This document shows positions 1 to 64,000 of a DNA stretch of 64,000 nucleotides, one piece after another. Numbering within the stretch: position 1 is the first letter of the stretch; the number at the start of each line of letters is the position of its first letter. The translations under genes and the position numbers were made by a program. A model generated the notes under the pieces. The model was not told the DNA's origin. It saw only the letters and a list, made by a program, of their open reading frames with translations, and did no database searches. The DNA is from Chitinophaga polysaccharea (GTDB taxonomy: Bacteria; Bacteroidota; Bacteroidia; Chitinophagales; Chitinophagaceae): contig NZ_VIWO01000002.1 in NCBI RefSeq assembly GCF_007829335.1, positions 372,001-436,000 of the forward strand, in the 5' to 3' direction.

Positions 1-1
1 G

Positions 2-3000
2 CCAGGGGAAATATATATCCGCACTGCTTACCGTACCAAAGGTTATTTGCATGAGCCCGGGCTGAACGAAGAGAAATTTATTACCCATCCCCAGGGGAAT
101 GGAGAACCATTATATAAAACCGGCGACCTGGGAAAATGGCTGCCGGATGGAAACCTGGAGTTACTCGGACGTATAGACCGCCAGGTGAAGATCAGGGGCG
201 TCCGCGTGGAGCCTGGAGAAATAGAATCACATTTACTGCGTCATCCACAGGTAAGCAATGGCCTGGTAGTAGCGCGGCCAGATGGAGCTTCCAGCTATGA
301 ACTATGCGCGTATGTGGTGCCGGCAGCTACCAGCATCACAATGGCCGATATCCGGGAATACCTGGTGGACCTGTTGCCGGAGTACCTCGTTCCAACTCAT
401 TACGTAATGCTGGATAAAATTCCGCTCACAGCTAATGGTAAAACTGATATCGCAGCATTGCCCTTACCGGAAGCAGTAGCAACACCCGCCACCGCTGCGC
501 CTGCCAATGCCACCGAGCAGCAGTTGGCGCAGATTTGGTCAGATGTACTGGGCATCCCATTGGTGCAAATCGGCCGGCACGATGATTTTTTCAAAATAGG
601 TGGACATTCCCTGAGAGCCACGATCCTGGCGGCCAGGATAGAGAAAACTTTCGGGATAGCCTTTCCACTATTGGATATATTTTATTATCCTGTTTTATCG
701 GCGATAGCAACGCGGATAGCCACCGCGGAGGCAAGCCAGGTACCGGTTATTCCACCCGCACCTGTTGCCTCCTCCTATGAACTGTCATCCTCACAGGAAC
801 GGCTATACGTGGTGCAGCAATACAATACCCAAAGTACGGCCTATAACATCACTACCACTTTAACCGTTGCAGGCTACCTGGATATTGATCGCCTGGAGTT
901 GGCCATGCAGGCTATTATCGACCGCCATGAAAGCCTGCGTACGGCTTTTATCCTCCAGGAGGGCATGCCCCGGCAGGTAATACATGAACAGGTAACCTTC
1001 CATGTTACCAGGATGCAGGCTGCTATCGGCGAAGAAAATACGCTGATCCATGATTTTATTCAGCCCTTTAACTTACAGGATCCGCCGCTGATCAGGATGG
1101 GCGTGATCACCACTGCAGCTGACCAACATACCCTGGTACTCGATATACACCATGCGGTAGCAGATGGTACTTCCCTGGGTATCCTGGTGAGGGAATGCCT
1201 GCAGCTATATGTGGGAGAGGCGCCCGCAGCGGTGCCACTCCAATATAAAGACTATGCCGTGTGGCAGCAGCAACAACTGCCCATGCAGGCATTGCAGCAG
1301 CAGGAAGCTTATTGGCTGGAACAGTTTGCCAGCGACGTAGCCCCGTTACAGTTACCCACCGATTTCCCACGGCCGGCCCGGCAAACCCTGGAAGGCGCTT
1401 CCCGGCGCTTCCTGCTGGATAGCGCTACCTATGAAGCGGTGAAGGCATGCGCGGTGCAGTACAACACCACCGTATATACGATTTTGTTAACTACCTACCT
1501 GGCGCTGCTACAGGAGCTGAGCGGCCAGTCGGATATTGTTATCGGCACCATCATCGCCGGCAGGCGACAGGCCGACCTGATGAATACCATTGGTATGTTT
1601 GCCAATACCCTGGGACTACGGTTTGATATAGCCCGGGGCGCCACCTGGACGGAGCTGCTGCAATATGTAAAAATAAAAACGACAGAAGCCCAGCAACACC
1701 AGGACTATCCCTTCGAAGAGCTGGTGAAACGGGTGGTGAAATGGCGGGATCCGGGGCGTAGTCCATTACTGGATGTGATGTTCAACTTGCAGAACCTCGA
1801 CCTGCCAGATATCGATCTCCCGGGGCTAAGCATCCGCAGATTTGATGTAGAGAAGCACATTTCCAAGTTTGATCTTACCCTCAGGGGCATTGAGGAATAC
1901 GGCCGCTTTGAACTCACCTTTGAATACAATACCAACCTGTTTACGCCGGCTACCATAGAACGTTTTATTGGTGGTTACCAGCGTTTGCTCAACGATTTTA
2001 TCCAACATCCCACTGGCCGCCCGGCGGAGGTTACCTTATTATCCAGGGAAGAAGAGCAGTGGTTACTGCACCAGGTAAATGCCGCACAGGAGACATTTCC
2101 ACGGCACCGGGCAGTACATGAGTTATTTGAAGAACAGGCATTGCTGCACCCGCAGCAGGTAGCCCTCGAATGTGAAGACGAACAGGTGACTTACGAGGCG
2201 TTGAATGAGAATGCCACCCACGTAGCCCGCGCCCTGCATGCCCGGGGTATTCAGCCCGGATCGGTAGTTGGACTCATGATGGATCGCTGCCCGGATATGA
2301 TAACAGCCATCCTCGCGGTGTTGAAATGCGGCGCCGCCTTTTTCCCGGTAGACCCGGATTATCCCGTGGCCCGCAAATCTTACCTGCTCTCCGATAGCGG
2401 GGTACAGGTGTTACTTACCAATACCCATACCCAATTTGATCAACAGCCCTTCCTGGAAGATTGCGGCGTACCGCACATTTTATGCATGGATGACCATAGC
2501 TGGTGGAGTAGCGATGCCAGTAATTTGCCGATAGCGGTTGCCGGTAATACCGCTGCTTACCTTATTTATACATCGGGTACCACCGGGCAACCAAAGGGGA
2601 TCAGCATTCCTCACAGCGCGCTGGTAAACTATGTGAGCTATGCTATTGGCAACTACCAACAGGGTGCCGCCATGAACTTTCCCTTGTTTACCTCCGTAGC
2701 GTTCGACCTTACCCTAACGGCTATTTTTGTACCGTTACTGTCGGGAAACAGCATGATCATTTATAGCAGACGCGGACAAGACGCACTGCTGCTGGAACAT
2801 ATACTGGGAGAAGATAAAACAGATATTATTAAACTCACGCCCGCTCACCTGAAGATAATGGCGGCATTGCGTATACGGCCATCCAGGCTTAAAGTGCTGA
2901 TAGTAGGCGGGGAGGCGTTACCTTACCAGCTGGCCTTGAAAATACATGAGCAGTTTAATGGCCACATAGCCATCTATAACGAGTACGGGCCTACGGAAAC

Positions 3001-6000
3001 CACCGTAGGCTGTATTGTTCATCGGTTTAATCCTGCTGAAGTGCTGGAGTCGGTACCCATCGGTTTGCCGGTACCCAACACCCAGGTGTATTTGTTGAAC
3101 GAATATCTACGGCCGGTGCCCGTAGGCGTAACGGGTGAAATTTACCTTGGCGGAGCGCAGCTCGCGCATGGTTACACGAGGCAGGAGGAACCCGGCAAGG
3201 CGAAATTTATTCCTCATCCATTTATTACCGGGGAGCGGTTATACCGTACCGGCGACCTGGCCCGCTGGCTGCCACAGGGCATATTGTTGTACATGGGACG
3301 TGCGGATGAACAGGTAAAGATCCGCGGATATCGCGTTGAACTGGCCGAAATTGAAAGCACCCTGTTATTGCATCCCGGCATCGATGCCACTGTGGTGGCA
3401 GTCAACGAAAATGCGGAGGGCGACAAATACCTGGTGGCCTACTACACCACCAGGCATCAACCGGACGTATCAGCGCTTAAACAGTTTATGGCGGAACGCT
3501 TACCGATCCATATGTTGCCAGCGCACTACGTGGAACTGGACCAGATACCATTAACAACCAACGGTAAAGTGAACCGGAAAGCATTACCGGCAGTGACACC
3601 ACAAAGAGTGGCCGAAAAGCCTGCATCGATAATGGGTAACCCGGTAAAAGACCAGTTACGTAACATTTGGGCAGACGTACTGGAAATCCCAGCTGGAGAC
3701 ATCGATGATCAATCTGATTTCTTCCGGGCCGGTGGTCATTCACTGGCAGCTATTACCTTACTGGCTGCCATACAACAACAATGGGGTATACAGCTGGGGC
3801 TAAGCGAGGTATTTGATACGTCGGAATTTACACAGCAAGCTGCTTTACTCGAAGCTGCCATCACTACATCTACAGTACCGGTAACAGAAAATGCGGCTAT
3901 TCCTGTAGCCCCCCAACAACCTTATTATCCGCTTTCATCCGGGCAGCGTCGCCTGTTCGTATTGCACCAGCTGGCACCACAATCAGTTGCCTACAACATT
4001 CCATTGTTTTACCGCGTAAAAGGCAGCCTGGATATTGAAAAAATAACCACCGTATTCCGGCAGCTGATCCAACGATACGACAGTTTCAGGACCGCATTTT
4101 ATATCCGGGAAGGCGAGCCCGTACAATCTATTCAAGCCGATACCGATTTTCGTATAACCGTTTACGATGGGAAGGACGTGGACGCGGTTATCCGGCAGTT
4201 TATCGCTCCCTTTAACCTGGAGTGCGCGCCATTATTGAGAGCTGGCGTAATGCCGCTGTCAACGAATGAATATCTTTTGATGATAGATACCCATCATATT
4301 ATATCAGATGAGGTGGCCACCAGCTTGTTTATGCATGATTTTGTCAGCCTGGTGCAGGGCGAAATCCTTTCCCCGGTAAAGCTACAATATAAAGACTTTG
4401 TGATGTGGCAGCAGAGGCCAGCCCAAATCAGCAGCGTCAACGCGCAAAAAGATTTCTGGATGAATCATCTATCCGGTGAGTTGTTGCCCAACGACCTGCC
4501 TGCTGATTTTCCCCGTCCAGCCGTGAAAGGATTTGATGGCGACGTGGTAACTGTACAGTTGGATGCCACTGTAACAGCACAGCTACAGGAAATAGCCAGC
4601 AACGAAGGCGTAACGCTTTACATGGTATTGCTATCATTGTACCATCTGTTAATCAGTAAACTGTGTGGCCAGGAAGATATATTAACCGGTACCATTACAG
4701 CAGGACGGCCCCACGCTGATTTGCAGAAAATACACGGCGTGTTTGTAAATACGCTGGTATTAAGAACTAAGCCGAGATATGACCTGCCGTACCGGGATTT
4801 CCTCCAACAAGTAAAAGCAATGACGCTGTCCTGCTTTGAACACCAGGATTATCAGTACGAAGAGCTGGTAGAAGCATTAGCGGTGGAAAGGGACACCAGC
4901 CGCAATCCACTGTTTGAGATCATGTTCAATATGCACAGTATTGCACAAGAAACGCTGTTACTAAAGGAGCTCACCTTCCTGCCTTACCCGTATTATACCA
5001 CCACCACCAAGTTTGATCTTAACCTGCAGGTAGTGCAGCAGGAAGGGGGACTCACACTCAATTTTTGTTATGCTACCGCTTTGTTCAAACGGAGTACCAT
5101 CACCAGGTGGGCAGGCTATTACGCGCGACTGGCAAGATCCATTGCCGGTCAATTATCACAACAGATAGGGGATATCAGCCTGCTGCCGGAAAACGAACGC
5201 GAACAACTCATTTATACTTTCAACGATACCGCAGTACCCTATGACAGGGCGGCTACCTTGCCGGATATTTTTGAAGACCAGGTGGCCCGCACACCATCGG
5301 CTACAGCCCTGGCTACGGCCACCAGCCATGTCAGCTACGATATGTTGAATATGGCGGCTAACCGCCTGGCGCATACCTTGATAGCCGGTGGAATAGGGCC
5401 TGGTAAGTTTGTGGCGGTTACCATCAGCCGTTCTATTGAAATGGTGGTGGCATTATTGGGAATCCTGAAGTCAGGTGCTACCTATGTTCCACTGGAACCC
5501 TATCTCCCGGATAACCGGGTAATGGGTATCATGGACACGCTACCTGTAGCTGCGGTAATAACAGATACCGCTCATGCCATGAAGGTAGCCTCCTGTACAG
5601 GAAGCCTGTCTATAGCCAGTCCGCTAAAGATCTGCCTTGGTAAGCAGGACCACGCATTACCGCCGGGAGCCTGGATCACCCAGCAACAGGTGGACCATCA
5701 TCCCGTTCATAATCCCCGGTTACCCTTGTTATCTGATTCGTTGGCCTATGTCATTTTTACATCCGGTTCAACGGGCACTCCTAAAGGGGTAGCAGTTATG
5801 CATCGACCGGTGATCAACCTGATTGAGTGGCTGAATCGCCGCTTTGGTATTGGGGAACAGGATAAACTGTTATTTACTACATCGTTAGGATTTGATCTTT
5901 CGGTGTATGATATTTTCGGCATACTTGCAGCGGGAGGAGTGGTGCGTATTGCATCGTCTGCAGAAATAGCTGAACCGGAAAACCTGGTGTATATACTATT

Positions 6001-8398
6001 GAAAGAAGGGATTACCTGCTGGGACTCCGCCCCGGCAGCGTTGCAACAATTGGTGCCTTATCTTCCGGAAGCCAGGCATACTGGCACCGGTAGCCTGCGA
6101 CTGGTGCTGCTCAGCGGCGACTGGATTCCGCTTACCCTACCGGTGGATGTAAAACACACGTTTACACAGGCGCAGGTCATTGCCCTGGGAGGTGCCACAG
6201 AGGCTACGGTATGGTCTAATTTCTTCCCGGTAAAGGATATCGATCCGGGCTGGAGAAGTATTCCCTACGGCAAGCCAATTCAGAATGCAGCCTATTACAT
6301 TCTCGATAAACAAAAAAAATGCTGTCCTATTGGTGTAAAAGGTGATTTATACATAGGAGGAGAATGCCTGGCCAGCGGCTACATCAACGACGATACACTC
6401 ACAACCGCAAAGTTTATCGCTAATCCTTTTGTACCGGGAGGTACGATGTATTATACCGGCGACAAAGCCCGCTGGTATGAAGATGGCAATATTGAATTCC
6501 TTGGCCGGGAAGATGCGCAGGTGAAGATCCGTGGCTATCGTATCGAGTTGGGTGAAATAGAACAGCAACTGCTGAAATATGCCGGGCTGAAAGCAGTAAA
6601 GGTGATTGTAAGAACAGGTCATAGTAACAACCGTTACCTCTGCGCCTATTATGTGGCTGATCAGTTGGTGGAAGACGAGGCGCTGCGCCGGTTTCTGAGC
6701 GGTCAGCTTCCGGAGTACATGTTGCCCGCTTACTTTATACGTATAGCGGCCATCCCCGTAACCGTAAATGGTAAACTGGATCTGAAAGCATTACCGGAAC
6801 CCGCCGACAATGAGAAAAAACAATACCGGGCGCCGGTAACGGAAACAGAAAAAGTGCTGGTCAACATCTGGGGACGGGTATTGCAACTTGATAGCACCGC
6901 TATCAGTACCGATGCGGATTTCTTCAGGTTGGGTGGTCATTCTCTCAGTGCAACGCTGATGCTTGCCGCGGTTACACAGGAACTGGAGGTTAAAGTACCG
7001 CTGATTGAATTGTTTAAGCGGCCCGTATTAAAAGACCTGGCCCAATATGTAGCGCAGGCTTGTAAAACGTTATTCCATCATATAGAAAGGGCTGAACAGG
7101 CAGACTACCATCCGTTGTCGCCCGCGCAGCGGCGGCTGTTTACCCTGCAGTTCCTGATGAATGATTCCTGTGCCTATAACATGCCGGTGGCTTTTATGTT
7201 ATCAGGCGTCATCGACAAGGCGCGACTGGAACAGGCATTGCAATCATTGATAAACCGGCATGAGAGCCTGTGTACCATTTTCTGCCTGCACAACGGTGAA
7301 CCGGTTCAGCGGGTATTGGAGCAGGTTGCTTTCCAGCTTACCTGGTACAATGGGGTATATGCGTCGCCGCAGGAAGTACTGGATATTTTTATTCAGCCTT
7401 TTCAGCTGGAGGAAGCGCCACTTTTCCGTGCAGGCATATGGCAACAGGATGAAAGCCATTTTATGCTGATGCTCGATATGCATCATATCGTTTCCGATGG
7501 CATTTCGATGGATATATTGGTGCGTGACTTTCGATCGCTTTACCAGCAGCAGACAACGGGCGATATACCGTTGGGCTATAAAGACTATGTGCATTGGTAT
7601 CTGAAGCCTGCTACCCAGGTCATGATCGCAGAGCAGGAAGCATACTGGTTGTCACAGTTCCGGGAACCGGCTCCTGTATTACAGCTGCCTGCCGATTATG
7701 AGCGTACCGGTTTAATGGACTTCAACGGTGAAGCCATCCGGTTCCGGGTAGCGCAGGAAACAGCCATGGCATTGCATACCCTGGCACAACAAGAAGGTGT
7801 GACGGTGTTTATGGTATTGCTGGCGGCATTGAATGTGTTGCTGGCTAAGTTAAGCGGCCAGGAAGATATTGTCATAGGCTCTCCTGTGGCTGCCCGCAGG
7901 CATACGGCTTTGCAGCAGATCGTCGGGCTGTTTGTTAATGTACTGGCCTTCCGTCATCAGCCATCTCCCGGTAAAACCTTCCGGCAGTTTATGCAGGAAG
8001 TGAAACAGGGCGTGCTCGATGGTTTCGACAACGGAGAATATCCATTTGATGCCCTGGTGAATAAGGTGGTGAGTCAGCGCAACTGGAGCCGTAGTCCGCT
8101 CTTTGACGTATACTTCTACATGGATAATATTCATATCGGATCGCTGGACATGCCCGGACTACAGGTACGGTTATACGAAATGAAAAGAAGGTATACCCAG
8201 TATGATATTATGTTGGGAATGAGCCAGCAAGGCACGGATTTAGCCGGGGTATTTACCTTCGCCACCAGCCGGTTTAGCCGCGCTACCATGGAACAGTTTA
8301 CCGGCTACTTTCAGCAGATATTGCTCCTGGCAACCACTCATCCGGATCAGCTGTTACAGGATCTCCGGCTACAAAGCGTCTTCGTTGATTTTAAATAA
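2..8398 (+). CDS. Non-ribosomal peptide synthetase, 5' end missing: (A)-T-C-A-T-C-A-T-C
   Basis: The reading frame is open from base 2, in the middle of an adenylation domain, so the true start lies upstream. Visible domains are the A-domain C-terminal part (TGDLGKW, then NGK near 431), T (GGHS, Ser codon 608), C (HHAVADG, 1148-1168), A (about 2110-3600), T (Ser codon 3740), C (HHIISDE, 4292-4312), A (about 5250-6810), T (Ser codon 6941) and C (HHIVSDG, 7481-7501). Reading the binding-pocket positions against GrsA gives DLTKIGEVGK for the first complete A domain, an asparagine code. The second reads DLYDLSLVWK, near the cysteine code but with changes, so its substrate is uncertain. The protein ends in a C domain, so its next A domain must come from another polypeptide; the A-first protein at 10340 fits. 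No epimerase or thioesterase domain is seen. Confidence 0.96.
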   Translation, partial: PGEIYIRTAYRTKGYLHEPGLNEEKFITHPQGNGEPLYKTGDLGKWLPDGNLELLGRIDRQVKIRGVRVEPGEIESHLLRHPQVSNGLVVARPDGASSYELCAYVVPAATSITMADIREYLVDLLPEYLVPTHYVMLDKIPLTANGKTDIAALPLPEAVATPATAAPANATEQQLAQIWSDVLGIPLVQIGRHDDFFKIGGHSLRATILAARIEKTFGIAFPLLDIFYYPVLSAIATRIATAEASQVPVIPPAPVASSYELSSSQERLYVVQQYNTQSTAYNITTTLTVAGYLDIDRLELAMQAIIDRHESLRTAFILQEGMPRQVIHEQVTFHVTRMQAAIGEENTLIHDFIQPFNLQDPPLIRMGVITTAADQHTLVLDIHHAVADGTSLGILVRECLQLYVGEAPAAVPLQYKDYAVWQQQQLPMQALQQQEAYWLEQFASDVAPLQLPTDFPRPARQTLEGASRRFLLDSATYEAVKACAVQYNTTVYTILLTTYLALLQELSGQSDIVIGTIIAGRRQADLMNTIGMFANTLGLRFDIARGATWTELLQYVKIKTTEAQQHQDYPFEELVKRVVKWRDPGRSPLLDVMFNLQNLDLPDIDLPGLSIRRFDVEKHISKFDLTLRGIEEYGRFELTFEYNTNLFTPATIERFIGGYQRLLNDFIQHPTGRPAEVTLLSREEEQWLLHQVNAAQETFPRHRAVHELFEEQALLHPQQVALECEDEQVTYEALNENATHVARALHARGIQPGSVVGLMMDRCPDMITAILAVLKCGAAFFPVDPDYPVARKSYLLSDSGVQVLLTNTHTQFDQQPFLEDCGVPHILCMDDHSWWSSDASNLPIAVAGNTAAYLIYTSGTTGQPKGISIPHSALVNYVSYAIGNYQQGAAMNFPLFTSVAFDLTLTAIFVPLLSGNSMIIYSRRGQDALLLEHILGEDKTDIIKLTPAHLKIMAALRIRPSRLKVLIVGGEALPYQLALKIHEQFNGHIAIYNEYGPTETTVGCIVHRFNPAEVLESVPIGLPVPNTQVYLLNEYLRPVPVGVTGEIYLGGAQLAHGYTRQEEPGKAKFIPHPFITGERLYRTGDLARWLPQGILLYMGRADEQVKIRGYRVELAEIESTLLLHPGIDATVVAVNENAEGDKYLVAYYTTRHQPDVSALKQFMAERLPIHMLPAHYVELDQIPLTTNGKVNRKALPAVTPQRVAEKPASIMGNPVKDQLRNIWADVLEIPAGDIDDQSDFFRAGGHSLAAITLLAAIQQQWGIQLGLSEVFDTSEFTQQAALLEAAITTSTVPVTENAAIPVAPQQPYYPLSSGQRRLFVLHQLAPQSVAYNIPLFYRVKGSLDIEKITTVFRQLIQRYDSFRTAFYIREGEPVQSIQADTDFRITVYDGKDVDAVIRQFIAPFNLECAPLLRAGVMPLSTNEYLLMIDTHHIISDEVATSLFMHDFVSLVQGEILSPVKLQYKDFVMWQQRPAQISSVNAQKDFWMNHLSGELLPNDLPADFPRPAVKGFDGDVVTVQLDATVTAQLQEIASNEGVTLYMVLLSLYHLLISKLCGQEDILTGTITAGRPHADLQKIHGVFVNTLVLRTKPRYDLPYRDFLQQVKAMTLSCFEHQDYQYEELVEALAVERDTSRNPLFEIMFNMHSIAQETLLLKELTFLPYPYYTTTTKFDLNLQVVQQEGGLTLNFCYATALFKRSTITRWAGYYARLARSIAGQLSQQIGDISLLPENEREQLIYTFNDTAVPYDRAATLPDIFEDQVARTPSATALATATSHVSYDMLNMAANRLAHTLIAGGIGPGKFVAVTISRSIEMVVALLGILKSGATYVPLEPYLPDNRVMGIMDTLPVAAVITDTAHAMKVASCTGSLSIASPLKICLGKQDHALPPGAWITQQQVDHHPVHNPRLPLLSDSLAYVIFTSGSTGTPKGVAVMHRPVINLIEWLNRRFGIGEQDKLLFTTSLGFDLSVYDIFGILAAGGVVRIASSAEIAEPENLVYILLKEGITCWDSAPAALQQLVPYLPEARHTGTGSLRLVLLSGDWIPLTLPVDVKHTFTQAQVIALGGATEATVWSNFFPVKDIDPGWRSIPYGKPIQNAAYYILDKQKKCCPIGVKGDLYIGGECLASGYINDDTLTTAKFIANPFVPGGTMYYTGDKARWYEDGNIEFLGREDAQVKIRGYRIELGEIEQQLLKYAGLKAVKVIVRTGHSNNRYLCAYYVADQLVEDEALRRFLSGQLPEYMLPAYFIRIAAIPVTVNGKLDLKALPEPADNEKKQYRAPVTETEKVLVNIWGRVLQLDSTAISTDADFFRLGGHSLSATLMLAAVTQELEVKVPLIELFKRPVLKDLAQYVAQACKTLFHHIERAEQADYHPLSPAQRRLFTLQFLMNDSCAYNMPVAFMLSGVIDKARLEQALQSLINRHESLCTIFCLHNGEPVQRVLEQVAFQLTWYNGVYASPQEVLDIFIQPFQLEEAPLFRAGIWQQDESHFMLMLDMHHIVSDGISMDILVRDFRSLYQQQTTGDIPLGYKDYVHWYLKPATQVMIAEQEAYWLSQFREPAPVLQLPADYERTGLMDFNGEAIRFRVAQETAMALHTLAQQEGVTVFMVLLAALNVLLAKLSGQEDIVIGSPVAARRHTALQQIVGLFVNVLAFRHQPSPGKTFRQFMQEVKQGVLDGFDNGEYPFDALVNKVVSQRNWSRSPLFDVYFYMDNIHIGSLDMPGLQVRLYEMKRRYTQYDIMLGMSQQGTDLAGVFTFATSRFSRATMEQFTGYFQQILLLATTHPDQLLQDLRLQSVFVDFK

Positions 8399-8437
8399 TT
8401 CTTTCTTCTCCTTCACCCGATAAACCCTATTTTTCTT

Positions 8438-10297
8438 ATGTGTGGTATTTGTGGATATATGCTGTTGCCCGGCAGGCAACAACCGGCGCCCCCCATCATT
8501 GAGAGAATGGCAGAAAAGCTGCACCACCGCGGTCCCGACGGTACAGCCTTTCTGCATCGCCATCCTGTTACATTCGGCTTTACCCGGTTAAGCATTATTG
8601 ACTTGTCGGGTGGTATGCAGCCGCTTACCAATGAAGACAACTCTCTGATGCTGATCTGTAATGGTGAGATATTTAATTACATTGAGCTGAGGGAAGAGCT
8701 GCGGCAAAAAGGACACTCCTTTAAAACCCATACCGACGTGGAAGTAATTCTTCACCTGTATGAAGAATTTGGGGTACATTTCTTAAATCGCCTCAATGGT
8801 CAGTTTGCGTTCGCACTATATGATGAAAAGAAAGGGCAACTGTTTTGCGCCCGTGATCACTTTGGCATTATCCCATTCTTTTATACCATGGCTGGCGATG
8901 GTTTTGTTTTCGGATCTGAGATCAAAGCCATACTCGAGTACCCGGGGATAAAGAAGGAGCTGGACCTCGTGGCACTGGACCAGGTATTTACCTTTCCTGG
9001 CCTGATCAGCCCCAGAACCATGTTTAAGGGCATTAAAAGTTTGGAGAACGGACACTATTTATTGCTGAACCGCGACGGTCAGCTGACCGACCACGAATAT
9101 TGGGACCTTGTTTACCCGGAAATCGGGCATACAGACTATACCTATCCGGAACATTATTATGTGGAGAAACTGAATGAATTGATTGATCAATCTATCCGGC
9201 TACGGTTACGTGCAGACGTACCCGTAGGATGTTACCTGAGTGGAGGATTGGATTCATCGCTGATTGCGTCCAAATTAATGCATCTTACACCAGATGTGCG
9301 CCGGTATTCTTTTTCCATAGATTTTGCGGATCATAGCGCCTCCGAAGCTGATTTTCAGCGTACCGTGGCGAATATGATCGAATCTGTACATTCGGAAAAA
9401 TTATTCCTGGAGTCGGATGTGATAGCCCAGCTACCCAAAACCATCTACCATTGCGAATGCCCCGTAAAAGAATCCTATAACACCGCATCGCTGACGCTCT
9501 CGCGCCTGGTGCGGGACAAAGATATAAAAGTAGTACTTAGCGGCGAAGGTGCCGATGAGCTATTTGGTGGGTATGTAGGCTACAAATTCGACAAAATACG
9601 CGGCATGATGGCCCAGGCGTCGCCGCAGCCGAAGAATGGCGAACATGCGTTACGCGAAGTGCTCTGGGGCAACGAAGATTTTTTCTATGAGAAAGATTAC
9701 CATCTCTTCTCAGATGAAAAAAAGCAATTATATGCCAGCTCGATCAGTAATCATTTTCACGAAATTGACTGCCTGCAGCACTTTATTATTGATAAAGAGA
9801 AAATCCGGAACCGGGAGATACTCCATCAACGCTCTTATATAGATTATAAGCTGAGAATGGTAGATCACCTGGTATCTGATCATGGCGACCGCATGGCCAT
9901 GGCTAATTCAGTGGAAGCGCGTTACCCTTTCCTGGATAAGCATATCGCCGAATTTGCCTACCAGATACCCACCGGCCTGAAGTTGAAAGATTTCCAGGAA
10001 AAACACATCATCCGCGAAATAGCCAAAGACATTGTACCGCCACGTATTCTCAAACGCGAGAAATTTGGCTTCATTGCACCTCCCAGTACCCAGCTGCTGA
10101 AAAAGAACCACGAGTACGTAAACGATCTGCTTTCCTATGATGCCATCAAACGCCGCGGTTACTTTAACCCCGACACCATCGAAGCCCTGAAGCAGCGATA
10201 CAGCGAAAAAGATTTTAAACTCAATATACCTTTTGAAAGCGACCTGCTGATCACGGTACTCACTTTCGGCGTCTTTCTCGAGCAATTCGACCTGTAA
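8438..10297 (+). CDS. asnB: Asparagine synthetase (glutamine-hydrolysing), cluster-embedded
   Basis: This 619-residue protein begins MCGICGY, placing Cys2 as the N-terminal nucleophile of a class II glutamine amidotransferase after Met removal. The C-terminal synthetase half carries the ATP pyrophosphatase motif SGGLDSS at residues 268-274. The enzyme makes asparagine from aspartate, ATP and glutamine in the cytoplasm. It sits 39 bases after one NRPS gene and 42 bases before the next, on the same strand, so it is very likely co-transcribed with them. The preceding NRPS has an A domain with an asparagine code, so I infer that this copy supplies Asn for peptide synthesis. An alternative is amidation of a carboxyl group on the product, as some AsnB-like enzymes do. 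The family call is firm; the pathway role is inference. Confidence 0.93.
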   Translation: MCGICGYMLLPGRQQPAPPIIERMAEKLHHRGPDGTAFLHRHPVTFGFTRLSIIDLSGGMQPLTNEDNSLMLICNGEIFNYIELREELRQKGHSFKTHTDVEVILHLYEEFGVHFLNRLNGQFAFALYDEKKGQLFCARDHFGIIPFFYTMAGDGFVFGSEIKAILEYPGIKKELDLVALDQVFTFPGLISPRTMFKGIKSLENGHYLLLNRDGQLTDHEYWDLVYPEIGHTDYTYPEHYYVEKLNELIDQSIRLRLRADVPVGCYLSGGLDSSLIASKLMHLTPDVRRYSFSIDFADHSASEADFQRTVANMIESVHSEKLFLESDVIAQLPKTIYHCECPVKESYNTASLTLSRLVRDKDIKVVLSGEGADELFGGYVGYKFDKIRGMMAQASPQPKNGEHALREVLWGNEDFFYEKDYHLFSDEKKQLYASSISNHFHEIDCLQHFIIDKEKIRNREILHQRSYIDYKLRMVDHLVSDHGDRMAMANSVEARYPFLDKHIAEFAYQIPTGLKLKDFQEKHIIREIAKDIVPPRILKREKFGFIAPPSTQLLKKNHEYVNDLLSYDAIKRRGYFNPDTIEALKQRYSEKDFKLNIPFESDLLITVLTFGVFLEQFDL

Positions 10298-10339
10298 TTT
10301 TCTTCTCCAGATCGTTTATCCAAAATCTGACAACTGCTT

Positions 10340-13300
10340 ATGTCAAACGAAATATTTCAACTACAGCTGAAAACCGCCCTGCGCACATATAGCCGGCAAA
10401 TAGCGCTGATGCAGGGAGACCGTAAAGTTACCTATGAAACGCTGGCCGCAAACGCCTGTTGTATTACCCGGGTCCTCTTGCGCACACCAGGATTCAGTAA
10501 AGGTGATTTTGTCGGCATCCTCTGCAGCAGCAAACCACACATTATCACCGCAATAACCGGTATCAGTTGCGCTGGCGGCGTATTTGTACCCCTGGACACG
10601 GTGTTGCCTGCCGCTCGTATCCTGCAGATGGCAGATACCGTGTCATTGCCCATGGTGATCGCCTCCCGGGAAGATAGCGGGGTAGCAGGAATCATCGCGC
10701 AACTGCAACAACAGAAGATCCATATATTTTACATAGAAGATATGCTGCAGGCAGAGGAGTGTGAGGATACTGAATTCCCGGAAGTAGCTTATCATCGGAA
10801 CGATGCACTGTATATCTACTTTACATCCGGGAGCACAGGTAAGCCCAAAGCGATATTGGGACAGAATATGAGTCTTCATCATTTTATTAACTGGGAGATA
10901 AATACCTTTAAAGTGACTGCTGGCGAGAGATTTAGCCAGTTGATCACTCCTGGTTTCGACGCCTTTTTGCGAGATGTTTTTGTTCCTCTCTTTTCCGGCG
11001 GTACTATCTGTATCCCTGAAGATCCACAACTGGTATTACAGGCAGATACGCTGTCGGCCTGGTTAAACCGGGAGGAAATTCAGTATATCCATTGCGTGCC
11101 CAGTATATTCGGGCTGATCAGCAACGCTGCCACCATCCACAGCTATCCCCGGTTACAGTATGTGTTCCTTTCCGGCGAACGTATTGTGCCTGCCACATTA
11201 AAGCCCTGGTACGCCCTGTTCGGATCCCGTATACAGCTGGTGAATTTTTATGGTGCCACCGAAACAACACTGATTAAAACATACTATGAAATCAGGCCGG
11301 CAGATGCAGACAGCCAAAATATTTCCGTTGGGAAACCCATGGAAGGCGCCAGGGTATTGGTACTGGATGAACAACTGAATATCTGTGATCCGCTGGTACC
11401 GGGAGAAGTATTTATCAGTACGCCCTATGCGGCGAAGGGTTATTATAACGAAGAAGCATTGACCCGTCAGAAGTTTATGTTCGATCCTTATGATCCCAAT
11501 CCTGATGGTCGCATCTTTAAAACCGGTGATAAAGGCCGTTTGCTGGCAGACGGCAACCTGGAATTACTGGGTCGTATCGACCGGCAGATAAAGTTACGGG
11601 GGGTGAGAATAGAACCAGAGGAAGTAGAAACTATATTATTGCAACATCCATCTGTAAAAGAAGCTGCGGTCGTTACCACGACCATCAACGATACGACTAT
11701 GCTTTGTGCCTGCCTGGTGCCAGTAACCGACGGCACAGGCAACAGCGAAGAAATATTGCAGTATGCCCATACCTGCCTGCCTGATTACATGGTGCCGGGC
11801 AAAATCAAATGGTTGTCGGCCTTCCCGAGAAAAGTAAATGGAAAGCTGGATTATGATCAGTTGGTAGCCTTGTTGCAACCGGTGTCTGAACCGGTATCCC
11901 AGCCTCTAACAGCATTGGAACAGCAACTGTTTGACACCTGGGCGGGCATCCTGAAAAACAATCAATTTGGTGCCGATAGTACTTTTTTTGAAGTGGGAGG
12001 TAATTCGTTTCACCTGATAGGGCTGGTAGCAAAAGTATACAGTCAATTCAGGGTCCGGCTCACGATCGAAGAAATTTTTAAATACAACAGTATCCGCAAG
12101 CTGGCTATTTTCCTCGAAGGAAAAATGACACAGGAGGCCCCGGATATAAAACCAGCGCCCTTGCGCGACTATTATCCACTGTCTGCGGCCCAGTTCAGGA
12201 TCTACCACCAGCAGCAACTGCAGCCGGAAGGCACGGGCTATAACCTGCCTCAATGTTTTGAAGTAACTGGTCCGGTTGATATGGGAAAGGTAGAAGAGGT
12301 TTTCCGGCAAATGGTACAACGCCATGAAAGCTTGCGTACCTGTTTTAAGATGGTAGGAGGAGAAGTAGTACAACAAGTACTGCAGGAAGTCGATTTTCGT
12401 ATAGACTACCAGGTAAGTACGGAGGCTGTCCCGGCATTGATATCCCGGTTTGTTCGCCCCTTCAACCTGGCGGAGGCACCATTGTTAAGGGTTACGCTGG
12501 TAAAGAGAGGACCTGCGCAATATCTTCTGATGATGGATGTACATCATATCATCGCAGATGGCTTGTCGCAGTTGTTGCTCAATAAGGAGTTTTCGTCTCT
12601 GTATATGGATTTGCCCGCGGCCCTGCCGGTTTTACAGTACAAGGACTTTGCCGTTTGGCAGCAACAGCAACGCACCAACGAAGTGGTACAGCAACAGCAG
12701 CAGTACTGGCTCAAAGCACTCGCCAATCCTCCGGCGGTACTATCGTTGCCGGGTGAACAGGCCACAGATCATGCTGCTGGCGCATTGCATCATTTTACAC
12801 TGGCACGGGAAAGTTATCAGCGGCTGAAGAAAATGGCGAAGGAAAAAGAAACCACCATTTTTGTATTATTGCTCACTGCCTATAATATACTGTTATCGAG
12901 ACTGAGCGGGCAGGACGACATTATTGTGGGAACTGCGGCCAGCGGCCGGCAACATGTGGCGCTTGATAAAATGATAGGTATGTTTGTAAACACGCTGGCC
13001 TTGCGCAATCAGCTCAGCCCGGATATGTCGTTCGATACCTTATTGAAACAAGTACACAAGAATACGTTAGCAGCGCTCCAGCACCAGGACTATCCACTGG
13101 AAGATATTATCCACCAGTTACAACTACCGCGGGGAAAACGGCATCCCTTGTTCAGCGTGATGCTGGTGCTGCAGAATATGAGCGTAGGCAGCGAAAACAT
13201 TCCAGGCATTACCATTGCTCCTTACCCGATTGCAGAAAGTACGTCGCGGTTTGATCTCACACTGTACGGGCAGGATACCGGCAATGACCTTGTTTTCCGC

Positions 13301-13477
13301 CTGGCCTATGCTTCGCAGCGCTTTACCCCGGCCCGGATACAACGCCTGGTAGACTACTTCCAGGAAATTATTACACAAGTATTATCCTCTCCCGATATAC
13401 AATTAAAGGATATTCATCTGTCACATCAGCTGGAAACAGCCGTTAACCAGGTTGAGAAGATATCCTTCCGGTTCTGA
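10340..13477 (+). CDS. Non-ribosomal peptide synthetase, A-T-C
   Basis: This 1045-residue protein starts directly with an adenylation domain (YFTSGSTGKPK at residues 160-170; TGDKGR and GRIDRQIKLRG further on; NGK near the A-domain end). A T domain follows (GGNSF, Ser556), then a condensation domain (HHIIADG, 735-741) that runs to the C-terminus. It begins with A and the previous NRPS ends with C, so the two probably form one split module in trans. The specificity residues read roughly DARHFSFLIK, which I cannot match to a known amino acid. There is no N-terminal condensation or obvious docking domain. The start ATG at 10340 leaves a 42-base gap after asnB. Confidence 0.95.
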   Translation: MSNEIFQLQLKTALRTYSRQIALMQGDRKVTYETLAANACCITRVLLRTPGFSKGDFVGILCSSKPHIITAITGISCAGGVFVPLDTVLPAARILQMADTVSLPMVIASREDSGVAGIIAQLQQQKIHIFYIEDMLQAEECEDTEFPEVAYHRNDALYIYFTSGSTGKPKAILGQNMSLHHFINWEINTFKVTAGERFSQLITPGFDAFLRDVFVPLFSGGTICIPEDPQLVLQADTLSAWLNREEIQYIHCVPSIFGLISNAATIHSYPRLQYVFLSGERIVPATLKPWYALFGSRIQLVNFYGATETTLIKTYYEIRPADADSQNISVGKPMEGARVLVLDEQLNICDPLVPGEVFISTPYAAKGYYNEEALTRQKFMFDPYDPNPDGRIFKTGDKGRLLADGNLELLGRIDRQIKLRGVRIEPEEVETILLQHPSVKEAAVVTTTINDTTMLCACLVPVTDGTGNSEEILQYAHTCLPDYMVPGKIKWLSAFPRKVNGKLDYDQLVALLQPVSEPVSQPLTALEQQLFDTWAGILKNNQFGADSTFFEVGGNSFHLIGLVAKVYSQFRVRLTIEEIFKYNSIRKLAIFLEGKMTQEAPDIKPAPLRDYYPLSAAQFRIYHQQQLQPEGTGYNLPQCFEVTGPVDMGKVEEVFRQMVQRHESLRTCFKMVGGEVVQQVLQEVDFRIDYQVSTEAVPALISRFVRPFNLAEAPLLRVTLVKRGPAQYLLMMDVHHIIADGLSQLLLNKEFSSLYMDLPAALPVLQYKDFAVWQQQQRTNEVVQQQQQYWLKALANPPAVLSLPGEQATDHAAGALHHFTLARESYQRLKKMAKEKETTIFVLLLTAYNILLSRLSGQDDIIVGTAASGRQHVALDKMIGMFVNTLALRNQLSPDMSFDTLLKQVHKNTLAALQHQDYPLEDIIHQLQLPRGKRHPLFSVMLVLQNMSVGSENIPGITIAPYPIAESTSRFDLTLYGQDTGNDLVFRLAYASQRFTPARIQRLVDYFQEIITQVLSSPDIQLKDIHLSHQLETAVNQVEKISFRF

Positions 13478-13504
13478 TCCCATCCGCATATACATTCATT
13501 TCAA

Positions 13505-14315
13505 ATGCTTTATTCCATGTTTCGACAAGAACAACTGGATATACTAACGGCCGCATCTATCCATAACCAGCGGGAAAAAGAATACTGGTTAACGATCATG
13601 GCCGGAGAACTGCCCCATAGCAGCCTGCCTGCAGCGCACAACACCGATCCCAAAGCGACTACCTGTCACCACTACGAGTTTTCAATAGGAGATAAGCTGC
13701 ACCAGCGTTTGCAGCTATTAAGCAATGATTCAGATTACTCCCTGCAGGTAATATTAATGGCTGCACTGCAGGTAATGCTGAGTAAGTATACCGACAACGC
13801 CGATGTGATAACGGGGACGCCTATATACCGGCAAACGGAATTGTCGGCCGACCAGTTGATAAATACCGTTCTCGCCATCAGGGGGACGATAGAGGGGAAT
13901 GCTACTTTTGCTTCTTTGCTGGAAGCCATGGGGCAACAGATGGTGCTGGCTATGCAACACCAGAACTACCCGATAGAGGTACTGCAGCAGGAACTGGCAG
14001 ACAGCCTGGTGCCTGGTGCTGAGGGACTTTTCAGTGTAGCCCTTTTATTAGACAATATACAGGAACTGCATTATCTCGATAGTGTACAGCCAGATATTAC
14101 CTTCGTATTTACCTCAACCGACAGCTCGCTCAAAGGACAGCTGATATATAAAACGGGCAGGTATGATGACGCTGTGGCAGCACGCTTGGCGCACCACTAT
14201 TGTACGCTGCTGCAATACCTGGTTACCCATGTAGAACAGCCACTGTACCTGGCCGATATGATGCCGCCAGAAGAAGCTACCCTGATTCACCAGCAATTCA
14301 ATGCTACCAGCCGCG
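13505..14315 (+). other. Half condensation domain (C-terminal lobe only) at NRPS N-terminus
   Basis: The first ~270 residues align by eye with the second half of the neighbouring C domains, beginning at the EKEYWL segment that matches QEAYWL in the other C domains. The N-terminal lobe with the catalytic HHxxxDG is absent. The preceding protein ends in a complete C domain, so this fragment is probably structural, a docking element, or a remnant. Confidence 0.75.
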
Positions 14316-17300
14316 AATATAATAACGCTGCGCAATGCCTGGCACAACTGATGGAAGCGCAGGTACAGCGTGATCCCACCCGGATTGCCGTTACCTGGCC
14401 GGATGGTGTATATACTTACGAGATGTTGAACCGCAAAGCTAACCAGCTTGGCAACGTACTACGTACCGCCGGTGCGGGTCCCAACCAGGTGGTGGGCGTA
14501 TTGGCGGAGCGTTCGCCCGAAATGCTGACAGCGATCCTGGGTACTATGAAATCCGGGGCCGCCTATTTACCGATTGATCCTTCCTACCCGGCAGAACGAA
14601 TACAGTTCATGGTGGAAGATAGCGGCTGTAAATACCTGATGGTACAATCGCATCTAACGGTACCGCCTATATCAACTGGCGTAACCATATTTAATCTGAA
14701 TGACCCTGGCTTATATACCGGCAGTGGTGAAGACCTGCCATGGGTAAATAAGCCGGCCGACCTGGCCTATGTGATCTATACTTCCGGATCTACCGGCAAT
14801 CCCAAGGGGGTAATGATTGAGCAGCATTCGCTGGTGAACCGGCTCAACTGGATGCACGACCGTTACCGCTTAACCGGTACCGATGTGATCCTGCAAAAAA
14901 CGCCTTTTACATTTGACGTATCTGTGTGGGAGCTTTTCTGGTGGCTGTTTACAGGAGCGGGTGTTTATCTGCTGGCGCCCGGAACAGAGAAATACCCCGA
15001 CCAGATGGTGGCGGAAATAAAAGCCAATAACGTTACCGTTATGCACTTTGTGCCTTCCATGCTGGTGGTGTTCCTGGAATACGTGTCTGCCACCGGGTGT
15101 GCAGCTGCCCTGGCCTCGCTCCGGCAGGTATTTACCAGCGGCGAAGCGCTGAGCGCGGCAGCAGTAAAGGAGTTTAGCCGCCTGCTGCCAGGATGTGCGC
15201 TATCTAACCTCTACGGACCTACGGAGGCCACTATCGATGTATCCTACTTTGACTGCCCCGCAACAGGCGTCCCTGACAGTATACCCATTGGTAAGCCCAT
15301 CGATAACATACAGCTGTATATTACCAACCGCCATCAGCAGTTGCAGCCAATTGGCGTAGCGGGAGAGTTGTGTATTGGCGGCGTGGGACTGGCACGCGGG
15401 TACCTCAATCGCCGGGAGCTGACAGCAGAAAGATTTATCACGGTGCCCTGGCACGACACGCCGGTATATCGTACCGGCGACCTGGCCCGCTGGCTGCCCG
15501 ATGGTAATATTGCTTACCTGGGTCGCATTGACAACCAGGTAAAGATCCGGGGGTACCGCATTGAACTGGGCGAAATTGAACAGCAACTGCTGAAGCTCGA
15601 CACCGTGCGGGATGCCCTGGTACTGGTACAACAAAGGGAACAGGACAAGTACCTCCGCGCATTTGTAGTGCCGGCAGCGCCCTGTACAGAGCATACCATT
15701 AAAGAAGCCCTTGGCCAGGTGTTGCCCGTATACATGGTGCCTGCCTATATCACGTTATTGGATACACTGCCGCTTACCCCCAATGGCAAGGCCGACAGGA
15801 AAGCGCTACAGCGCATGCCCCTGTTTGTAGAAACAGCCGCACAGCATTGGGACGATCCGCGGGAGCAAATGGTGGCAGATATCTGGAAAGAGGTACTTAA
15901 GACCGTGGCGGCCAATGCCGCCGACAATTTCTTTTATCACGGCGGAGATTCTATCCTGGCCATACGCCTGGTGAGTAAAGTAAATACACAACTCCAGGCC
16001 AACATCGACCTGGCAGCGTTTTATGAAGTACAAACACTGGGAGGACTGATTACCCTGGCAACGGCTACGGATACACGCGCGGCTACGGCAGAGAAGACAG
16101 CGGCGCTGGAAGAGATCCATACCTTTGAATCGCAATACCTGGTTGGTATTTCAGCGGAGGGAAAACAGAATATTGACAGGGTTTATCCCATGAGCGATAT
16201 CGAGAAAGGGATGTGTTATCACCACCTGAAAGATCCTGCCTTGAATGTTTACTACGAGCAAAATACGCTCGATTTTCTTTTCAGTGACATCGATATTGAA
16301 CTGATTGTGCGGGCGTTGAAGTTGATGATCGCCAAGCACCCGGCACTTCGTACGGCATTTGATCTAAACCGTCTGGCGCATGTAGTCTATAAAGAAATTC
16401 CCTTGCCGCTACAGGTAGAAGATCTCATGGATAAAGACAGGGATACGCAGCAGCAGGTGATCGGCCAGTTTCTGAAAGAAAGTAAGCTGAAGGCGTTTCC
16501 ATTGGCCAGTGTGCCACTGTGGCGAATTACAATGTTCCGGATCAATGCAGGGCACCTGGTATTTACAATGGAAGCACACCATGCTATTTTTGATGGTTGG
16601 AGCTGGGCCTCGTTTATGACGGAATTCAGCAACGTTTATTTCCGGTTAAAGGAAGACCCCGGTTTTGCCCCATTGCCCCTGAAATGTACTTTCGAAGATT
16701 ATATCCTGGAAGAACTGTTGTGCAAGCGGAACAAAGCCATTACCACCTTCTGGAAAAATGAACTGGAGGGATATCAGCGGCTACAACTCAATGGCAGCAA
16801 GGAATCGCCGGAGTACCTGAAAATGTTCCGCACGTTCGATAGCCAATACCTGCACGGGTTACAACAGGTAGCCGAGCAGTACCAGGTGCAGGTAAAACAC
16901 CTGCTCTTTGCGGCCTATGTATATGCCACGAAGATGTTGACCTATGAAAATGATATTGTTACCGGGTTGGTGGCTTTCAGCCGCCCCCTGGTGGAAGACG
17001 GAGAGCGCCTGCTGGGTTGCTTCCTGAATACAGTACCTGTGCGTATACAGGTGCCGGCAGGGCTATCGTGGCGGGAGTACCTGGCGGCCGTGGAGGAAAA
17101 ACTGGCATTGATCCGAAAATATGATCAGCTGCCTTTACTGAGTATTGTAGAACAAACCAGGGAACAATACAGCGGCGGCAATCCGTTGTTTGACGCGCAA
17201 TTCAACTTCGTTAATTTCCACGTCTGGAAAGAAATCAACGATAATACAACGGTAGGCGGAACAGGTGTACCATTCAGATTTGAAAGCTACCTGCGGGAAA

Positions 17301-20300
17301 ATACACTGTTCGATTTCAATGTCGACCTGACAGACGGCAACCTCAATATTGCTATCGAATATTTCACCGCTTATATCAGTACGCCGGCGTTACAACAACT
17401 ACTTTCCTGTTTTGAAAAAGCGTTGTATCACCTGCAATGTACACCTGATGAAAAGATAGACCCGCTGTTGTTGATAGCCGGTGATGTACAGCAGATCCGG
17501 GAAGTATTTAATACTACTGTAAAGCCATATGAGCAGGCAAACAATACGCTGGCGCAGCTCATGGAAGCACAGGTGCGCCAACACCCTTCCCGCATAGCGG
17601 TAAGCTGGTCAGGAGGCGCCTATACCTATGAAGAACTGAATACCAGAGCCAACCAGCTGGGCGCCATGCTACGTGCATTGGGCGCGGGCCCCGACCAGGT
17701 AGTAGGTATATTGGCCGAACGTTCCCCGGAAATGCTCGTAGCCATCCTGGCAGTAGTGAAATCCGGCGCTGCTTATCTACCTATTGATCCTGCATACCCC
17801 GCAGACCGGATACAATTTATGCTGGAAGACAGCGGCTGCAGCTACCTGCTGAAACAGCAACAGTTTCCTACTCCCGGTATTGAAGGAAACATCACTGTAC
17901 TAAATATCAATAATGCGGCACTTTACAAAGGCGTAGGAGCTGACCTGCCATTAGTAAATACGCCAGCTGATCTGGCCTATATCATTTATACGTCCGGTTC
18001 CACCGGCAAGCCCAAAGGCGTGATGATAGAACAGCATGCCCTGGTAAACCGGCTCTGCTGGATGCAGTCGAAGTATCCGCTGAACAGCACGGATAAGATC
18101 CTGCAAAAGACGCCGTTTACTTTCGATGTATCGGTATGGGAACTCTTCTGGTGGCTCTTTACCGGCGCAGGTGTTCACTTGTTGTCCGCCGGCGCCGAAA
18201 AATTCCCTGATCAGATCGTGGAGGAAATAGCGGCTAACGAGGTCACCGTCATGCATTTTGTGCCTTCGATGCTCACCGCATTCCTGGACTATGTTGCCGG
18301 TGCTGGATGCGAAGCGTCCCTGCAATCCCTGCGACAGGTATTTGCCAGTGGCGAGGCGCTGTCAGCATCGGCGGTGAAGGCTTTTAATCGCCTGTTGCCG
18401 GGATGTGCGCTGTCTAACCTCTACGGACCTACGGAAGCCACTATTGATGTGTCTTACTACGACTGTCCTAAAACCGATGTGCCGGACAATATACCCATTG
18501 GTAAACCCATCGATAACCTACAGTTATATATCACAGACCGTTATCAGCAGCTGCAACCAATCGGCGTTCCGGGTGAGCTTTGTATTGGCGGTAAAGGTCT
18601 TGCCCGCGGGTATCTCAACCGGCCAACGCTAACCGCAGAGCGGTTTGTCCGGGTGCCATGGAGCGACTCCTCCGTGTATCGTACCGGCGACCTGGCCCGC
18701 TGGCTGCCGGATGGGAACATCGAATACCTGGGCCGTATCGATAGCCAGGTAAAAATCCGCGGCTATCGGATTGAATTAGGAGAGATTGAAGAAGTATTAC
18801 TGCAATACGAAGACGTATCACAGTGCGCGGTGATCGCAAAACCCACCGCCGGTGATGCATTGCAGCTGCATGCTTATATTGTTCCCCAGGGAATGTTCAA
18901 CCGTGAACGGATATACGAATACCTGAAACAACGTTTACCCGCTTATATGATACCACCGTTCCTGGTGGAAATGACCGCCCTTCCGCTTACCGGCAGCGGT
19001 AAACTGGATCGCAAAGCATTGCCGGAAATGGAAGCACGCAGCCAAAGCCGGCAACAACCCGCTCGCCCGCGTAACTCCATAGAGCTGCAACTCCAAACGA
19101 TCTGGAAAGAGTTGCTGGGAGTAGCAGAGATAGGTATTCATGATAATATCTTCGAATGGGGAGGACATTCCCTGATGGCGATGAGAGCTATCGGCGCCAT
19201 CAATACCGCCACAGGAGCAAATGCAGTGATCAGAGATGTTTTTGCGCATACCACCATTGCGCAGTTTGCAGCCTTACTGGAAGAGAAAGGTGTAGTGGCT
19301 CTGCCGCTGGCGCCCACCTTCCTGCGTAAAGGCCCCTTATCCTTTTCCCAGGAGAGATTATGGTTCATAGACAGCCTGCAGGGCAGCGTGCATTATCATA
19401 TGCCCGTGGTCGTGAAAATGGAAGGACCACTGAACGTACAAGCCCTGCAACAGGCGCTGGAAAGTCTTATTGAGAGGCATGAAATCCTGCGTACGGTTAT
19501 CCGGGAGGAAGGTGACCAGGTGTTCCAGTTATTGCGGGAAACAGGCGGCTGGACCATGCAATATACCGACGATGCTTCCCTGAAGGATAAAACCCTGCTG
19601 GAAGCACACCTGGAAGAACAGATCCGGCAACCATTTGATCTTTCGGCAGATTATATGTTACGGGCAGAACTGATCCGGCTGGCGCCTGATATACACATAC
19701 TCCTTACCGTTACTCACCATATCGCAACAGACGGTTGGTCGCTGTCATTGATGATAAAAGAACTGATGGAGTTATACGTGGCGGCAGAAGAGAACAGAAG
19801 TCCGCGCCTGCCGGTGTTGCCCTGGCAGTACGCAGACTATGCGGAATGGCAGCGCGCACACCTGCAGGGCGATGCCCTGGCTACGCAACTCAACTATTGG
19901 GTGGGTAAGCTGAAAGGTGTATCGCCACTTGACTTTCCGACCGATCGCGTCCGGCCGGCGGTAGAAAGAATGCACGGAAGTATCGTACACCACAACATAT
20001 CATTGGAACATGCTACGCAGCTGAAAGCACTCTCCCGGAAAGAAGGCGTTACCCTCTTCATGACACTCCTGGCAGCTTTTAAAGTATTGCTGTACCGCTA
20101 CAGCGGGCAGGAAGATATCTGCGTAGGGATCCCGATCGCTAACCGTACCCGGGAAGAAGTGGAAAAGATGGTGGGCTTTTTTGTGAATACGCTGGCCCTG
20201 CGCAGCGATTTAGGAGGCAAGCCATCCTTTAGTGAATTTTTGCAACAGGTAAGGGAAACTACCCTCGACGCCTATACGTACCAGGAGGTGCCCTTTGAAA

Positions 20301-23300
20301 GGATTGTAGAACTGGTGGGTGCTGCCCGTGATATGACCCGCAGCCCGTTGTTCCAGGTCATGTTTGTATTCCAGAACACGCCGGCTACAGAAGTGATGAA
20401 CTTCGGAAATATCAGCGTATCGCAGGCAAACTATGAACCGGAAACCGCCAAATTCGATTTCTCCTTCGAAGTAACGGAAGTTGCCGCAGGCTTACGTGTG
20501 AACATAGAATTCAAAACTGACCTTTTCAATGCGTCGACCATTCAACGGATGGCCGCACATTATGAACAACTACTGATAGCCATCGCCAGCGACCCCTCCC
20601 AGAAAGTGAACGAGCTCCCCCTGATGACGAAAGGGGAAGAACGCCACCAGCTCGCCGGCTTCAACAATACCACTGTCCCTTATCCGGCTGATACCACAGT
20701 GGTGCACCTGTTTGAAGAACAGGTAGCCAGAACGCCTGGTAAAATTGCGGTGACTTACGGAGAACAATCGCTTACCTTCCGGGAGTTGCATCAGCAGTCA
20801 GCCGCGCTGGCCGCTTTCCTGCAAACGAAGGGCGTAAGCCGGGGAGAGATGATTGCCCTCTGCCTCAACCGCTCACTGGAAATGATCATCGGCATCTGGG
20901 GTATCCTTAAAGCCGGATGTGCCTACGTACCTATTGATCCGGCTTACCCGGCCGACCGGATTAGTTATATACTTACAGATACGGATACACGATTAATATT
21001 GACAGATGAGTCATCGGCCTCCCGTATTCCGATGGCAGAAAACCTGGAGCAAGTGCTGTTGGATACACATTGGCCTGTCATCAGGGATACGCCGCCAGTA
21101 GACACCGATAGCTACCCGCAGCCGCACGACCTGGTATACGTTATCTATACGTCTGGTTCTACCGGCAAGCCTAAAGGGGTGATGATAGAACATCATTCGC
21201 TGGTAAACCGTCTTACCTGGGGGCAACAGCAATACCCGCTGCATACAACAGATGTAATCATCCAGAAAACACCTTTTACGTTTGACGTATCCGTATACGA
21301 GCTGTTTTGCTGGTCATTCACCGGCGCGCAGCTATACCTGCTGAAACAGGGAGAAGAGAAGTATAGCGACCGGATTGTGGAAGTGATGATCAATGAGAAA
21401 GTGACCATCATGCACTTCGTACCCTCTATGCTCACGCCGTTCCTGGAATACATACAGGAATCGCCGGAATTACAGCAGTTGAAAGGCCTCCGGCAGGTAT
21501 TTACCAGTGGCGAAGCATTATCAGCCGCTGCTGCCCGGCAGTTTAAACAGCTGCTGCCCTGGTGTGCATTATCTAACCTTTACGGACCTACGGAAGCCAC
21601 GATCGAAGTGTCTTACTACAACTGTCCCGACGACAATATCCCGGATAATATTCCCATAGGGCGTCCTATCAACAATACCCGCCTGTATATTGTGGATGCC
21701 TGGGGCAAACTACAACCGGTAGGCATTGCGGGCGAATTATGTATTGCCGGTGTGGGGCTGGCCCGCGGTTATCGTAACCGGGACGATCTCACGGCAGAAA
21801 AATTCGTATCCGCTGCCTGGACCGATGAACGGATATACCGTACCGGTGATCTGGCCCGCTGGCTGCCCAATGGGAATATCGAATACCTGGGCCGCATCGA
21901 CGACCAGGTAAAAATAAGAGGCTACCGGATTGAACTGGGCGAGATTGAAAACGTGTTATTGCAACACCCGGCAGTAAGCCAGGCGGTGGTAATTGCCCGG
22001 GCCGATCATAGCGGGGTTAAGCGCTTACAAGCCTATGTTATTTGCCGGGCGCCATTTGATAAAAGCGATATCCTCGCATTTATCGGCAAACATGTACCAG
22101 TGTATATGGTACCGGATATTCTCCTGGAGTTACCCGACTTCCCGCTGACTACAAGTGGTAAGGTGAATAAGAAAGAATTGCCTGATTCGGACAATACTGG
22201 CATCCAATCAGTATATGTAGCTCCCCGCAATACCACCGATCAGCAGCTGGCTGCCATCTGGCAGGAGTTGTTACGGCTTCCGCAGGTGAGCATCCAGGAT
22301 AACTTTTTCCGCCTCGGTGGTCATTCTCTCATGGCTATGCGGGTAATGGCTGCCATACGGAAAGATATGGGCGTTGCACTGTCTATCAAAGACCTGTTTA
22401 CCTATACCACGATCACTGCACTATCAGATTATATCAGCAATCGTGGCACCAGCAGCCCCGTGCCAGCTATTGCTCCTGTGGCGGTATCCGCCAGGCCTGC
22501 ACGGATTCCGTTATCTTTCTCCCAGGAAAGGCTCTGGTTTATTGACCGCCTGGAAGGAAGTATACATTATCATATTCCCGGGGTGCTGGAGCTGAACGGT
22601 ACGCTCGATAAAGAGGCACTGGAATATGCCTTCCGCGAAGTAGTGAACCGTCACGAGGTACTGAGAACCGTATTGCGGGAAGAAGACGGAAGGCCCTACC
22701 AGGAGGTAATGCCGGAAAACCGGTGGAAGATGATCTATCGCGAAGATCCTTCAATGACCGACCAGCAACGCTGGCAGGCGCATGTGGTGAATAGTATCCA
22801 GCAGCCTTTTGACCTGGCCACAGACCATATGCTGCGCATCGAACTGGTGAAACTATCCGACGTAAAACACAAGATGATCCTGGTTATACACCATATCGCA
22901 GCAGATGGTTGGTCGGTATCTATTCTTACCAGGGAGCTGTCGGAATACTACCATGCCTGGCTGGAGCAACGCGCACCGGTACTGGACGCATTGCCTTTGC
23001 AATATGGCGATTACGCCACCTGGCAAAGAGGATACCTGCAAGGGGAAGTATTGGAGCAGCAATTGAAATACTGGAAAGATACCCTGACAGGGATTCCGCT
23101 GCTGCAACTGCCGGCCGATTTTGAGCGCCCGGCTATAGAAACGATGAAAGGTGGCGTTATTCACTACCGGGTAGATGAAACTGTTTGTGCGCAACTAAAG
23201 GACCTGGCGCAGCGCGAGGGCGTTACTTTATTTATGCTGTTAATAGCCGCCCTGAAGGTGCTCCTGTTCCGCTACAGCCGCCAGGAAGATATTTGTATAG

Positions 23301-25534
23301 GCGTTCCCGTAGCCAACCGTATGGAAAAGGAACTGGAGCCATTGATCGGCTTTTTTGTAAATACGCTGGCCCTCAGAAGCCGTTTCCGGGGACAGCAGTC
23401 TTTCGCGGAGCTATTGCAACAGGTAAAGCAAACCACCCTCGATGCATACGCCCACCAGGATGTCCCTTTCGAGAAAATAGTGGAGTCTGTAGGCGTGGAA
23501 AGAAGCATGAATCACAGCCCGCTTTTCCAGGTGATGTTTGTGCTGCAAAACACCCCGGAGATTATGGAGAGCAGGTTAGGAGAGGCGGTGATCAGGCCCG
23601 AAGAGTTTAATCGCACCACCTCCAAATTCGATCTCACGTTCGATATCACCGAAATGCAAAATGGGCTTTCCCTGCTGGTAGAATACAACAGCGATGTATA
23701 TGCCGCCGCTTCCATGGAAAGACTGGGGGCGCACTATTGCCAACTGCTGAAGGCGATTGCAGAAAGTATTCAGCCATCATTGCAGGAGTTAGCGGTTGCC
23801 AGCGAAGAAGAACTGGCTACGGTAGCCGACTTTAGTCAGGGACCGGCAACGCCGCCTCCTGCCACAACGGTGCTGGATACGCTGGCACAACTGGCCCTTA
23901 CATATGGTGCTGTCACCGCCGTGGTGGCTGGTTCTGAGCAATACTCGTTTGCCGCGCTGGAAACATGGTCCGGGCAATTAGCCCGCCGCCTGCAACAGGC
24001 AGGCGTAAGACCTGCCGATGTAGTTGGTATCAGCATGACCGCCTCTCCGCAGCAGCTCATTGCTTTACTGGCCATCTGGAAATCCGGCGCCACAGCCGTG
24101 CCGCTGAATGCGGATACACCGCCAGAGTACTGGCGGAATGTGGTAAAACAAACGGGCGCGCAGTGGTTGTTGACTGATAGGGATATAACCCGATTGCCAG
24201 CTGGACTACTAACAGTAATAGATATAAGGGGGCAGGCAGCAGATATGCCGGACGTAGGAAAGGATCTGTCATTGTCTCTGAACAGCACCGCTTACACCAG
24301 TTATACTACCGGGGCGGATGGTTTGCCATTAGGTTTTACCGTAAGCCACGCACAGCTTGGTAGCCGCCTGGAACAGGCCGGGAAGGCCTACCTGGGGGAG
24401 GGCATGGGAACAACCGCCACCGTAGCCCATGAAGGACTTGGCTTCGATAAATGGTTAACGGTTGTATTGGCCTCATTGCTGGCAGGGAAGAAGGTGGTAA
24501 TGCTGGCGCAGACCCTGCCTGAAATGCTCGACAACCCCGATTTACTAAAATATGCTCCTTACGATTTTATCGCGTTACCTTCCTCCGCATTGCCCCTGGT
24601 GGCAGAGCTGGCGGCTGTTTGGAAGTTGACCGATAAATACGTCACCAGTGGAAGGCCCTTGCAACGGGCACATCTTGCGGAGTTGGCCGCCGTTAATGAG
24701 CGTTGTATTATCGTGAACGAATACAACGCACCTGGCGCAGCCATCGGTTGTATTGCCACCAGTATATGTATCACCGATGCCGTTAGTCAGCCGGGAAATA
24801 GCATACGCCTCGGCCGCCCACAAAACAATGTAACGGCCCTGGTATGGGATACCCTCGGCCGTCCTGTTCCGCCCGGAATGCCCGGAGAGCTGTGTATTGC
24901 CAGCAACGCCACCCCTTATCATACCGGCGACCTGGTACGCTGGGACCAGGAAGGCAACCTCGAATACCTCGGCCGCCTGGACAATGTGATAGAAATAAAC
25001 GATCACCTGGTGAATCCCGCAGCAGCGCACCACTTGCTCCTGCGATATGCCGGGGTACAAGATGCCCTGGTAGCGGTGAAACCCGGTACAGAAGGCACAC
25101 TGCAGCTACAAGCCTGGGTAGTGGCCAACTCCGGATTTACGCCCTACGACGCCATGCAATGGCTGTCGGAATACTTGCCTGCACAGTGGTTACCTGCCCA
25201 AATTACCCTGATAGAGGCACTCCCGGTATTGACAACTGGTCGCTTGCAGGAAGGTCATTTGTCCGATAATGGCCAGCCAAAAGGCGATGATACGCCGGCA
25301 ACACCCACAGAAATCATACTGGCAGCCATCTGGCAGGAAGTACTGAAGGTAGAACGGATAGGACTATACGATAATTTCTTTGAAAAGGGCGGAGACTCAC
25401 TGGTGACCGTAAAAATATTGAACCAGGCCCGAAAGAAAGGCATCGTATTCCGTATCCGCGACATTTTTATGCACCAGACAGTCGCCTCCCTGGCCGCCTT
25501 TATAGATGCCAGCGTAGCAACACCTCAATCCTGA
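13505..25534 (+). CDS. Non-ribosomal peptide synthetase, (C-lobe)-A-T-C-A-T-C-A-T-C-A*-T
   Basis: A 4009-residue synthetase with four A-T units. Residues 1 to about 270 are only the second lobe of a C domain, with no HHxxxDG. A1 is followed by T1 (GGDS, Ser816) and a C domain of a different subtype (VYPMSDIEKGM start, HHAIFDG 1025-1031). A2-T2 (Ser1889) is followed by an LCL-type C (SFSQERLWF start, HHIATDG 2071-2077). A3-T3 (Ser2941) is followed by a similar C (HHIAADG 3129-3135). The last A domain is degenerate, and T4 (Ser3965) ends the protein. A1 and A2 codes both read DVWHFSLIDK, a serine code; A3 reads DVYHFSLIEK, a Ser-like variant of unknown substrate. No epimerase, thioesterase or reductase domain is present. 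It lies 27 bases after the A-T-C NRPS gene. Confidence 0.96.
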   Translation: MLYSMFRQEQLDILTAASIHNQREKEYWLTIMAGELPHSSLPAAHNTDPKATTCHHYEFSIGDKLHQRLQLLSNDSDYSLQVILMAALQVMLSKYTDNADVITGTPIYRQTELSADQLINTVLAIRGTIEGNATFASLLEAMGQQMVLAMQHQNYPIEVLQQELADSLVPGAEGLFSVALLLDNIQELHYLDSVQPDITFVFTSTDSSLKGQLIYKTGRYDDAVAARLAHHYCTLLQYLVTHVEQPLYLADMMPPEEATLIHQQFNATSREYNNAAQCLAQLMEAQVQRDPTRIAVTWPDGVYTYEMLNRKANQLGNVLRTAGAGPNQVVGVLAERSPEMLTAILGTMKSGAAYLPIDPSYPAERIQFMVEDSGCKYLMVQSHLTVPPISTGVTIFNLNDPGLYTGSGEDLPWVNKPADLAYVIYTSGSTGNPKGVMIEQHSLVNRLNWMHDRYRLTGTDVILQKTPFTFDVSVWELFWWLFTGAGVYLLAPGTEKYPDQMVAEIKANNVTVMHFVPSMLVVFLEYVSATGCAAALASLRQVFTSGEALSAAAVKEFSRLLPGCALSNLYGPTEATIDVSYFDCPATGVPDSIPIGKPIDNIQLYITNRHQQLQPIGVAGELCIGGVGLARGYLNRRELTAERFITVPWHDTPVYRTGDLARWLPDGNIAYLGRIDNQVKIRGYRIELGEIEQQLLKLDTVRDALVLVQQREQDKYLRAFVVPAAPCTEHTIKEALGQVLPVYMVPAYITLLDTLPLTPNGKADRKALQRMPLFVETAAQHWDDPREQMVADIWKEVLKTVAANAADNFFYHGGDSILAIRLVSKVNTQLQANIDLAAFYEVQTLGGLITLATATDTRAATAEKTAALEEIHTFESQYLVGISAEGKQNIDRVYPMSDIEKGMCYHHLKDPALNVYYEQNTLDFLFSDIDIELIVRALKLMIAKHPALRTAFDLNRLAHVVYKEIPLPLQVEDLMDKDRDTQQQVIGQFLKESKLKAFPLASVPLWRITMFRINAGHLVFTMEAHHAIFDGWSWASFMTEFSNVYFRLKEDPGFAPLPLKCTFEDYILEELLCKRNKAITTFWKNELEGYQRLQLNGSKESPEYLKMFRTFDSQYLHGLQQVAEQYQVQVKHLLFAAYVYATKMLTYENDIVTGLVAFSRPLVEDGERLLGCFLNTVPVRIQVPAGLSWREYLAAVEEKLALIRKYDQLPLLSIVEQTREQYSGGNPLFDAQFNFVNFHVWKEINDNTTVGGTGVPFRFESYLRENTLFDFNVDLTDGNLNIAIEYFTAYISTPALQQLLSCFEKALYHLQCTPDEKIDPLLLIAGDVQQIREVFNTTVKPYEQANNTLAQLMEAQVRQHPSRIAVSWSGGAYTYEELNTRANQLGAMLRALGAGPDQVVGILAERSPEMLVAILAVVKSGAAYLPIDPAYPADRIQFMLEDSGCSYLLKQQQFPTPGIEGNITVLNINNAALYKGVGADLPLVNTPADLAYIIYTSGSTGKPKGVMIEQHALVNRLCWMQSKYPLNSTDKILQKTPFTFDVSVWELFWWLFTGAGVHLLSAGAEKFPDQIVEEIAANEVTVMHFVPSMLTAFLDYVAGAGCEASLQSLRQVFASGEALSASAVKAFNRLLPGCALSNLYGPTEATIDVSYYDCPKTDVPDNIPIGKPIDNLQLYITDRYQQLQPIGVPGELCIGGKGLARGYLNRPTLTAERFVRVPWSDSSVYRTGDLARWLPDGNIEYLGRIDSQVKIRGYRIELGEIEEVLLQYEDVSQCAVIAKPTAGDALQLHAYIVPQGMFNRERIYEYLKQRLPAYMIPPFLVEMTALPLTGSGKLDRKALPEMEARSQSRQQPARPRNSIELQLQTIWKELLGVAEIGIHDNIFEWGGHSLMAMRAIGAINTATGANAVIRDVFAHTTIAQFAALLEEKGVVALPLAPTFLRKGPLSFSQERLWFIDSLQGSVHYHMPVVVKMEGPLNVQALQQALESLIERHEILRTVIREEGDQVFQLLRETGGWTMQYTDDASLKDKTLLEAHLEEQIRQPFDLSADYMLRAELIRLAPDIHILLTVTHHIATDGWSLSLMIKELMELYVAAEENRSPRLPVLPWQYADYAEWQRAHLQGDALATQLNYWVGKLKGVSPLDFPTDRVRPAVERMHGSIVHHNISLEHATQLKALSRKEGVTLFMTLLAAFKVLLYRYSGQEDICVGIPIANRTREEVEKMVGFFVNTLALRSDLGGKPSFSEFLQQVRETTLDAYTYQEVPFERIVELVGAARDMTRSPLFQVMFVFQNTPATEVMNFGNISVSQANYEPETAKFDFSFEVTEVAAGLRVNIEFKTDLFNASTIQRMAAHYEQLLIAIASDPSQKVNELPLMTKGEERHQLAGFNNTTVPYPADTTVVHLFEEQVARTPGKIAVTYGEQSLTFRELHQQSAALAAFLQTKGVSRGEMIALCLNRSLEMIIGIWGILKAGCAYVPIDPAYPADRISYILTDTDTRLILTDESSASRIPMAENLEQVLLDTHWPVIRDTPPVDTDSYPQPHDLVYVIYTSGSTGKPKGVMIEHHSLVNRLTWGQQQYPLHTTDVIIQKTPFTFDVSVYELFCWSFTGAQLYLLKQGEEKYSDRIVEVMINEKVTIMHFVPSMLTPFLEYIQESPELQQLKGLRQVFTSGEALSAAAARQFKQLLPWCALSNLYGPTEATIEVSYYNCPDDNIPDNIPIGRPINNTRLYIVDAWGKLQPVGIAGELCIAGVGLARGYRNRDDLTAEKFVSAAWTDERIYRTGDLARWLPNGNIEYLGRIDDQVKIRGYRIELGEIENVLLQHPAVSQAVVIARADHSGVKRLQAYVICRAPFDKSDILAFIGKHVPVYMVPDILLELPDFPLTTSGKVNKKELPDSDNTGIQSVYVAPRNTTDQQLAAIWQELLRLPQVSIQDNFFRLGGHSLMAMRVMAAIRKDMGVALSIKDLFTYTTITALSDYISNRGTSSPVPAIAPVAVSARPARIPLSFSQERLWFIDRLEGSIHYHIPGVLELNGTLDKEALEYAFREVVNRHEVLRTVLREEDGRPYQEVMPENRWKMIYREDPSMTDQQRWQAHVVNSIQQPFDLATDHMLRIELVKLSDVKHKMILVIHHIAADGWSVSILTRELSEYYHAWLEQRAPVLDALPLQYGDYATWQRGYLQGEVLEQQLKYWKDTLTGIPLLQLPADFERPAIETMKGGVIHYRVDETVCAQLKDLAQREGVTLFMLLIAALKVLLFRYSRQEDICIGVPVANRMEKELEPLIGFFVNTLALRSRFRGQQSFAELLQQVKQTTLDAYAHQDVPFEKIVESVGVERSMNHSPLFQVMFVLQNTPEIMESRLGEAVIRPEEFNRTTSKFDLTFDITEMQNGLSLLVEYNSDVYAAASMERLGAHYCQLLKAIAESIQPSLQELAVASEEELATVADFSQGPATPPPATTVLDTLAQLALTYGAVTAVVAGSEQYSFAALETWSGQLARRLQQAGVRPADVVGISMTASPQQLIALLAIWKSGATAVPLNADTPPEYWRNVVKQTGAQWLLTDRDITRLPAGLLTVIDIRGQAADMPDVGKDLSLSLNSTAYTSYTTGADGLPLGFTVSHAQLGSRLEQAGKAYLGEGMGTTATVAHEGLGFDKWLTVVLASLLAGKKVVMLAQTLPEMLDNPDLLKYAPYDFIALPSSALPLVAELAAVWKLTDKYVTSGRPLQRAHLAELAAVNERCIIVNEYNAPGAAIGCIATSICITDAVSQPGNSIRLGRPQNNVTALVWDTLGRPVPPGMPGELCIASNATPYHTGDLVRWDQEGNLEYLGRLDNVIEINDHLVNPAAAHHLLLRYAGVQDALVAVKPGTEGTLQLQAWVVANSGFTPYDAMQWLSEYLPAQWLPAQITLIEALPVLTTGRLQEGHLSDNGQPKGDDTPATPTEIILAAIWQEVLKVERIGLYDNFFEKGGDSLVTVKILNQARKKGIVFRIRDIFMHQTVASLAAFIDASVATPQS
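23860..25270 (+). other. Degenerate, probably inactive adenylation domain (A*)
   Basis: Residues about 3453-3922 of the 4009-residue NRPS keep the A-domain outline but lose its core motifs. The ATP-binding loop reads YTTGADGLPLG (3600-3610) in place of YTSGSTGxPKG, the A5 motif reads NEYNAPGAA (from 3738) in place of NxYGPTE, the A8 hinge reads GRLDNVIEINDH in place of GRxDxQVKIRGxR, and the A10 lysine is Arg3913. The frame is intact, which argues for a retained scaffold rather than a fresh pseudogene. Confidence 0.88.
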
Positions 25535-25565
25535 CGCTTTTCTTTTACCCCTTAATACTTTTCAC

Positions 25566-26360
25566 ATGCGTACGGCAAAGAAAGAAGTGATAGGCGTGAT
25601 TGGCGGCTGCGGCCCCCATGCCGGTATTATGCTGGCAGAAAATATTTTCAGACAAACCCTTGCCGGCTCAGACCAGGAGCATTTACCCATGTTGCTGTCA
25701 TCTATGCCAGACCAGATACCCGACAGAACAGCCTTTATCCTGGGAGATGCTGATGAAAATCCCGCCTGTGCTATTGCCTCGATCATCCTGCAAATGGAGG
25801 CGCAGGGCGTTACAGTGGCAGGCATTGCCTGCAATACTTCCCATGCCCCCATTATCTATCACACGATACAGGGAATTCTCCACGCAGCCAGGTCAGAAGT
25901 GAAATTGCTGCATATGATTGAGGAAACGATGTATTTCCTGGAAGAACATTTCAGGCAGGCAAAACGGATCGGCGTACTGGCCACTGATGGTACCTATAAA
26001 ACCGGGTTGTATGAATACGCTTTGCAGCAGCATGGTTTTAACTATATCAAGCCGCCGGCAGACTTTCAGCATAAATATATCCACCAGTGTATCTATGACA
26101 AGAAATACGGTATCAAATGTCAGTCAGCGCCGGTTACACCACAGGCCATGGAAATAATGGAAAAGGCCGTGCAGTACTACCGCGACAAAGGCGCAGAAGC
26201 GCTGGTGCTGGGATGTACGGAGTTTTCGCTGGCGCTTAACCGTAGTACCGTATTTGATATACCGGTGATAGATTCTACGAAAGTGATGGCCCGCGCGCTT
26301 ATCCGGGAAGCGGCGCCGCATAAATTATGTCAACTAAACTATCACCAACTGACTGTATAA
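25566..26360 (+). CDS. Aspartate/glutamate racemase family protein
   Basis: A 264-residue cytoplasmic protein of the cofactor-independent Asp/Glu racemase superfamily. The N-terminus has the typical GVIGGCGPHAG loop. The two catalytic cysteines are Cys89 (GIACNTSHA) and Cys217 (LGCTEFSL), so both acid/base residues are present. The family interconverts L- and D-Asp or L- and D-Glu. The gene starts 31 bases after the large NRPS gene, and its stop is separated by one base from the thioesterase start, so it belongs to the cluster operon. No epimerase domain is visible in the NRPSs in the window, so a free racemase supplying D-Asp or D-Glu is a reasonable inference. The exact substrate cannot be read from the sequence. 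Confidence 0.88.
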   Translation: MRTAKKEVIGVIGGCGPHAGIMLAENIFRQTLAGSDQEHLPMLLSSMPDQIPDRTAFILGDADENPACAIASIILQMEAQGVTVAGIACNTSHAPIIYHTIQGILHAARSEVKLLHMIEETMYFLEEHFRQAKRIGVLATDGTYKTGLYEYALQQHGFNYIKPPADFQHKYIHQCIYDKKYGIKCQSAPVTPQAMEIMEKAVQYYRDKGAEALVLGCTEFSLALNRSTVFDIPVIDSTKVMARALIREAAPHKLCQLNYHQLTV

Positions 26361-26361
26361 T

Positions 26362-27075
26362 ATGCAAAAGATTAAACTGTTTTGTTTTCCATTTGCCGGC
26401 GGCGCCGCCTCATTTTATAACCCCTGGAGAACGTTGCTGCCGGACTATCTCGAACTGCATTGCTTTGAATTGGCCGGTCGTGGCAGCCGTATCACGGAAT
26501 CGTTGTATAGCTCCATCGCAGAAATAGTAGATGAGATCATGATTAAACTGCGGCCCGCATTTGAATCTGGCCCCTATGCGCTCTTCGGGCACAGCATGGG
26601 TGGTATCATTGTATACGAGCTGACAAAGCGGATCAGTGAACAAAACATGCCCATGCCCGTGCAGATATTTATTTCCGGGAAAGGTCCCTTGCATTTACCA
26701 AGACCGGAACTGAAGATATACAGCATGCCCGACGATGAGTTTCAGAAAAATATGATTGAAATGGGAGGGATCTCAGAGGACTTTTTCCGCTCACCAGAAC
26801 TGGCTTGTCTTTTTATCCCGGTTATCCGCAATGACATGCGGCTGGCAGAAACATTTGAAGTGAAAGAGCTGGCGCGGCTGAGCTGTAACATTACCGTTTT
26901 TTATGGCGAAGAAGAAATATTGAAACCCACCGATGTAGAGCAGTGGCGATATTACACCAAAGGCGTTTTTAAAGCACACTACTTCAAAGGCGGACATTTT
27001 TTTATCAAGGATTATACCCGCGAAATCATAGATATTATATCCAACACCATCATGCAAACCCAAATGAGCTGCTGA
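26362..27075 (+). CDS. Type II thioesterase (NRPS editing)
   Basis: A 237-residue alpha/beta hydrolase of the external thioesterase family found with NRPS clusters. It begins with the family signature FCFPFAGGAASFYNPW. The nucleophile elbow GHSMGG is at 76-81 (Ser78) and the catalytic His is His212 (GGHFF). Such enzymes remove wrong acyl groups or stalled residues from carrier proteins in the cytoplasm. No integrated thioesterase domain is visible in the window, so this protein could also take part in release, but that is speculation. It is directly coupled to the racemase gene (one base between stop and start). Confidence 0.93.
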   Translation: MQKIKLFCFPFAGGAASFYNPWRTLLPDYLELHCFELAGRGSRITESLYSSIAEIVDEIMIKLRPAFESGPYALFGHSMGGIIVYELTKRISEQNMPMPVQIFISGKGPLHLPRPELKIYSMPDDEFQKNMIEMGGISEDFFRSPELACLFIPVIRNDMRLAETFEVKELARLSCNITVFYGEEEILKPTDVEQWRYYTKGVFKAHYFKGGHFFIKDYTREIIDIISNTIMQTQMSC

Positions 27076-27105
27076 TACCTCGCACGGCTCTGCTAAATCA
27101 CTGTT

Positions 27106-28080
27106 ATGGAAATTACCAAATCACCCTTTAGCCCGGATATCTCAGAGGATACCTTGTTTCCGATGAGGATCCGTTTTCCCAAACATACGGGCATCGATGA
27201 GCTTATACACTTTTACCACAGTAACCGGGAGTTTATTGCCGGTAAGCTGCAACGTAATGGGGCTATCCTTTTCAGCGGGGTGGATATCCACTCCCGGGAG
27301 GATTTTCAGACGGTGATGTCGTCTATGGGAGAGCGCTTCCTCGACTACGCAGATGGAAACTCTCCCCGCACCAAACTGTCTGATTTCGTATATACGTCCA
27401 CGGAATATGATGCCGGTAAAAGTATTACCATGCACAACGAACTGTCTTATTCCGCCCGTTGGCCATCCAGGATCTGCTTTTGCTGTATTACGCCTGCAGC
27501 TACCGGTGGTGAAACGCCTATTGCCGATGGCAGGGAAGTGTTGAAACAGATGAATGCGTCGTTGGTATCAACTATCCGGAACAAAGGATTGCTGTATATC
27601 CGAAATCTTCATGGTGGCGCGGGTTTTGGCCCATCCTGGCAGGATACTTTCGAAATGGATGACCGCGAACAGGTAATGGCATATTGCCGGGAAAGGAATA
27701 TGACCTACGAATGGAAGGAAGACGGCGGTATTAAGTTGATGCAATTTAGCAAAGGGATTATCCCGCACCCGGCTACAGGCGAGCTGGTCTGGTTCAACCA
27801 GATCGACCAGTTTCATCCTTCTCATATGGGCCGCGATGTGTACGATGTTTTAATGCAGATGTACGAACGGGAAGAAGAGCTACCCACCTATATCACCTTT
27901 GGGGATGGCAGCCCGGTATCGGATACCACGGTAGCCCATATCCTCGATGTCATGGATCGCGTATCCATCGTAAGACCCTGGGAGAAAGGCGACCTTATTC
28001 TCCTGGATAATGTTTTGGTAAGCCATGGCCGGAAACCCTTTACCGGCAAACGCGAAGTGCTGGTATCTATGATGCAGTAA
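27106..28080 (+). CDS. Clavaminate-synthase/TauD-like Fe(II)/2-oxoglutarate hydroxylase
   Basis: A 324-residue non-heme iron oxygenase. The metal triad is visible as His110-x-Glu112 (MHNELSY) and the distal His307 (VSHGRKPF), with Arg316 placed to bind 2-oxoglutarate. The HxE form, rather than HxD, is that of clavaminate synthase, VioC and AsnO, the latter being beta-hydroxylases of Arg or Asn. The cluster contains an Asn-activating module and an asparagine synthetase, so beta-hydroxylation of Asn, or of another residue, is a plausible role. Whether it acts on free or carrier-bound amino acid cannot be told. It starts 30 bases after the thioesterase gene. Confidence 0.9.
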   Translation: MEITKSPFSPDISEDTLFPMRIRFPKHTGIDELIHFYHSNREFIAGKLQRNGAILFSGVDIHSREDFQTVMSSMGERFLDYADGNSPRTKLSDFVYTSTEYDAGKSITMHNELSYSARWPSRICFCCITPAATGGETPIADGREVLKQMNASLVSTIRNKGLLYIRNLHGGAGFGPSWQDTFEMDDREQVMAYCRERNMTYEWKEDGGIKLMQFSKGIIPHPATGELVWFNQIDQFHPSHMGRDVYDVLMQMYEREEELPTYITFGDGSPVSDTTVAHILDVMDRVSIVRPWEKGDLILLDNVLVSHGRKPFTGKREVLVSMMQ

Positions 28081-28113
28081 TCTATGTATTCATCTCCTAA
28101 CAAGATAGCTATT

Positions 28114-29163
28114 ATGAAAAATCTTTTCTTACTCAGTTTCCTGTTCCTGCTGCACACCTCCGCAAGGGCACAGATAGTCACCCTTAAAGGACAATCCATT
28201 TCCCCTGTTGAGGTGGATGATTTCATCCAGGAAAAAATGAAACACTATAAGATCCCCGGACTGTCTATTGCCATTATCAACAACGGACAGGTAGTCTATA
28301 ACCGTGCCTTTGGCGTTGGTAATACCACCCAGGGAAAGGCGATTGACACCAATGCAATCTTTGAAGCCGCCTCTCTTTCTAAACCCATATTCGCCTTCGC
28401 GTTCGCCAAACTGGTAGACCAGGGGAAAATTGCATTGGATACCCCCCTTTATAAATACCTGGAATACGATGATATTAAATACGACGATCGTTATAAACTC
28501 ATCACCGCCCGCATGGTGCTGTCGCATACTTCCGGGTTTCCCAACTGGCGGGAGAATAATAAAGACGGTAAACTCAATATTAAGTTCACACCAGGGGAGC
28601 GGTTCTCCTACTCCGGCGAAGGCTACGAATACCTGAGCCATGTGGTAAAAAAGATAACAGGAGAGGATTCGGAAGATTATATACGCCAAACGGTATTTGT
28701 GCCACTGGGGATGACACACAGCTATTACAAATGGAACAGTGTGATGGACTCCATGGCGGTAACCGGGCATGACCGCTCTGAAGTGCCGCATAAAAAATGG
28801 AAACCTAAGGAAACCTCGGTAGCATCAGGGTTGCATACCACCGCAGTTGATTATATCCATTTCCTGCAGGCCGTGATACAGCATAATGGTGTATCAGAAA
28901 GAACACTCGACGAGATGGAAAAACCACAGGTGAAAGTAACAGACCGTGCCATTCATGCAGACACCTGGGGACTCGGATTTGGTATTAAAGATACGCCGGA
29001 AGGTACCGTCATCAACCACTTTGGAGCAGATCCTTATTTCGAATGTTATATGGAGATACTGAAAGGTGGCAAGACGGGGATGGTATATTTCACTAACTGT
29101 AAGGGAGGACTAAAGATCATGAAACAGCTCCGGAAAAAACTGATTGTAGGAAAGGCTGCCTGA
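28114..29163 (+). CDS. Secreted S12-family serine hydrolase (class C beta-lactamase fold)
   Basis: I chose the ATG at 28114 over the in-frame ATG at 28084 because it starts a clean signal peptide (MKNLFLLSFLFLL, then TSARA before the mature Gln). This gives 349 residues. The active-site motif SxxK is Ser87-Leu-Ser-Lys90; the second motif is Tyr166-Ser-Gly168, where classical enzymes have YxN; a late HFG matches the third box. The family includes beta-lactamases, D-aminopeptidases and esterases acting outside the cytoplasm. In some NRPS/PKS clusters (zwittermicin, colibactin, xenocoumacin) S12 peptidases mature an inactive precursor after export. A similar role is possible here, but the C-terminal membrane helices of those enzymes are not seen. 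It follows the hydroxylase gene in the same operon. Confidence 0.88.
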   Translation: MKNLFLLSFLFLLHTSARAQIVTLKGQSISPVEVDDFIQEKMKHYKIPGLSIAIINNGQVVYNRAFGVGNTTQGKAIDTNAIFEAASLSKPIFAFAFAKLVDQGKIALDTPLYKYLEYDDIKYDDRYKLITARMVLSHTSGFPNWRENNKDGKLNIKFTPGERFSYSGEGYEYLSHVVKKITGEDSEDYIRQTVFVPLGMTHSYYKWNSVMDSMAVTGHDRSEVPHKKWKPKETSVASGLHTTAVDYIHFLQAVIQHNGVSERTLDEMEKPQVKVTDRAIHADTWGLGFGIKDTPEGTVINHFGADPYFECYMEILKGGKTGMVYFTNCKGGLKIMKQLRKKLIVGKAA

Positions 29164-29193
29164 CTATTATCCACGCCATTAAACCCCTTTTGT

Positions 29194-30018
29194 ATGAAAA
29201 TGACAAAATCAATGGAAACAGCATTCCGGGAAGATGGATACCTGATGCTGGAATCACTTTTTTCTGAAGAAGAAGTATCCTTTATACTCCATCAGCTGCC
29301 CATACTGATGGCCAGCGAAACACCCCATGTGGTAAAGGAAAAGAACGGGCAGGTACGTTCAATATACGGGCTGCACGAAATCAACGTAATCTTTGAAGAG
29401 CTGGTCCGCGTAGAGCGCCTGATCAACATTGCCCGATCCCTGCTCAACAGCGATGTATATATCCATCAAACAAAGATCAATATCAAACAGGCATTTGATG
29501 GCGAATGGTGGGAGTGGCACCAGGATTTTCCGTACTGGCACCTGTATGATGGCATGCCTGTCCCCCGGGTACTTTCTGTCATGATTTTCCTGGATGAAGT
29601 CACTGATTTCAACGGTCCGCTTTACGTGATACCAGGTACACATGAATTAGGGATGGTAGATTTTGAGAAGAAAGCAACCGTGGGCATCGATGGCGCCCCG
29701 GCCTATACCTCGTCGCTGAGCGCCAACCTGGAATACACCATTGAACGGAAGGTATTAAGCCAATGGTTCCGGCAACGCGGTATTTTCGCCGCTACCGGCA
29801 AACCCGGTACAGCACTGGTGTTTCACGGTAATATCTTTCATGCATCCAATTGCAACCTGTCGCCGCTCGATAGGAGGGTGCTGATTATTACCTACAACAG
29901 TATTGAAAATACATTGACGACCGTGGAAAAGGAACGCCCTACTTTCTTAAGCAATCGCAACTTTACCCCCTTATTGCCGGTACCCGATAACTTCCTCCGC
30001 ATAGGCAATACCTTATAA
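29194..30018 (+). CDS. PhyH/EctD-like Fe(II)/2-oxoglutarate dioxygenase
   Basis: A 274-residue protein of the phytanoyl-CoA dioxygenase superfamily. The iron ligands are His109-x-Asp111 (WHQDF) and His216 (IFHASN), with an Arg in the following SPLDRR segment for 2-oxoglutarate. The stretches around HQTKIN, WHQDFPYWH and FHASNCNLSP resemble the ectoine hydroxylase branch, which hydroxylates small ring or amino-acid substrates. In this cluster it is best read as a tailoring hydroxylase for an amino acid or the peptide. Its position just before the FkbH-type genes leaves open a role on that carrier-bound unit. It starts 31 bases after the serine hydrolase gene and ends 11 bases before the next start. 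Confidence 0.88.
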   Translation: MKMTKSMETAFREDGYLMLESLFSEEEVSFILHQLPILMASETPHVVKEKNGQVRSIYGLHEINVIFEELVRVERLINIARSLLNSDVYIHQTKINIKQAFDGEWWEWHQDFPYWHLYDGMPVPRVLSVMIFLDEVTDFNGPLYVIPGTHELGMVDFEKKATVGIDGAPAYTSSLSANLEYTIERKVLSQWFRQRGIFAATGKPGTALVFHGNIFHASNCNLSPLDRRVLIITYNSIENTLTTVEKERPTFLSNRNFTPLLPVPDNFLRIGNTL

Positions 30019-30028
30019 AAAAATCTCC

Positions 30029-30883
30029 ATGATAGTAAATAAAATTGCTGTAATAGGAGCAGGTACTATGGGCAGCCAGGTAGCACTCACATTGGCTATG
30101 CACGGCTATACCGTTGTATTGAAAGATATCAGCGGTGCTGTATTGGAAGCTGCCGCCCGGCGAATAAAAACAGATGCAAGAATGTTGAAAATGCTGGGTA
30201 AATCAGCACTTACTCCTGTAAATGATCATTATGCCGACCGGATTACGTACACCCTGGAAGAAAGCTTACTGGAAGAGGCAGACCTGGTGATCGAAAATAT
30301 CCCGGAACATTGGGAACTGAAAAAGCAACTCTATCAACGCCTGGCTGCTATCTGTCCGGCGCATACGCGATACGCCGTGAATACCAGCTGTATTGCCATT
30401 ACGGGCATTGCGGCGCTGTTGCCCGATCCGGGCAGAGTAGCCGGCTGGCATTTTATGAACCCGGTATACAGTAAAGAACTGGTAGAAGTAGTGCGCGGAT
30501 TACATACTACCGATGAACACATACAATGGACGCTGTCCTTCCTGCAATCCATCCATAAAAGGGCTGTGGTAGTGGAAGATGCCCCCGGCTTTGTTGCCAA
30601 CCGGTTATCGCACTTGCTGATGAACGAAGCCGCTTTCCTGGTACAGGAGAAAGTGGCAAGCCCTAAGGACGTGGATCTCATCTTCAGAAAGGGATACGGC
30701 CACGCGATGGGGCCCCTGGAAACGGCCGACCTGATTGGCCTCGACACGGTAGTCAACTCGCTGAACATCCTGTATGACAGTTTCCAGGACCCCAAATTCC
30801 GCTGCTGTCCGCTGCTCCATAAAATGGTACAGGGTGGACTGCTGGGCCGCAAAAGTGGAAAAGGATTTTTTGTCTATGACTAA
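30029..30883 (+). CDS. 3-hydroxyacyl-CoA dehydrogenase-like enzyme (FkbK/ZmaG type)
   Basis: A 284-residue NAD(P)-dependent dehydrogenase. The N-terminal Rossmann motif is GAGTMG near residues 11-16, and the central and C-terminal parts (FMNPV, PGFVANR, GxGxxMGPLETADLIGLD) follow the 3-hydroxybutyryl-CoA dehydrogenase pattern. Alone it could be a fatty-acid enzyme. Followed immediately by FkbH-like, ACP and acyl-CoA dehydrogenase genes, it matches the set that oxidises glyceryl-ACP towards hydroxymalonyl-ACP in zwittermicin and methoxymalonyl pathways. The role is inferred from this context. It is separated from the FkbH gene by 11 bases. Confidence 0.9.
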   Translation: MIVNKIAVIGAGTMGSQVALTLAMHGYTVVLKDISGAVLEAAARRIKTDARMLKMLGKSALTPVNDHYADRITYTLEESLLEEADLVIENIPEHWELKKQLYQRLAAICPAHTRYAVNTSCIAITGIAALLPDPGRVAGWHFMNPVYSKELVEVVRGLHTTDEHIQWTLSFLQSIHKRAVVVEDAPGFVANRLSHLLMNEAAFLVQEKVASPKDVDLIFRKGYGHAMGPLETADLIGLDTVVNSLNILYDSFQDPKFRCCPLLHKMVQGGLLGRKSGKGFFVYD

Positions 30884-30894
30884 TAGAACCTGCT

Positions 30895-31929
30895 ATGAAA
30901 GGAAAAACGATCAAATGCCTGGTATGGGATCTTGATAATACGCTTTGGAACGGCACGCTGCTTGAATCGGAAGAAGTAACCCTGAAAGACAGGATAGTAG
31001 AGGTAATCCGCGAGCTGGATGAAAAAGGTATTGTACATTCTATTGCCAGTAAAAACAGCTATGAGGATGCCATGACCCGGTTAAAGCATTTTGGTATTGA
31101 TCAATATTTCCTGTACCCGGAAATACACTGGAATGCCAAATCTGCTTCTATCGACAATATCCGCAGGCAACTCAATATCGGCATCGATGCCATTGCGTTT
31201 ATAGATGATCAGCCCTTTGAACGCGAAGAGGTGAACAGCGTGTTCCCGGAGGTATATTGCCTCGATGCAGCCGAATATGGGCAGCTGGTGCACTACGATT
31301 GCTTTAACCCTCCGCAGGTTACGGAAGATGCCCGGCGCCGCCGGAAAATGTACCAGGAAGAAATACAGCGGAAAGAGGAAGAAGAAAATTTCCAGGGCCC
31401 GTCAGAATCATTTCTCGCCGGGCTGAATATGGAACTGTATATCACGCCCGCCACAGTACATGACCTGGCCCGTGCAGAAGAATTAACGCTGCGTACCAAC
31501 CAGCTCAACGCCACCGGGAAAACGTACAGCTACACGGAATTGGAACAGATACTAACTTCCCCCGATCACCTGCTCTGGGTATGCGAATTCAAAGATAAAT
31601 ACGGTTCCTACGGTAAAATAGGACTGGTCCTGCTGCATATCTCCGAACACAACTGGCACCTCGAAATGATGCTATATTCCTGCCGGGTGATGTCCAGGGG
31701 AATCGGCACGGTGATGCTGAATTACATATTGGAACAGGCACGCTCCTGCGGTAAAACCATGACCGCCGGATTCCGCGATACAGGGCGTAACCGGATGATG
31801 TATATGGCCTTTAAAATGGGCGGATTTACAGAAACGGGACAACAGCGGGGAGATTGCTCCCTGCTGTCACACTCCCTCGAAAATATCCGCCAAAACCCCG
31901 CCTACATTAAAATTCTTACTCAATACTAA
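30895..31929 (+). CDS. FkbH-like HAD-family glyceryl transferase
   Basis: A 344-residue two-part protein. The N-terminal half is a HAD-like domain with the DxDNT motif (WDLDNTLWNG, Asp12 and Asp14), and the C-terminal half is GNAT-like (around IGLVLLHI and MSRGIGTVML). FkbH enzymes take 1,3-bisphosphoglycerate, remove phosphate and load the glyceryl group onto a dedicated ACP. That ACP gene follows directly after 11 bases. This is the most diagnostic gene of the extender-unit set. The window shows no O-methyltransferase, so the predicted product is hydroxymalonyl-ACP rather than methoxymalonyl-ACP, unless a methyltransferase lies upstream. Confidence 0.93.
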   Translation: MKGKTIKCLVWDLDNTLWNGTLLESEEVTLKDRIVEVIRELDEKGIVHSIASKNSYEDAMTRLKHFGIDQYFLYPEIHWNAKSASIDNIRRQLNIGIDAIAFIDDQPFEREEVNSVFPEVYCLDAAEYGQLVHYDCFNPPQVTEDARRRRKMYQEEIQRKEEEENFQGPSESFLAGLNMELYITPATVHDLARAEELTLRTNQLNATGKTYSYTELEQILTSPDHLLWVCEFKDKYGSYGKIGLVLLHISEHNWHLEMMLYSCRVMSRGIGTVMLNYILEQARSCGKTMTAGFRDTGRNRMMYMAFKMGGFTETGQQRGDCSLLSHSLENIRQNPAYIKILTQY

Positions 31930-31940
31930 ACGATTGCACC

Positions 31941-32201
31941 ATGGAAGTAAAAGATAAAATCAGGGCCTTTATCGTAAAGAATATGTCGGTATGGGACGAT
32001 GATATTGTACTCGCAGATACAGACAATATCTTCGAAAAGGGCTTTGTTAACTCGTTGTTTGCCATGCAGCTGCTCAATTTTGCCGAGCAGGAATTCAATA
32101 TCACTATTGATAACAGTGAGATAGATATCGCCAACTTCAGCTCTGTCAGTAATATGGAGCAACTGGTCACCCGTAAACTGCTACTGCTCCATGCCAGGTA
32201 A
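31941..32201 (+). CDS. Acyl carrier protein of the FkbH set
   Basis: An 86-residue discrete acyl carrier protein. The likely phosphopantetheine site is Ser38 in GFVNSLFAMQLL, following the acidic helix-1/loop region (DNIFEKG). It lies between the FkbH-like and acyl-CoA dehydrogenase genes and overlaps the start of the latter by 11 bases, which points to translational coupling. It is expected to carry the glyceryl and then hydroxymalonyl group. Activation by the Sfp-type transferase encoded about 3 kb downstream is likely. Confidence 0.9.
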   Translation: MEVKDKIRAFIVKNMSVWDDDIVLADTDNIFEKGFVNSLFAMQLLNFAEQEFNITIDNSEIDIANFSSVSNMEQLVTRKLLLLHAR

Positions 32202-33330
32202 CGTTACCCTTACGCTGGAAGCGGAAGTAGCCCGCTTTGCTGCAGAAGAGATCCGGCCTTTCGCTACCCACTTCGAAGAAACATCCGGTATTCCCCGGCG
32301 CCTCATTACACGCATGGGGGAAATAGGATTACTGGGTGCTGTGTTGCCACCGGCATACGGCGGCCTGGGACTGGACTGCCTGGCCTATGGCCAGGTGACA
32401 GAGCTGATAGGAAAAGCCTGTTGCGCTAGCCGGTCGGTGCTCACCGTACATACTTCGCTGGTAGGCGAAACCATTTTGCGTTTTGGCACAGAAGAGCAGA
32501 AGGCCCATTGGTTGCCCCTGATCGCCTCCGGCGAGAAAATAGGCGCCTTTGCACTTACGGAACCAGAGCATGGCAGCGATGCTGCAGGCATTCAAACCAG
32601 CTACCGCAAATCGGGCAGCGACTACCTGATCCGGGGAAAAAAGAAATGGATATCATTAGGTGGTATCGCCGATTTCTTTATCGTACTGGCTACCTGTAAC
32701 GGCCGTATCACCGCCTTTATTACAGAACGGGATCACACGGTAACCACCGTGCCCATGACCGGATTGTTGGGCAACAGGGGCGGCCATGTGGCAGAAATAA
32801 CCTTTACGGATACACGGGTTACACCGGAACATATTTTAGGCAAGGAAGGAAATGGGTTTACACATATTGTAAATGCAGCCATGGATTATGGCCGCTATAG
32901 CATTGCCTGGGCGGGACAAGCCATCGCACAGGAAGCATTGGATAATATGGTCAGCTATGCCAGAACCCGGTCCCAGTTTGGTCTGAAGCTTGGCCAGCTG
33001 GGAGCTGTTCAGCAATTGATTGCCGCAGCTACCGTAAAAGTACATGCCGGCAGAACCCTTTGTGGAAAGGCCGGTTTGGCACGTCAGCAACGGGATCCGG
33101 ATGCTGCGATGGAAACCATCATCGCCAAATATTATACCTCCAAAACCGCCATGGAAATTGCTACCGATGCTGTGCAAGTGTTTGGTGGCAACGGCTGCTA
33201 TAATGTGTATCCCGTAGAAAGACTCTTCAGGGAAGCCAAAATCCTTGAAATCATTGAAGGCACCTCACAGGTAATGGAAGGAATTATCGCCGGATTTGCA
33301 TTGAAAAAATATTACATACCATCCACATGA
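32191..33330 (+). CDS. Acyl-CoA dehydrogenase-like flavoenzyme (FkbI/ZmaE type)
   Basis: A 379-residue flavin dehydrogenase with family segments FALTEPEHGSDA (substrate/FAD region), GGIADFFIV, and the C-terminal QVFGGNGCYNVYPVERLFREAK ending in EGTSQVMEGIIA. In FkbH-type sets this protein oxidises the carrier-bound three-carbon unit together with the 3-hydroxyacyl-CoA dehydrogenase-like protein. The start ATG at 32191 lies inside the last codons of the ACP gene, and the stop overlaps the exporter start as ATGA, so three genes are tightly coupled. The function is inferred from the neighbourhood; the fold is clear. Confidence 0.92.
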   Translation: MPGNVTLTLEAEVARFAAEEIRPFATHFEETSGIPRRLITRMGEIGLLGAVLPPAYGGLGLDCLAYGQVTELIGKACCASRSVLTVHTSLVGETILRFGTEEQKAHWLPLIASGEKIGAFALTEPEHGSDAAGIQTSYRKSGSDYLIRGKKKWISLGGIADFFIVLATCNGRITAFITERDHTVTTVPMTGLLGNRGGHVAEITFTDTRVTPEHILGKEGNGFTHIVNAAMDYGRYSIAWAGQAIAQEALDNMVSYARTRSQFGLKLGQLGAVQQLIAAATVKVHAGRTLCGKAGLARQQRDPDAAMETIIAKYYTSKTAMEIATDAVQVFGGNGCYNVYPVERLFREAKILEIIEGTSQVMEGIIAGFALKKYYIPST

Positions 33331-35255
33331 ATAAAGCATCATTGATCTTGACAGGCATCACCATTTTCCTGACCACGGCAGCCGTGGCCTACCTGGGGTT
33401 TATTGTGGCAGGAGTGATCCGGCAACAACGCAGCTTCAAAAACTTTCGCTGGCCAGGTACTTTCCTGGCAGGACTGCTTTTTCTGCTGCCCCTGCTGGTA
33501 GGCATTTACCTGCTACCACAGGTGATGACCCCCATGGTACCTAATGAAGCGACTGTTCCACTTGAGTTGTGGGCAGCCGGCTCATTGATATTCAGCTACC
33601 TGGTATTTTTTATTGGACACTTTTTCCCTCATCGCAATAAATACTATAACCCCGGCGCCAAACTGGTTTTTATCAGCCTGCTGCCCAGCATGGCCAATGC
33701 CGGCATTATCTTCATTATCACTACCTACCTCAATAGCAATGGTGATAAACTTTATTACCTCGTATTTTATTTTATCCTGTGTGTGTACCTGTACGTTGCT
33801 ACCAACAAAATCATTAAGGAACAGGTGCTGGATATCTCCAAAACCGTGATCCTCGATCTCAATAAACTTATCATCAGCAAAGTATTCAATACGTCTTTCC
33901 GTGATTTTGAAAAAATACGGAAGGGCAGCCTGTTCGCCGTATTGAACGAAGACATTGAACGGATCACCGTTTTTTGTAACAACGCGGTGAACCTGTATAC
34001 TGCGGGAATTACCGTCATACTGGTACTCATCTACCTGCTTACTATTAATCCCTGGGCAGTATTACTGCTCTTTGTAGTATTGGCGGTTATTCTGTCTATC
34101 CACTACAGCATGGGCATTAAAACAGCGAAACATTTTCACCGGGCATCTGAACTCAGGGAAGTATATATGGACCAGCTGCTCGGCCTCTCCAATGGATTCC
34201 GCGAGCTGATCATGCACCAGGTCAAAAGGCGGGATTACCGGCAGGAACTGGATGCCAGCTGCACTAACTATAATGAGGTGATCCATCAGGCATATAAAAA
34301 ATATATCAACCGCACCATGGTGTCGGATATGGCTTTTATTCTCAGCATCGGCATCTCTTGTTTCCTGCTGCCGGCTATCTTTCATCTCGATATGAAGGTG
34401 GTAACAGCTTATATCATGGGCGCCCTTTTCTTATGGGGGCCACTGAATATGATTGTTAAGTCAGTGCCTGAAGTAGTAGGTATCAAGGTAGCCTGGAAAA
34501 GAATACAACAATTCATGGGCGCCAATAGCATCAACAGCGAAGAAGCCATTCGGCAGTTGATAGAACAGGATAGCTTTGTCATCGAAAAATACAGCAACCG
34601 GGAGGTGGATAGCATTACGGCAGAAGAAGTATTGTTTGAATATAGCAGCGAACAGGCGCCGGACGAAAAATATTTTGTAGGCCCGCTTAATTTTGAAGCC
34701 CGGAAAGGCGAAATTACGTTCGTAGTTGGCGGCAATGGCAGCGGCAAAACAACGCTCGCCAAATTGTTAGCTGGCCTGTATGTGCCAGGCAGGGGGAAAG
34801 TGAAAATTAATGATAAGGTGGTTCCGGGCCGGGAGCTGGGAGAATATTTCTCTGTAATATTCAGTGATTTCTATTTATTCAGGAAAGTATATACCGAAAC
34901 AGGTGTCAGCAAAAAAAATACAGAAGCGCTGATTAGTCTTTTCCGGCTCAATGGCAAGGTAACGGTAGATAATAATACTTTCAGCACCCTCAATTTATCC
35001 CGCGGTCAAACCAAACGCCTGGCACTCCTGCAATGCTGGCTGGAAAACCGTCCCATCTTCCTCTTTGATGAATGTGCGGCCGACCAGGATCCTGAATTCA
35101 AGGAATTCTTTTACCTCGAACTGCTGCCAAGAATGAAGCAGCAACAGAAAATCGTGATCGTGATTACACACGATGACCGGTATTTCAATGTGGCAGACAG
35201 CATCTTCAAAATGGAGATGGGACAGCTGGTATGCCTGAATGATAAAGTAATGTAA
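33327..35255 (+). CDS. Cyclic-peptide-type ABC exporter (membrane and ATPase fused)
   Basis: A 642-residue inner-membrane exporter. The first ~400 residues contain several hydrophobic segments, including extra N-terminal ones (about 5-30, 45-65, 75-95, 105-130, 140-160) before the usual ABC transmembrane block. The ATPase domain has Walker A GGNGSGKTT (468-476), signature LSRGQ (557-561) and Walker B IFLFDE with Asp581-Glu582. The layout is that of the SyrD/PvdE/cyclic peptide exporter family, which moves non-ribosomal peptides or their precursors out of the cytoplasm. Its start overlaps the preceding stop by four bases. It is the only exporter in the visible cluster, so it probably carries the peptide product. 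Confidence 0.92.
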   Translation: MNKASLILTGITIFLTTAAVAYLGFIVAGVIRQQRSFKNFRWPGTFLAGLLFLLPLLVGIYLLPQVMTPMVPNEATVPLELWAAGSLIFSYLVFFIGHFFPHRNKYYNPGAKLVFISLLPSMANAGIIFIITTYLNSNGDKLYYLVFYFILCVYLYVATNKIIKEQVLDISKTVILDLNKLIISKVFNTSFRDFEKIRKGSLFAVLNEDIERITVFCNNAVNLYTAGITVILVLIYLLTINPWAVLLLFVVLAVILSIHYSMGIKTAKHFHRASELREVYMDQLLGLSNGFRELIMHQVKRRDYRQELDASCTNYNEVIHQAYKKYINRTMVSDMAFILSIGISCFLLPAIFHLDMKVVTAYIMGALFLWGPLNMIVKSVPEVVGIKVAWKRIQQFMGANSINSEEAIRQLIEQDSFVIEKYSNREVDSITAEEVLFEYSSEQAPDEKYFVGPLNFEARKGEITFVVGGNGSGKTTLAKLLAGLYVPGRGKVKINDKVVPGRELGEYFSVIFSDFYLFRKVYTETGVSKKNTEALISLFRLNGKVTVDNNTFSTLNLSRGQTKRLALLQCWLENRPIFLFDECAADQDPEFKEFFYLELLPRMKQQQKIVIVITHDDRYFNVADSIFKMEMGQLVCLNDKVM

Positions 35256-35258
35256 CGC

Positions 35259-35927
35259 ATGCTATCTGTCAGCTACCTGTATTTCGACCGCCAGACGCCA
35301 ATGCCGGCAGACCTTTTCAGCAAAGGAATGTCGTTGTTGCCGGCAGGCGAGCAGGAAAAGATAGGGAAGTTTCATCGCTGGCAGGATGCCCAGGCAGGTA
35401 TGCTGGGGAAAATCCTGTTGCGCCGGGAGCTAATGAAAATTTACCCTGCGGCAACGGATATACTGGCGCAGTTAACGTATAGCCGTTTCCGAAAGCCTTT
35501 CTTAGAAAATGTTCCGGTCGATTTTAACATCTCCCATTCCGGAAACATAGTGATATGCGCTGTGAGTACCAATGGGCGTATAGGCGTAGACGTAGAAGTA
35601 GTGCAGCCGGTGGAGTTATCGTACCTGGCGCCCCAGATGCAGGAAACGGAATGGCAGGAAATACAGGCGGCTCCCGACATATACCGGTCTTTTTTTTATC
35701 ACTGGACCCGTAAAGAAGCCCTGCTAAAGGCCAACGGTAAAGGATTGCATTTACCGATGAATGCTATTGGTGTTCATAACAACAGTGCCATCATAGAAGA
35801 GGAAAAATGGTACCTGTCGGAATTGAACCTGGGCAACGAGGTCGTTTGCCACCTGGCCACCGCTTGCCCGGTGCCTGAAAACGAAATACAGGTACAGGAG
35901 ATATTTTTCGATGTATTAACCGCTTAA
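35259..35927 (+). CDS. 4'-phosphopantetheinyl transferase, Sfp type
   Basis: A 222-residue transferase with the two family signatures: GVDVE at 109-113 (Mg-binding Asp111 and Glu113) and WxxKEAxxK at 149-157. The FNISHS segment upstream is also typical. It transfers the phosphopantetheine arm of CoA to carrier domains, here the NRPS T domains, the discrete ACP and the carrier domain fused to the acyl-AMP ligase. It lies three bases after the exporter stop and 12 bases before the ligase gene, so it is part of the operon. Confidence 0.93.
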   Translation: MLSVSYLYFDRQTPMPADLFSKGMSLLPAGEQEKIGKFHRWQDAQAGMLGKILLRRELMKIYPAATDILAQLTYSRFRKPFLENVPVDFNISHSGNIVICAVSTNGRIGVDVEVVQPVELSYLAPQMQETEWQEIQAAPDIYRSFFYHWTRKEALLKANGKGLHLPMNAIGVHNNSAIIEEEKWYLSELNLGNEVVCHLATACPVPENEIQVQEIFFDVLTA

Positions 35928-35939
35928 GCTACACTATTC

Positions 35940-37952
35940 GTGAAAAATCTTATCGACATGCTCATGGCTGCCGCCGCAACAGACCGGCAGCTCACCCTGA
36001 TAGCCGGCAAAGGAGAAGAGGAACAGCTTTCCTACCGCCAATTATACCAGGATGCCCGCTGCCTCTTATGGCGTTTGCAACAGGCCGGCTTGCAACCTGG
36101 TAATGAGTTGATGCTGCAGTTTCAGTCAGATATTTACTTTATAAAGATCTTCTGGGCTTGTGTAATAGGCGGCATCATCCCGGTGCCCGTTACCTTCGGC
36201 GTGGGAGAAACGGTGGCGATGAAGATTGCCAACATCTGGAAGTCGCTCTCACATCCTTACCTGGCCACCGATTTTTCGGATTACGCCGCCCGCATGGAGC
36301 AAGTGGCGGCCGGTCACCTGGTAAAAGAGCGGATACTGGTGTTGAAGCCAACAGACATTTCCGGACCAACAGCCGCACCGGTGTCTGTACCGCCGGAACA
36401 AATTGCGTTCTTACAGTTCTCTTCCGGTTCTACCGGTGTTCCCAAGGGCGTCATGAACACCCATGAAGGCATCCTGCAAAACCTGGTGGATATGGCCCGT
36501 TGCTTCGGACTCAGGAAGGAAGACCGCTTTATGGGATGGATGCCGCTGACCCACGACATGGGAATGCTCTTTTTCCACATGCTGCCGCTTTACCTGCATG
36601 CATCACACTACCTGATTCCGCCTATACTTTTCCTTACCTATCCTGCGCTCTGGGTGGAAAGCATGGCCAGGCACCGGGTAACCGTTAGTGGCTCCCCTAA
36701 CTTCGGCTATAGATATGTAGCGGAAACGGAGCTGCCGGCGGGGCTTTCTCCCGATGCCCTGCAAAGTGTGCGGATATTGCTGAATAGCGCAGAACCCATT
36801 TCTATAGAAGTTTGTCAGCGCTTTCAGGCAACGCTCGCGCCGGCAGGATTACCTCCTCATGTAATACGACCAGCCTATGGATTGGCAGAGGCTACCCTGG
36901 GGGTAGCTGCACAGGCTTCACAAGGGCCTATACAAGTGCACCGGCTGTTGAGGGACCAGCTTAATATAGGCGACACCGTAGTATATGCCACCGACAATGA
37001 TGCGCAGTCCGTATCATTCGTAGACCTGGGCGCCTGCGCTACTACAACGGCGGTAAGCATCATGAACACGGAAGGCGCTGTACTTCCCGATAATACCGTT
37101 GGATTGATAAAAATAAAAGGTGTGGCAGTAACCGGCGGATACTATAACCTGCCTGAAAGCCGCCACCAGATAGCGCAGGAAGATGGCTGGCTCAATACCG
37201 GCGATCTGGGCTTTATGCAGGAAGGCAGACTGACTATCACCGGCCGTCATAAGGAAATGATTATTATACAGGGACAGAATTTCTATCCCAACGACCTCGA
37301 TATGGTGGCGGCAGAACTGGAATGGACGAAAGACCGCGCAGCAGTGGCCTGCGGCATTCACAACAATGTATTACATACCGATGAAGTCTTTTTCTTCGTG
37401 GCCTACGAAGGAAAAATGCAGCCTTTTATTGCATTGATGAACTCACTGAGGCGCCACATCAGTACCAGGACAGGAGTGAAGGTAAGCCGGGTGATACCGG
37501 TAAAACAAATTCCGAAAACAACCAGCGGCAAAGTACAGCGGTTCAAGCTCCGGGAAGACTACCTGGCGGGCTTATACCAGGAATCGCTGACCAGGCTGGC
37601 CGAAGCGCTCAGCGACCTGGAACCCGCCGGTGAAGGAGTGCCGGCTACAGCAATAGAACAAACACTCGCTAAAGTATGCGCAAAAGCATTGCAGCTGGAA
37701 GGAACGCTGAATATAAAAGACAATTTCTTCGATCTGGGCTGTACATCGCTCACAATAAAAACAATCAGGGGCATGTTGGAAATGGATTGCAATATCGTGC
37801 TGGATGAAACAGTATTTTATCGTTACCCCAATGTGAAAGCGCTGGGCCGCTATATCCGCGAGGGACAAGCCGGGGCAGCAGACGACAAAAAAATGGACAG
37901 GAAAGCGATCCTGGAGGAAGCCAGGCAAAGAATGAAAATAAAGCGGCAATAG
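35940..37952 (+). CDS. Fatty acyl-AMP ligase fused to an acyl carrier domain
   Basis: A 670-residue protein starting at GTG. The ligase part has the ATP loop FSSGSTGVPKG (160-170), FAAL-like segments (WMPLTHDMGM, SGSPNFGYR, ATLGV) and the late catalytic lysine Lys531 (TTSGKVQR). A carrier domain follows with Ser603 in GCTSL, then a basic C-terminal helix rich in Lys, Arg and Glu that may serve for docking. FAALs activate fatty acids as adenylates and pass them directly to a carrier, without CoA. In NRPS clusters this usually loads the acyl starter, so a lipopeptide or acylated precursor is the likely consequence. It is the last gene of the + strand operon; a convergent regulator ends seven bases away. 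Confidence 0.91.
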   Translation: MKNLIDMLMAAAATDRQLTLIAGKGEEEQLSYRQLYQDARCLLWRLQQAGLQPGNELMLQFQSDIYFIKIFWACVIGGIIPVPVTFGVGETVAMKIANIWKSLSHPYLATDFSDYAARMEQVAAGHLVKERILVLKPTDISGPTAAPVSVPPEQIAFLQFSSGSTGVPKGVMNTHEGILQNLVDMARCFGLRKEDRFMGWMPLTHDMGMLFFHMLPLYLHASHYLIPPILFLTYPALWVESMARHRVTVSGSPNFGYRYVAETELPAGLSPDALQSVRILLNSAEPISIEVCQRFQATLAPAGLPPHVIRPAYGLAEATLGVAAQASQGPIQVHRLLRDQLNIGDTVVYATDNDAQSVSFVDLGACATTTAVSIMNTEGAVLPDNTVGLIKIKGVAVTGGYYNLPESRHQIAQEDGWLNTGDLGFMQEGRLTITGRHKEMIIIQGQNFYPNDLDMVAAELEWTKDRAAVACGIHNNVLHTDEVFFFVAYEGKMQPFIALMNSLRRHISTRTGVKVSRVIPVKQIPKTTSGKVQRFKLREDYLAGLYQESLTRLAEALSDLEPAGEGVPATAIEQTLAKVCAKALQLEGTLNIKDNFFDLGCTSLTIKTIRGMLEMDCNIVLDETVFYRYPNVKALGRYIREGQAGAADDKKMDRKAILEEARQRMKIKRQ

Positions 37953-37958
37953 GAATGA

Positions 37959-38681
37959 TCAGATAATACTGTTTTTGAGGGCATACTTAATCAGGCCGAT
38001 CGTATTTTTGGCGCCTGTCATCTCTTTCAGCTGTTGCTTTATCTTTTCCACCGCACTGATACTGACAAATATCTCCGCCGCGATTTCCTGGGTGCTTTTT
38101 TCCTGCCACAGTAAGTGGAGCACCTTTTCCTGGTTGGGAGTAAGGGGAGGGGTTTTACCCGTTTCCGGGCCATGATGGGCTATTTGGGCCGCACGCCAGT
38201 AAAGTGCATCTGCTACGAGTTTGTTGTGGTACAGCCCACGAACAGCCACCTGGCTGATCGCCTCAAGCAATTCGGTGCTGTCGGTATTTTTGGTGAAAAA
38301 ACCACATACGCCCAGGTCGAGCAGAGAATTGATGACTTCGGGGGTAAAGTGTTGCGACATCGCCAGTACGCGGATAAAAGGATATTGCTGATGTATAGTG
38401 CGTAAACAGGCTTTCTTTTCTTTATCGGGTTTGGACCAGTGAAAGAGAATTACATTCATTTGTTTGCCCTTATATAGCTGCTCCATTAGCTCGTGTTCGG
38501 TTTCCATTTCTATCAGTTCCCGTATGTGATGATGCTTCGAAAATAAGCTGGCAAGAGCGTTCCGGATAATTTTGTGCTCATCTACAATACATAAAAGGAT
38601 GTCACCTGGAGCTGTTTGCATGGCGTTATCATTTACGTCAATGGATTGGATTGGGCGTTCAGCTATCATATTAATTAACAA
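37959..38681 (-). CDS. LuxR/NarL-type regulator with degenerate receiver domain
   Basis: A 240-residue protein with an N-terminal receiver-like domain and a C-terminal LuxR helix-turn-helix (LTPNQEKVLHLLWQEKSTQEIA and the following helix). The receiver keeps the acidic pair Asp34-Glu35 and the Lys of GFFTKNT, but the position of the phospho-acceptor aspartate is His81 (ILFHWSKP). Normal phosphorylation therefore seems impossible. Another ATG at codon 5 could be used. It is transcribed towards the biosynthetic operon's end, and its promoter region faces the CmlA-like gene. It may regulate the cluster, but this rests on position only. No partner kinase is adjacent. Confidence 0.85.
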   Translation of the reverse strand: MLINMIAERPIQSIDVNDNAMQTAPGDILLCIVDEHKIIRNALASLFSKHHHIRELIEMETEHELMEQLYKGKQMNVILFHWSKPDKEKKACLRTIHQQYPFIRVLAMSQHFTPEVINSLLDLGVCGFFTKNTDSTELLEAISQVAVRGLYHNKLVADALYWRAAQIAHHGPETGKTPPLTPNQEKVLHLLWQEKSTQEIAAEIFVSISAVEKIKQQLKEMTGAKNTIGLIKYALKNSII

Positions 38682-39131
38682 ATGCCCGCCGGGTGGTTAA
38701 TCCGACAGATGTAAAAGGGTATCACATTATTTTTGAAAACATCATAACATCTGACTACTATCGTTTAATGCTGTAAGGGCAGTGAATTTCGCCTATTATT
38801 TTGGTCTGGCATAGACAGGGATCACGTGATGCTTGAATCTCCTGGATGACAGTTGTTAACACACATAACTGAATTATAGGGTAGTATCTCTCCGATTTAG
38901 AAATATAAACAGCAATCAAGTCACGGATAGTCTTTTATGGGATAACCATAACGATGATTTTTTAAGGGAAAAAATAATTTCTGTTTCGCATACGGTAGCA
39001 TTAAGCTATTGTATAATGCAATATAAGGATAGTTGAATAAAAAATCAAACACATATTCGATGCTGCTAGCAGAGAAATTTTTACCCGCCCACCGAAAATA
39101 AAATATCCTTCTATACAAAAACACCTGAAGT
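38682..39131. promoter_or_regulatory. Intergenic region between divergent regulator and hydroxylase genes
   Basis: These 450 bases have no convincing gene. They must hold the promoters of the leftward regulator and the rightward CmlA-like gene. A short perfect palindrome ATCACGTGAT lies at 38821-38830 and could be a protein-binding site. I found no clean TTTG/TAnnTTTG pair in either direction. Confidence 0.5.
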
Positions 39132-40754
39132 ATGACTGGGAAAAAATTATACCTTAAGCCCAATGTGGTCATAGAACCATTGGTAGATAGATGGTATGCC
39201 TGGAGCCACCTGTTATCTCCGGCCACGGCGGCAATGAATATCGCCGGCCGGCATCTGACAATAATGGAATCCTACCTGAAAGCGCCGGCCATTCATGCGG
39301 AAGCAGTACGCAATCCCAAAATGAAAGGAGGACCTTTCATGGATGTAGCAGTCGACCGCCTGGAAGAAGTCAGGCGTTTGTATGAACATACCTGCACAGA
39401 ACAGGACCATATGATCCGGTTTGCCACCGCCGTAAAAGAACTGGACACACTCCTGGCTACAACCGCCATAGGCGCCGGACTGGAGCCATTATACCAACAG
39501 GTACCCGACCTGCTCAAAGGATATGTGGAACTTTTTTACGATCGTAATAATAATGCGGACTTCCGTTTTTTTGAATCATTGTTGTATAATAGCGAATACT
39601 ATAATCGCAAAGGACAAAGCATCGCGCTGTGGATTACCGACAACGATCACCGCCCGTTTTGCCTGAGTACTCCCCGGTTGGAGGAAGATCATGTGCTGCA
39701 GTTGCCGCTTTCATTCGATCATCCCGGGATCGATGCACTGTCACGCATGAAGCGGGAGCCCCGCGATCCGGCTGAGATCAAAGCCTTGCTGGGCATAACT
39801 GAACAACAGGAGGGCCTGTTTAATACCTTCTTTACAACAGAAGCCCCGCCGCCTTATCAGCGTTATATCGGCGACAAAATCCGCATGCGTTACTTCGGTC
39901 ATGCCTGCATATTGGTGGAAACGAAAGATGTCAGCATCCTGGTAGACCCGCTCATCAGTTACTATGGCTATCATTCCGATGTGGAACATTTTTCTGATGT
40001 AGATCTGCCCGATGTTATCGACTATGTACTGATTACCCACAATCACCAGGATCATATTTTATTTGAAACACTCTTACCGTTGCGGCATAAAATAAAACAC
40101 CTGATTGTGCCCCGTACCAATAGCGGTAGCCTCGAAGACCCGGACCTGCGGCTCATGTTCCAGTATGCCGGCTTCCGGCAGGTAGTGGCGATCGACGAAA
40201 TGGAAACGATCCCCTTCGCAGACGCTACGATCACCGGCCTGCCATTCACGGGTGAGCACAGCGACCTGAATATTCTCACCAAGTCGTGCTACCTGGTTAA
40301 AATAGGCGCTTTCAAACTTTTGTTCCTGGCCGATTCCAGGATTATTGAGTCGGCCCTCTACCAGCACATTCAACGCGCTATCGGCGACGTAGATGTCATG
40401 TTTCTGGGGATGGAATGCGATGGAGCGCCGCTTACCTGGCTCTATGGCCCGCTGATGACGAAGAAAATAAGCCGGGAGTTTGATCATAGTCGCCGCCTGG
40501 CAGGATCCGATTGTGAGAAAGGAATGGCATTGGTCGATATTTTTCACCCCCGGGAAGTATACATATATGCGATGGGAATGGAGCCATGGCTGGAGTTTAT
40601 CAGTAGTATCAAGTATACCGCTGCCTCCAATCCCATTATACAATCGGATCAACTCATTGCATTGAGCCGGGAAAAAGGCATTATCGCCGAACGCCTCTAT
40701 GGCGAAAAGGAAATGCTCTACCAGAGAAAAGAAGCATGTGCTACTGTAGCATAA
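39132..40754 (+). CDS. CmlA-like di-iron beta-hydroxylase (metallo-beta-lactamase fold)
   Basis: A 540-residue protein, about the size of CmlA (chloramphenicol pathway). The N-terminal ~240 residues match my memory of the CmlA N-terminal domain (EPLVDRWYAW, then HLLSPATAAMN, then GGPF). The C-terminal part is a metallo-beta-lactamase fold with H303-x-H305-x-D307-H308, Glu375 (TGEHSDL), Asp401 (LADSR) and His472 (FHPRE). The glutamate in place of the usual MBL histidine, and the spacing, agree with the oxygen-activating di-iron site of CmlA. Such enzymes beta-hydroxylate an amino acid while it is bound to an NRPS T domain. The gene is separated from the main operon by the orphan regulator, but its role ties it to the peptide pathway. 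Confidence 0.9.
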   Translation: MTGKKLYLKPNVVIEPLVDRWYAWSHLLSPATAAMNIAGRHLTIMESYLKAPAIHAEAVRNPKMKGGPFMDVAVDRLEEVRRLYEHTCTEQDHMIRFATAVKELDTLLATTAIGAGLEPLYQQVPDLLKGYVELFYDRNNNADFRFFESLLYNSEYYNRKGQSIALWITDNDHRPFCLSTPRLEEDHVLQLPLSFDHPGIDALSRMKREPRDPAEIKALLGITEQQEGLFNTFFTTEAPPPYQRYIGDKIRMRYFGHACILVETKDVSILVDPLISYYGYHSDVEHFSDVDLPDVIDYVLITHNHQDHILFETLLPLRHKIKHLIVPRTNSGSLEDPDLRLMFQYAGFRQVVAIDEMETIPFADATITGLPFTGEHSDLNILTKSCYLVKIGAFKLLFLADSRIIESALYQHIQRAIGDVDVMFLGMECDGAPLTWLYGPLMTKKISREFDHSRRLAGSDCEKGMALVDIFHPREVYIYAMGMEPWLEFISSIKYTAASNPIIQSDQLIALSREKGIIAERLYGEKEMLYQRKEACATVA

Positions 40755-40766
40755 ACAACCAACCAT

Positions 40767-40799
40767 GATACGCTGTCCCCCTTACCGGGGCAGCGTATC
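40767..40799 (+). terminator. Stem-loop after the CmlA-like gene
   Basis: A hairpin with arms GATACGCTG(T)CCCC and GGGGCAGCGTATC, one bulged T and a short CTTAC loop begins 13 bases after the hydroxylase stop. There is no clear T-run after it, so it is a weaker intrinsic terminator candidate or an mRNA-stabilising element. Confidence 0.6.
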
Positions 40800-40844
40800 C
40801 GTATAGCCGTTAACGATAGTGTCATAAAAAAAGATGATATTTTT

Positions 40845-40875
40845 TTTGATAAATAAAAAACAAATTATACATTTG
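40845..40875 (+). promoter_or_regulatory. Bacteroidota-type promoter of first tRNA-Arg
   Basis: TTTG at 40845-40848 and TACATTTG at 40868-40875 are separated by 19 bases, matching the TTTG / TAnnTTTG consensus of the phylum's primary sigma factor. The tRNA begins 18 bases further on. Confidence 0.8.
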
Positions 40876-40893
40876 CAATCCCAAAACGGGAAT

Positions 40894-40967
40894 GGCTTCA
40901 TAGCTCAACTGAATAGAGCATTTGACTACGAATCAAAAGGTTTCTGGTTTGAATCCAGATGAGGTCA
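40894..40967 (+). tRNA. tRNA-Arg (anticodon ACG), copy 1
   Basis: A cloverleaf can be drawn: acceptor GGCTTCA/TGAGGTC with G-U pairs, D stem GCTC/GAGC, anticodon stem TTTGA/TCAAA with loop CTACGAA, and T stem TCTGG/CCAGA. The anticodon is ACG, reading CGU as arginine, with C35, G36 and A20 arginine identity bases. CCA is not encoded (CAA follows the discriminator). The D loop is AACTGAATA and the T loop TTTGAAT, so position 19 is A and position 56 is T instead of the nearly universal G and C. Confidence 0.88.
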
Positions 40968-40976
40968 CAAAAAATG

Positions 40977-41006
40977 AAAATGCTGCAACACCGGTTGCAG
41001 CATTTT
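40977..41006 (+). terminator. Intrinsic terminator of first tRNA-Arg
   Basis: A 13-base-pair stem AAAATGCTGCAAC / GTTGCAGCATTTT with a four-base loop starts ten bases after the tRNA and ends in a short T-run. Confidence 0.88.
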
Positions 41007-41062
41007 CTATCAAAATAAAATATCTGAAGAAAAGCTGTCAGGTATAAATTATTGAAAAATAA

Positions 41063-41094
41063 TTTGTTAGAAATAAAATAATGGCGTATCTTCG
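41063..41094 (+). promoter_or_regulatory. Bacteroidota-type promoter of second tRNA-Arg
   Basis: TTTG at 41063-41066 and TATCTTCG at 41087-41094 are separated by 20 bases. One base departs from TAnnTTTG. The placement relative to the tRNA (17 bases) equals that of copy 1 within one base. Confidence 0.7.
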
Positions 41095-41111
41095 CTGTCC
41101 CAATAGGGAAC

Positions 41112-41185
41112 GGCTCCGTAGCTCAACTGAATAGAGCATTTGACTACGAATCAAAAGGTTTCTGGTTTGAATCCAGACGGAGTCA
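41112..41185 (+). tRNA. tRNA-Arg (anticodon ACG), copy 2
   Basis: Identical to copy 1 over 59 bases (41119-41177 equals 40901-40959). Only the acceptor stem differs: GGCTCCG/CGGAGTC here, with both sides changed so that pairing is kept and improved. CCA is encoded at 41186-41188. It has the same A19 and T56 substitutions and the same A15/T48 pair. It is flanked by its own promoter and terminator. Confidence 0.9.
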
Positions 41186-41190
41186 CCAAC

Positions 41191-41230
41191 AAAAGGACGA
41201 ACACGAGTTAAATCGGTTCGTCCTTTTTTT
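41191..41230 (+). terminator. Intrinsic terminator of second tRNA-Arg
   Basis: A stem AAAAGGACGAAC (41191-41202) / GTTCGTCCTTTT (41216-41227) is followed by more T residues, giving a strong rho-independent signal right after the tRNA. Confidence 0.9.
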
Positions 41231-41368
41231 ATGTGCCTGCTTCGCACTTCCATAAGTGCTATTGATTGATTATTATTGATTAATAAAATATTAATTAATA
41301 ATATGCTTTTGATTACTCATTCAATTATCTACGCTTCCTAAAAAACATTATGAGCCTGTTTTTGTTAG

Positions 41369-42406
41369 ATGAATATCTTAATAACAAACCTTGCAGGCAT
41401 GATACGGATCAAAAAAGAGGGAGTCATCTTAAGACAAACTGCCATGGCTTTCGAAAACGAAGGTGTACTAAATCCCGCCACGATCAAAGATGGAAACCAA
41501 ATCCTGTTTTATTACCGGGCGGTCCGGCGAGGCAACCATTCTTCCATTGGCTTTTGCGCCCTGAGCGATCCGCTCACGGTAGCCGAACGGCTTACTTCGC
41601 CCATTCTCTTTCCTGAGCATACCTATGAAGCCAAAGGGATGGAGGACCCGCGGGTGGTGAAAATCGATGACCTGTACTACCTTACCTATACTGCCTACGA
41701 TGGCGTTAATGCCTGTGGCGCTTTGGCTACCTCCAAAGATGGCAGGCAGTTTAAAAAGGAAGGACTCATCGTAGCGCAAATGGAGCTAAAAACGTTCCTG
41801 CAACTTGCTTCCACGCATGCGCCGCTCAATGAAAAGTATAGTTTATTCAACAGCAATAGCGCCCGTTTGTGGGATAAAGATGTTATCTTTTTCCCAAGAA
41901 GAATAAAAGGTAAACTGCATTTCCTGCATCGCATCAAGCCCGATATACAAGTAGTAGCCGTCAACGAGATTTCCGAATTAACCCCGGACTTCTGGAAAAA
42001 TTATTTCCTGCATTTCCATGAGCACTTACTGCTAACGCCTAAATATGCCTATGAAAGCAGCTACGTAGGCGGAGGGTGCCCACCAGTAGAAACGCCGGAA
42101 GGATGGCTGCTGATTTATCATGGAGTGCGGCAAACCACAAAAGGCTTTATCTACGTGGGATGCGCCGCCCTCCTGGACCTGGATAATCCGCAGATAGTGC
42201 GGGCGCGCCTGCCACATCCTATATTGGTACCTGAGCGGGTTTGGGAAACCAGGGGAGATGTGGATAATGTTTGTTTTCCTACCGGCACCGTACTAATCAA
42301 CGATACCCTCTATATCTACTACGGTGCCGGCGACGACGTAATCGCCGTAGGAGCGGTAAGTTTGCAGGAAATACTACAGGTACTGCTGTCTCATAAAACA
42401 GCATAG
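41369..42406 (+). CDS. Glycoside hydrolase family 130 protein (mannoside phosphorylase/hydrolase type)
   Basis: A 345-residue beta-propeller enzyme. The hallmark segment GMEDPRVVKIDDLYYLTYTAYDG lies near residue 90, FENEGVLNPAT near the N-terminus, and VFPTG-like and YYGAGD segments near the end. GH130 members phosphorolyse or hydrolyse beta-1,4- or beta-1,2-mannosides and related glycans. No signal peptide is visible, so a cytoplasmic phosphorylase-type role is more likely. The exact linkage cannot be assigned. The alternative start at 41399 (MIRIKKEG) would be ten residues shorter. Its 3' end overlaps the convergent HAD phosphatase gene by 16 bases. Confidence 0.88.
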   Translation: MNILITNLAGMIRIKKEGVILRQTAMAFENEGVLNPATIKDGNQILFYYRAVRRGNHSSIGFCALSDPLTVAERLTSPILFPEHTYEAKGMEDPRVVKIDDLYYLTYTAYDGVNACGALATSKDGRQFKKEGLIVAQMELKTFLQLASTHAPLNEKYSLFNSNSARLWDKDVIFFPRRIKGKLHFLHRIKPDIQVVAVNEISELTPDFWKNYFLHFHEHLLLTPKYAYESSYVGGGCPPVETPEGWLLIYHGVRQTTKGFIYVGCAALLDLDNPQIVRARLPHPILVPERVWETRGDVDNVCFPTGTVLINDTLYIYYGAGDDVIAVGAVSLQEILQVLLSHKTA

Positions 42407-43140
42407 CAAACCACGATCGTTTCTATTACCCGCTTTGTTTCATCGGGATCGCGCACTTTAATGCAATCTACGCCGGTTTCTTTTGCCGGGTAATCATTGC
42501 CACCAGGGAAAATGGCATCGCCTACAAACAACATTTCCGGTAATCCGATAATCAGGATATCTCTTAGTTTATGAATGCCGTAAGCCTTGTCTATACCCGG
42601 TTTGGTGATGTCTACGGAGGTAGTGCCTCCCAGGTTGATGGAAAATTCGGGGATCATTTTTTCCAGTAGTGTTTTCATCTGTTGTCTTTTGGCGAAATCA
42701 GGATCCCACTTTTTCTTTTCTGCCAAAGGCGCTTCCTGTCCCAGGGCAGAGAAGGTAATCTGGCTGCCTCTGTCTTCTATCGGTTTTCCCCAATGCTGCG
42801 CCGGTTGGTAACCCAGGGTAGCCACTACGGCCTGCAACGCCTGGATGATCTTTGCCTTTTCTTCGGCGCTGAAGTCCTCTGAATAACGCTTATTCCATCC
42901 CCGGTTATATTCATAAAATTGAGTACCGCAGGTAGGTAAGATGGATAACCTTTGCAGCCGTTCATCATCCGGCAGGTGTGCCAGCACCTGCTTTTGGAAC
43001 TGGGGCCAGGCGCCGCCAGATATAATGGCTACCCTGGCCACCTGCAATAGGGAGTAAAGCAATGTACTCATTTCAGGATCAATAGCCCCCTTGCTTTCGG
43101 CCAATGTACCATCCAGGTCAAATACAACCAGTTTTTTCAT
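42391..43140 (-). CDS. HAD-superfamily (type IIB) sugar-phosphate phosphatase / phosphomannomutase-like
   Basis: A 249-residue protein beginning KKLVVFDLDGTLAESK, with both catalytic aspartates of HAD motif I. The motif ISGG follows, and FVGDAIFPGGNDYPA near the C-terminus is motif IV. The cap region and C-terminal pattern suggest the eukaryotic-type phosphomannomutase / sucrose-phosphatase branch. Together with the convergent GH130 gene it hints at mannose metabolism. It ends 16 bases inside the GH130 gene. The transketolase gene stops nine bases upstream of its start, so the two may be one operon. Confidence 0.85.
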   Translation of the reverse strand: MKKLVVFDLDGTLAESKGAIDPEMSTLLYSLLQVARVAIISGGAWPQFQKQVLAHLPDDERLQRLSILPTCGTQFYEYNRGWNKRYSEDFSAEEKAKIIQALQAVVATLGYQPAQHWGKPIEDRGSQITFSALGQEAPLAEKKKWDPDFAKRQQMKTLLEKMIPEFSINLGGTTSVDITKPGIDKAYGIHKLRDILIIGLPEMLFVGDAIFPGGNDYPAKETGVDCIKVRDPDETKRVIETIVVCYAVL

Positions 43141-43149
43141 GAAGGGTGA

Positions 43150-45231
43150 TTATTTTTTCAATAATGCCAGCGCGCGTTCACAAATGTTGTCGGCAGTGAA
43201 GCCAAACTCGCGCAACAGCACCGGTCCGGGTGCGGAAGCCCCGAAGCGGTTCATCGCCACCTGGATGCCCGCTGTTCCGGTATATCGTTCCCATCCCTGT
43301 GAAATACCCGATTCTATGGATACCCGGGCGGTAACAGCGGGAGGGAGCACCTGGTCGCGGTACGCGGGCGTTTGCGCTTCAAATAATTCCCAACTGGGCA
43401 TAGATACTACACGTACGCCAATATGGGAAGCCTGGAGCTTTTCTTGTGCAGCCAATGCCAGTCCCACTTCTGCACCGGTTGCTATTAAAATCAGGTCAGG
43501 TTTACCATCAGGGGCGTCGGCCAGTATATAAGCACCAAAACGAAGCCCGTTGGCCGCCGCATATTTATTACGATCTATGGTAGGTACGGCCTGTCGCGAC
43601 AGGATAAGTGCCACCGGCCGTTGTGGCAGTTGTATGGCCATTTGCCAGGCATTCAGCGTTTCGTTGGCATCGGCGGGCCTGATCACTACCAGGTCAGGAA
43701 TGGCGCGCAACGCAGCCAGTAACTCCACCGGCTGGTGGGTGGGACCATCTTCCCCCATGGCAATGCTATCATGCGTAAATACATACACCACTTTCAACTC
43801 CGATAATGCAGCCAGGCGGATGGAAGGCCGCATATAGTCGGAAAAAGTAAGGAAGGTGGCGCAGTAGGGGAGAATGCCTCCATGCGCAGCCATACCGTTG
43901 GAAATAGCCCCCATGGCATGTTCCCGCACGCCGTATTGTATGTTCCTGCCAGCATAACTCCATTCACCACCGGCAGCGCCCTGTAAATCACCGTCCTTCA
44001 TCAGGGGACTTTCAAAATTGCCGGCATCTTTTAATTCGGTATTGGTAGACGTATTCAGATCGGCCGAACCGCCAATAAATCCGGGCAAATGATGGAAAAA
44101 TGCCTGCATCACTTTCCCCGAAGCTGCCCTGGTAGCCAATCCCTTCGGGTCGGCGGCAAATGGCTGGATATCCTTATCCCAGTCTTTCGGCAGTACATCA
44201 TGTATCAGCTCCCGTAATTCATGTGCCAGCTCTGGATATTGCTGCGCATAAACAGCCATCTGTTCTTCCCATTTATCCGCCCATCGCTTACCATCGTCAA
44301 CGGCTACACGAAAATGTTGGAGCGCCTCGGGAGGCACTAGGAAATCGGGCGATACCGGCCATCCCAGGTTTTCCTTGGTGCGTTTTACTTCGTCTTCGCC
44401 TAGCGGACTGCCATGCGCAGCACAGGTATCCTGTTTATTGGGAGAGCCATAGCCGATATGCGTGCGTACCAGGATAATAGATGGCCGCTCTGTTTCCGCC
44501 TGCGCGGCCCGGATAGCCTGGTCAATCGCTTCCAGGTCGTTGCCGTCTGCCACCTGCTGTACATGCCAGCCATAGGAAGCAAAACGCTGGGCATGATTTT
44601 CTGTAAAAGTGACCGGTGTAGCGGAAGCCAGGGTAATACGGTTATCGTCGTATAGGTAAATCAGTTTGCCTAATCTCAGGTGCCCTGCCAGTGACGCCGC
44701 TTCAGAAGCAACGCCCTCCATCAGGTCCCCATCGCTTACCAGGGCGTAGGTGTAATGATCCACCACAGCATTACCCGGTTTATTGTACCGCGCGCCGAGG
44801 TAAGCTTCTGCCATGGCAATACCCACCCCGTTGGCAAAACCCTGCCCCAGCGGACCTGTAGTTACTTCTACGCCGGGTGTAAGGCCCCGCTCGGGGTGTC
44901 CGGGCGTTTTACTGCCCCATTGCCGGAACTGCTTCAGCTCCTCCATCGGCAAGTCATAACCGGTAAGGTGGAGCAGGCTGTACAACAATGCCGAGCCATG
45001 TCCAGCGGATAATACGAACCGGTCGCGGTTAAACCACAACGGGTCGTCAGGACTATGCCGCAGGAAGCGGGTCCACAGTACATATGCCATGGGAGCAGCG
45101 CCCAGGGGTAGCCCCGGATGGCCGCTATCTGCCTTCTGTACGGCATCTACAGACAAGAAGCGGATGGTATTAATACAAAGTGTATCGAGGGCTGCAGCGC
45201 TTTGAATGAGAGAAGTGTCGGTGGTACCCAT
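43150..45231 (-). CDS. tkt: Transketolase
   Basis: A thiamine-diphosphate enzyme of about 693 residues when started at the ATG at 45231 (MGTTDTSL). An upstream in-frame ATG at 45288 would add 19 residues without family similarity. The motifs [25 protein letters not shown] (ThDP/Mg binding), [14 protein letters not shown] and the central [17 protein letters not shown] are all present. It transfers two-carbon ketol units in the non-oxidative pentose phosphate pathway in the cytoplasm. The HAD phosphatase gene follows it closely on the same strand. The call is firm. Confidence 0.96.
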
Positions 45232-45305
45232 AGAGCATTTTTTTAGAGATGAAGAAATCTCACATAGGTCAACAAATTTCGTACTCATAAAGTTGGCGGC
45301 GGCTG

Positions 45306-45719
45306 CTATTCAAACAGGGTTAATTCATCGCGGGTAAGGGCGTGAAAAAGATTCTGCAGCTGATGTACATGTACCAGCGGGCGTCCATAGGGTACCAGTC
45401 CTCCCGGCGCATCGGCCATGGGCTGGAAGATACCGTTTTCATACCGGATATGCATGCTATCCAGCCGGTTGTATTTCAGGGAATATACATTTACATCTTC
45501 ACCATATTCCGGATCCCCTTTGATAAAACCAAAGCGGGTAAGCAGGTAAAGATCCAATATCACGGGATTCACCTTTTCAAAAGGTAGTTTACTGCGGGGT
45601 AGCCGGGAGTTATACACAAAACCATCCAGGATACCTTCTGCAATAAAGACTTCTTCCTCCATATTGTAGTCAAACCAGGCCACGTAGTTACCAATCCGGA
45701 TATCAGACACCAGTATCAT
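45306..45719 (-). CDS. Conserved hypothetical protein
   Basis: A 137-residue soluble protein without signal peptide or membrane segment. It begins [16 protein letters not shown] and ends with the segment [17 protein letters not shown], a pattern I know from uncharacterised Bacteroidota proteins. No function can be assigned. Its start overlaps the end of the upstream DUF1304-like gene by four bases, so the pair is translationally coupled. Confidence 0.8.
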
Positions 45720-46078
45720 ATAAACAAAATGATGAATAAAGTGGCGAGGGCGGGCAATGCCTGGGTAAAGAAAATCTTTTTGTCGGCAGTAAATGCCCCG
45801 TAAATGCCGGCTACACTAACGCAGCTTAAAAAGAAAATAGCTATCTGGGCCCACCATACCGGGTCGTCAATGAAAAAAGTCCATGCCAGCCCGGCTGCCA
45901 GGAACCCGTTGTACAAGCCCTGGTTGGCCGCCAGTGATTTAGTGGCCGGAAAAAGTTCTTTGGGAAAGCGTTTGAATATTTTGGGCCCACGGGTGGTCCA
46001 TGCAAACATCTCAAACCACAGGATAAACAGATGTTCCAGCATCACAAAGGCAATGAGGATTTTGGCCAGGATCAGCAT
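45716..46078 (-). CDS. DUF1304-like small integral membrane protein
   Basis: A 120-residue protein with four hydrophobic segments (about 2-22, 53-70, 75-95 and 100-120). The spacing, and the motif with NQGLYNGFLAAGL in the second segment, match the DUF1304 family. Its function is unknown. It lies upstream of and overlaps the hypothetical gene, likely in one transcript. Confidence 0.82.
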   Translation of the reverse strand: MLILAKILIAFVMLEHLFILWFEMFAWTTRGPKIFKRFPKELFPATKSLAANQGLYNGFLAAGLAWTFFIDDPVWWAQIAIFFLSCVSVAGIYGAFTADKKIFFTQALPALATLFIILFI

Positions 46079-46111
46079 AAGAAGTCGATTATTGCGTTTC
46101 GCTAAATATAA

Positions 46112-46495
46112 CTAAATTATTCTTTCAAGCAGCCAGGCAATCGCCAGCGCCACGAGAGTACCTACGGCATAGCATACACAATCGCTCCACAGGAAGCCAT
46201 GTCCCAGCAGGATGCCGGCAGGGGTATTCCGGAACCGTACGGCCCAATCGGCCTGGTATAGCTGCTGCAACTCAATGGCGAAACAAACCAGGTAGTTGCT
46301 GATACCGATTTTCCAAAGCGGGGTAACAGGATACAGGAAACGAATGGCAAAGAAAATACACGTGGCAGACAATACATCCCCTCCATAAATTCTCATCAGA
46401 TCAGGGAAATATTGAGGCGCCCAGCGGGTGGCCAGGCCTAAGGGGATATTTGCTACGATTAACAGAAAATAGAGCCAGCGTCTTTTTGCTTCCAT
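46112..46495 (-). CDS. DUF2809-like membrane protein
   Basis: I chose the ATG at 46495 (MEAKRRWLYFLL), which gives about 127 residues; an upstream ATG at 46582 would add a cysteine-rich stretch unlike the family. Four membrane segments are visible, with an ELQQLYQADW loop and a C-terminal CYAVGTLVALAIAWLL helix. This is the pattern of DUF2809 proteins. Function unknown. Confidence 0.8.
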   Translation of the reverse strand: MEAKRRWLYFLLIVANIPLGLATRWAPQYFPDLMRIYGGDVLSATCIFFAIRFLYPVTPLWKIGISNYLVCFAIELQQLYQADWAVRFRNTPAGILLGHGFLWSDCVCYAVGTLVALAIAWLLERII

Positions 46496-46579
46496 ATGAT
46501 AAAAAGCAATAAATATAGGAAAGATCTCCTTATATCCACAGCCGCTGAAAAGAAGAGGACTGGGGCAGTATCCTCTCCA

Positions 46580-46614
46580 CAAAAAAGCAATAACCCATTG
46601 CCTGGGTTATTGCT
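46580..46614 (-). terminator. Intrinsic terminator of the KGG gene
   Basis: On the minus strand a 12-base-pair stem AGCAATAACCCA / TGGGTTATTGCT with a five-base loop is followed by a run of six T. The stem overlaps the last codons and stop codon of the KGG-protein gene. Confidence 0.85.
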
Positions 46615-46927
46615 GGTTATTACTTTCAACGCTGTTTTTCTTTTTACCTCGGTTAGTACCGCCTTTCCGGCCGATAGTAGCCATGTGTTCACGGTTTTTA
46701 CTTACCGCTTCGCCGCCCTTTTTGCCCGCAGCACGTGCTTCTTCAGAAGTGAATTTATGGGCAACACCTTGTTGATGCGCTGCTCTTCCACCTTCTCTTG
46801 ATATGGCACGTTGCTGCTCAGGGTCCATAGAAGCGAATCCGCGTTTACTGTGTTTGGTTTTCTGTTCGGGATTCGACTCCTGTAAATGAGTTACTGGCGT
46901 GGCATGTTGAAATCTGATGTCTTCCAT
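46607..46927 (-). CDS. KGG-repeat stress-type protein
   Basis: A 106-residue hydrophilic protein with repeated Gly-Gly motifs: SREGGRAAH, GKKGGEAVS and GRKGGTNRGKK. This is the KGG/GsiB-like or con-10-like family, usually induced by stress or stationary phase and predicted to be largely disordered. The N-terminal ~30 residues are not part of the repeats. Its own terminator overlaps the 3' end, so it is probably monocistronic. Confidence 0.88.
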   Translation of the reverse strand: MEDIRFQHATPVTHLQESNPEQKTKHSKRGFASMDPEQQRAISREGGRAAHQQGVAHKFTSEEARAAGKKGGEAVSKNREHMATIGRKGGTNRGKKKNSVESNNQQ

Positions 46928-47199
46928 AATCCTGAAGTTTTTTATAGTGATAGTAGTTAAATATTCCCTGGAAGTCGATCAAGATATGTGCCACCACTCA
47001 TATTGCTATACCAGCCCTCTTATCGGGTAATATCGCCCCGGCAATATGGGGCAATACATTCCACAATCCATAGAATTTTTAACACAGTTAAGGCCCATTT
47101 CTACGCTTTTTCCTACGGAAAACACTCATTTTCCATGGCTTATAATTTGTTTTTAACATTGCGTTATTTCTTTTCTTAACCCATCTAAATTTTTTTGAC

Positions 47200-47646
47200 A
47201 TGGCAAAGTATTCAAAAAAATCCCAGAGTAAAGTGGAGAAAAGTATGCATGAAATGCATGAGGGTAAGCTAAAAAGTGGAAGGAGCGGTAAAAAGGTTAC
47301 GAATCCTAAGCAAGCCATCGCCATAGGCCTATCTGAAGCCAGGGAAGAAGGAGCCAAGGTTCCTGACAAGCCAACCGGCAGGAAAGCCACCGCGAAGAAA
47401 GCGGCGCCGGCAAAACGTGCTACGAAGAAAACGACGGCTAAGAAAACTACTGCAAAGAAAACAACGGCCAAGAGCAGTACTGCTAAAAAGACTGCAGTTA
47501 AGAAAGCTCCTGCTAAAAAATCTACCGCAAAAGCAGGCACCCGAAAAACTGCCACAAAACGCACCACCGCCAAAAAGGCAACTGCCAGGAAAGCAGCGCC
47601 AAAGAAAAAGTCAGCAGCGCGTAAAAAAACGACAGCCATGGCCTGA
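47200..47646 (+). CDS. DUF6496 domain protein with histone-H1-like Lys/Ala/Thr tail
   Basis: A 148-residue, strongly basic protein. Residues 1-55 form a small domain (SKVEKSMHEMHEGKLKSG then KQAIAIGLSEAREEGAK) that I associate with DUF6496. Residues 60-148 are a low-complexity tail of TAKK, AAPAK and TARK repeats like bacterial H1-like proteins. It probably binds DNA or RNA through the tail. The fused layout is seen in several Bacteroidota. A terminator follows at 47681. An overlapping frame over the repeat is an artefact of the biased codons. Confidence 0.88.
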   Translation: MAKYSKKSQSKVEKSMHEMHEGKLKSGRSGKKVTNPKQAIAIGLSEAREEGAKVPDKPTGRKATAKKAAPAKRATKKTTAKKTTAKKTTAKSSTAKKTAVKKAPAKKSTAKAGTRKTATKRTTAKKATARKAAPKKKSAARKKTTAMA

Positions 47647-47680
47647 CCATGATTACTTGTAGTCCTTTCAATATACGTGC

Positions 47681-47715
47681 AAAGGCCGGTGAATAGATAG
47701 CACTGGCCTTTATTT
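47681..47715 (+). terminator. Intrinsic terminator after the H1-like gene
   Basis: Stem AAAGGCCGGTG (47681-47691) / CACTGGCCTTT (47701-47711), with one G-U pair and a nine-base loop, followed by TATTT. Confidence 0.8.
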
Positions 47716-47743
47716 ATGGTATATACCTTGCGGCCTTTTTTGT

Positions 47744-47998
47744 ATGGAAAAGCACAGCATCACTGTGATCATCAAAGGTAAGCCCTATGGATTGGTGATA
47801 ACCATCGATAGAGGCGCCTTGGAAACCGCCTTCCAGGTTGTACCCGACGTGAGTGAACATGTACTGGAAGAATTTGAACCTCATACTAATACCTTTACCG
47901 CCGATCACACAGACACACTGGAAGGAAGCATCCGCACCGTGGAATCAGAACAGATTGCCCGCATCATCTGGGAAGATATCCTCGATAAAATGAAATAA
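47744..47998 (+). CDS. Small hypothetical protein
   Basis: An 84-residue acidic soluble protein beginning MEKHSITVIIKGKPYGLVI and ending in an IIWEDILDKMK helix. It has no signal peptide, cysteine pair or motif I recognise. The upstream terminator and the following MscS gene suggest it starts a transcription unit that may include the channel gene. Function unknown. Confidence 0.7.
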   Translation: MEKHSITVIIKGKPYGLVITIDRGALETAFQVVPDVSEHVLEEFEPHTNTFTADHTDTLEGSIRTVESEQIARIIWEDILDKMK

Positions 47999-48064
47999 AC
48001 AGGATTGCCTCACAAACCAATTCGCCGTTGTACCTTCGCACAATTAAAGCGACTGTGTACAACT

Positions 48065-48946
48065 ATGATGGTAACCGATAAAACCTATAAGAATACCAAC
48101 CGCCGGGAGCGGGTTATCTTCCTGGCTAAACTGGTGGTATATCTCTGTATTGTTTATGCGAATATTGAACATCCTGCCTTTTTTAATTATTTACCATGGC
48201 TCTCTAAACTGGCAAATGTCCTGTCTTTTTTCCTAGGTGCTAACCTCGTTATTTCACTGGCCTGGCTGCTGGTTATTTCCTGGTATACTCGCCGTAACCG
48301 CAGCAAACCACTGGAAAAAGACAACTTTGTGTTAGGTATTAACAGGATTACCTCTGTCTTGAATACTTTTTTCCTGGGACTGGCCATCATGCTCTTTTTT
48401 GGTGTCGATCTGCTGAGATTAGTGACCAGTATTACCATCGTGGCTGCAGCCATTGCGCTACTAACGAAAGATTATATTACCAATATGATCAATGGACTGA
48501 TCATCATGTTTTCCGATCAGTTATCATTGGGAGATCATGTACGCATTGGCGACTATAAAGGAAAAATACAGGATATTACCCTCATTAACGTGGTATTGCA
48601 AAATGAAGACGATGATATTGTAATCATTCCCAACTCCGTTGTGTTTACTACCATCGTGGTGAACCAGTCCAAACAAAATATCAAAAAGCTGACATTGGAA
48701 TTTGAACTGGATCACAAGCATCCTTTTACCATCCGGGGATTGGAGGAGCGCCTCCGACGGGCGGTAGAACCCTATTCCGCTAATTTTACGCCGGACAGCT
48801 TTGCCCTGAAAACCATCGAAATCAAAAAGGATTTTGTTCAGTTTAAAGTGCAACTGCTCATGCCGCTGGCCAACAAGGAAATAGAGCGCCAGATTCGCCG
48901 GGCGCTCAACACAGAGATCATGGCGATTGCTGAAGGCGTCGACTAG
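48065..48946 (+). CDS. MscS-family mechanosensitive channel
   Basis: I chose the ATG at 48065; the frame is open upstream to a TTG at 48005 but that extension is basic and not family-like. The protein of about 293 residues has three or four membrane segments. The last is the pore-lining helix (LVTSITIVAAAIALLTKDYITNMINGL), followed by the beta domain (LGDHVRIGDYKGKIQDI...IIPNSVVF) and a C-terminal alpha/beta domain. It is expected to open on membrane tension in the inner membrane. Its 3' end overlaps the convergent decarboxylase gene by four bases. Confidence 0.9.
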   Translation: MMVTDKTYKNTNRRERVIFLAKLVVYLCIVYANIEHPAFFNYLPWLSKLANVLSFFLGANLVISLAWLLVISWYTRRNRSKPLEKDNFVLGINRITSVLNTFFLGLAIMLFFGVDLLRLVTSITIVAAAIALLTKDYITNMINGLIIMFSDQLSLGDHVRIGDYKGKIQDITLINVVLQNEDDDIVIIPNSVVFTTIVVNQSKQNIKKLTLEFELDHKHPFTIRGLEERLRRAVEPYSANFTPDSFALKTIEIKKDFVQFKVQLLMPLANKEIERQIRRALNTEIMAIAEGVD

Positions 48947-50079
48947 ACGGCTGCCAGCGCCGGCGTGAGCGCGTCAATGAATGCATCTACCTGCTGCCGG
49001 CTTACATTGGGCATACATACCAGGTGCGACCAGCCATTTTCAGACGCCAGCTGCCACCGTTGGCGTACCGCTGCCGGCGGGTCGGGAAATACCACCGTAA
49101 TGGCATCCCGGTTGCGCCAGGCCGCAATCCCGTTTTCGTTTAGCCGTTCTACTGCGTAGGCCGCCACCGCCAAACTATGCCGGGCCCTTTCTTCTAAACC
49201 CGCTATCCCCAGGGATTTAATCGCATACCATAAAAACAGGGGGCTATGCCCGTTTCTCGATCCGGTAATGGTGGTATCCATACTGCCGATATAAGCCACT
49301 GAACGCGCAATCCGGTCGCGGTTCGATTTTTTGGCCACCACCACGCCGCACGGAATGGGAGAACCAATAAATTTATGCCCGCTGATGGCGATGCTGTCGG
49401 CGCCATCTGCAAAGTCAAAGGCCGGCCGCGGCGCCAGGAAGGCACTATAACTGCCCGACAACGCGCCATCGGCATGGATATAATGATGTCGGATGGCCAG
49501 CTTTCTCAGGATATCTTTAATACGTTTTACATCGTCCCGCGCTTCTGTCATCGTGGTACCAATATTGGCCAGCATGATCACCGGTAAATGCCGGTTTATG
49601 CTGATCGTATGCTCCAGGTCATCGTAATCAATTTCTCCATTGGGCAGGGTACGTATGATAATCCCGGGCATGTTCAACAGGTGCAGATTTTTTTGTACAC
49701 TGTAATGCGTGGCATCCGAATAATATACCATTCCCTTGGGATACAGCTCCCTCGCGAGGTATAAGCCATATAAATTACCTTCCGAACCACCATTGGTCAC
49801 ATATCCCCACCAGTCATTTTCCGGTGCGCGAAACAGGTTCGCAAAGAACGATACCACTTCTTTTTCCATCTCCCTGGATCCCACACCGTAGGTAGAAGGC
49901 ACAAACGGATCGCCCAGGTTATTCAAAGGGTATTGCAGGAAAGGTAATAGTGGACTGTAATCAAAATCTTTAGACACGGGATACCCGAGGAAATCTTTGG
50001 TGCAGGATGCTACCTGCGCCAGGAGTTGCTGTAGCGCTGCTGCATCAGGAGCAGCCAGCCGGTTCTTTTTCATAATCAT
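48943..50079 (-). CDS. hdc: PLP-dependent histidine decarboxylase
   Basis: A 378-residue enzyme of the group II PLP decarboxylase family. Its length equals that usual for bacterial PLP histidine decarboxylases. The PLP lysine is Lys236 in SGHKFIGSP, His204-region HADGA gives the cofactor-binding Asp204, and the N-terminal YPLNNLGDPF and GYVTNGGSEGN segments are typical. It would convert histidine to histamine. Serine decarboxylase-like relatives exist, so the substrate is likely but not proven. A divergent Lrp-type regulator gene starts about 160 bases away and may control it. A second ATG at codon 3 is possible. Confidence 0.85.
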   Translation of the reverse strand: MIMKKNRLAAPDAAALQQLLAQVASCTKDFLGYPVSKDFDYSPLLPFLQYPLNNLGDPFVPSTYGVGSREMEKEVVSFFANLFRAPENDWWGYVTNGGSEGNLYGLYLARELYPKGMVYYSDATHYSVQKNLHLLNMPGIIIRTLPNGEIDYDDLEHTISINRHLPVIMLANIGTTMTEARDDVKRIKDILRKLAIRHHYIHADGALSGSYSAFLAPRPAFDFADGADSIAISGHKFIGSPIPCGVVVAKKSNRDRIARSVAYIGSMDTTITGSRNGHSPLFLWYAIKSLGIAGLEERARHSLAVAAYAVERLNENGIAAWRNRDAITVVFPDPPAAVRQRWQLASENGWSHLVCMPNVSRQQVDAFIDALTPALAAV

Positions 50080-50162
50080 TGGTTACAGGTGTATGATGCT
50101 GTAAAAGTAAGCCAGTGTAACTTAATTAAACTATAGTATATGATATAACAGAAAATATATAC

Positions 50163-50170
50163 TATTTTTG
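50163..50170 (+). promoter_or_regulatory. Likely -7 element upstream of the Lrp-type regulator
   Basis: TATTTTTG matches TAnnTTTG and lies 70 bases upstream of the chosen ATG. No good TTTG box was seen at the expected distance. The AT-rich 50100-50165 stretch between the divergent genes is the probable control region. Confidence 0.5.
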
Positions 50171-50239
50171 GCCTATGGATAGATTTAAATAACCGTCCTG
50201 GTGCCTTCCGGTACCGTCTTACAGAAAAAAATAACTGCC

Positions 50240-50704
50240 ATGGACACACTGGATAAAACGGACCGGCGCATATTACAGTTACTGCAACAGGATGCCCGGT
50301 TAAATACTAAGGAAATTGCTCATCGTATAGGACTATCTGTTACACCTACTTATGAGCGGCTGAAAAAAATAGAGAAGAGCGGGGTGATTAAAAGTTACGT
50401 TACCCTGCTGGAAGGAGATAAAGTGGGTAAAACACTGATGGCTTTCTGTAATGTATCCTTGCAGCTGCATTCACAACCATTGATTAAGAAGTTTGAAGCG
50501 GCCATCGCGGGTATGACGGAAGTGATGGAATGCTATCATGTGGCCGGTACTTATGACTATCTGCTGAAGGTAGTGGTAGATGATATGCGGCGTTACCAGC
50601 ATTTCCTGACTAATAAACTGGCGGCGATTGAAAATATAGGGCAGGTACATAGTTCATTTGTGATGACTGAAATCAAGCATACCACCGCCATTGAGCTGTT
50701 GTGA
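50240..50704 (+). CDS. Lrp/AsnC-family transcriptional regulator
   Basis: The ATG at 50240 (MDTLDKTDRRILQLLQQDARLN) fits the family start; the frame extends upstream to a GTG at 50201 without similarity. The 154-residue protein has the AsnC helix-turn-helix (NTKEIAHRIGLSVTPTYERLKKIEKSGVI) and a C-terminal RAM ligand-binding domain (CYHVAGTYDYLLKVVVDDM). It probably binds an amino acid. The divergent neighbour is the histidine decarboxylase gene, which is its most likely target. Its stop codon directly abuts that of the convergent histidine kinase gene. Confidence 0.92.
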   Translation: MDTLDKTDRRILQLLQQDARLNTKEIAHRIGLSVTPTYERLKKIEKSGVIKSYVTLLEGDKVGKTLMAFCNVSLQLHSQPLIKKFEAAIAGMTEVMECYHVAGTYDYLLKVVVDDMRRYQHFLTNKLAAIENIGQVHSSFVMTEIKHTTAIELL

Positions 50705-52726
50705 TTACCTTCTCAATACTTTTACGCCGGTAACCGGGTGGTCCTGTACCACTACCGTATAGCCACGGGCGTTAGTATCCTGGTCTTCCGAAACCGGGAT
50801 CGTAAAACTGAAGCTGCTACCGGTGCCGGGCATACTGTTAAACCAGATCCGTCCATGGTTGCGCTCCACAAAATCCTTGGAGAGGTGTAATCCAAGGCCA
50901 CATCCCTTTTCATTCTGTGTACCGGTGGTAGAGTAGTAGATGTTGGAAAAGATGCGGTGCTGGCTTTCTACGGGGATACCGGTACCGTTATCCCTAACAG
51001 TGATCTCTGCAAATTCGCCATCCTGCCGCGCGGTAATAACGACTTCGCCGCCACTGGGCGTAAATTTAATAGCGTTGTTGATCAGGTTGCGCAATACCAG
51101 TTTGATCATATCCGGATCGGCATATACCATGATGCATTCGTGCAGTTCCTGCGATAATCTTACTTCTTTTTGTCTGGCGAGGGTTTGCAGCAATTCAAAT
51201 TCCCGGCTGAGCAAAAGGGTTACATCGAAGTCATCGGCCTTTACACCGATGCCCTTCATTTGGTTGCTGGCCCATTGCAACATATTGTCCATCATATAGG
51301 CCGTATTTTTTACATCTCTCCAGAGTTCATCGGTATACATCCGGAACTGTCCGGCATCAATCTTTTCATCTTTCAGCAGGAATAACAGTCCTTCCAGGAT
51401 GGCCAACGGCGAGCGCAGGTCGTGGGAGATCACAGAAAATATTTTATCCTTCACCTGGTTCAGGTTTTCCAGGGTGCTGTTCTGCTCCAGGATAATACGG
51501 TTTTGCATGGATACTTCCCGGTTCTTGTTATTCAGCTCCAGGTAAAGTTCCTGTTGGCGTTTATACAGGCGGTATACCATCACGGTAATCAATAGCAGGG
51601 CGAGAAAGAGGGCCGCGGCAGATAGCACCAATACCCGTTGCTGTTGTATCGTGGCCAGGTGCATGTGTTGTTCTTTCTTCAGTATAATATTTTCCCGTTG
51701 CTTCTTCTCCGACTCATACTTCTCTTGCGAACGGGAAATCTGTCGTCCTTTTTCGGCATTAAAGAAGTCGATATTACGGGTACTGAACTCCTTGTAACTC
51801 CGGAGCGCCGCAGCATAGTCTTTCCGGGCAGAGTCCAGCTCATAGCGGATCTTGTAATAGATCATCTCGTTTTTTACATTGCCCAGCTGCTGATTCAGGG
51901 CCTGGGCTTTGTCAAGGTTTTTATCGGCTTCCTTCAGGTCGCCCAGCATGGTTTGTACTTCCGCTAGGTTGAGACTCGCTTTCACTACACCCGGGAGGTT
52001 GTTTGCTTCCCGGTAATAGGCTTCCGACAGCAAATGGTAGTGTAAGGCCTTGTCGTAACGCGACTGTAACATAGAAACGATACCCATATTTTCATAGGTA
52101 AAGGCCAGGCCACGTTGGTCATGCAGGGCTATTTTAATTTGTTCTGCCTTTTCGAGGTAGTACATGGCAGAATCATACAGTTGGAGGGTGATGTAGACAG
52201 ATCCGATATTGTTCAGTGTTTTCCCGATTTCAGATTTTTCCCGGTGCTTTTCCTTGATCTCCATCGACTTTTTAAGATAGGCGAGGGCATCCCGGGGGCT
52301 GTTTAGCTCGATGAAAATATTCCCTACATCGTTGTTCAGGACTCCCAGGGTGTAGGAGTCGTTGTCCTGTTCGGCCAGTTTTAACGCGTTGAGGGTCAGC
52401 TGCATTTGATGATCCAGGTTACCCCGGGTATTTTCAACCAGGGCCTGGTTACGCAGCGCCCATATTTTTCCTTTTGTAAAATGGAGGCTGTCGCTCAATT
52501 GCAAGGCTGATGCTGCATATTGCTCTGCCATGGCGGCATTTTGTGTGAAATAATTCCTGGCCAGCTGATTGAGCAAGTTTATTTTAATAGTATCGTTCTT
52601 GGGATGCAGGCGTAGGGCTGTTTGCAGACTATCGTTAATACTTTGCTGAGCTGTAACCGCAGGCGACAGCAAGAACATGAAAAGGGGGATTAAAGCACAT
52701 TTTTTCAAAGGACTGGCCGGCAGCAT
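50705..52726 (-). CDS. TPR-containing membrane histidine kinase
   Basis: I start at the ATG at 52726 because a signal peptide follows (CALIPLFMFLLSPAVTA). The protein of about 673 residues has a periplasmic array of tetratricopeptide repeats (about 35-330), one membrane helix (VLVLSAAALFLALLLITVMVY), a short coiled coil, a HisKA domain with the phospho-acceptor in SHDLRSP, and a HATPase domain (NLINNAIKFTP, DNGTGIP, GCGLGLHL). It is a common Bacteroidota architecture. No response regulator gene is adjacent, so its partner is unknown. Confidence 0.92.
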   Translation of the reverse strand: MLPASPLKKCALIPLFMFLLSPAVTAQQSINDSLQTALRLHPKNDTIKINLLNQLARNYFTQNAAMAEQYAASALQLSDSLHFTKGKIWALRNQALVENTRGNLDHQMQLTLNALKLAEQDNDSYTLGVLNNDVGNIFIELNSPRDALAYLKKSMEIKEKHREKSEIGKTLNNIGSVYITLQLYDSAMYYLEKAEQIKIALHDQRGLAFTYENMGIVSMLQSRYDKALHYHLLSEAYYREANNLPGVVKASLNLAEVQTMLGDLKEADKNLDKAQALNQQLGNVKNEMIYYKIRYELDSARKDYAAALRSYKEFSTRNIDFFNAEKGRQISRSQEKYESEKKQRENIILKKEQHMHLATIQQQRVLVLSAAALFLALLLITVMVYRLYKRQQELYLELNNKNREVSMQNRIILEQNSTLENLNQVKDKIFSVISHDLRSPLAILEGLLFLLKDEKIDAGQFRMYTDELWRDVKNTAYMMDNMLQWASNQMKGIGVKADDFDVTLLLSREFELLQTLARQKEVRLSQELHECIMVYADPDMIKLVLRNLINNAIKFTPSGGEVVITARQDGEFAEITVRDNGTGIPVESQHRIFSNIYYSTTGTQNEKGCGLGLHLSKDFVERNHGRIWFNSMPGTGSSFSFTIPVSEDQDTNARGYTVVVQDHPVTGVKVLRR

Positions 52727-52977
52727 AATATATAAATGTTGGCAGTGACTAGGGTGGAGCGATTCGGGGCGGTCCACAATTAATATAGGTTAAAATTAAA
52801 GATAATGTGCCACGATTCAAAGGAAGTTGATATAAAATATTCATGTGACAGACAGGTATTTCGTGTTATTATGCCTATAAACCAAATAGGATTGTATCTT
52901 TCGCTGAATTTTCACTGCCGCCGGAGCACATTGATTTTGTCATGCGGCCATTGCACAAATATTAAAGCAGACAATAT

Positions 52978-53256
52978 ATGAAACCTGTTATTACGATAGA
53001 ATATTGCCCTAAATGCGGCTGGCTGCTGAGAGCAGCTTACCTGGCCCAGGAGCTGCTCACCACTTTTACCGACGACCTGGGTGGGGTTACCCTGCGTCCC
53101 AGCGAAATTGGAGGCTCCTATATCATTTTCCTGGGCGAGGAAAAAATATTTGACCGCAAAGACGCCGGTCATTTCCCGGAAATCAAACACCTGAAACAAC
53201 TGGTCAGGGACCGGGTAAACCCGGAGAAAAGTTTGGGACATTCTGACCGGCCCTGA
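52978..53256 (+). CDS. SelT/SelW/SelH-family thioredoxin-like protein
   Basis: A 92-residue protein with the redox motif CPKC (Cys10, Cys13) near the N-terminus in EYCPKCGWLLRA, and GGSYIIFLGEEKIFDRK later, as in SelW-like proteins. Cysteine stands where selenoproteins have selenocysteine. It is thought to act in redox chemistry, with no defined bacterial substrate. Confidence 0.88.
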   Translation: MKPVITIEYCPKCGWLLRAAYLAQELLTTFTDDLGGVTLRPSEIGGSYIIFLGEEKIFDRKDAGHFPEIKHLKQLVRDRVNPEKSLGHSDRP

Positions 53257-53292
53257 TCATAAACGGAAAACGTGGCTGTAAATGTAAATCCT

Positions 53293-53300
53293 TACATTTG
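53293..53300 (+). promoter_or_regulatory. -7 promoter element immediately before an outer-membrane protein gene
   Basis: TACATTTG matches TAnnTTTG exactly and ends six bases before the ATG at 53307, so transcription would begin at or next to the start codon. No clear TTTG box was seen upstream. Confidence 0.5.
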
Positions 53301-53306
53301 CAGCCT

Positions 53307-54494
53307 ATGCGTAAAAACCTCCATATCTCGGCTTTACTAGTATTATCAGCGACCGGCGCCATGGCACAACAGGACAGCGTTTCAAAGAAAACCTCCTCCC
53401 AACAGCAAGGACTATACGATAGTGTTGGCATGCGCAAACGTAGTTTTTTTCCATTACCGGTATTAGGATATTCCCAGGAAAAAGGACTGGAAATAGGGGC
53501 GGCTATGTTGTACTCTTTTTATACCGACAACAAGAACCCTGATCATACTACCCGCAACTCCACGCTCAACCTGATTCCCGCTATCACCACGGAAAAGCAG
53601 TTTAAAATAGACCTGAAGGCCAATATCTGGACACGCGCCAATACCTGGCATTTTAAAGGAAACCTCCGTTACCAGAACTACCCGCTGTATTTCTTCGGTA
53701 TAGGAGACACAACACGTCATGATACCAGATCTCTCGTAGATAATATCCGCTATAAAGTACAGCTGGAAGGCGAACGCCGGGTATCCGGCCATTTTTATGC
53801 CGGTGCATCCATACTTTATCAGCACGATACTTACAGCAGCAGCGACAATAAAGGGATTTATAACACCATGCCCCTGGTCGACAAAGACGGAGGCTATGTG
53901 ACCTTCCTCGGGCTCACCGGGATCTTCGATAACCGCGACAAAGAAAACTATACCCGTCACGGTTGGTGGCTCAAGCTGAATGTGGCGTATGCACCCTCAT
54001 TCCTCAGTAAGCATCCGCTGTTTAAACTGGAAGCGCAGGGATCACATTTTGTTCCCATCTCTCCCAAAAGTACCATCGGCTTCAATGGCCTCTTCCAGAG
54101 CTTACAGGGAAAACAACTACCTTTTTACCTGCTGCCTGAAATGGGTAATGACAATATTATGCGTGGTTACTATACCGGCAGGTACCGTGACCAGAATTAC
54201 CTGGCTGGACAAGCTGAGTACCGGTACCTCATCGATCCGAAAATGCGTATCCATATCTGGTTCGTAGATATTAAGCCGAAATTTGCACTGGCCGCCTTCG
54301 CTGGAACAGGCAGTGTATTTTCCAATCACGATTTTAGCCTGGCTGGCTTCAAACCCAGTTACGGAGCAGGTATCCGCTACTTCTATGATGAAAATTCCCG
54401 TCTTACTATTCGTATAGACTATGCCGTAGGAGAAAAACATACAGGCGAAGCCAGGCAGAAAGGGCTGTACCTGTCACTGGCAGAAGCATTTTAA
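53307..54494 (+). CDS. Outer-membrane surface-antigen (BamA/Omp85-type barrel) protein
   Basis: The ATG at 53307 opens a signal peptide (MRKNLHISALLVLSATGAMA). The 395-residue protein has repeated amphipathic beta strands and ends in aromatic/Phe (SLAEAF), as expected for outer-membrane barrels. Segments such as GITGIFDNRDKENYTRHGWWLKL and FGAGIRYF-like strands recall the bacterial surface antigen (Omp85) C-terminal barrel, without POTRA domains. Its cargo or partner is unknown. Confidence 0.82.
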   Translation: MRKNLHISALLVLSATGAMAQQDSVSKKTSSQQQGLYDSVGMRKRSFFPLPVLGYSQEKGLEIGAAMLYSFYTDNKNPDHTTRNSTLNLIPAITTEKQFKIDLKANIWTRANTWHFKGNLRYQNYPLYFFGIGDTTRHDTRSLVDNIRYKVQLEGERRVSGHFYAGASILYQHDTYSSSDNKGIYNTMPLVDKDGGYVTFLGLTGIFDNRDKENYTRHGWWLKLNVAYAPSFLSKHPLFKLEAQGSHFVPISPKSTIGFNGLFQSLQGKQLPFYLLPEMGNDNIMRGYYTGRYRDQNYLAGQAEYRYLIDPKMRIHIWFVDIKPKFALAAFAGTGSVFSNHDFSLAGFKPSYGAGIRYFYDENSRLTIRIDYAVGEKHTGEARQKGLYLSLAEAF

Positions 54495-54561
54495 TTAATT
54501 GGTTTTGGTGATATTTATTTGGTAATAATTAATTAACTTCCAATAGAATAACACCAAAACT

Positions 54562-55566
54562 ATGTTTATGAAAACGCTATTCCAATTCGGGACAGTCGTG
54601 TTGTTAACCGCTGTAACCCTCGTAACCCAAGCCCAGGACAATTCCTCCGCCCATTCCAAATGGTATCTCAAAGCAACCGGTGGCTATTTTTTTAGCGTAT
54701 CACCCGGACAGTTTCCGAATGTAGGGCCTTATCCGCCGCAGGATTTGCATACGCAGTTTAATCCCGGCAGTCCCAACGCCAATCATATGGACACGCTGAG
54801 CCGCAGGGTGCTCACTGGTTCCTATGGAGAAGGCTTCAGGGGAGGCTTGTCGGTAGGGTATAATATCAACAAATACCTGGCGGTAGAAGCCTCCTTCAAC
54901 TATTATCACAGCCGGAAAAACCTGATGACCCGCCAATCTACCACGCTGGTAGGCGGCAATACAGAATTGGGACATGTGGAATCGCACGGCTATGTCAACG
55001 CAGTGGATTTTGCGCCCAGCCTGGTGGTTAGCCCGGGATACGAAAAGGTAAATCCCTATGTGCGCTTTGGATTTGTGGTACCACTATGGGGTCGTCTGTA
55101 TATAGAAACAGACGCCAACCAAACAACTGCGGTATCGCCCACCACGCAGGCACTGACGACGATCAGTCGCAAAGAAGAAATAAAACCCAATGTGACCCTT
55201 GGTTTCCAGGGAGCACTGGGCGTTTCTTTTAAAGTAGGGCCTCGCTTTGATGTTTTTGTAGAAACGGAATACAGAAATGTACCGGTAAAAAGTAAGGAGA
55301 AAGAAATTACGCAATATAACGAAACTACGAAGTTGGTCGCCGACGGGAAGGTCGTAGCGGAGACTTTCCGTAGCCTCGACCAGCTGAGTTATGCCGAAAA
55401 ACATACCATCTACCAGACTACCCTGGATCAGAACTCCAACACCCCCATTAACCAGCAGGGTACGAAAGTAATTTATAAAGATGATAGCAAGGCATCTAAC
55501 GACCTGAAATCGTATATCAATATCGGTGGCCTGGGTGCTAACGTAGGGGTGAAGTTCAGGCTGTAA
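54562..55566 (+). CDS. Outer-membrane beta-barrel protein
   Basis: A 334-residue protein with an N-terminal signal peptide (MKTLFQFGTVVLLTAVTLVTQAQ) after a short MF extension. Many alternating strands follow (GGLSVGYNINKYLAVEASFNYY, VGPRFDVFVETEYRNVPV) and the end is VGVKFRL, typical of OmpW/OprF-like barrels of Bacteroidota. A long palindrome follows the stop. Function unknown. Confidence 0.8.
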   Translation: MFMKTLFQFGTVVLLTAVTLVTQAQDNSSAHSKWYLKATGGYFFSVSPGQFPNVGPYPPQDLHTQFNPGSPNANHMDTLSRRVLTGSYGEGFRGGLSVGYNINKYLAVEASFNYYHSRKNLMTRQSTTLVGGNTELGHVESHGYVNAVDFAPSLVVSPGYEKVNPYVRFGFVVPLWGRLYIETDANQTTAVSPTTQALTTISRKEEIKPNVTLGFQGALGVSFKVGPRFDVFVETEYRNVPVKSKEKEITQYNETTKLVADGKVVAETFRSLDQLSYAEKHTIYQTTLDQNSNTPINQQGTKVIYKDDSKASNDLKSYINIGGLGANVGVKFRL

Positions 55567-55580
55567 AGCTGCTTAATGAA

Positions 55581-55632
55581 ATGTATAACAGAACAGCCAC
55601 GGAAATATTTCCGTGGCTGTTCTGTTATACAT
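55581..55632. repeat. Perfect 52-bp palindrome, possibly acting as terminator
   Basis: The two 26-base halves are exact reverse complements with no spacer; the left half begins ATGTATAACAGAACAGCC and the centre is AAATATTT. It starts 15 bases after an outer-membrane protein stop codon. As RNA it would form a very long hairpin. There is no T-run after it, so a standard terminator is not certain. Confidence 0.9.
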
Positions 55633-55736
55633 AGTATCTTACCCCGGCACCTTAAAATTTGGTTAAAATACCAGGTACAACGATACTAGTCAGCCTGGTA
55701 TTAAATAACTTAGTGCAGCAGAAAGAAGTATACCAC

Positions 55737-56096
55737 ATGAAATTATTCCGCCAATTATTCTTTGTATGGATAGCGATAATGTTCCTGCCCCATGTGCAGG
55801 TACACAGCGAAATCCTGCAAAGGAATGCGCTTGATAATATTCGTGTGGCTAACCACGGCATAGTGGTAGTACAACGGGTAGAAGCACCCCGGATAAGGGC
55901 TACCATCACCCGGTTTAAACGCAGACCCGTTGGCATCAACGACAGCTACGGACATGAAAAAGTTTGTCCTCCTTTATTATCTGCCCTTGCTCCCCGTTTT
56001 ATTTACGTTGACAAAACCCAGCGTGGATATTATTTCAACCCTTACCTCAGCGTACCCATACCACTAAGAAGCTGGAGAGGCCCGCCAACAGCCTGA
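55737..56096 (+). CDS. Small secreted hypothetical protein
   Basis: Started at the ATG at 55737, because it gives a signal peptide (MKLFRQLFFVWIAIMFLPHVQVHS); the frame extends upstream to a TTG at 55659. The 119-residue protein has no motif I recognise. Its end is rich in Tyr, Pro and Arg. It precedes the efflux operon by 47 bases and may be co-transcribed with it. Confidence 0.65.
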   Translation: MKLFRQLFFVWIAIMFLPHVQVHSEILQRNALDNIRVANHGIVVVQRVEAPRIRATITRFKRRPVGINDSYGHEKVCPPLLSALAPRFIYVDKTQRGYYFNPYLSVPIPLRSWRGPPTA

Positions 56097-56143
56097 TCAC
56101 CACATTCTATTCCTTTTTTATTTCATTCTTTTTTCGTCGATTT

Positions 56144-57541
56144 ATGAACGCACATATGATCGCGAAGAAGTTGTGTGGGTGGTTGCTATGTTTTTTTCCT
56201 TTCACATCTTCGTTCGCACAATCTGCAGCGGATAGCTTTTCGCTGCACCGCGCCATCGCGCTTACCCTGGAGCACTACCCGGCACTGAAAGCCAAGGCAG
56301 CCCAGGTAAAAGCGGGGCAGGCCAACCTGACAGATATTAAGCATAATTGGTACCCGGACATAAAACTGCATGAACAGCTGGACGCGGGTACAGATAACAG
56401 TATTTACGGCTCTTATTTTACATTGGGAATGATACCCTCCACCTCCGGAGGTATCCGGGCTGAAAACAACAGCACCCTGATGAGTGGCAATATTGCGATG
56501 ACAGCCATGCAGTGGGAGGTATACAACTTCGGCGCCTATGGCAGCCAGCAACGGGAAGCCGCACAGGCATTGAAAGTACAGCAATCCGATCTCAATAATA
56601 CGGCCAACCAGCTGACCGTGCTGGTCATACAAAATTATCTCGAACTGTTACGGCTACACGCTTTACAGAAAATAGCATCGGATAATATTCAACGGAATGC
56701 CGAAGTATTACGAGCGGTAGCCGCTATCGTATTACATGGTTTGAAGCCGGGCGTGGACAGCGCCGTGGCGGCGGCGGAGTTATCCAAAGCGCGGCTCAAC
56801 CTCCTTGATATCAACAACAGCTACAACCAGGTACGCATTCAGCTATCTACCTTCACCGGGCTGGATACCGCACAGATCAAACCGGATGAGGTGAACAATG
56901 AACGCCTGCCCGTATTGCTCGGACTCGTGCCTCCGGATAGTATCAGCGCACATCCTTTGCTGACATACTACCAGGCCATTTACGGACAGCAACGGGCTGC
57001 TACCGACGTGATTCGCAAAGCAAGATTGCCTAAAGTTAACCTGATGGCAGCCGGATGGATGCGCGGCTCCAGCGGATCGTTCAATGACGTATACGATAAA
57101 AATCTCTGGAGTGGACTGGGATACAGCAGGTACAACTATTTACTGGGGTTGGGAATTACCTATAACCTCACCGACCTGAAACGTACCCACGAAAAGGTGG
57201 CGGTACAGGATTATAAGGCGGAAGCAGCGCGGGAACAATTGGAAACTACCCGCACTACGCTCACTGGCCTCCTGCAACAGGCGGAAGCAGATATCGCCGC
57301 TTCAGGCGATAAGCTGAAAGAACTGCCGGTGCAACTGGCCGCCGCCCAGGCCGCAGCCAGGCAAAAAATGGTGCTGTATAAAGGGGGACTTACCAATATT
57401 ATTGACGTAACCACCGCTTTATTTGTACTTAACCGCGCGGAAACAGACCTGGTACAAACCCGCGCCGCCGCCTGGAGAGCGCTGTTTCGCGCCGCCTATG
57501 CCGGCAACACGATTTCACAACTTTTACCTGATCTGAACTAA
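56144..57541 (+). CDS. TolC-family outer-membrane efflux protein
   Basis: A 465-residue protein with a signal peptide (LCGWLLCFFPFTSSFAQ) and two repeated long helical regions (ALTLEHYPALKAKAAQV... and VQDYKAEAAREQLETTRTTL). This is the TolC layout of a trimeric outer-membrane channel. It is the first gene of a three-gene efflux operon, 10 bases before the RND permease gene. The start at 56144 could also be the ATG at 56156. Confidence 0.92.
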   Translation: MNAHMIAKKLCGWLLCFFPFTSSFAQSAADSFSLHRAIALTLEHYPALKAKAAQVKAGQANLTDIKHNWYPDIKLHEQLDAGTDNSIYGSYFTLGMIPSTSGGIRAENNSTLMSGNIAMTAMQWEVYNFGAYGSQQREAAQALKVQQSDLNNTANQLTVLVIQNYLELLRLHALQKIASDNIQRNAEVLRAVAAIVLHGLKPGVDSAVAAAELSKARLNLLDINNSYNQVRIQLSTFTGLDTAQIKPDEVNNERLPVLLGLVPPDSISAHPLLTYYQAIYGQQRAATDVIRKARLPKVNLMAAGWMRGSSGSFNDVYDKNLWSGLGYSRYNYLLGLGITYNLTDLKRTHEKVAVQDYKAEAAREQLETTRTTLTGLLQQAEADIAASGDKLKELPVQLAAAQAAARQKMVLYKGGLTNIIDVTTALFVLNRAETDLVQTRAAAWRALFRAAYAGNTISQLLPDLN

Positions 57542-57551
57542 ACTACCAACT

Positions 57552-60500
57552 ATGTCATTTGTTGCTTCGGCACTGAAAAAGCCAATAGCCGTGGTGGTAA
57601 TCACCGGGGGACTACTGCTTTTCTCTGTGCTGTCTATATTCAATATACCCATCGACATTTTTCCAAAGCTCAATCTGCCTACCATCTATGTAATTGAGCC
57701 CTATGGGGGAATGTCGCCTCAGCAGATGGAAGGTTTTTTTGCCACGCGGCTACAGGACCAGTTCCTTTATGTGAATGGGGTTAAGACGATTACCACTAAA
57801 AACATACAGGGCTTAACGTTATTAAAACTCACCTTTTATGAAAACACCGATATGGCGGAAGCCTCTGCCCAGGTGGCCTTACAGGTGAATCGTGTAATGA
57901 CCTTTTTCCCGCCGGGTGCATTGCCTCCACAGGTAATGCGTTTTGACGCATCTTCATTACCGGTAGGAGAGCTGGTATTCAGTAGCCCCTCACGTTCATT
58001 AAAAGAAATCTATGACCTGGCGGCTACCCGTATCCGGCCTATGTTTGCCGCAGTGTCGGGATTGTCGGCGCCACCACCTTTTGGCGCTAACTCCCGCTCT
58101 GTGATTATCAACGTAGATCCGCAGAAGCTCCGCAGCTTCAACCTCAGCGCCGACGAGGTAGTGGAAGCCGTGGCAAAAAATAACGTGATGACTCCCTCCG
58201 GCAATATCCGTATAAACAACACCATGTTTGTGACCACTGTGAACTCGCTGGAAAAACAGGTGACCAATTTCGAAGACATTCCCATTGCCACCAATGGCAA
58301 CAACAACGTGTTTGTACGCGATGTGGCGCGGGTAGCCGATGGAATGGATGTAACCGTAGACTATGCCCTGGTGAACGGTAAGCGCTCCGTATACCTGCCG
58401 GTAGTAAAAACCGCTGATGCATCTACCTGGGATGTAGTAAAAGGATTGAAAGCGAAGATCCCGGAAATGCAAAGCCTGTTGCCCGATGATGTAAAGGTGT
58501 CTTACGAATTTGACCAATCTGTGTTTGTGATCAATGCCGTAAAAAGCCTTATCTCCGAAGGAATACTGGGAGCGTTGTTGACGGGACTCATGGTATTATT
58601 GTTTTTAAGAGATCTCCGTAGCTGCCTGGTGGTAGTGGTAACTATTCCGGTGGCGGTATTATGTGCTGTGATGGGACTTAAGCTGGCAGGCCAAACCATC
58701 AATATTATGACGCTGAGTGGATTAGCACTGGCCATCGGTATTTTGGTCGACCAGGCAACGGTAACGATTGAAAATATTCACCAGCACCTGGAAATGGGTA
58801 AGCCAAAGAAGCAGGCGATCTACGAAGCCTGTGAGGAGATTGCCTTTCCGTTGCTGCTGATCTTATTGTGTATCCTGGCGGTGTTTGCGCCTTCCTTTAT
58901 TATGACGGGCGTGCCCAGGGGCATGTTCCTGCCTTTGTCATTGTCTATCGGCTTTGCCATGGTGGCCTCTTATTTCGCTGCCCAAACATTGGTGCCGGTG
59001 ATATCCAACTGGTGGCTGAAAGCAGAAAAATACCAGCACGCACATGCGGGACTGGCACTGGATGCAGCGGAAGTGGAAGAAATAAAAAGCCATTTAGAGC
59101 ATGAACAAGCGCACCCGGAGCAAGCCACCAACTTCGAGAAATTCAAGCTGAAGTTTATGGGCATTCTGGAGAAGGGAATGAACAGATCGCGGCTTATTGT
59201 TACGATCTATGTCATTGGGGCGTTGGTACTGGCAAGTGGCTGCTATGTGTGGATAGGAAAAGACCTGATGCCGCATATCAATACTGGTCAGTTTCAGCTG
59301 CGTTTACGCATGCCGGATGGTACCCGCCTGGAACGCACAGAGGAAGGGCTACACGAGGTGTTGCATATTGTTGACAGTACGGTAAATGGGCATGTGGCCA
59401 TCAGCTCGGCCTATGTGGGATTGGTACCAAGCAGCTTCGGCGCCAGCAATCTCTATGTGTTCAACAGCGGTACCCACGAAGCGGTATTGCAGGTAAACCT
59501 GGATGAAGATTATAAGGTAGATATAGACCGGCTGAAAGACCAGCTGAGGGCCAATATCACGGCCAAAATACCGGAGATACGTCTGTCTTTCGAACCTATA
59601 GATCTCACCGAAAAAATTATGAGCCAGGGCGCCGCTACGCCTATTGAAGTGAGGGTGGCAGGTAAAGACATACAACAGATTGCGGGGTATGCCGAACAGC
59701 TGGTGAGCCGGCTGAAAACCGTACCATTCCTGCGGGATGTACAGATCGCACAACCGTTGCACTTCCCGGTGATCAGTATTAATATCGATCGCTTCAAACT
59801 GGCGCAGATGGGATTGAATATTTACCAGGTAGCCCGTTCGGTGACCGCATCCACTTCTTCCAGCCGTTTTTCTGAAAAGAATCAATGGCTCGATGAAAAG
59901 GTGGCGTATACCTACCAAGTACAGGTACAGATACCCGAGTATAATATGACGGCGATCAACGACCTGAAAGAAATACCGCTGGTGAAAGGCCAGGCCAGGC
60001 CGGTGCTGGCGGATGTGGCCACTTTTACCACCAAAGAAATGCCGGGAGAATATGACCGTTCAGGCCCTCGTAGGTTCGTTACCGTTAGTGCCAACGTTTC
60101 CGGGAAAGACCTGGGTGCTGCCACGGCAGCGGTACAAAAGGCTATTAACCAGGCGGGCCCTCTTCCCAAAGGTGTGGTTACAGAGCTGAAAGGCTCATCC
60201 AGCCTGCTGGTAGAAACATTGAACAGCCTGCAGAATGGGTTGATGATTGCCATTGTGGTGATTTTCCTGCTGCTGGCAGCCAACTACCAGTCGTTCAAAT
60301 TATCGTTGGTGGTACTGGTTACCATCCCTGCAGTAATTGCGGGTGCGTTGATCGCGTTGCTGCTCACCGGCGCTACGCTCAACCTGCAATCTTATATGGG
60401 AATGATCATGTCTACTGGGGTGTCGGTGGCCAATGCCATTTTGATCGTGACCAACGCAGAAAAGCTGCGGCTCGATTACCAGGATGCCCGGAAAGCCGCG

Positions 60501-60758
60501 GTGGTAAGTGCCGGGGTAAGACTACGGCCCATCCTGATGACCAGCCTGGCTATGATAGCCGGTATGATTCCCATGGCCAGTGGGCTGGGAGAGGCCGGTG
60601 ATCAAACGGCCCCCCTGGGGCGCGCGGTGATAGGTGGCCTGATAGCCTCTACGCTGGCGGCACTCCTGATATTGCCACAGGCCTATGCGCTGATACAGCG
60701 TAAAGCCAGCTATGCATCTCCTTCGTTAATGCCCTCTGAGTCCAATGATATAAAATAA
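57552..60758 (+). CDS. RND-family efflux permease (AcrB/HAE1-like)
   Basis: A 1068-residue inner-membrane pump with the RND pattern: first helix, large periplasmic loop, membrane block (LVVVVTIPVAVLCAVMGLKLAG, then the helix with GILVDQATVTIENI), second loop and second block. In AcrB the proton relay uses Asp407, Asp408 and Lys940. Here the pair is Asp400-Gln401, and the Lys position is Ala960 (SVANAILIV). One acidic residue therefore remains, and the relay must differ from AcrB. It works with the TolC and membrane fusion proteins on either side. The substrate is unknown. Confidence 0.94.
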   Translation: MSFVASALKKPIAVVVITGGLLLFSVLSIFNIPIDIFPKLNLPTIYVIEPYGGMSPQQMEGFFATRLQDQFLYVNGVKTITTKNIQGLTLLKLTFYENTDMAEASAQVALQVNRVMTFFPPGALPPQVMRFDASSLPVGELVFSSPSRSLKEIYDLAATRIRPMFAAVSGLSAPPPFGANSRSVIINVDPQKLRSFNLSADEVVEAVAKNNVMTPSGNIRINNTMFVTTVNSLEKQVTNFEDIPIATNGNNNVFVRDVARVADGMDVTVDYALVNGKRSVYLPVVKTADASTWDVVKGLKAKIPEMQSLLPDDVKVSYEFDQSVFVINAVKSLISEGILGALLTGLMVLLFLRDLRSCLVVVVTIPVAVLCAVMGLKLAGQTINIMTLSGLALAIGILVDQATVTIENIHQHLEMGKPKKQAIYEACEEIAFPLLLILLCILAVFAPSFIMTGVPRGMFLPLSLSIGFAMVASYFAAQTLVPVISNWWLKAEKYQHAHAGLALDAAEVEEIKSHLEHEQAHPEQATNFEKFKLKFMGILEKGMNRSRLIVTIYVIGALVLASGCYVWIGKDLMPHINTGQFQLRLRMPDGTRLERTEEGLHEVLHIVDSTVNGHVAISSAYVGLVPSSFGASNLYVFNSGTHEAVLQVNLDEDYKVDIDRLKDQLRANITAKIPEIRLSFEPIDLTEKIMSQGAATPIEVRVAGKDIQQIAGYAEQLVSRLKTVPFLRDVQIAQPLHFPVISINIDRFKLAQMGLNIYQVARSVTASTSSSRFSEKNQWLDEKVAYTYQVQVQIPEYNMTAINDLKEIPLVKGQARPVLADVATFTTKEMPGEYDRSGPRRFVTVSANVSGKDLGAATAAVQKAINQAGPLPKGVVTELKGSSSLLVETLNSLQNGLMIAIVVIFLLLAANYQSFKLSLVVLVTIPAVIAGALIALLLTGATLNLQSYMGMIMSTGVSVANAILIVTNAEKLRLDYQDARKAAVVSAGVRLRPILMTSLAMIAGMIPMASGLGEAGDQTAPLGRAVIGGLIASTLAALLILPQAYALIQRKASYASPSLMPSESNDIK

Positions 60759-60762
60759 AAGA

Positions 60763-61857
60763 ATGATGAAGCACTATAAATATTATTTGTCAGCATTAAG
60801 TGTCATTACCGGTTTGGCGGCCTGCAATTCTGCTGCCATGACGGATAAAAAAGCAACTACTCATAACAGTGAACGCCAATTTACACTGGCAAGGGTGGTA
60901 CAACGCCCGCTGGAAGGAAGTATCCGCCTTCCCGGGGCTTTGGCAGCCTTTCAGAAGGTAAGTATCTACCCAAGGATCAATGGTTTTGTAAAAAATATTG
61001 CGGTAGACCGCGGTAGTAAAGTAAGGAAAGGCCAGGTGCTACTGGTACTGGAAGCGCCGGAGGTAGAACAACAGTACTATGCCGCTAAGTCCAAATACCT
61101 GCAAGCCGCGGCTATGTTCGCTTCCAGCAAAGATAACTACGAGCGTACGCTGGCGGTGAGTAGTGAGCCCGGTACTATCTCGGCACACGACCTGGAGCTG
61201 GCCAAAGCCCGCATGTTGGCCGATAGCGCGCTAATGAACAGCGAACAAGCCAACTTTCGCGCCCAGGAAGTTAATAAAAGCTATCTCACCGTAACAGCAC
61301 CATTCGATGGTGTGATTACAGAGCGCAATATTCATCCGGGTGCGCTGGTAGGGCCGGATACCAAGGTAGATGACAAGCCCATGCTGATGCTGGAGCAGGA
61401 AGATAAGCTGAGGCTGGTATTGCAGGTGCCTGAAATGTACAGCGCACAATTGGCACAGCAGTCGCAAATAGATTTTGATGTGGACGCTATCCCCGGGAAG
61501 CATTTCCAGGGCGCTATCTCCCGCCAGGCGGGTACGTTGAACGATAAATACCGTTCGGAAGCGGTGGAAATTGACGTGCAGAATGCCAGCCACTTGCTGA
61601 AGGCAGGTATGTACGCAGAAGTCCTTTTGTCCTTACAGGGCTCTGCACAGGCTATGCTGGTACCTTCCAGCGCAGTGGTGATGTCGACCGAGCGAAAGTA
61701 TGTGGTGGCGGTAAAAGATCATTATACCAGGTGGGTAGATGTGGAAGAAGGCAACCATCACAACGATTCTACTGAAGTGTTTGGCCACCTGGAGGCAAAC
61801 GACCAGGTAATTATTAATGCTACGGATGAGATCAAGGACGGGGTACGTGTACCTTAG
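60763..61857 (+). CDS. RND membrane fusion (periplasmic adaptor) lipoprotein
   Basis: A 364-residue adaptor with a lipobox (LAAC, Cys21) after a hydrophobic signal, so it is probably a lipoprotein. It has the HlyD-type barrel-sandwich segments (VSIYPRINGFVKNIAVDRGSKVRKGQVLL and VTAPFDGVITERNIHPGALV) around a helical hairpin. It links the inner-membrane pump to TolC. It begins four bases after the RND stop, and an intrinsic terminator follows, closing the operon. Confidence 0.93.
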   Translation: MMKHYKYYLSALSVITGLAACNSAAMTDKKATTHNSERQFTLARVVQRPLEGSIRLPGALAAFQKVSIYPRINGFVKNIAVDRGSKVRKGQVLLVLEAPEVEQQYYAAKSKYLQAAAMFASSKDNYERTLAVSSEPGTISAHDLELAKARMLADSALMNSEQANFRAQEVNKSYLTVTAPFDGVITERNIHPGALVGPDTKVDDKPMLMLEQEDKLRLVLQVPEMYSAQLAQQSQIDFDVDAIPGKHFQGAISRQAGTLNDKYRSEAVEIDVQNASHLLKAGMYAEVLLSLQGSAQAMLVPSSAVVMSTERKYVVAVKDHYTRWVDVEEGNHHNDSTEVFGHLEANDQVIINATDEIKDGVRVP

Positions 61858-61887
61858 CACCTTGAGGTGATGAATACAAAAAAAATG

Positions 61888-61915
61888 ACCGTCCCGATGA
61901 TTCGGGACGGTTTTT
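61888..61915 (+). terminator. Intrinsic terminator of the efflux operon
   Basis: Stem ACCGTCCCGA / TCGGGACGGT with loop TGAT, followed by TTTTT, 30 bases after the adaptor stop. Confidence 0.92.
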
Positions 61916-62017
61916 CTGCTAACTGTTCCGTCTATATTGATTTTTTATGTTCTTATTAAAAAAAGAGAACAAATAACATCCACCTAGTAATCAATAACGG
62001 ATTTACCTGTTGTTCAA

Positions 62018-62167
62018 CTAAAAAAAGAATGTTAAAGCAGGCAATAGCGTGCCGTCACGCATTTGCGTGCCATGGGGCTCCCAGCGGGAAAAGATAAACT
62101 TGGATTTTGCCTCATGCTGTTGGGCAACCATAGCGTTCAACGCAGGATGATGGCCGTCTGTGGTGTC
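62018..62167 (-). pseudogene. Possible 3' remnant of a decayed gene
   Basis: On the minus strand a 49-codon open frame begins right after a stop codon, without a usable start near it, and ends at TAG. It reads like real protein (HHPALNAMVAQQHEAK, then KFIFSRWEPHGTQMRDG). I do not recognise the family. It lies in the otherwise empty 61858-62245 interval between convergent operons. A short free-standing gene from the internal ATG (37 codons) is the alternative. Confidence 0.4.
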
Positions 62168-62245
62168 TTACCTACCTAAATACGCTTCTGTTTCGTTGTT
62201 TAGATTAATAACACGAAAGGATTTGAAATTGTTGAAGAAAATATA

Positions 62246-62893
62246 CTAAAAGTTGAAAAGTTCGCGGAGGCCCAGGGCCAGCATCTGAACACCGATTACT
62301 GCGAGGATGAGTCCCATCATTTTGGTGATCACCATCATTACGTTGGTCCCGATTACTTTTACAATCCGCTCACCGGCAATAAAGAGGAGATAGGTGATGT
62401 AACATATAAACGCATAAATGGCTATTACAATGGCCAGGTGGGTGAGGTCTTTTGCCGCAGAATAACTCATAGAGGTGGTGATCGCGCCAGGTCCTGCCAG
62501 CAGTGGCATGGCCAGGGGAGTAATAGCGATGCTGATACCCTGGTCAGCTTTTACAGGCTGTGCGCCGAGTTGTGCATTTTCCGGTTTGCTTTCCTTATCA
62601 CCCCGCACCATTTCATACCCGATTACAAATACCAGGATACCACCTGTAACGCGCAATGCTGCCAGTGTAATACCGAATACATGGAATATCAGTTTACCCG
62701 CCACACTAAAAACTAAGATAATACAAAACGCCACTAACACCGACTTGGTAGCTATATTGCGCTTGGCTTTCTTATCCATATGAGACGTGAGCTCCATGAA
62801 AACGGGGATGGCCGAAATAGGGTTCACAATCGCCAGCAATCCCATGAACACTGTGGTAGCAAACGCAATGTAGTTATCAAATAAAGTCATCAT
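62246..62893 (-). CDS. MarC-family integral membrane protein
   Basis: About 215 residues when started at the ATG at 62893 (MMTLFDNYIAF), which fits the usual MarC length; an upstream ATG at 62926 is possible. Six membrane segments are visible, with the family signature LLAIVNPISAIPVFMELT near the N-terminus and LAMPLLAGPGAITTSM in the middle. Once linked to multiple antibiotic resistance, the family's transport role is still unclear. Confidence 0.9.
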   Translation of the reverse strand: MMTLFDNYIAFATTVFMGLLAIVNPISAIPVFMELTSHMDKKAKRNIATKSVLVAFCIILVFSVAGKLIFHVFGITLAALRVTGGILVFVIGYEMVRGDKESKPENAQLGAQPVKADQGISIAITPLAMPLLAGPGAITTSMSYSAAKDLTHLAIVIAIYAFICYITYLLFIAGERIVKVIGTNVMMVITKMMGLILAVIGVQMLALGLRELFNF

Positions 62894-62951
62894 GTCAGCA
62901 ATATAATAAAATTTATTTACCGGCACACATCCATTTGGCTATTGTGGGAAG

Positions 62952-63566
62952 CTAAGCCCGCATGCGGGGTAACTGCCAGTTGTGGCGCAGGCTGACCAGG
63001 CGTATGCTTACTATAACGCTAACGGCTATACTCTGTACAATATCTCCCGGGATACCGGTATAGTGGCCTGCTACCAGGTAGAGGATCCCCCCGGCCAGCG
63101 AAGCTGCTGCATAGATTTCCCGCGTGAAAAGTATAGGCTGTTCGCCGCAGATAACATCGCGTAATAAGCCGCCAAAAGTACCCGTTATCACGCCCAGGGC
63201 TACGCACACCGGCATAGGTAAGCCAGCCGCCAACCCTTTGTTGATACCGGTAATGGTGAACATTCCAAGTCCGATAGCATCAAATGTGCTGAGTAAACGC
63301 GTCAACTTTTTAACATAGGAGAAGAATACAGCGGCTATCAGTGCAGCTACAATAATGGCCGTATTGCTAAGCTCATCGGTCATCCAGGCTACCGGCGTAG
63401 CGCCAATGAGTAAATCGCGTATGGTTCCGCCTCCAATGGCTGTAATAAATGCCAGCGCCAGTAGTCCTATAACATCGTAAGATTTATTAATGGCGGCTGT
63501 TGCTCCTGAAACAGCAAATGCAAATGTACCGAGTAGTTCCAGTACCTGAATAAAGGTGAGCTGCAT
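62952..63566 (-). CDS. TRIC-type / UPF0126 (YadS-like) cation channel family protein
   Basis: A 204-residue membrane protein with seven hydrophobic segments arranged as two similar halves: GTFAFAVSGATAA, then TAIGGGTIRDLL in the first and GLGMFTITGINKGL, then GTFGGLLRDVICG in the second. The twin GGG/GGLxRD motifs are the family hallmark. Prokaryotic TRIC proteins conduct monovalent cations. It lies upstream of the MarC gene on the same strand. Confidence 0.9.
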   Translation of the reverse strand: MQLTFIQVLELLGTFAFAVSGATAAINKSYDVIGLLALAFITAIGGGTIRDLLIGATPVAWMTDELSNTAIIVAALIAAVFFSYVKKLTRLLSTFDAIGLGMFTITGINKGLAAGLPMPVCVALGVITGTFGGLLRDVICGEQPILFTREIYAAASLAGGILYLVAGHYTGIPGDIVQSIAVSVIVSIRLVSLRHNWQLPRMRA

Positions 63567-63635
63567 TCTCCTTATCTGATTTGCGGTCGAAGATAAGGAT
63601 ACTTTGCCTACAGGAACATTTTTTTTAATACGTTA

Positions 63636-63893
63636 TCAATAGTCGTACGCCGACTCCCCGCGTAAGGTACGCTCAATCTGGTTGCGGAGATCGTGACTGA
63701 ATCCCACCACTTCAATTTTAGGATGATGATCAAGGTAGATAAGAAAACGTCCGGCTTCTTTGGTTACGAGGTCGTAAATATCTTCCAGCAATGCACTCAA
63801 CAATTTTCGCGTGGTTTCTGCAATCTGGGCGAGTGAACTATCTTCAAAATGCCGGTATTCACGGTTTTTATAAGATAAGGCAATCTGTATCAT
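63636..63893 (-). CDS. Small conserved-looking hypothetical protein
   Basis: An 85-residue soluble protein (MIQIALSYKNREYRHFED start, GFSHDLRNQIERTL end) without signal peptide or known motif. A dyad-symmetric sequence lies about 30 bases upstream of its start and may control it. Function unknown. Confidence 0.7.
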   Translation of the reverse strand: MIQIALSYKNREYRHFEDSSLAQIAETTRKLLSALLEDIYDLVTKEAGRFLIYLDHHPKIEVVGFSHDLRNQIERTLRGESAYDY

Positions 63894-63921
63894 AACTGAT
63901 GGTTTTTCCAGGATTAGTTAT

Positions 63922-63945
63922 ACTGATTAGTATTATCTAATCAGT
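63922..63945. promoter_or_regulatory. Operator-like inverted repeat
   Basis: Perfect 9-base arms ACTGATTAG and CTAATCAGT with a 6-base TATTAT spacer, in an AT-rich region just upstream of the leftward small gene. The arm length and spacing fit a dimeric repressor site. Confidence 0.5.
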
Positions 63946-64000
63946 TGGTTTTCATTATTTAATTATTAAATCTGGGTATAAAAATAGAAAAAAAGAAATT

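Follow-up and report, generated by a model that had tools for sequence, protein, structure and literature searches.

The window, a stretch of 64,000 nucleotides of Chitinophaga DNA, encodes a large NRPS, denoted protein H, with the domain order half C - A1-T1 - C2-A2-T2 - C3-A3-T3 - C4-A4*-T4. The protein and the parts of its last module, module 4, are as follows:

13505..25534, + strand: NRPS protein H, 4009 aa
22472..23824, + strand: C4, an intact condensation domain with HHIAADG at residue 3129
23861..25270, + strand: A4*, an adenylation domain predicted to be dead, residues 3453-3922, in frame
25292..25531, + strand: T4, the terminal carrier domain, with GGDS at residue 3962 and Ser3965 at 25397-25399

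All conserved columns of C4 are retained (25 of 25). For A4*, the sequence-only reading had reported an open frame across about 470 residues, and the domain indeed lies in frame within the 4009-aa ORF. Alignments with other A domains and with the orthologous protein of C. eiseniae Ak56 locate the lesions in A4*:

24302..24334, + strand: degenerate P-loop YTTGADGLPLG, residue 3600
24722..24742, + strand: degenerate A5 motif YNAPGAA, residue 3740
24905..24916, + strand: place where part of the A6-A7 stretch is missing, leaving it about 24 residues short of A1-A3; the C. eiseniae copy is longer by 2 residues at this place
25007..25261, + strand: C-terminal A subdomain, residues 3835-3919 (85 residues), missing from C. 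eiseniae Ak56 through an in-frame deletion
25241..25243, + strand: Arg3913, replacing the A10 lysine

The positions and changes previously given for the P-loop, the A5 motif and Arg3913 were all recovered in these alignments, whereas the claim that the A8 hinge, GRxDxQVKIRG, is gone holds in part only: G3823, R3824 and D3826 survive, and the remainder is changed (VIEINDHLVN vs QVKIRGYRIE in A1-A3). Of 79 columns with a conservation of at least 90% among 26 other A domains, A4* keeps 41 and has lost 38 (34 changed, 4 deleted), compared with 0-11 columns lost by the reference domains when each was left out in turn (n=26); this loss is far beyond chance. The Pfam AMP-binding profile scores A4* at 121.5 bits, compared with 314.7, 314.0 and 298.4 bits for A1-A3, and AMP-binding_C (Pfam) has no match in A4* or in its C. 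eiseniae copy. Judged by its sequence, A4* is catalytically dead. Close A domains (L021, L022) seemingly lack the A10 lysine as well; read by eye, they contain a methyltransferase-like insertion, and they were rejected as dead A domains because they are interrupted by it.

Module 4 combines an A fold that has lost its motifs with intact C and T domains and, classified on these features, is an otherwise intact NRPS module with an inactive A domain. Such modules are already known, and the present one is a variant. Because A4* appears dead and T4 intact, T4 would not be charged by its own A domain, as had been anticipated, and the final step of the last module must run without a loader of its own.

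The P-loop and A5 lesions are common to protein H and its C. eiseniae Ak56 orthologue and therefore do not represent a sequencing error of one genome; recombination between the species is another possible route to such common lesions. Only two indels separate the two species across 21 compared genes, both in A4*, with no length change in the rest of protein H or in the other 20 genes. Frameshifts in relatives, proposed earlier as a sign of simple decay, did not appear: the C. eiseniae deletion is in frame, and C4 and T4 are strongly conserved. The dead form is thus common to the one related cluster found. When 99 genomes were searched with A4*, at least 35 had a match at 1e-20; among the matches listed, only that in genome G018 is near-identical (2.4e-221, 88% over 382 residues), and the next best has 32% identity (5.6e-44). 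A scan of genome contigs with A4* yielded three loci, one of which is the orthologue. At E values up to 1e-150, protein B of the same cluster has a match in its own genome only, out of 395 genomes sampled from the phylum, and the available excerpts of the Chitinophaga literature turned up by our search do not mention the cluster.

By a simple counting method applied to this one species pair, dN/dS is 0.166 for A4* (nonsynonymous vs synonymous, p = 3e-24), 0.037 for C4, the lowest among the large domains of protein H, and 0.066 for T4, which has a lower nonsynonymous rate than A4* (p = 0.003). In the middle of A4* (3620-3799), the rate does not exceed that of active A domains (p = 0.47), and the living A domain E1 has as high a nonsynonymous rate as A4* (p = 1.0), so that speed alone is no mark of a dead A domain. 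On these substitution counts, A4* remains under purifying selection. In view of the value of 0.166 and the conserved C4 and T4, we reject neutral decay as the main account of A4*. Recent death is disfavoured: the main lesions are found in both species, and change falls mostly on the stem of A4* in the tree (2.82 changes per column). Structure prediction, suggested earlier for residues 3453-3922, yields a folded core in both species (as judged by pLDDT, which is no measure of stability). Hence A4* looks like an old pseudo-A domain retained as a scaffold; it very probably died before the species split and persists as a structural element that holds C and T while activating no amino acid.

As to its origin, A4* sits in a 19-row clade in which the other 17 rows read DATK[VI]GEVG. 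T4 had been described as a normal T domain; it is intact and Ser3965 is present, but it is not of the ordinary elongation type. By its GGDS sequence type, it belongs to the class that precedes epimerization domains, and among 61 T domains it groups with the seven that are followed by an E domain. In both species, however, protein H ends after T4, with no E or TE domain. Module 4 probably derives from the C-A-T-E type, having had an Asn/Asp-like A domain that died and an E domain that was lost.

The neighbouring genes include the following:

25566..26360, + strand: amino-acid racemase, above the cut-off of TIGR00035; cysteate racemase equivalog at 172.9 bits (cut-off 190); dN/dS 0.021 for the same species pair
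26362..27075, + strand: stand-alone type II thioesterase with GHSMG
30895..31929, + strand: FkbH-domain protein, by profile match
31941..32201, + strand: small carrier protein beside FkbH, PP-binding at 22.3 bits (cut-off 20.8)
35940..37952, + strand: fatty acyl-AMP-ligase-like protein with a carrier domain, best NCBIfam match at 324.6 bits (cut-off 600)

The racemase gene begins 31 bases past protein H and is tied to module 4 by adjacency alone. Among 79 genus genomes, 10, including its own, have a match to the racemase; only that in G018 is near-identical (99%), followed by one at 45%. The protein at 35940..37952 is the only stand-alone adenylating protein recognised in the cluster and is apparently not of the amino-acid type. 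None of the annotated cluster genes was recognised as encoding a stand-alone amino-acid A-T protein, and no SyrC/CysB-type shuttle was recognised in the Pfam annotation of the cluster. The neighbouring thioesterase is disfavoured as a SyrC-like shuttle because it retains the serine (GHSMG) and is of type II. The genome contains 28 AMP-binding places, of which this cluster accounts for 11 and a second multimodular cluster (contig C4) for 10. The loader check covered two of the seven others, one a reductase and the other a hexapeptide-repeat protein; the remaining five lie in open frames of 644, 632, 612, 437 and 110 aa.

Given the terminal position of module 4, the lack of E and TE domains, the type II nature of the thioesterase and the lack of a recognised dedicated loader, we tentatively read it, by analogy with glidonin, as a termination module in which release occurs when C4 hands the chain to a free amine (probability about 0.4). 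C4 would accept the chain from T3 and pass it to a small free nucleophile (amine or amino acid), possibly the product of the adjoining racemase if it is an amino acid. The product would then leave without a thioesterase domain, and A4* and T4 would stabilise the module. A narrower version of this reading appears quite unlikely: a C-A-T-E module would have been converted to a release device, with the A domain kept as a scaffold, the free racemase replacing the E domain and C4 ending synthesis by joining the chain to free D-amino acid supplied by the racemase. If true, the last residue would be neither ATP-activated nor carrier-bound.

The available excerpts of the glidonin report describe a module, C13-A*-T13, in which C13 couples the chain to free putrescine and stability depends on A*-T13; the same source also reports termination modules made up of C-T or of a single C (PMC10587159). 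Protein H ends in a module of the same makeup, with an intact C4, an inactive A4* and T4, and resembles GdnB C13-A*-T13-TE in that the module is terminal. In contrast, A* of glidonin consists of the C-terminal subdomain only, whereas A4* keeps the core and has a degenerate or deleted C-terminal subdomain; TE domains follow T13 but not T4; and transfer onto an amine by the C domain is demonstrated in glidonin and inferred here (PMC10587159, available excerpts). Several observations weigh against release by C4. It resembles a standard LCL elongation domain, sharing up to 51% identity with many such domains across the genus, and nothing in it points to a pocket adapted to amines; nor was a dedicated amine-making enzyme recognised in the cluster. 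Moreover, Ser3965 is kept and T4 is well conserved, which also fits a loaded carrier.

The elongation-type C4 and the conserved T4 favour an alternative that is almost as likely, in which another A domain of the line charges T4, in trans or from a different module, for example A3, whose code is Ser-like, or that of protein B; module 4 would then be a normal last station with A4* as its scaffold, and a separate enzyme would release the product. Selection on T4 fits this scheme, as does protein B, which starts with A-T without an obvious preceding C domain in the gene order; proteins B (contig C2, 357340-360450) and G, both multidomain with A-T-C, may be the donors. Precedents, as far as the available excerpts of these sources describe them, are cystobactamid, in which CysK A3 works with CysH and the shuttle CysB (PMC7966384), albicidin, ramoplanin and enduracidin (PMC8949500), the fungal SidC and SidD, with trans or cross-module charging (PMC10192304), and CmnI, charged by CmnA-A1 (PMC12400406). 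CysK module 3 and the dead-A module of albicidin share with module 4 a full-length degenerate A domain and an intact T domain, and CysK A3, like A4*, lacks the A10 lysine; however, these modules are internal rather than terminal, and cystobactamid has the stand-alone A-T protein CysH and the shuttle, neither of which was recognised here (PMC7966384, PMC8949500). SidD dA and SidC likewise include modules in which no A domain works and the T domain must be supplied from elsewhere, but SidD dA lacks about 290 N-terminal residues, that is, the opposite end from A4*, and these are fungal nonlinear siderophore synthetases, unlike protein H (PMC10192304). Trans charging is further weakened in that every A domain besides A4* is already paired with its own T domain, that the two additional A-T proteins in the genome are the reductase and the hexapeptide-repeat protein, and that no release domain follows T4.

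It is unlikely that module 4 is a relic, with the chain leaving at T3 or before it and bypassing C4-A4*-T4. The far drift of A4* and the protein end after T4 would suit this view, but a relic is expected to decay as a whole, and C4 and T4 are conserved.

The sequence-only reading had offered the FkbH-associated ACP as a source for T4. FkbH and the small carrier protein do occur in the cluster, together with a 3-hydroxyacyl-CoA dehydrogenase and an acyl-CoA dehydrogenase, a set that usually makes hydroxy- or methoxymalonyl-ACP. The usual users of FkbH-derived units are PKS modules with acyltransferase domains, two of which lie directly upstream of the window, and such a unit has no amino group to serve as an acceptor for C4. 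The FkbH set more likely feeds these PKS modules, and supply of T4 by it is very unlikely. Unusual activity of A4* despite motif loss can hardly be credited: the FD of motif A4 and the YxTGD of motif A7 remain, but changes affect the P-loop serines, threonine and lysine, motif A5, the greater part of A8 and the A10 lysine, and C. eiseniae Ak56 has no C-terminal subdomain.

Predictions that infer the product from the number of A domains would get the count wrong for this assembly line. The two species provide a natural comparison, with a full-length dead A domain in one and the core only in the other, which suggests which parts of an A domain are structurally needed and which are dispensable, a point that bears on NRPS engineering. 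Module 4 is, furthermore, a compact test system for termination without a thioesterase domain. Separately, a beta-lactamase-fold protein (L009:8474-9901) matches ClbP at 2.4e-24, compared with 8.5e-17 for 6ksu, a chain that we take to be SurE; this protein may be a release enzyme of the penicillin-binding-protein type.

The degenerate adenylation (A) domain A4* (residues 3453-3922, 23861..25270) lies in the last module of a large NRPS protein, H:

13505-25534, + strand: NRPS protein H, 4009 aa

H is organised as half C - A1-T1 - C2-A2-T2 - C3-A3-T3 - C4-A4*-T4, where C and T are condensation and carrier domains. The motifs that the sequence-only reading reported for A4* and T4 (YTTGADGLPLG, YNAPGAA, Arg3913 in place of the A10 lysine, and Ser3965) were borne out on re-reading. 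In alignment with other A domains, A4* has lost the conserved S3602, S3604, T3605 and K3609 of the P-loop and G3741, P3742, T3743 and E3744 of motif A5 (letters give the conserved residue, from which the window sequence differs), and its A6-A7 interval is shorter by about 24 residues. The A8 hinge, described earlier as gone, is partly retained: Q3828, K3830 and G3833 are lost, but G3823, R3824 and D3826 are present, along with YxTGD of A7 and FD of A4.

To quantify this degeneration, we counted 79 columns conserved in at least 90% of 26 reference A domains (A1-A3 of H, five from a second cluster in the same genome and 18 from other Chitinophaga genomes). A4* keeps 41 of these, with 34 changed and four deleted, a loss (38/79) that exceeds chance, given that the reference domains, left out one by one, lost 0 to 11 columns each. 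The neighboring C4 keeps all 25 of its conserved columns, and of the six counted for T4, the three within the protein are all kept and three fall past its end. Judged by these residues, A4* is catalytically dead, and residual activity is hardly credible.

A single near-identical copy of A4* was found, in Chitinophaga eiseniae Ak56, where 38 of the 79 columns are kept. It shares the P-loop and A5 lesions, so that the dead form recurs in a related cluster, and its C-terminal A subdomain (residues 3835-3919) is missing; frameshifts in related strains had been named as the sign of simple decay, but this deletion is in frame. Across 21 cluster genes compared between the two species (about 20,200 residues, with the small carrier protein and the regulator at 37959 left out), there are two indels, both in A4*, and none elsewhere. 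AlphaFold2 models of the C-A*-T modules of both species (mean pLDDT 83.6 and 83.7), the structure prediction proposed earlier, have a regular A core, with a 17-residue low-confidence stretch in C. eiseniae at the site of the missing subdomain.

By a simple counting method applied to this single species pair, dN/dS is 0.166 for A4* and 0.047 to 0.144 for the other nine NRPS A domains. Pooled, these nine change at nonsynonymous sites about half as fast as A4* (0.031 vs 0.063, p = 8e-6); individually, all are slower there (p <= 0.004) except E1, the first A domain of the NRPS protein E (p = 1.0). Even so, A4* departs strongly from neutrality (nonsynonymous vs synonymous, p = 3e-24). Its first third (3453-3619) is relaxed relative to the pooled active A domains (p = 0.0001), its middle (3620-3799) is not faster than the pool (p = 0.47), and the direct comparison of the two gives p = 0.058. 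C4 (0.037) and T4 (0.066) have low dN/dS. At the level of sequence, the comparison thus shows shared lesions in a constrained A4* between an intact C4 and T4. The fastest of the measured H domains is the N-terminal one (13505-14299, dN/dS 0.205), a condensation domain of which only the C-terminal half is present; it covers Pfam positions 187-453 of 456 and lacks the HHxxxDG part. E1 (residues 8-505) has a dN/dS of 0.144, near that of A4*, although such motifs as were found in it are intact; a specificity shift may underlie this rate.

A tree built from 72 A domains, 71 of them different, places both A4* sequences within a 19-row clade (support 100/100), on a long branch whose exact position inside the clade is not fixed. 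The remaining 17 rows, two of which are the same module, carry DATKVGEVG or DATKIGEVG as the first nine residues of the code, a type we take to be Asn/Asp-like; the residual code of A4* is DKTAVSEIGR. The Asp/Asn section of PMC12283262 gives a similar code, DLTKIGEVGK, and contains none starting with DATK. The stem leading to both A4* sequences has a length of 2.82 changes per column, and the branches that follow the split have lengths of 0.03 and 0.08; therefore, the change was great before the species diverged and smaller afterwards. We infer, with a probability of about 0.9, that A4* was already dead before the split and now serves as a scaffold. In other Chitinophaga genomes, four related A domains (L021, L022, L024 and L031) contain, as judged by eye, insertions that resemble methyltransferases and are of two types.

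Among the loci examined, the best matches of T4 after its orthologue are four T domains preceding epimerization (E) domains, followed by two preceding thioesterases. When 61 T domains were classed by motif in the downstream sequence, all seven preceding E had GGDS and formed one group that included T4 and its C. eiseniae counterpart (FastTree support 0.933), and all 40 preceding LCL had GGHS or GGNS; HHLxVDxVSW was present in six of the seven downstream domains, the seventh (Dictyobacter) having LEGHGR and NYLGQF. In PMC10212144, LGGHSL is reported to go with LCL domains and LGGDSI with DCL domains. T4 scores 92.3 bits with the pre-E profile (n=7) vs 81.4 bits with the pre-LCL profile (n=40), and T3 the reverse (84.1 vs 122.4 bits). 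Because T4 groups with pre-E T domains and four related A domains (L025, L029, L032 and L033) lie in A-T-E modules, the last H module probably descends from a C-A-T-E ancestor. In both species, an E domain is absent after T4. The gene immediately following, which starts 31 bases past H, encodes an amino-acid racemase; none of the 21 compared genes has a lower dN/dS (0.021).

As to how this module works, we tentatively favor chain release by C4, which would pass the chain onto a free amine or amino acid and so end synthesis; no loader and no TE domain would then be required. For glidonin, PMC10587159 reports that C13 transfers the chain to putrescine, that stability depends on the A*-T part, and that a T mutation in the termination module abolishes the product, which would agree with the conservation of T4. 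Charging of T4 by another A domain, a nearly equally likely course on the sequence data, fits that conservation too, as well as the ordinary elongation sequence of C4, and has precedents in cystobactamid (PMC7966384), albicidin (PMC8949500) and SidC/SidD (PMC10192304); against it, neither a dedicated loader for T4 nor a release enzyme is evident in the cluster, whose annotation revealed neither a stand-alone amino-acid A-T protein nor a shuttle enzyme. That the module is a skipped relic seems unlikely. The FkbH-type carrier, suggested earlier as the source for T4, is a most improbable one because the FkbH set occurs together with PKS modules.

Dead A domains in working lines are already known, so the C4-A4*-T4 module is not categorically new. 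It differs from the precedents considered here in a combination of features: it is terminal without a TE domain, its A domain keeps the core and loses the C-terminal subdomain, its T is of the pre-E class without E, and a racemase gene lies alongside. Glidonin A*, by contrast, retains only the C-terminal subdomain (PMC10587159), and SidD dA lacks the N-terminal part (PMC10192304).

Upstream of the window, which spans C2:372001-436000, the cluster encodes a NusG-like protein, two PKS modules, the NRPS protein B (A-T-C), a beta-lactamase-fold protein and further NRPS modules. In the window follow asparagine synthase, the NRPS protein G (A-T-C), H, the racemase and a type II thioesterase; then TauD- and PhyH-family oxygenases, a second beta-lactamase-fold protein and the FkbH set with its carrier; and last an ABC transporter, phosphopantetheinyl transferase, a fatty acyl-AMP-ligase-like protein with a carrier, a LuxR-type regulator and a CmlA-type hydroxylase.

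L014:171-860: NusG-like gene, immediately before the first PKS gene
L009:8474-9901: beta-lactamase-fold protein 1, TPR-like repeats, no visible signal sequence
window 28084-29163: beta-lactamase-fold protein 2, by eye with a signal-like start

The ClbP peptidase structure is one of many matched by both beta-lactamase-fold proteins, which are possible prodrug-cleaving or release enzymes. The FkbH set (30895-33330: FkbH, carrier, 3-hydroxyacyl-CoA and acyl-CoA dehydrogenases, with no O-methyltransferase recognised) perhaps supplies hydroxymalonyl-ACP to the upstream PKS modules. The A domains that open B (L009:5340-8450), E (start C2:370964) and G (10340-13477) belong to a single well-supported clade, with codes DARHLSLLIK, DARHLSLMIK and DARHFSFLIK, similar to an Asn code, DPRHVSLLAK, given in PMC12283262; B has no obvious place in the gene order because the next protein begins with a ketosynthase. 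The NusG-like protein is perhaps a dedicated antiterminator of the long operon.
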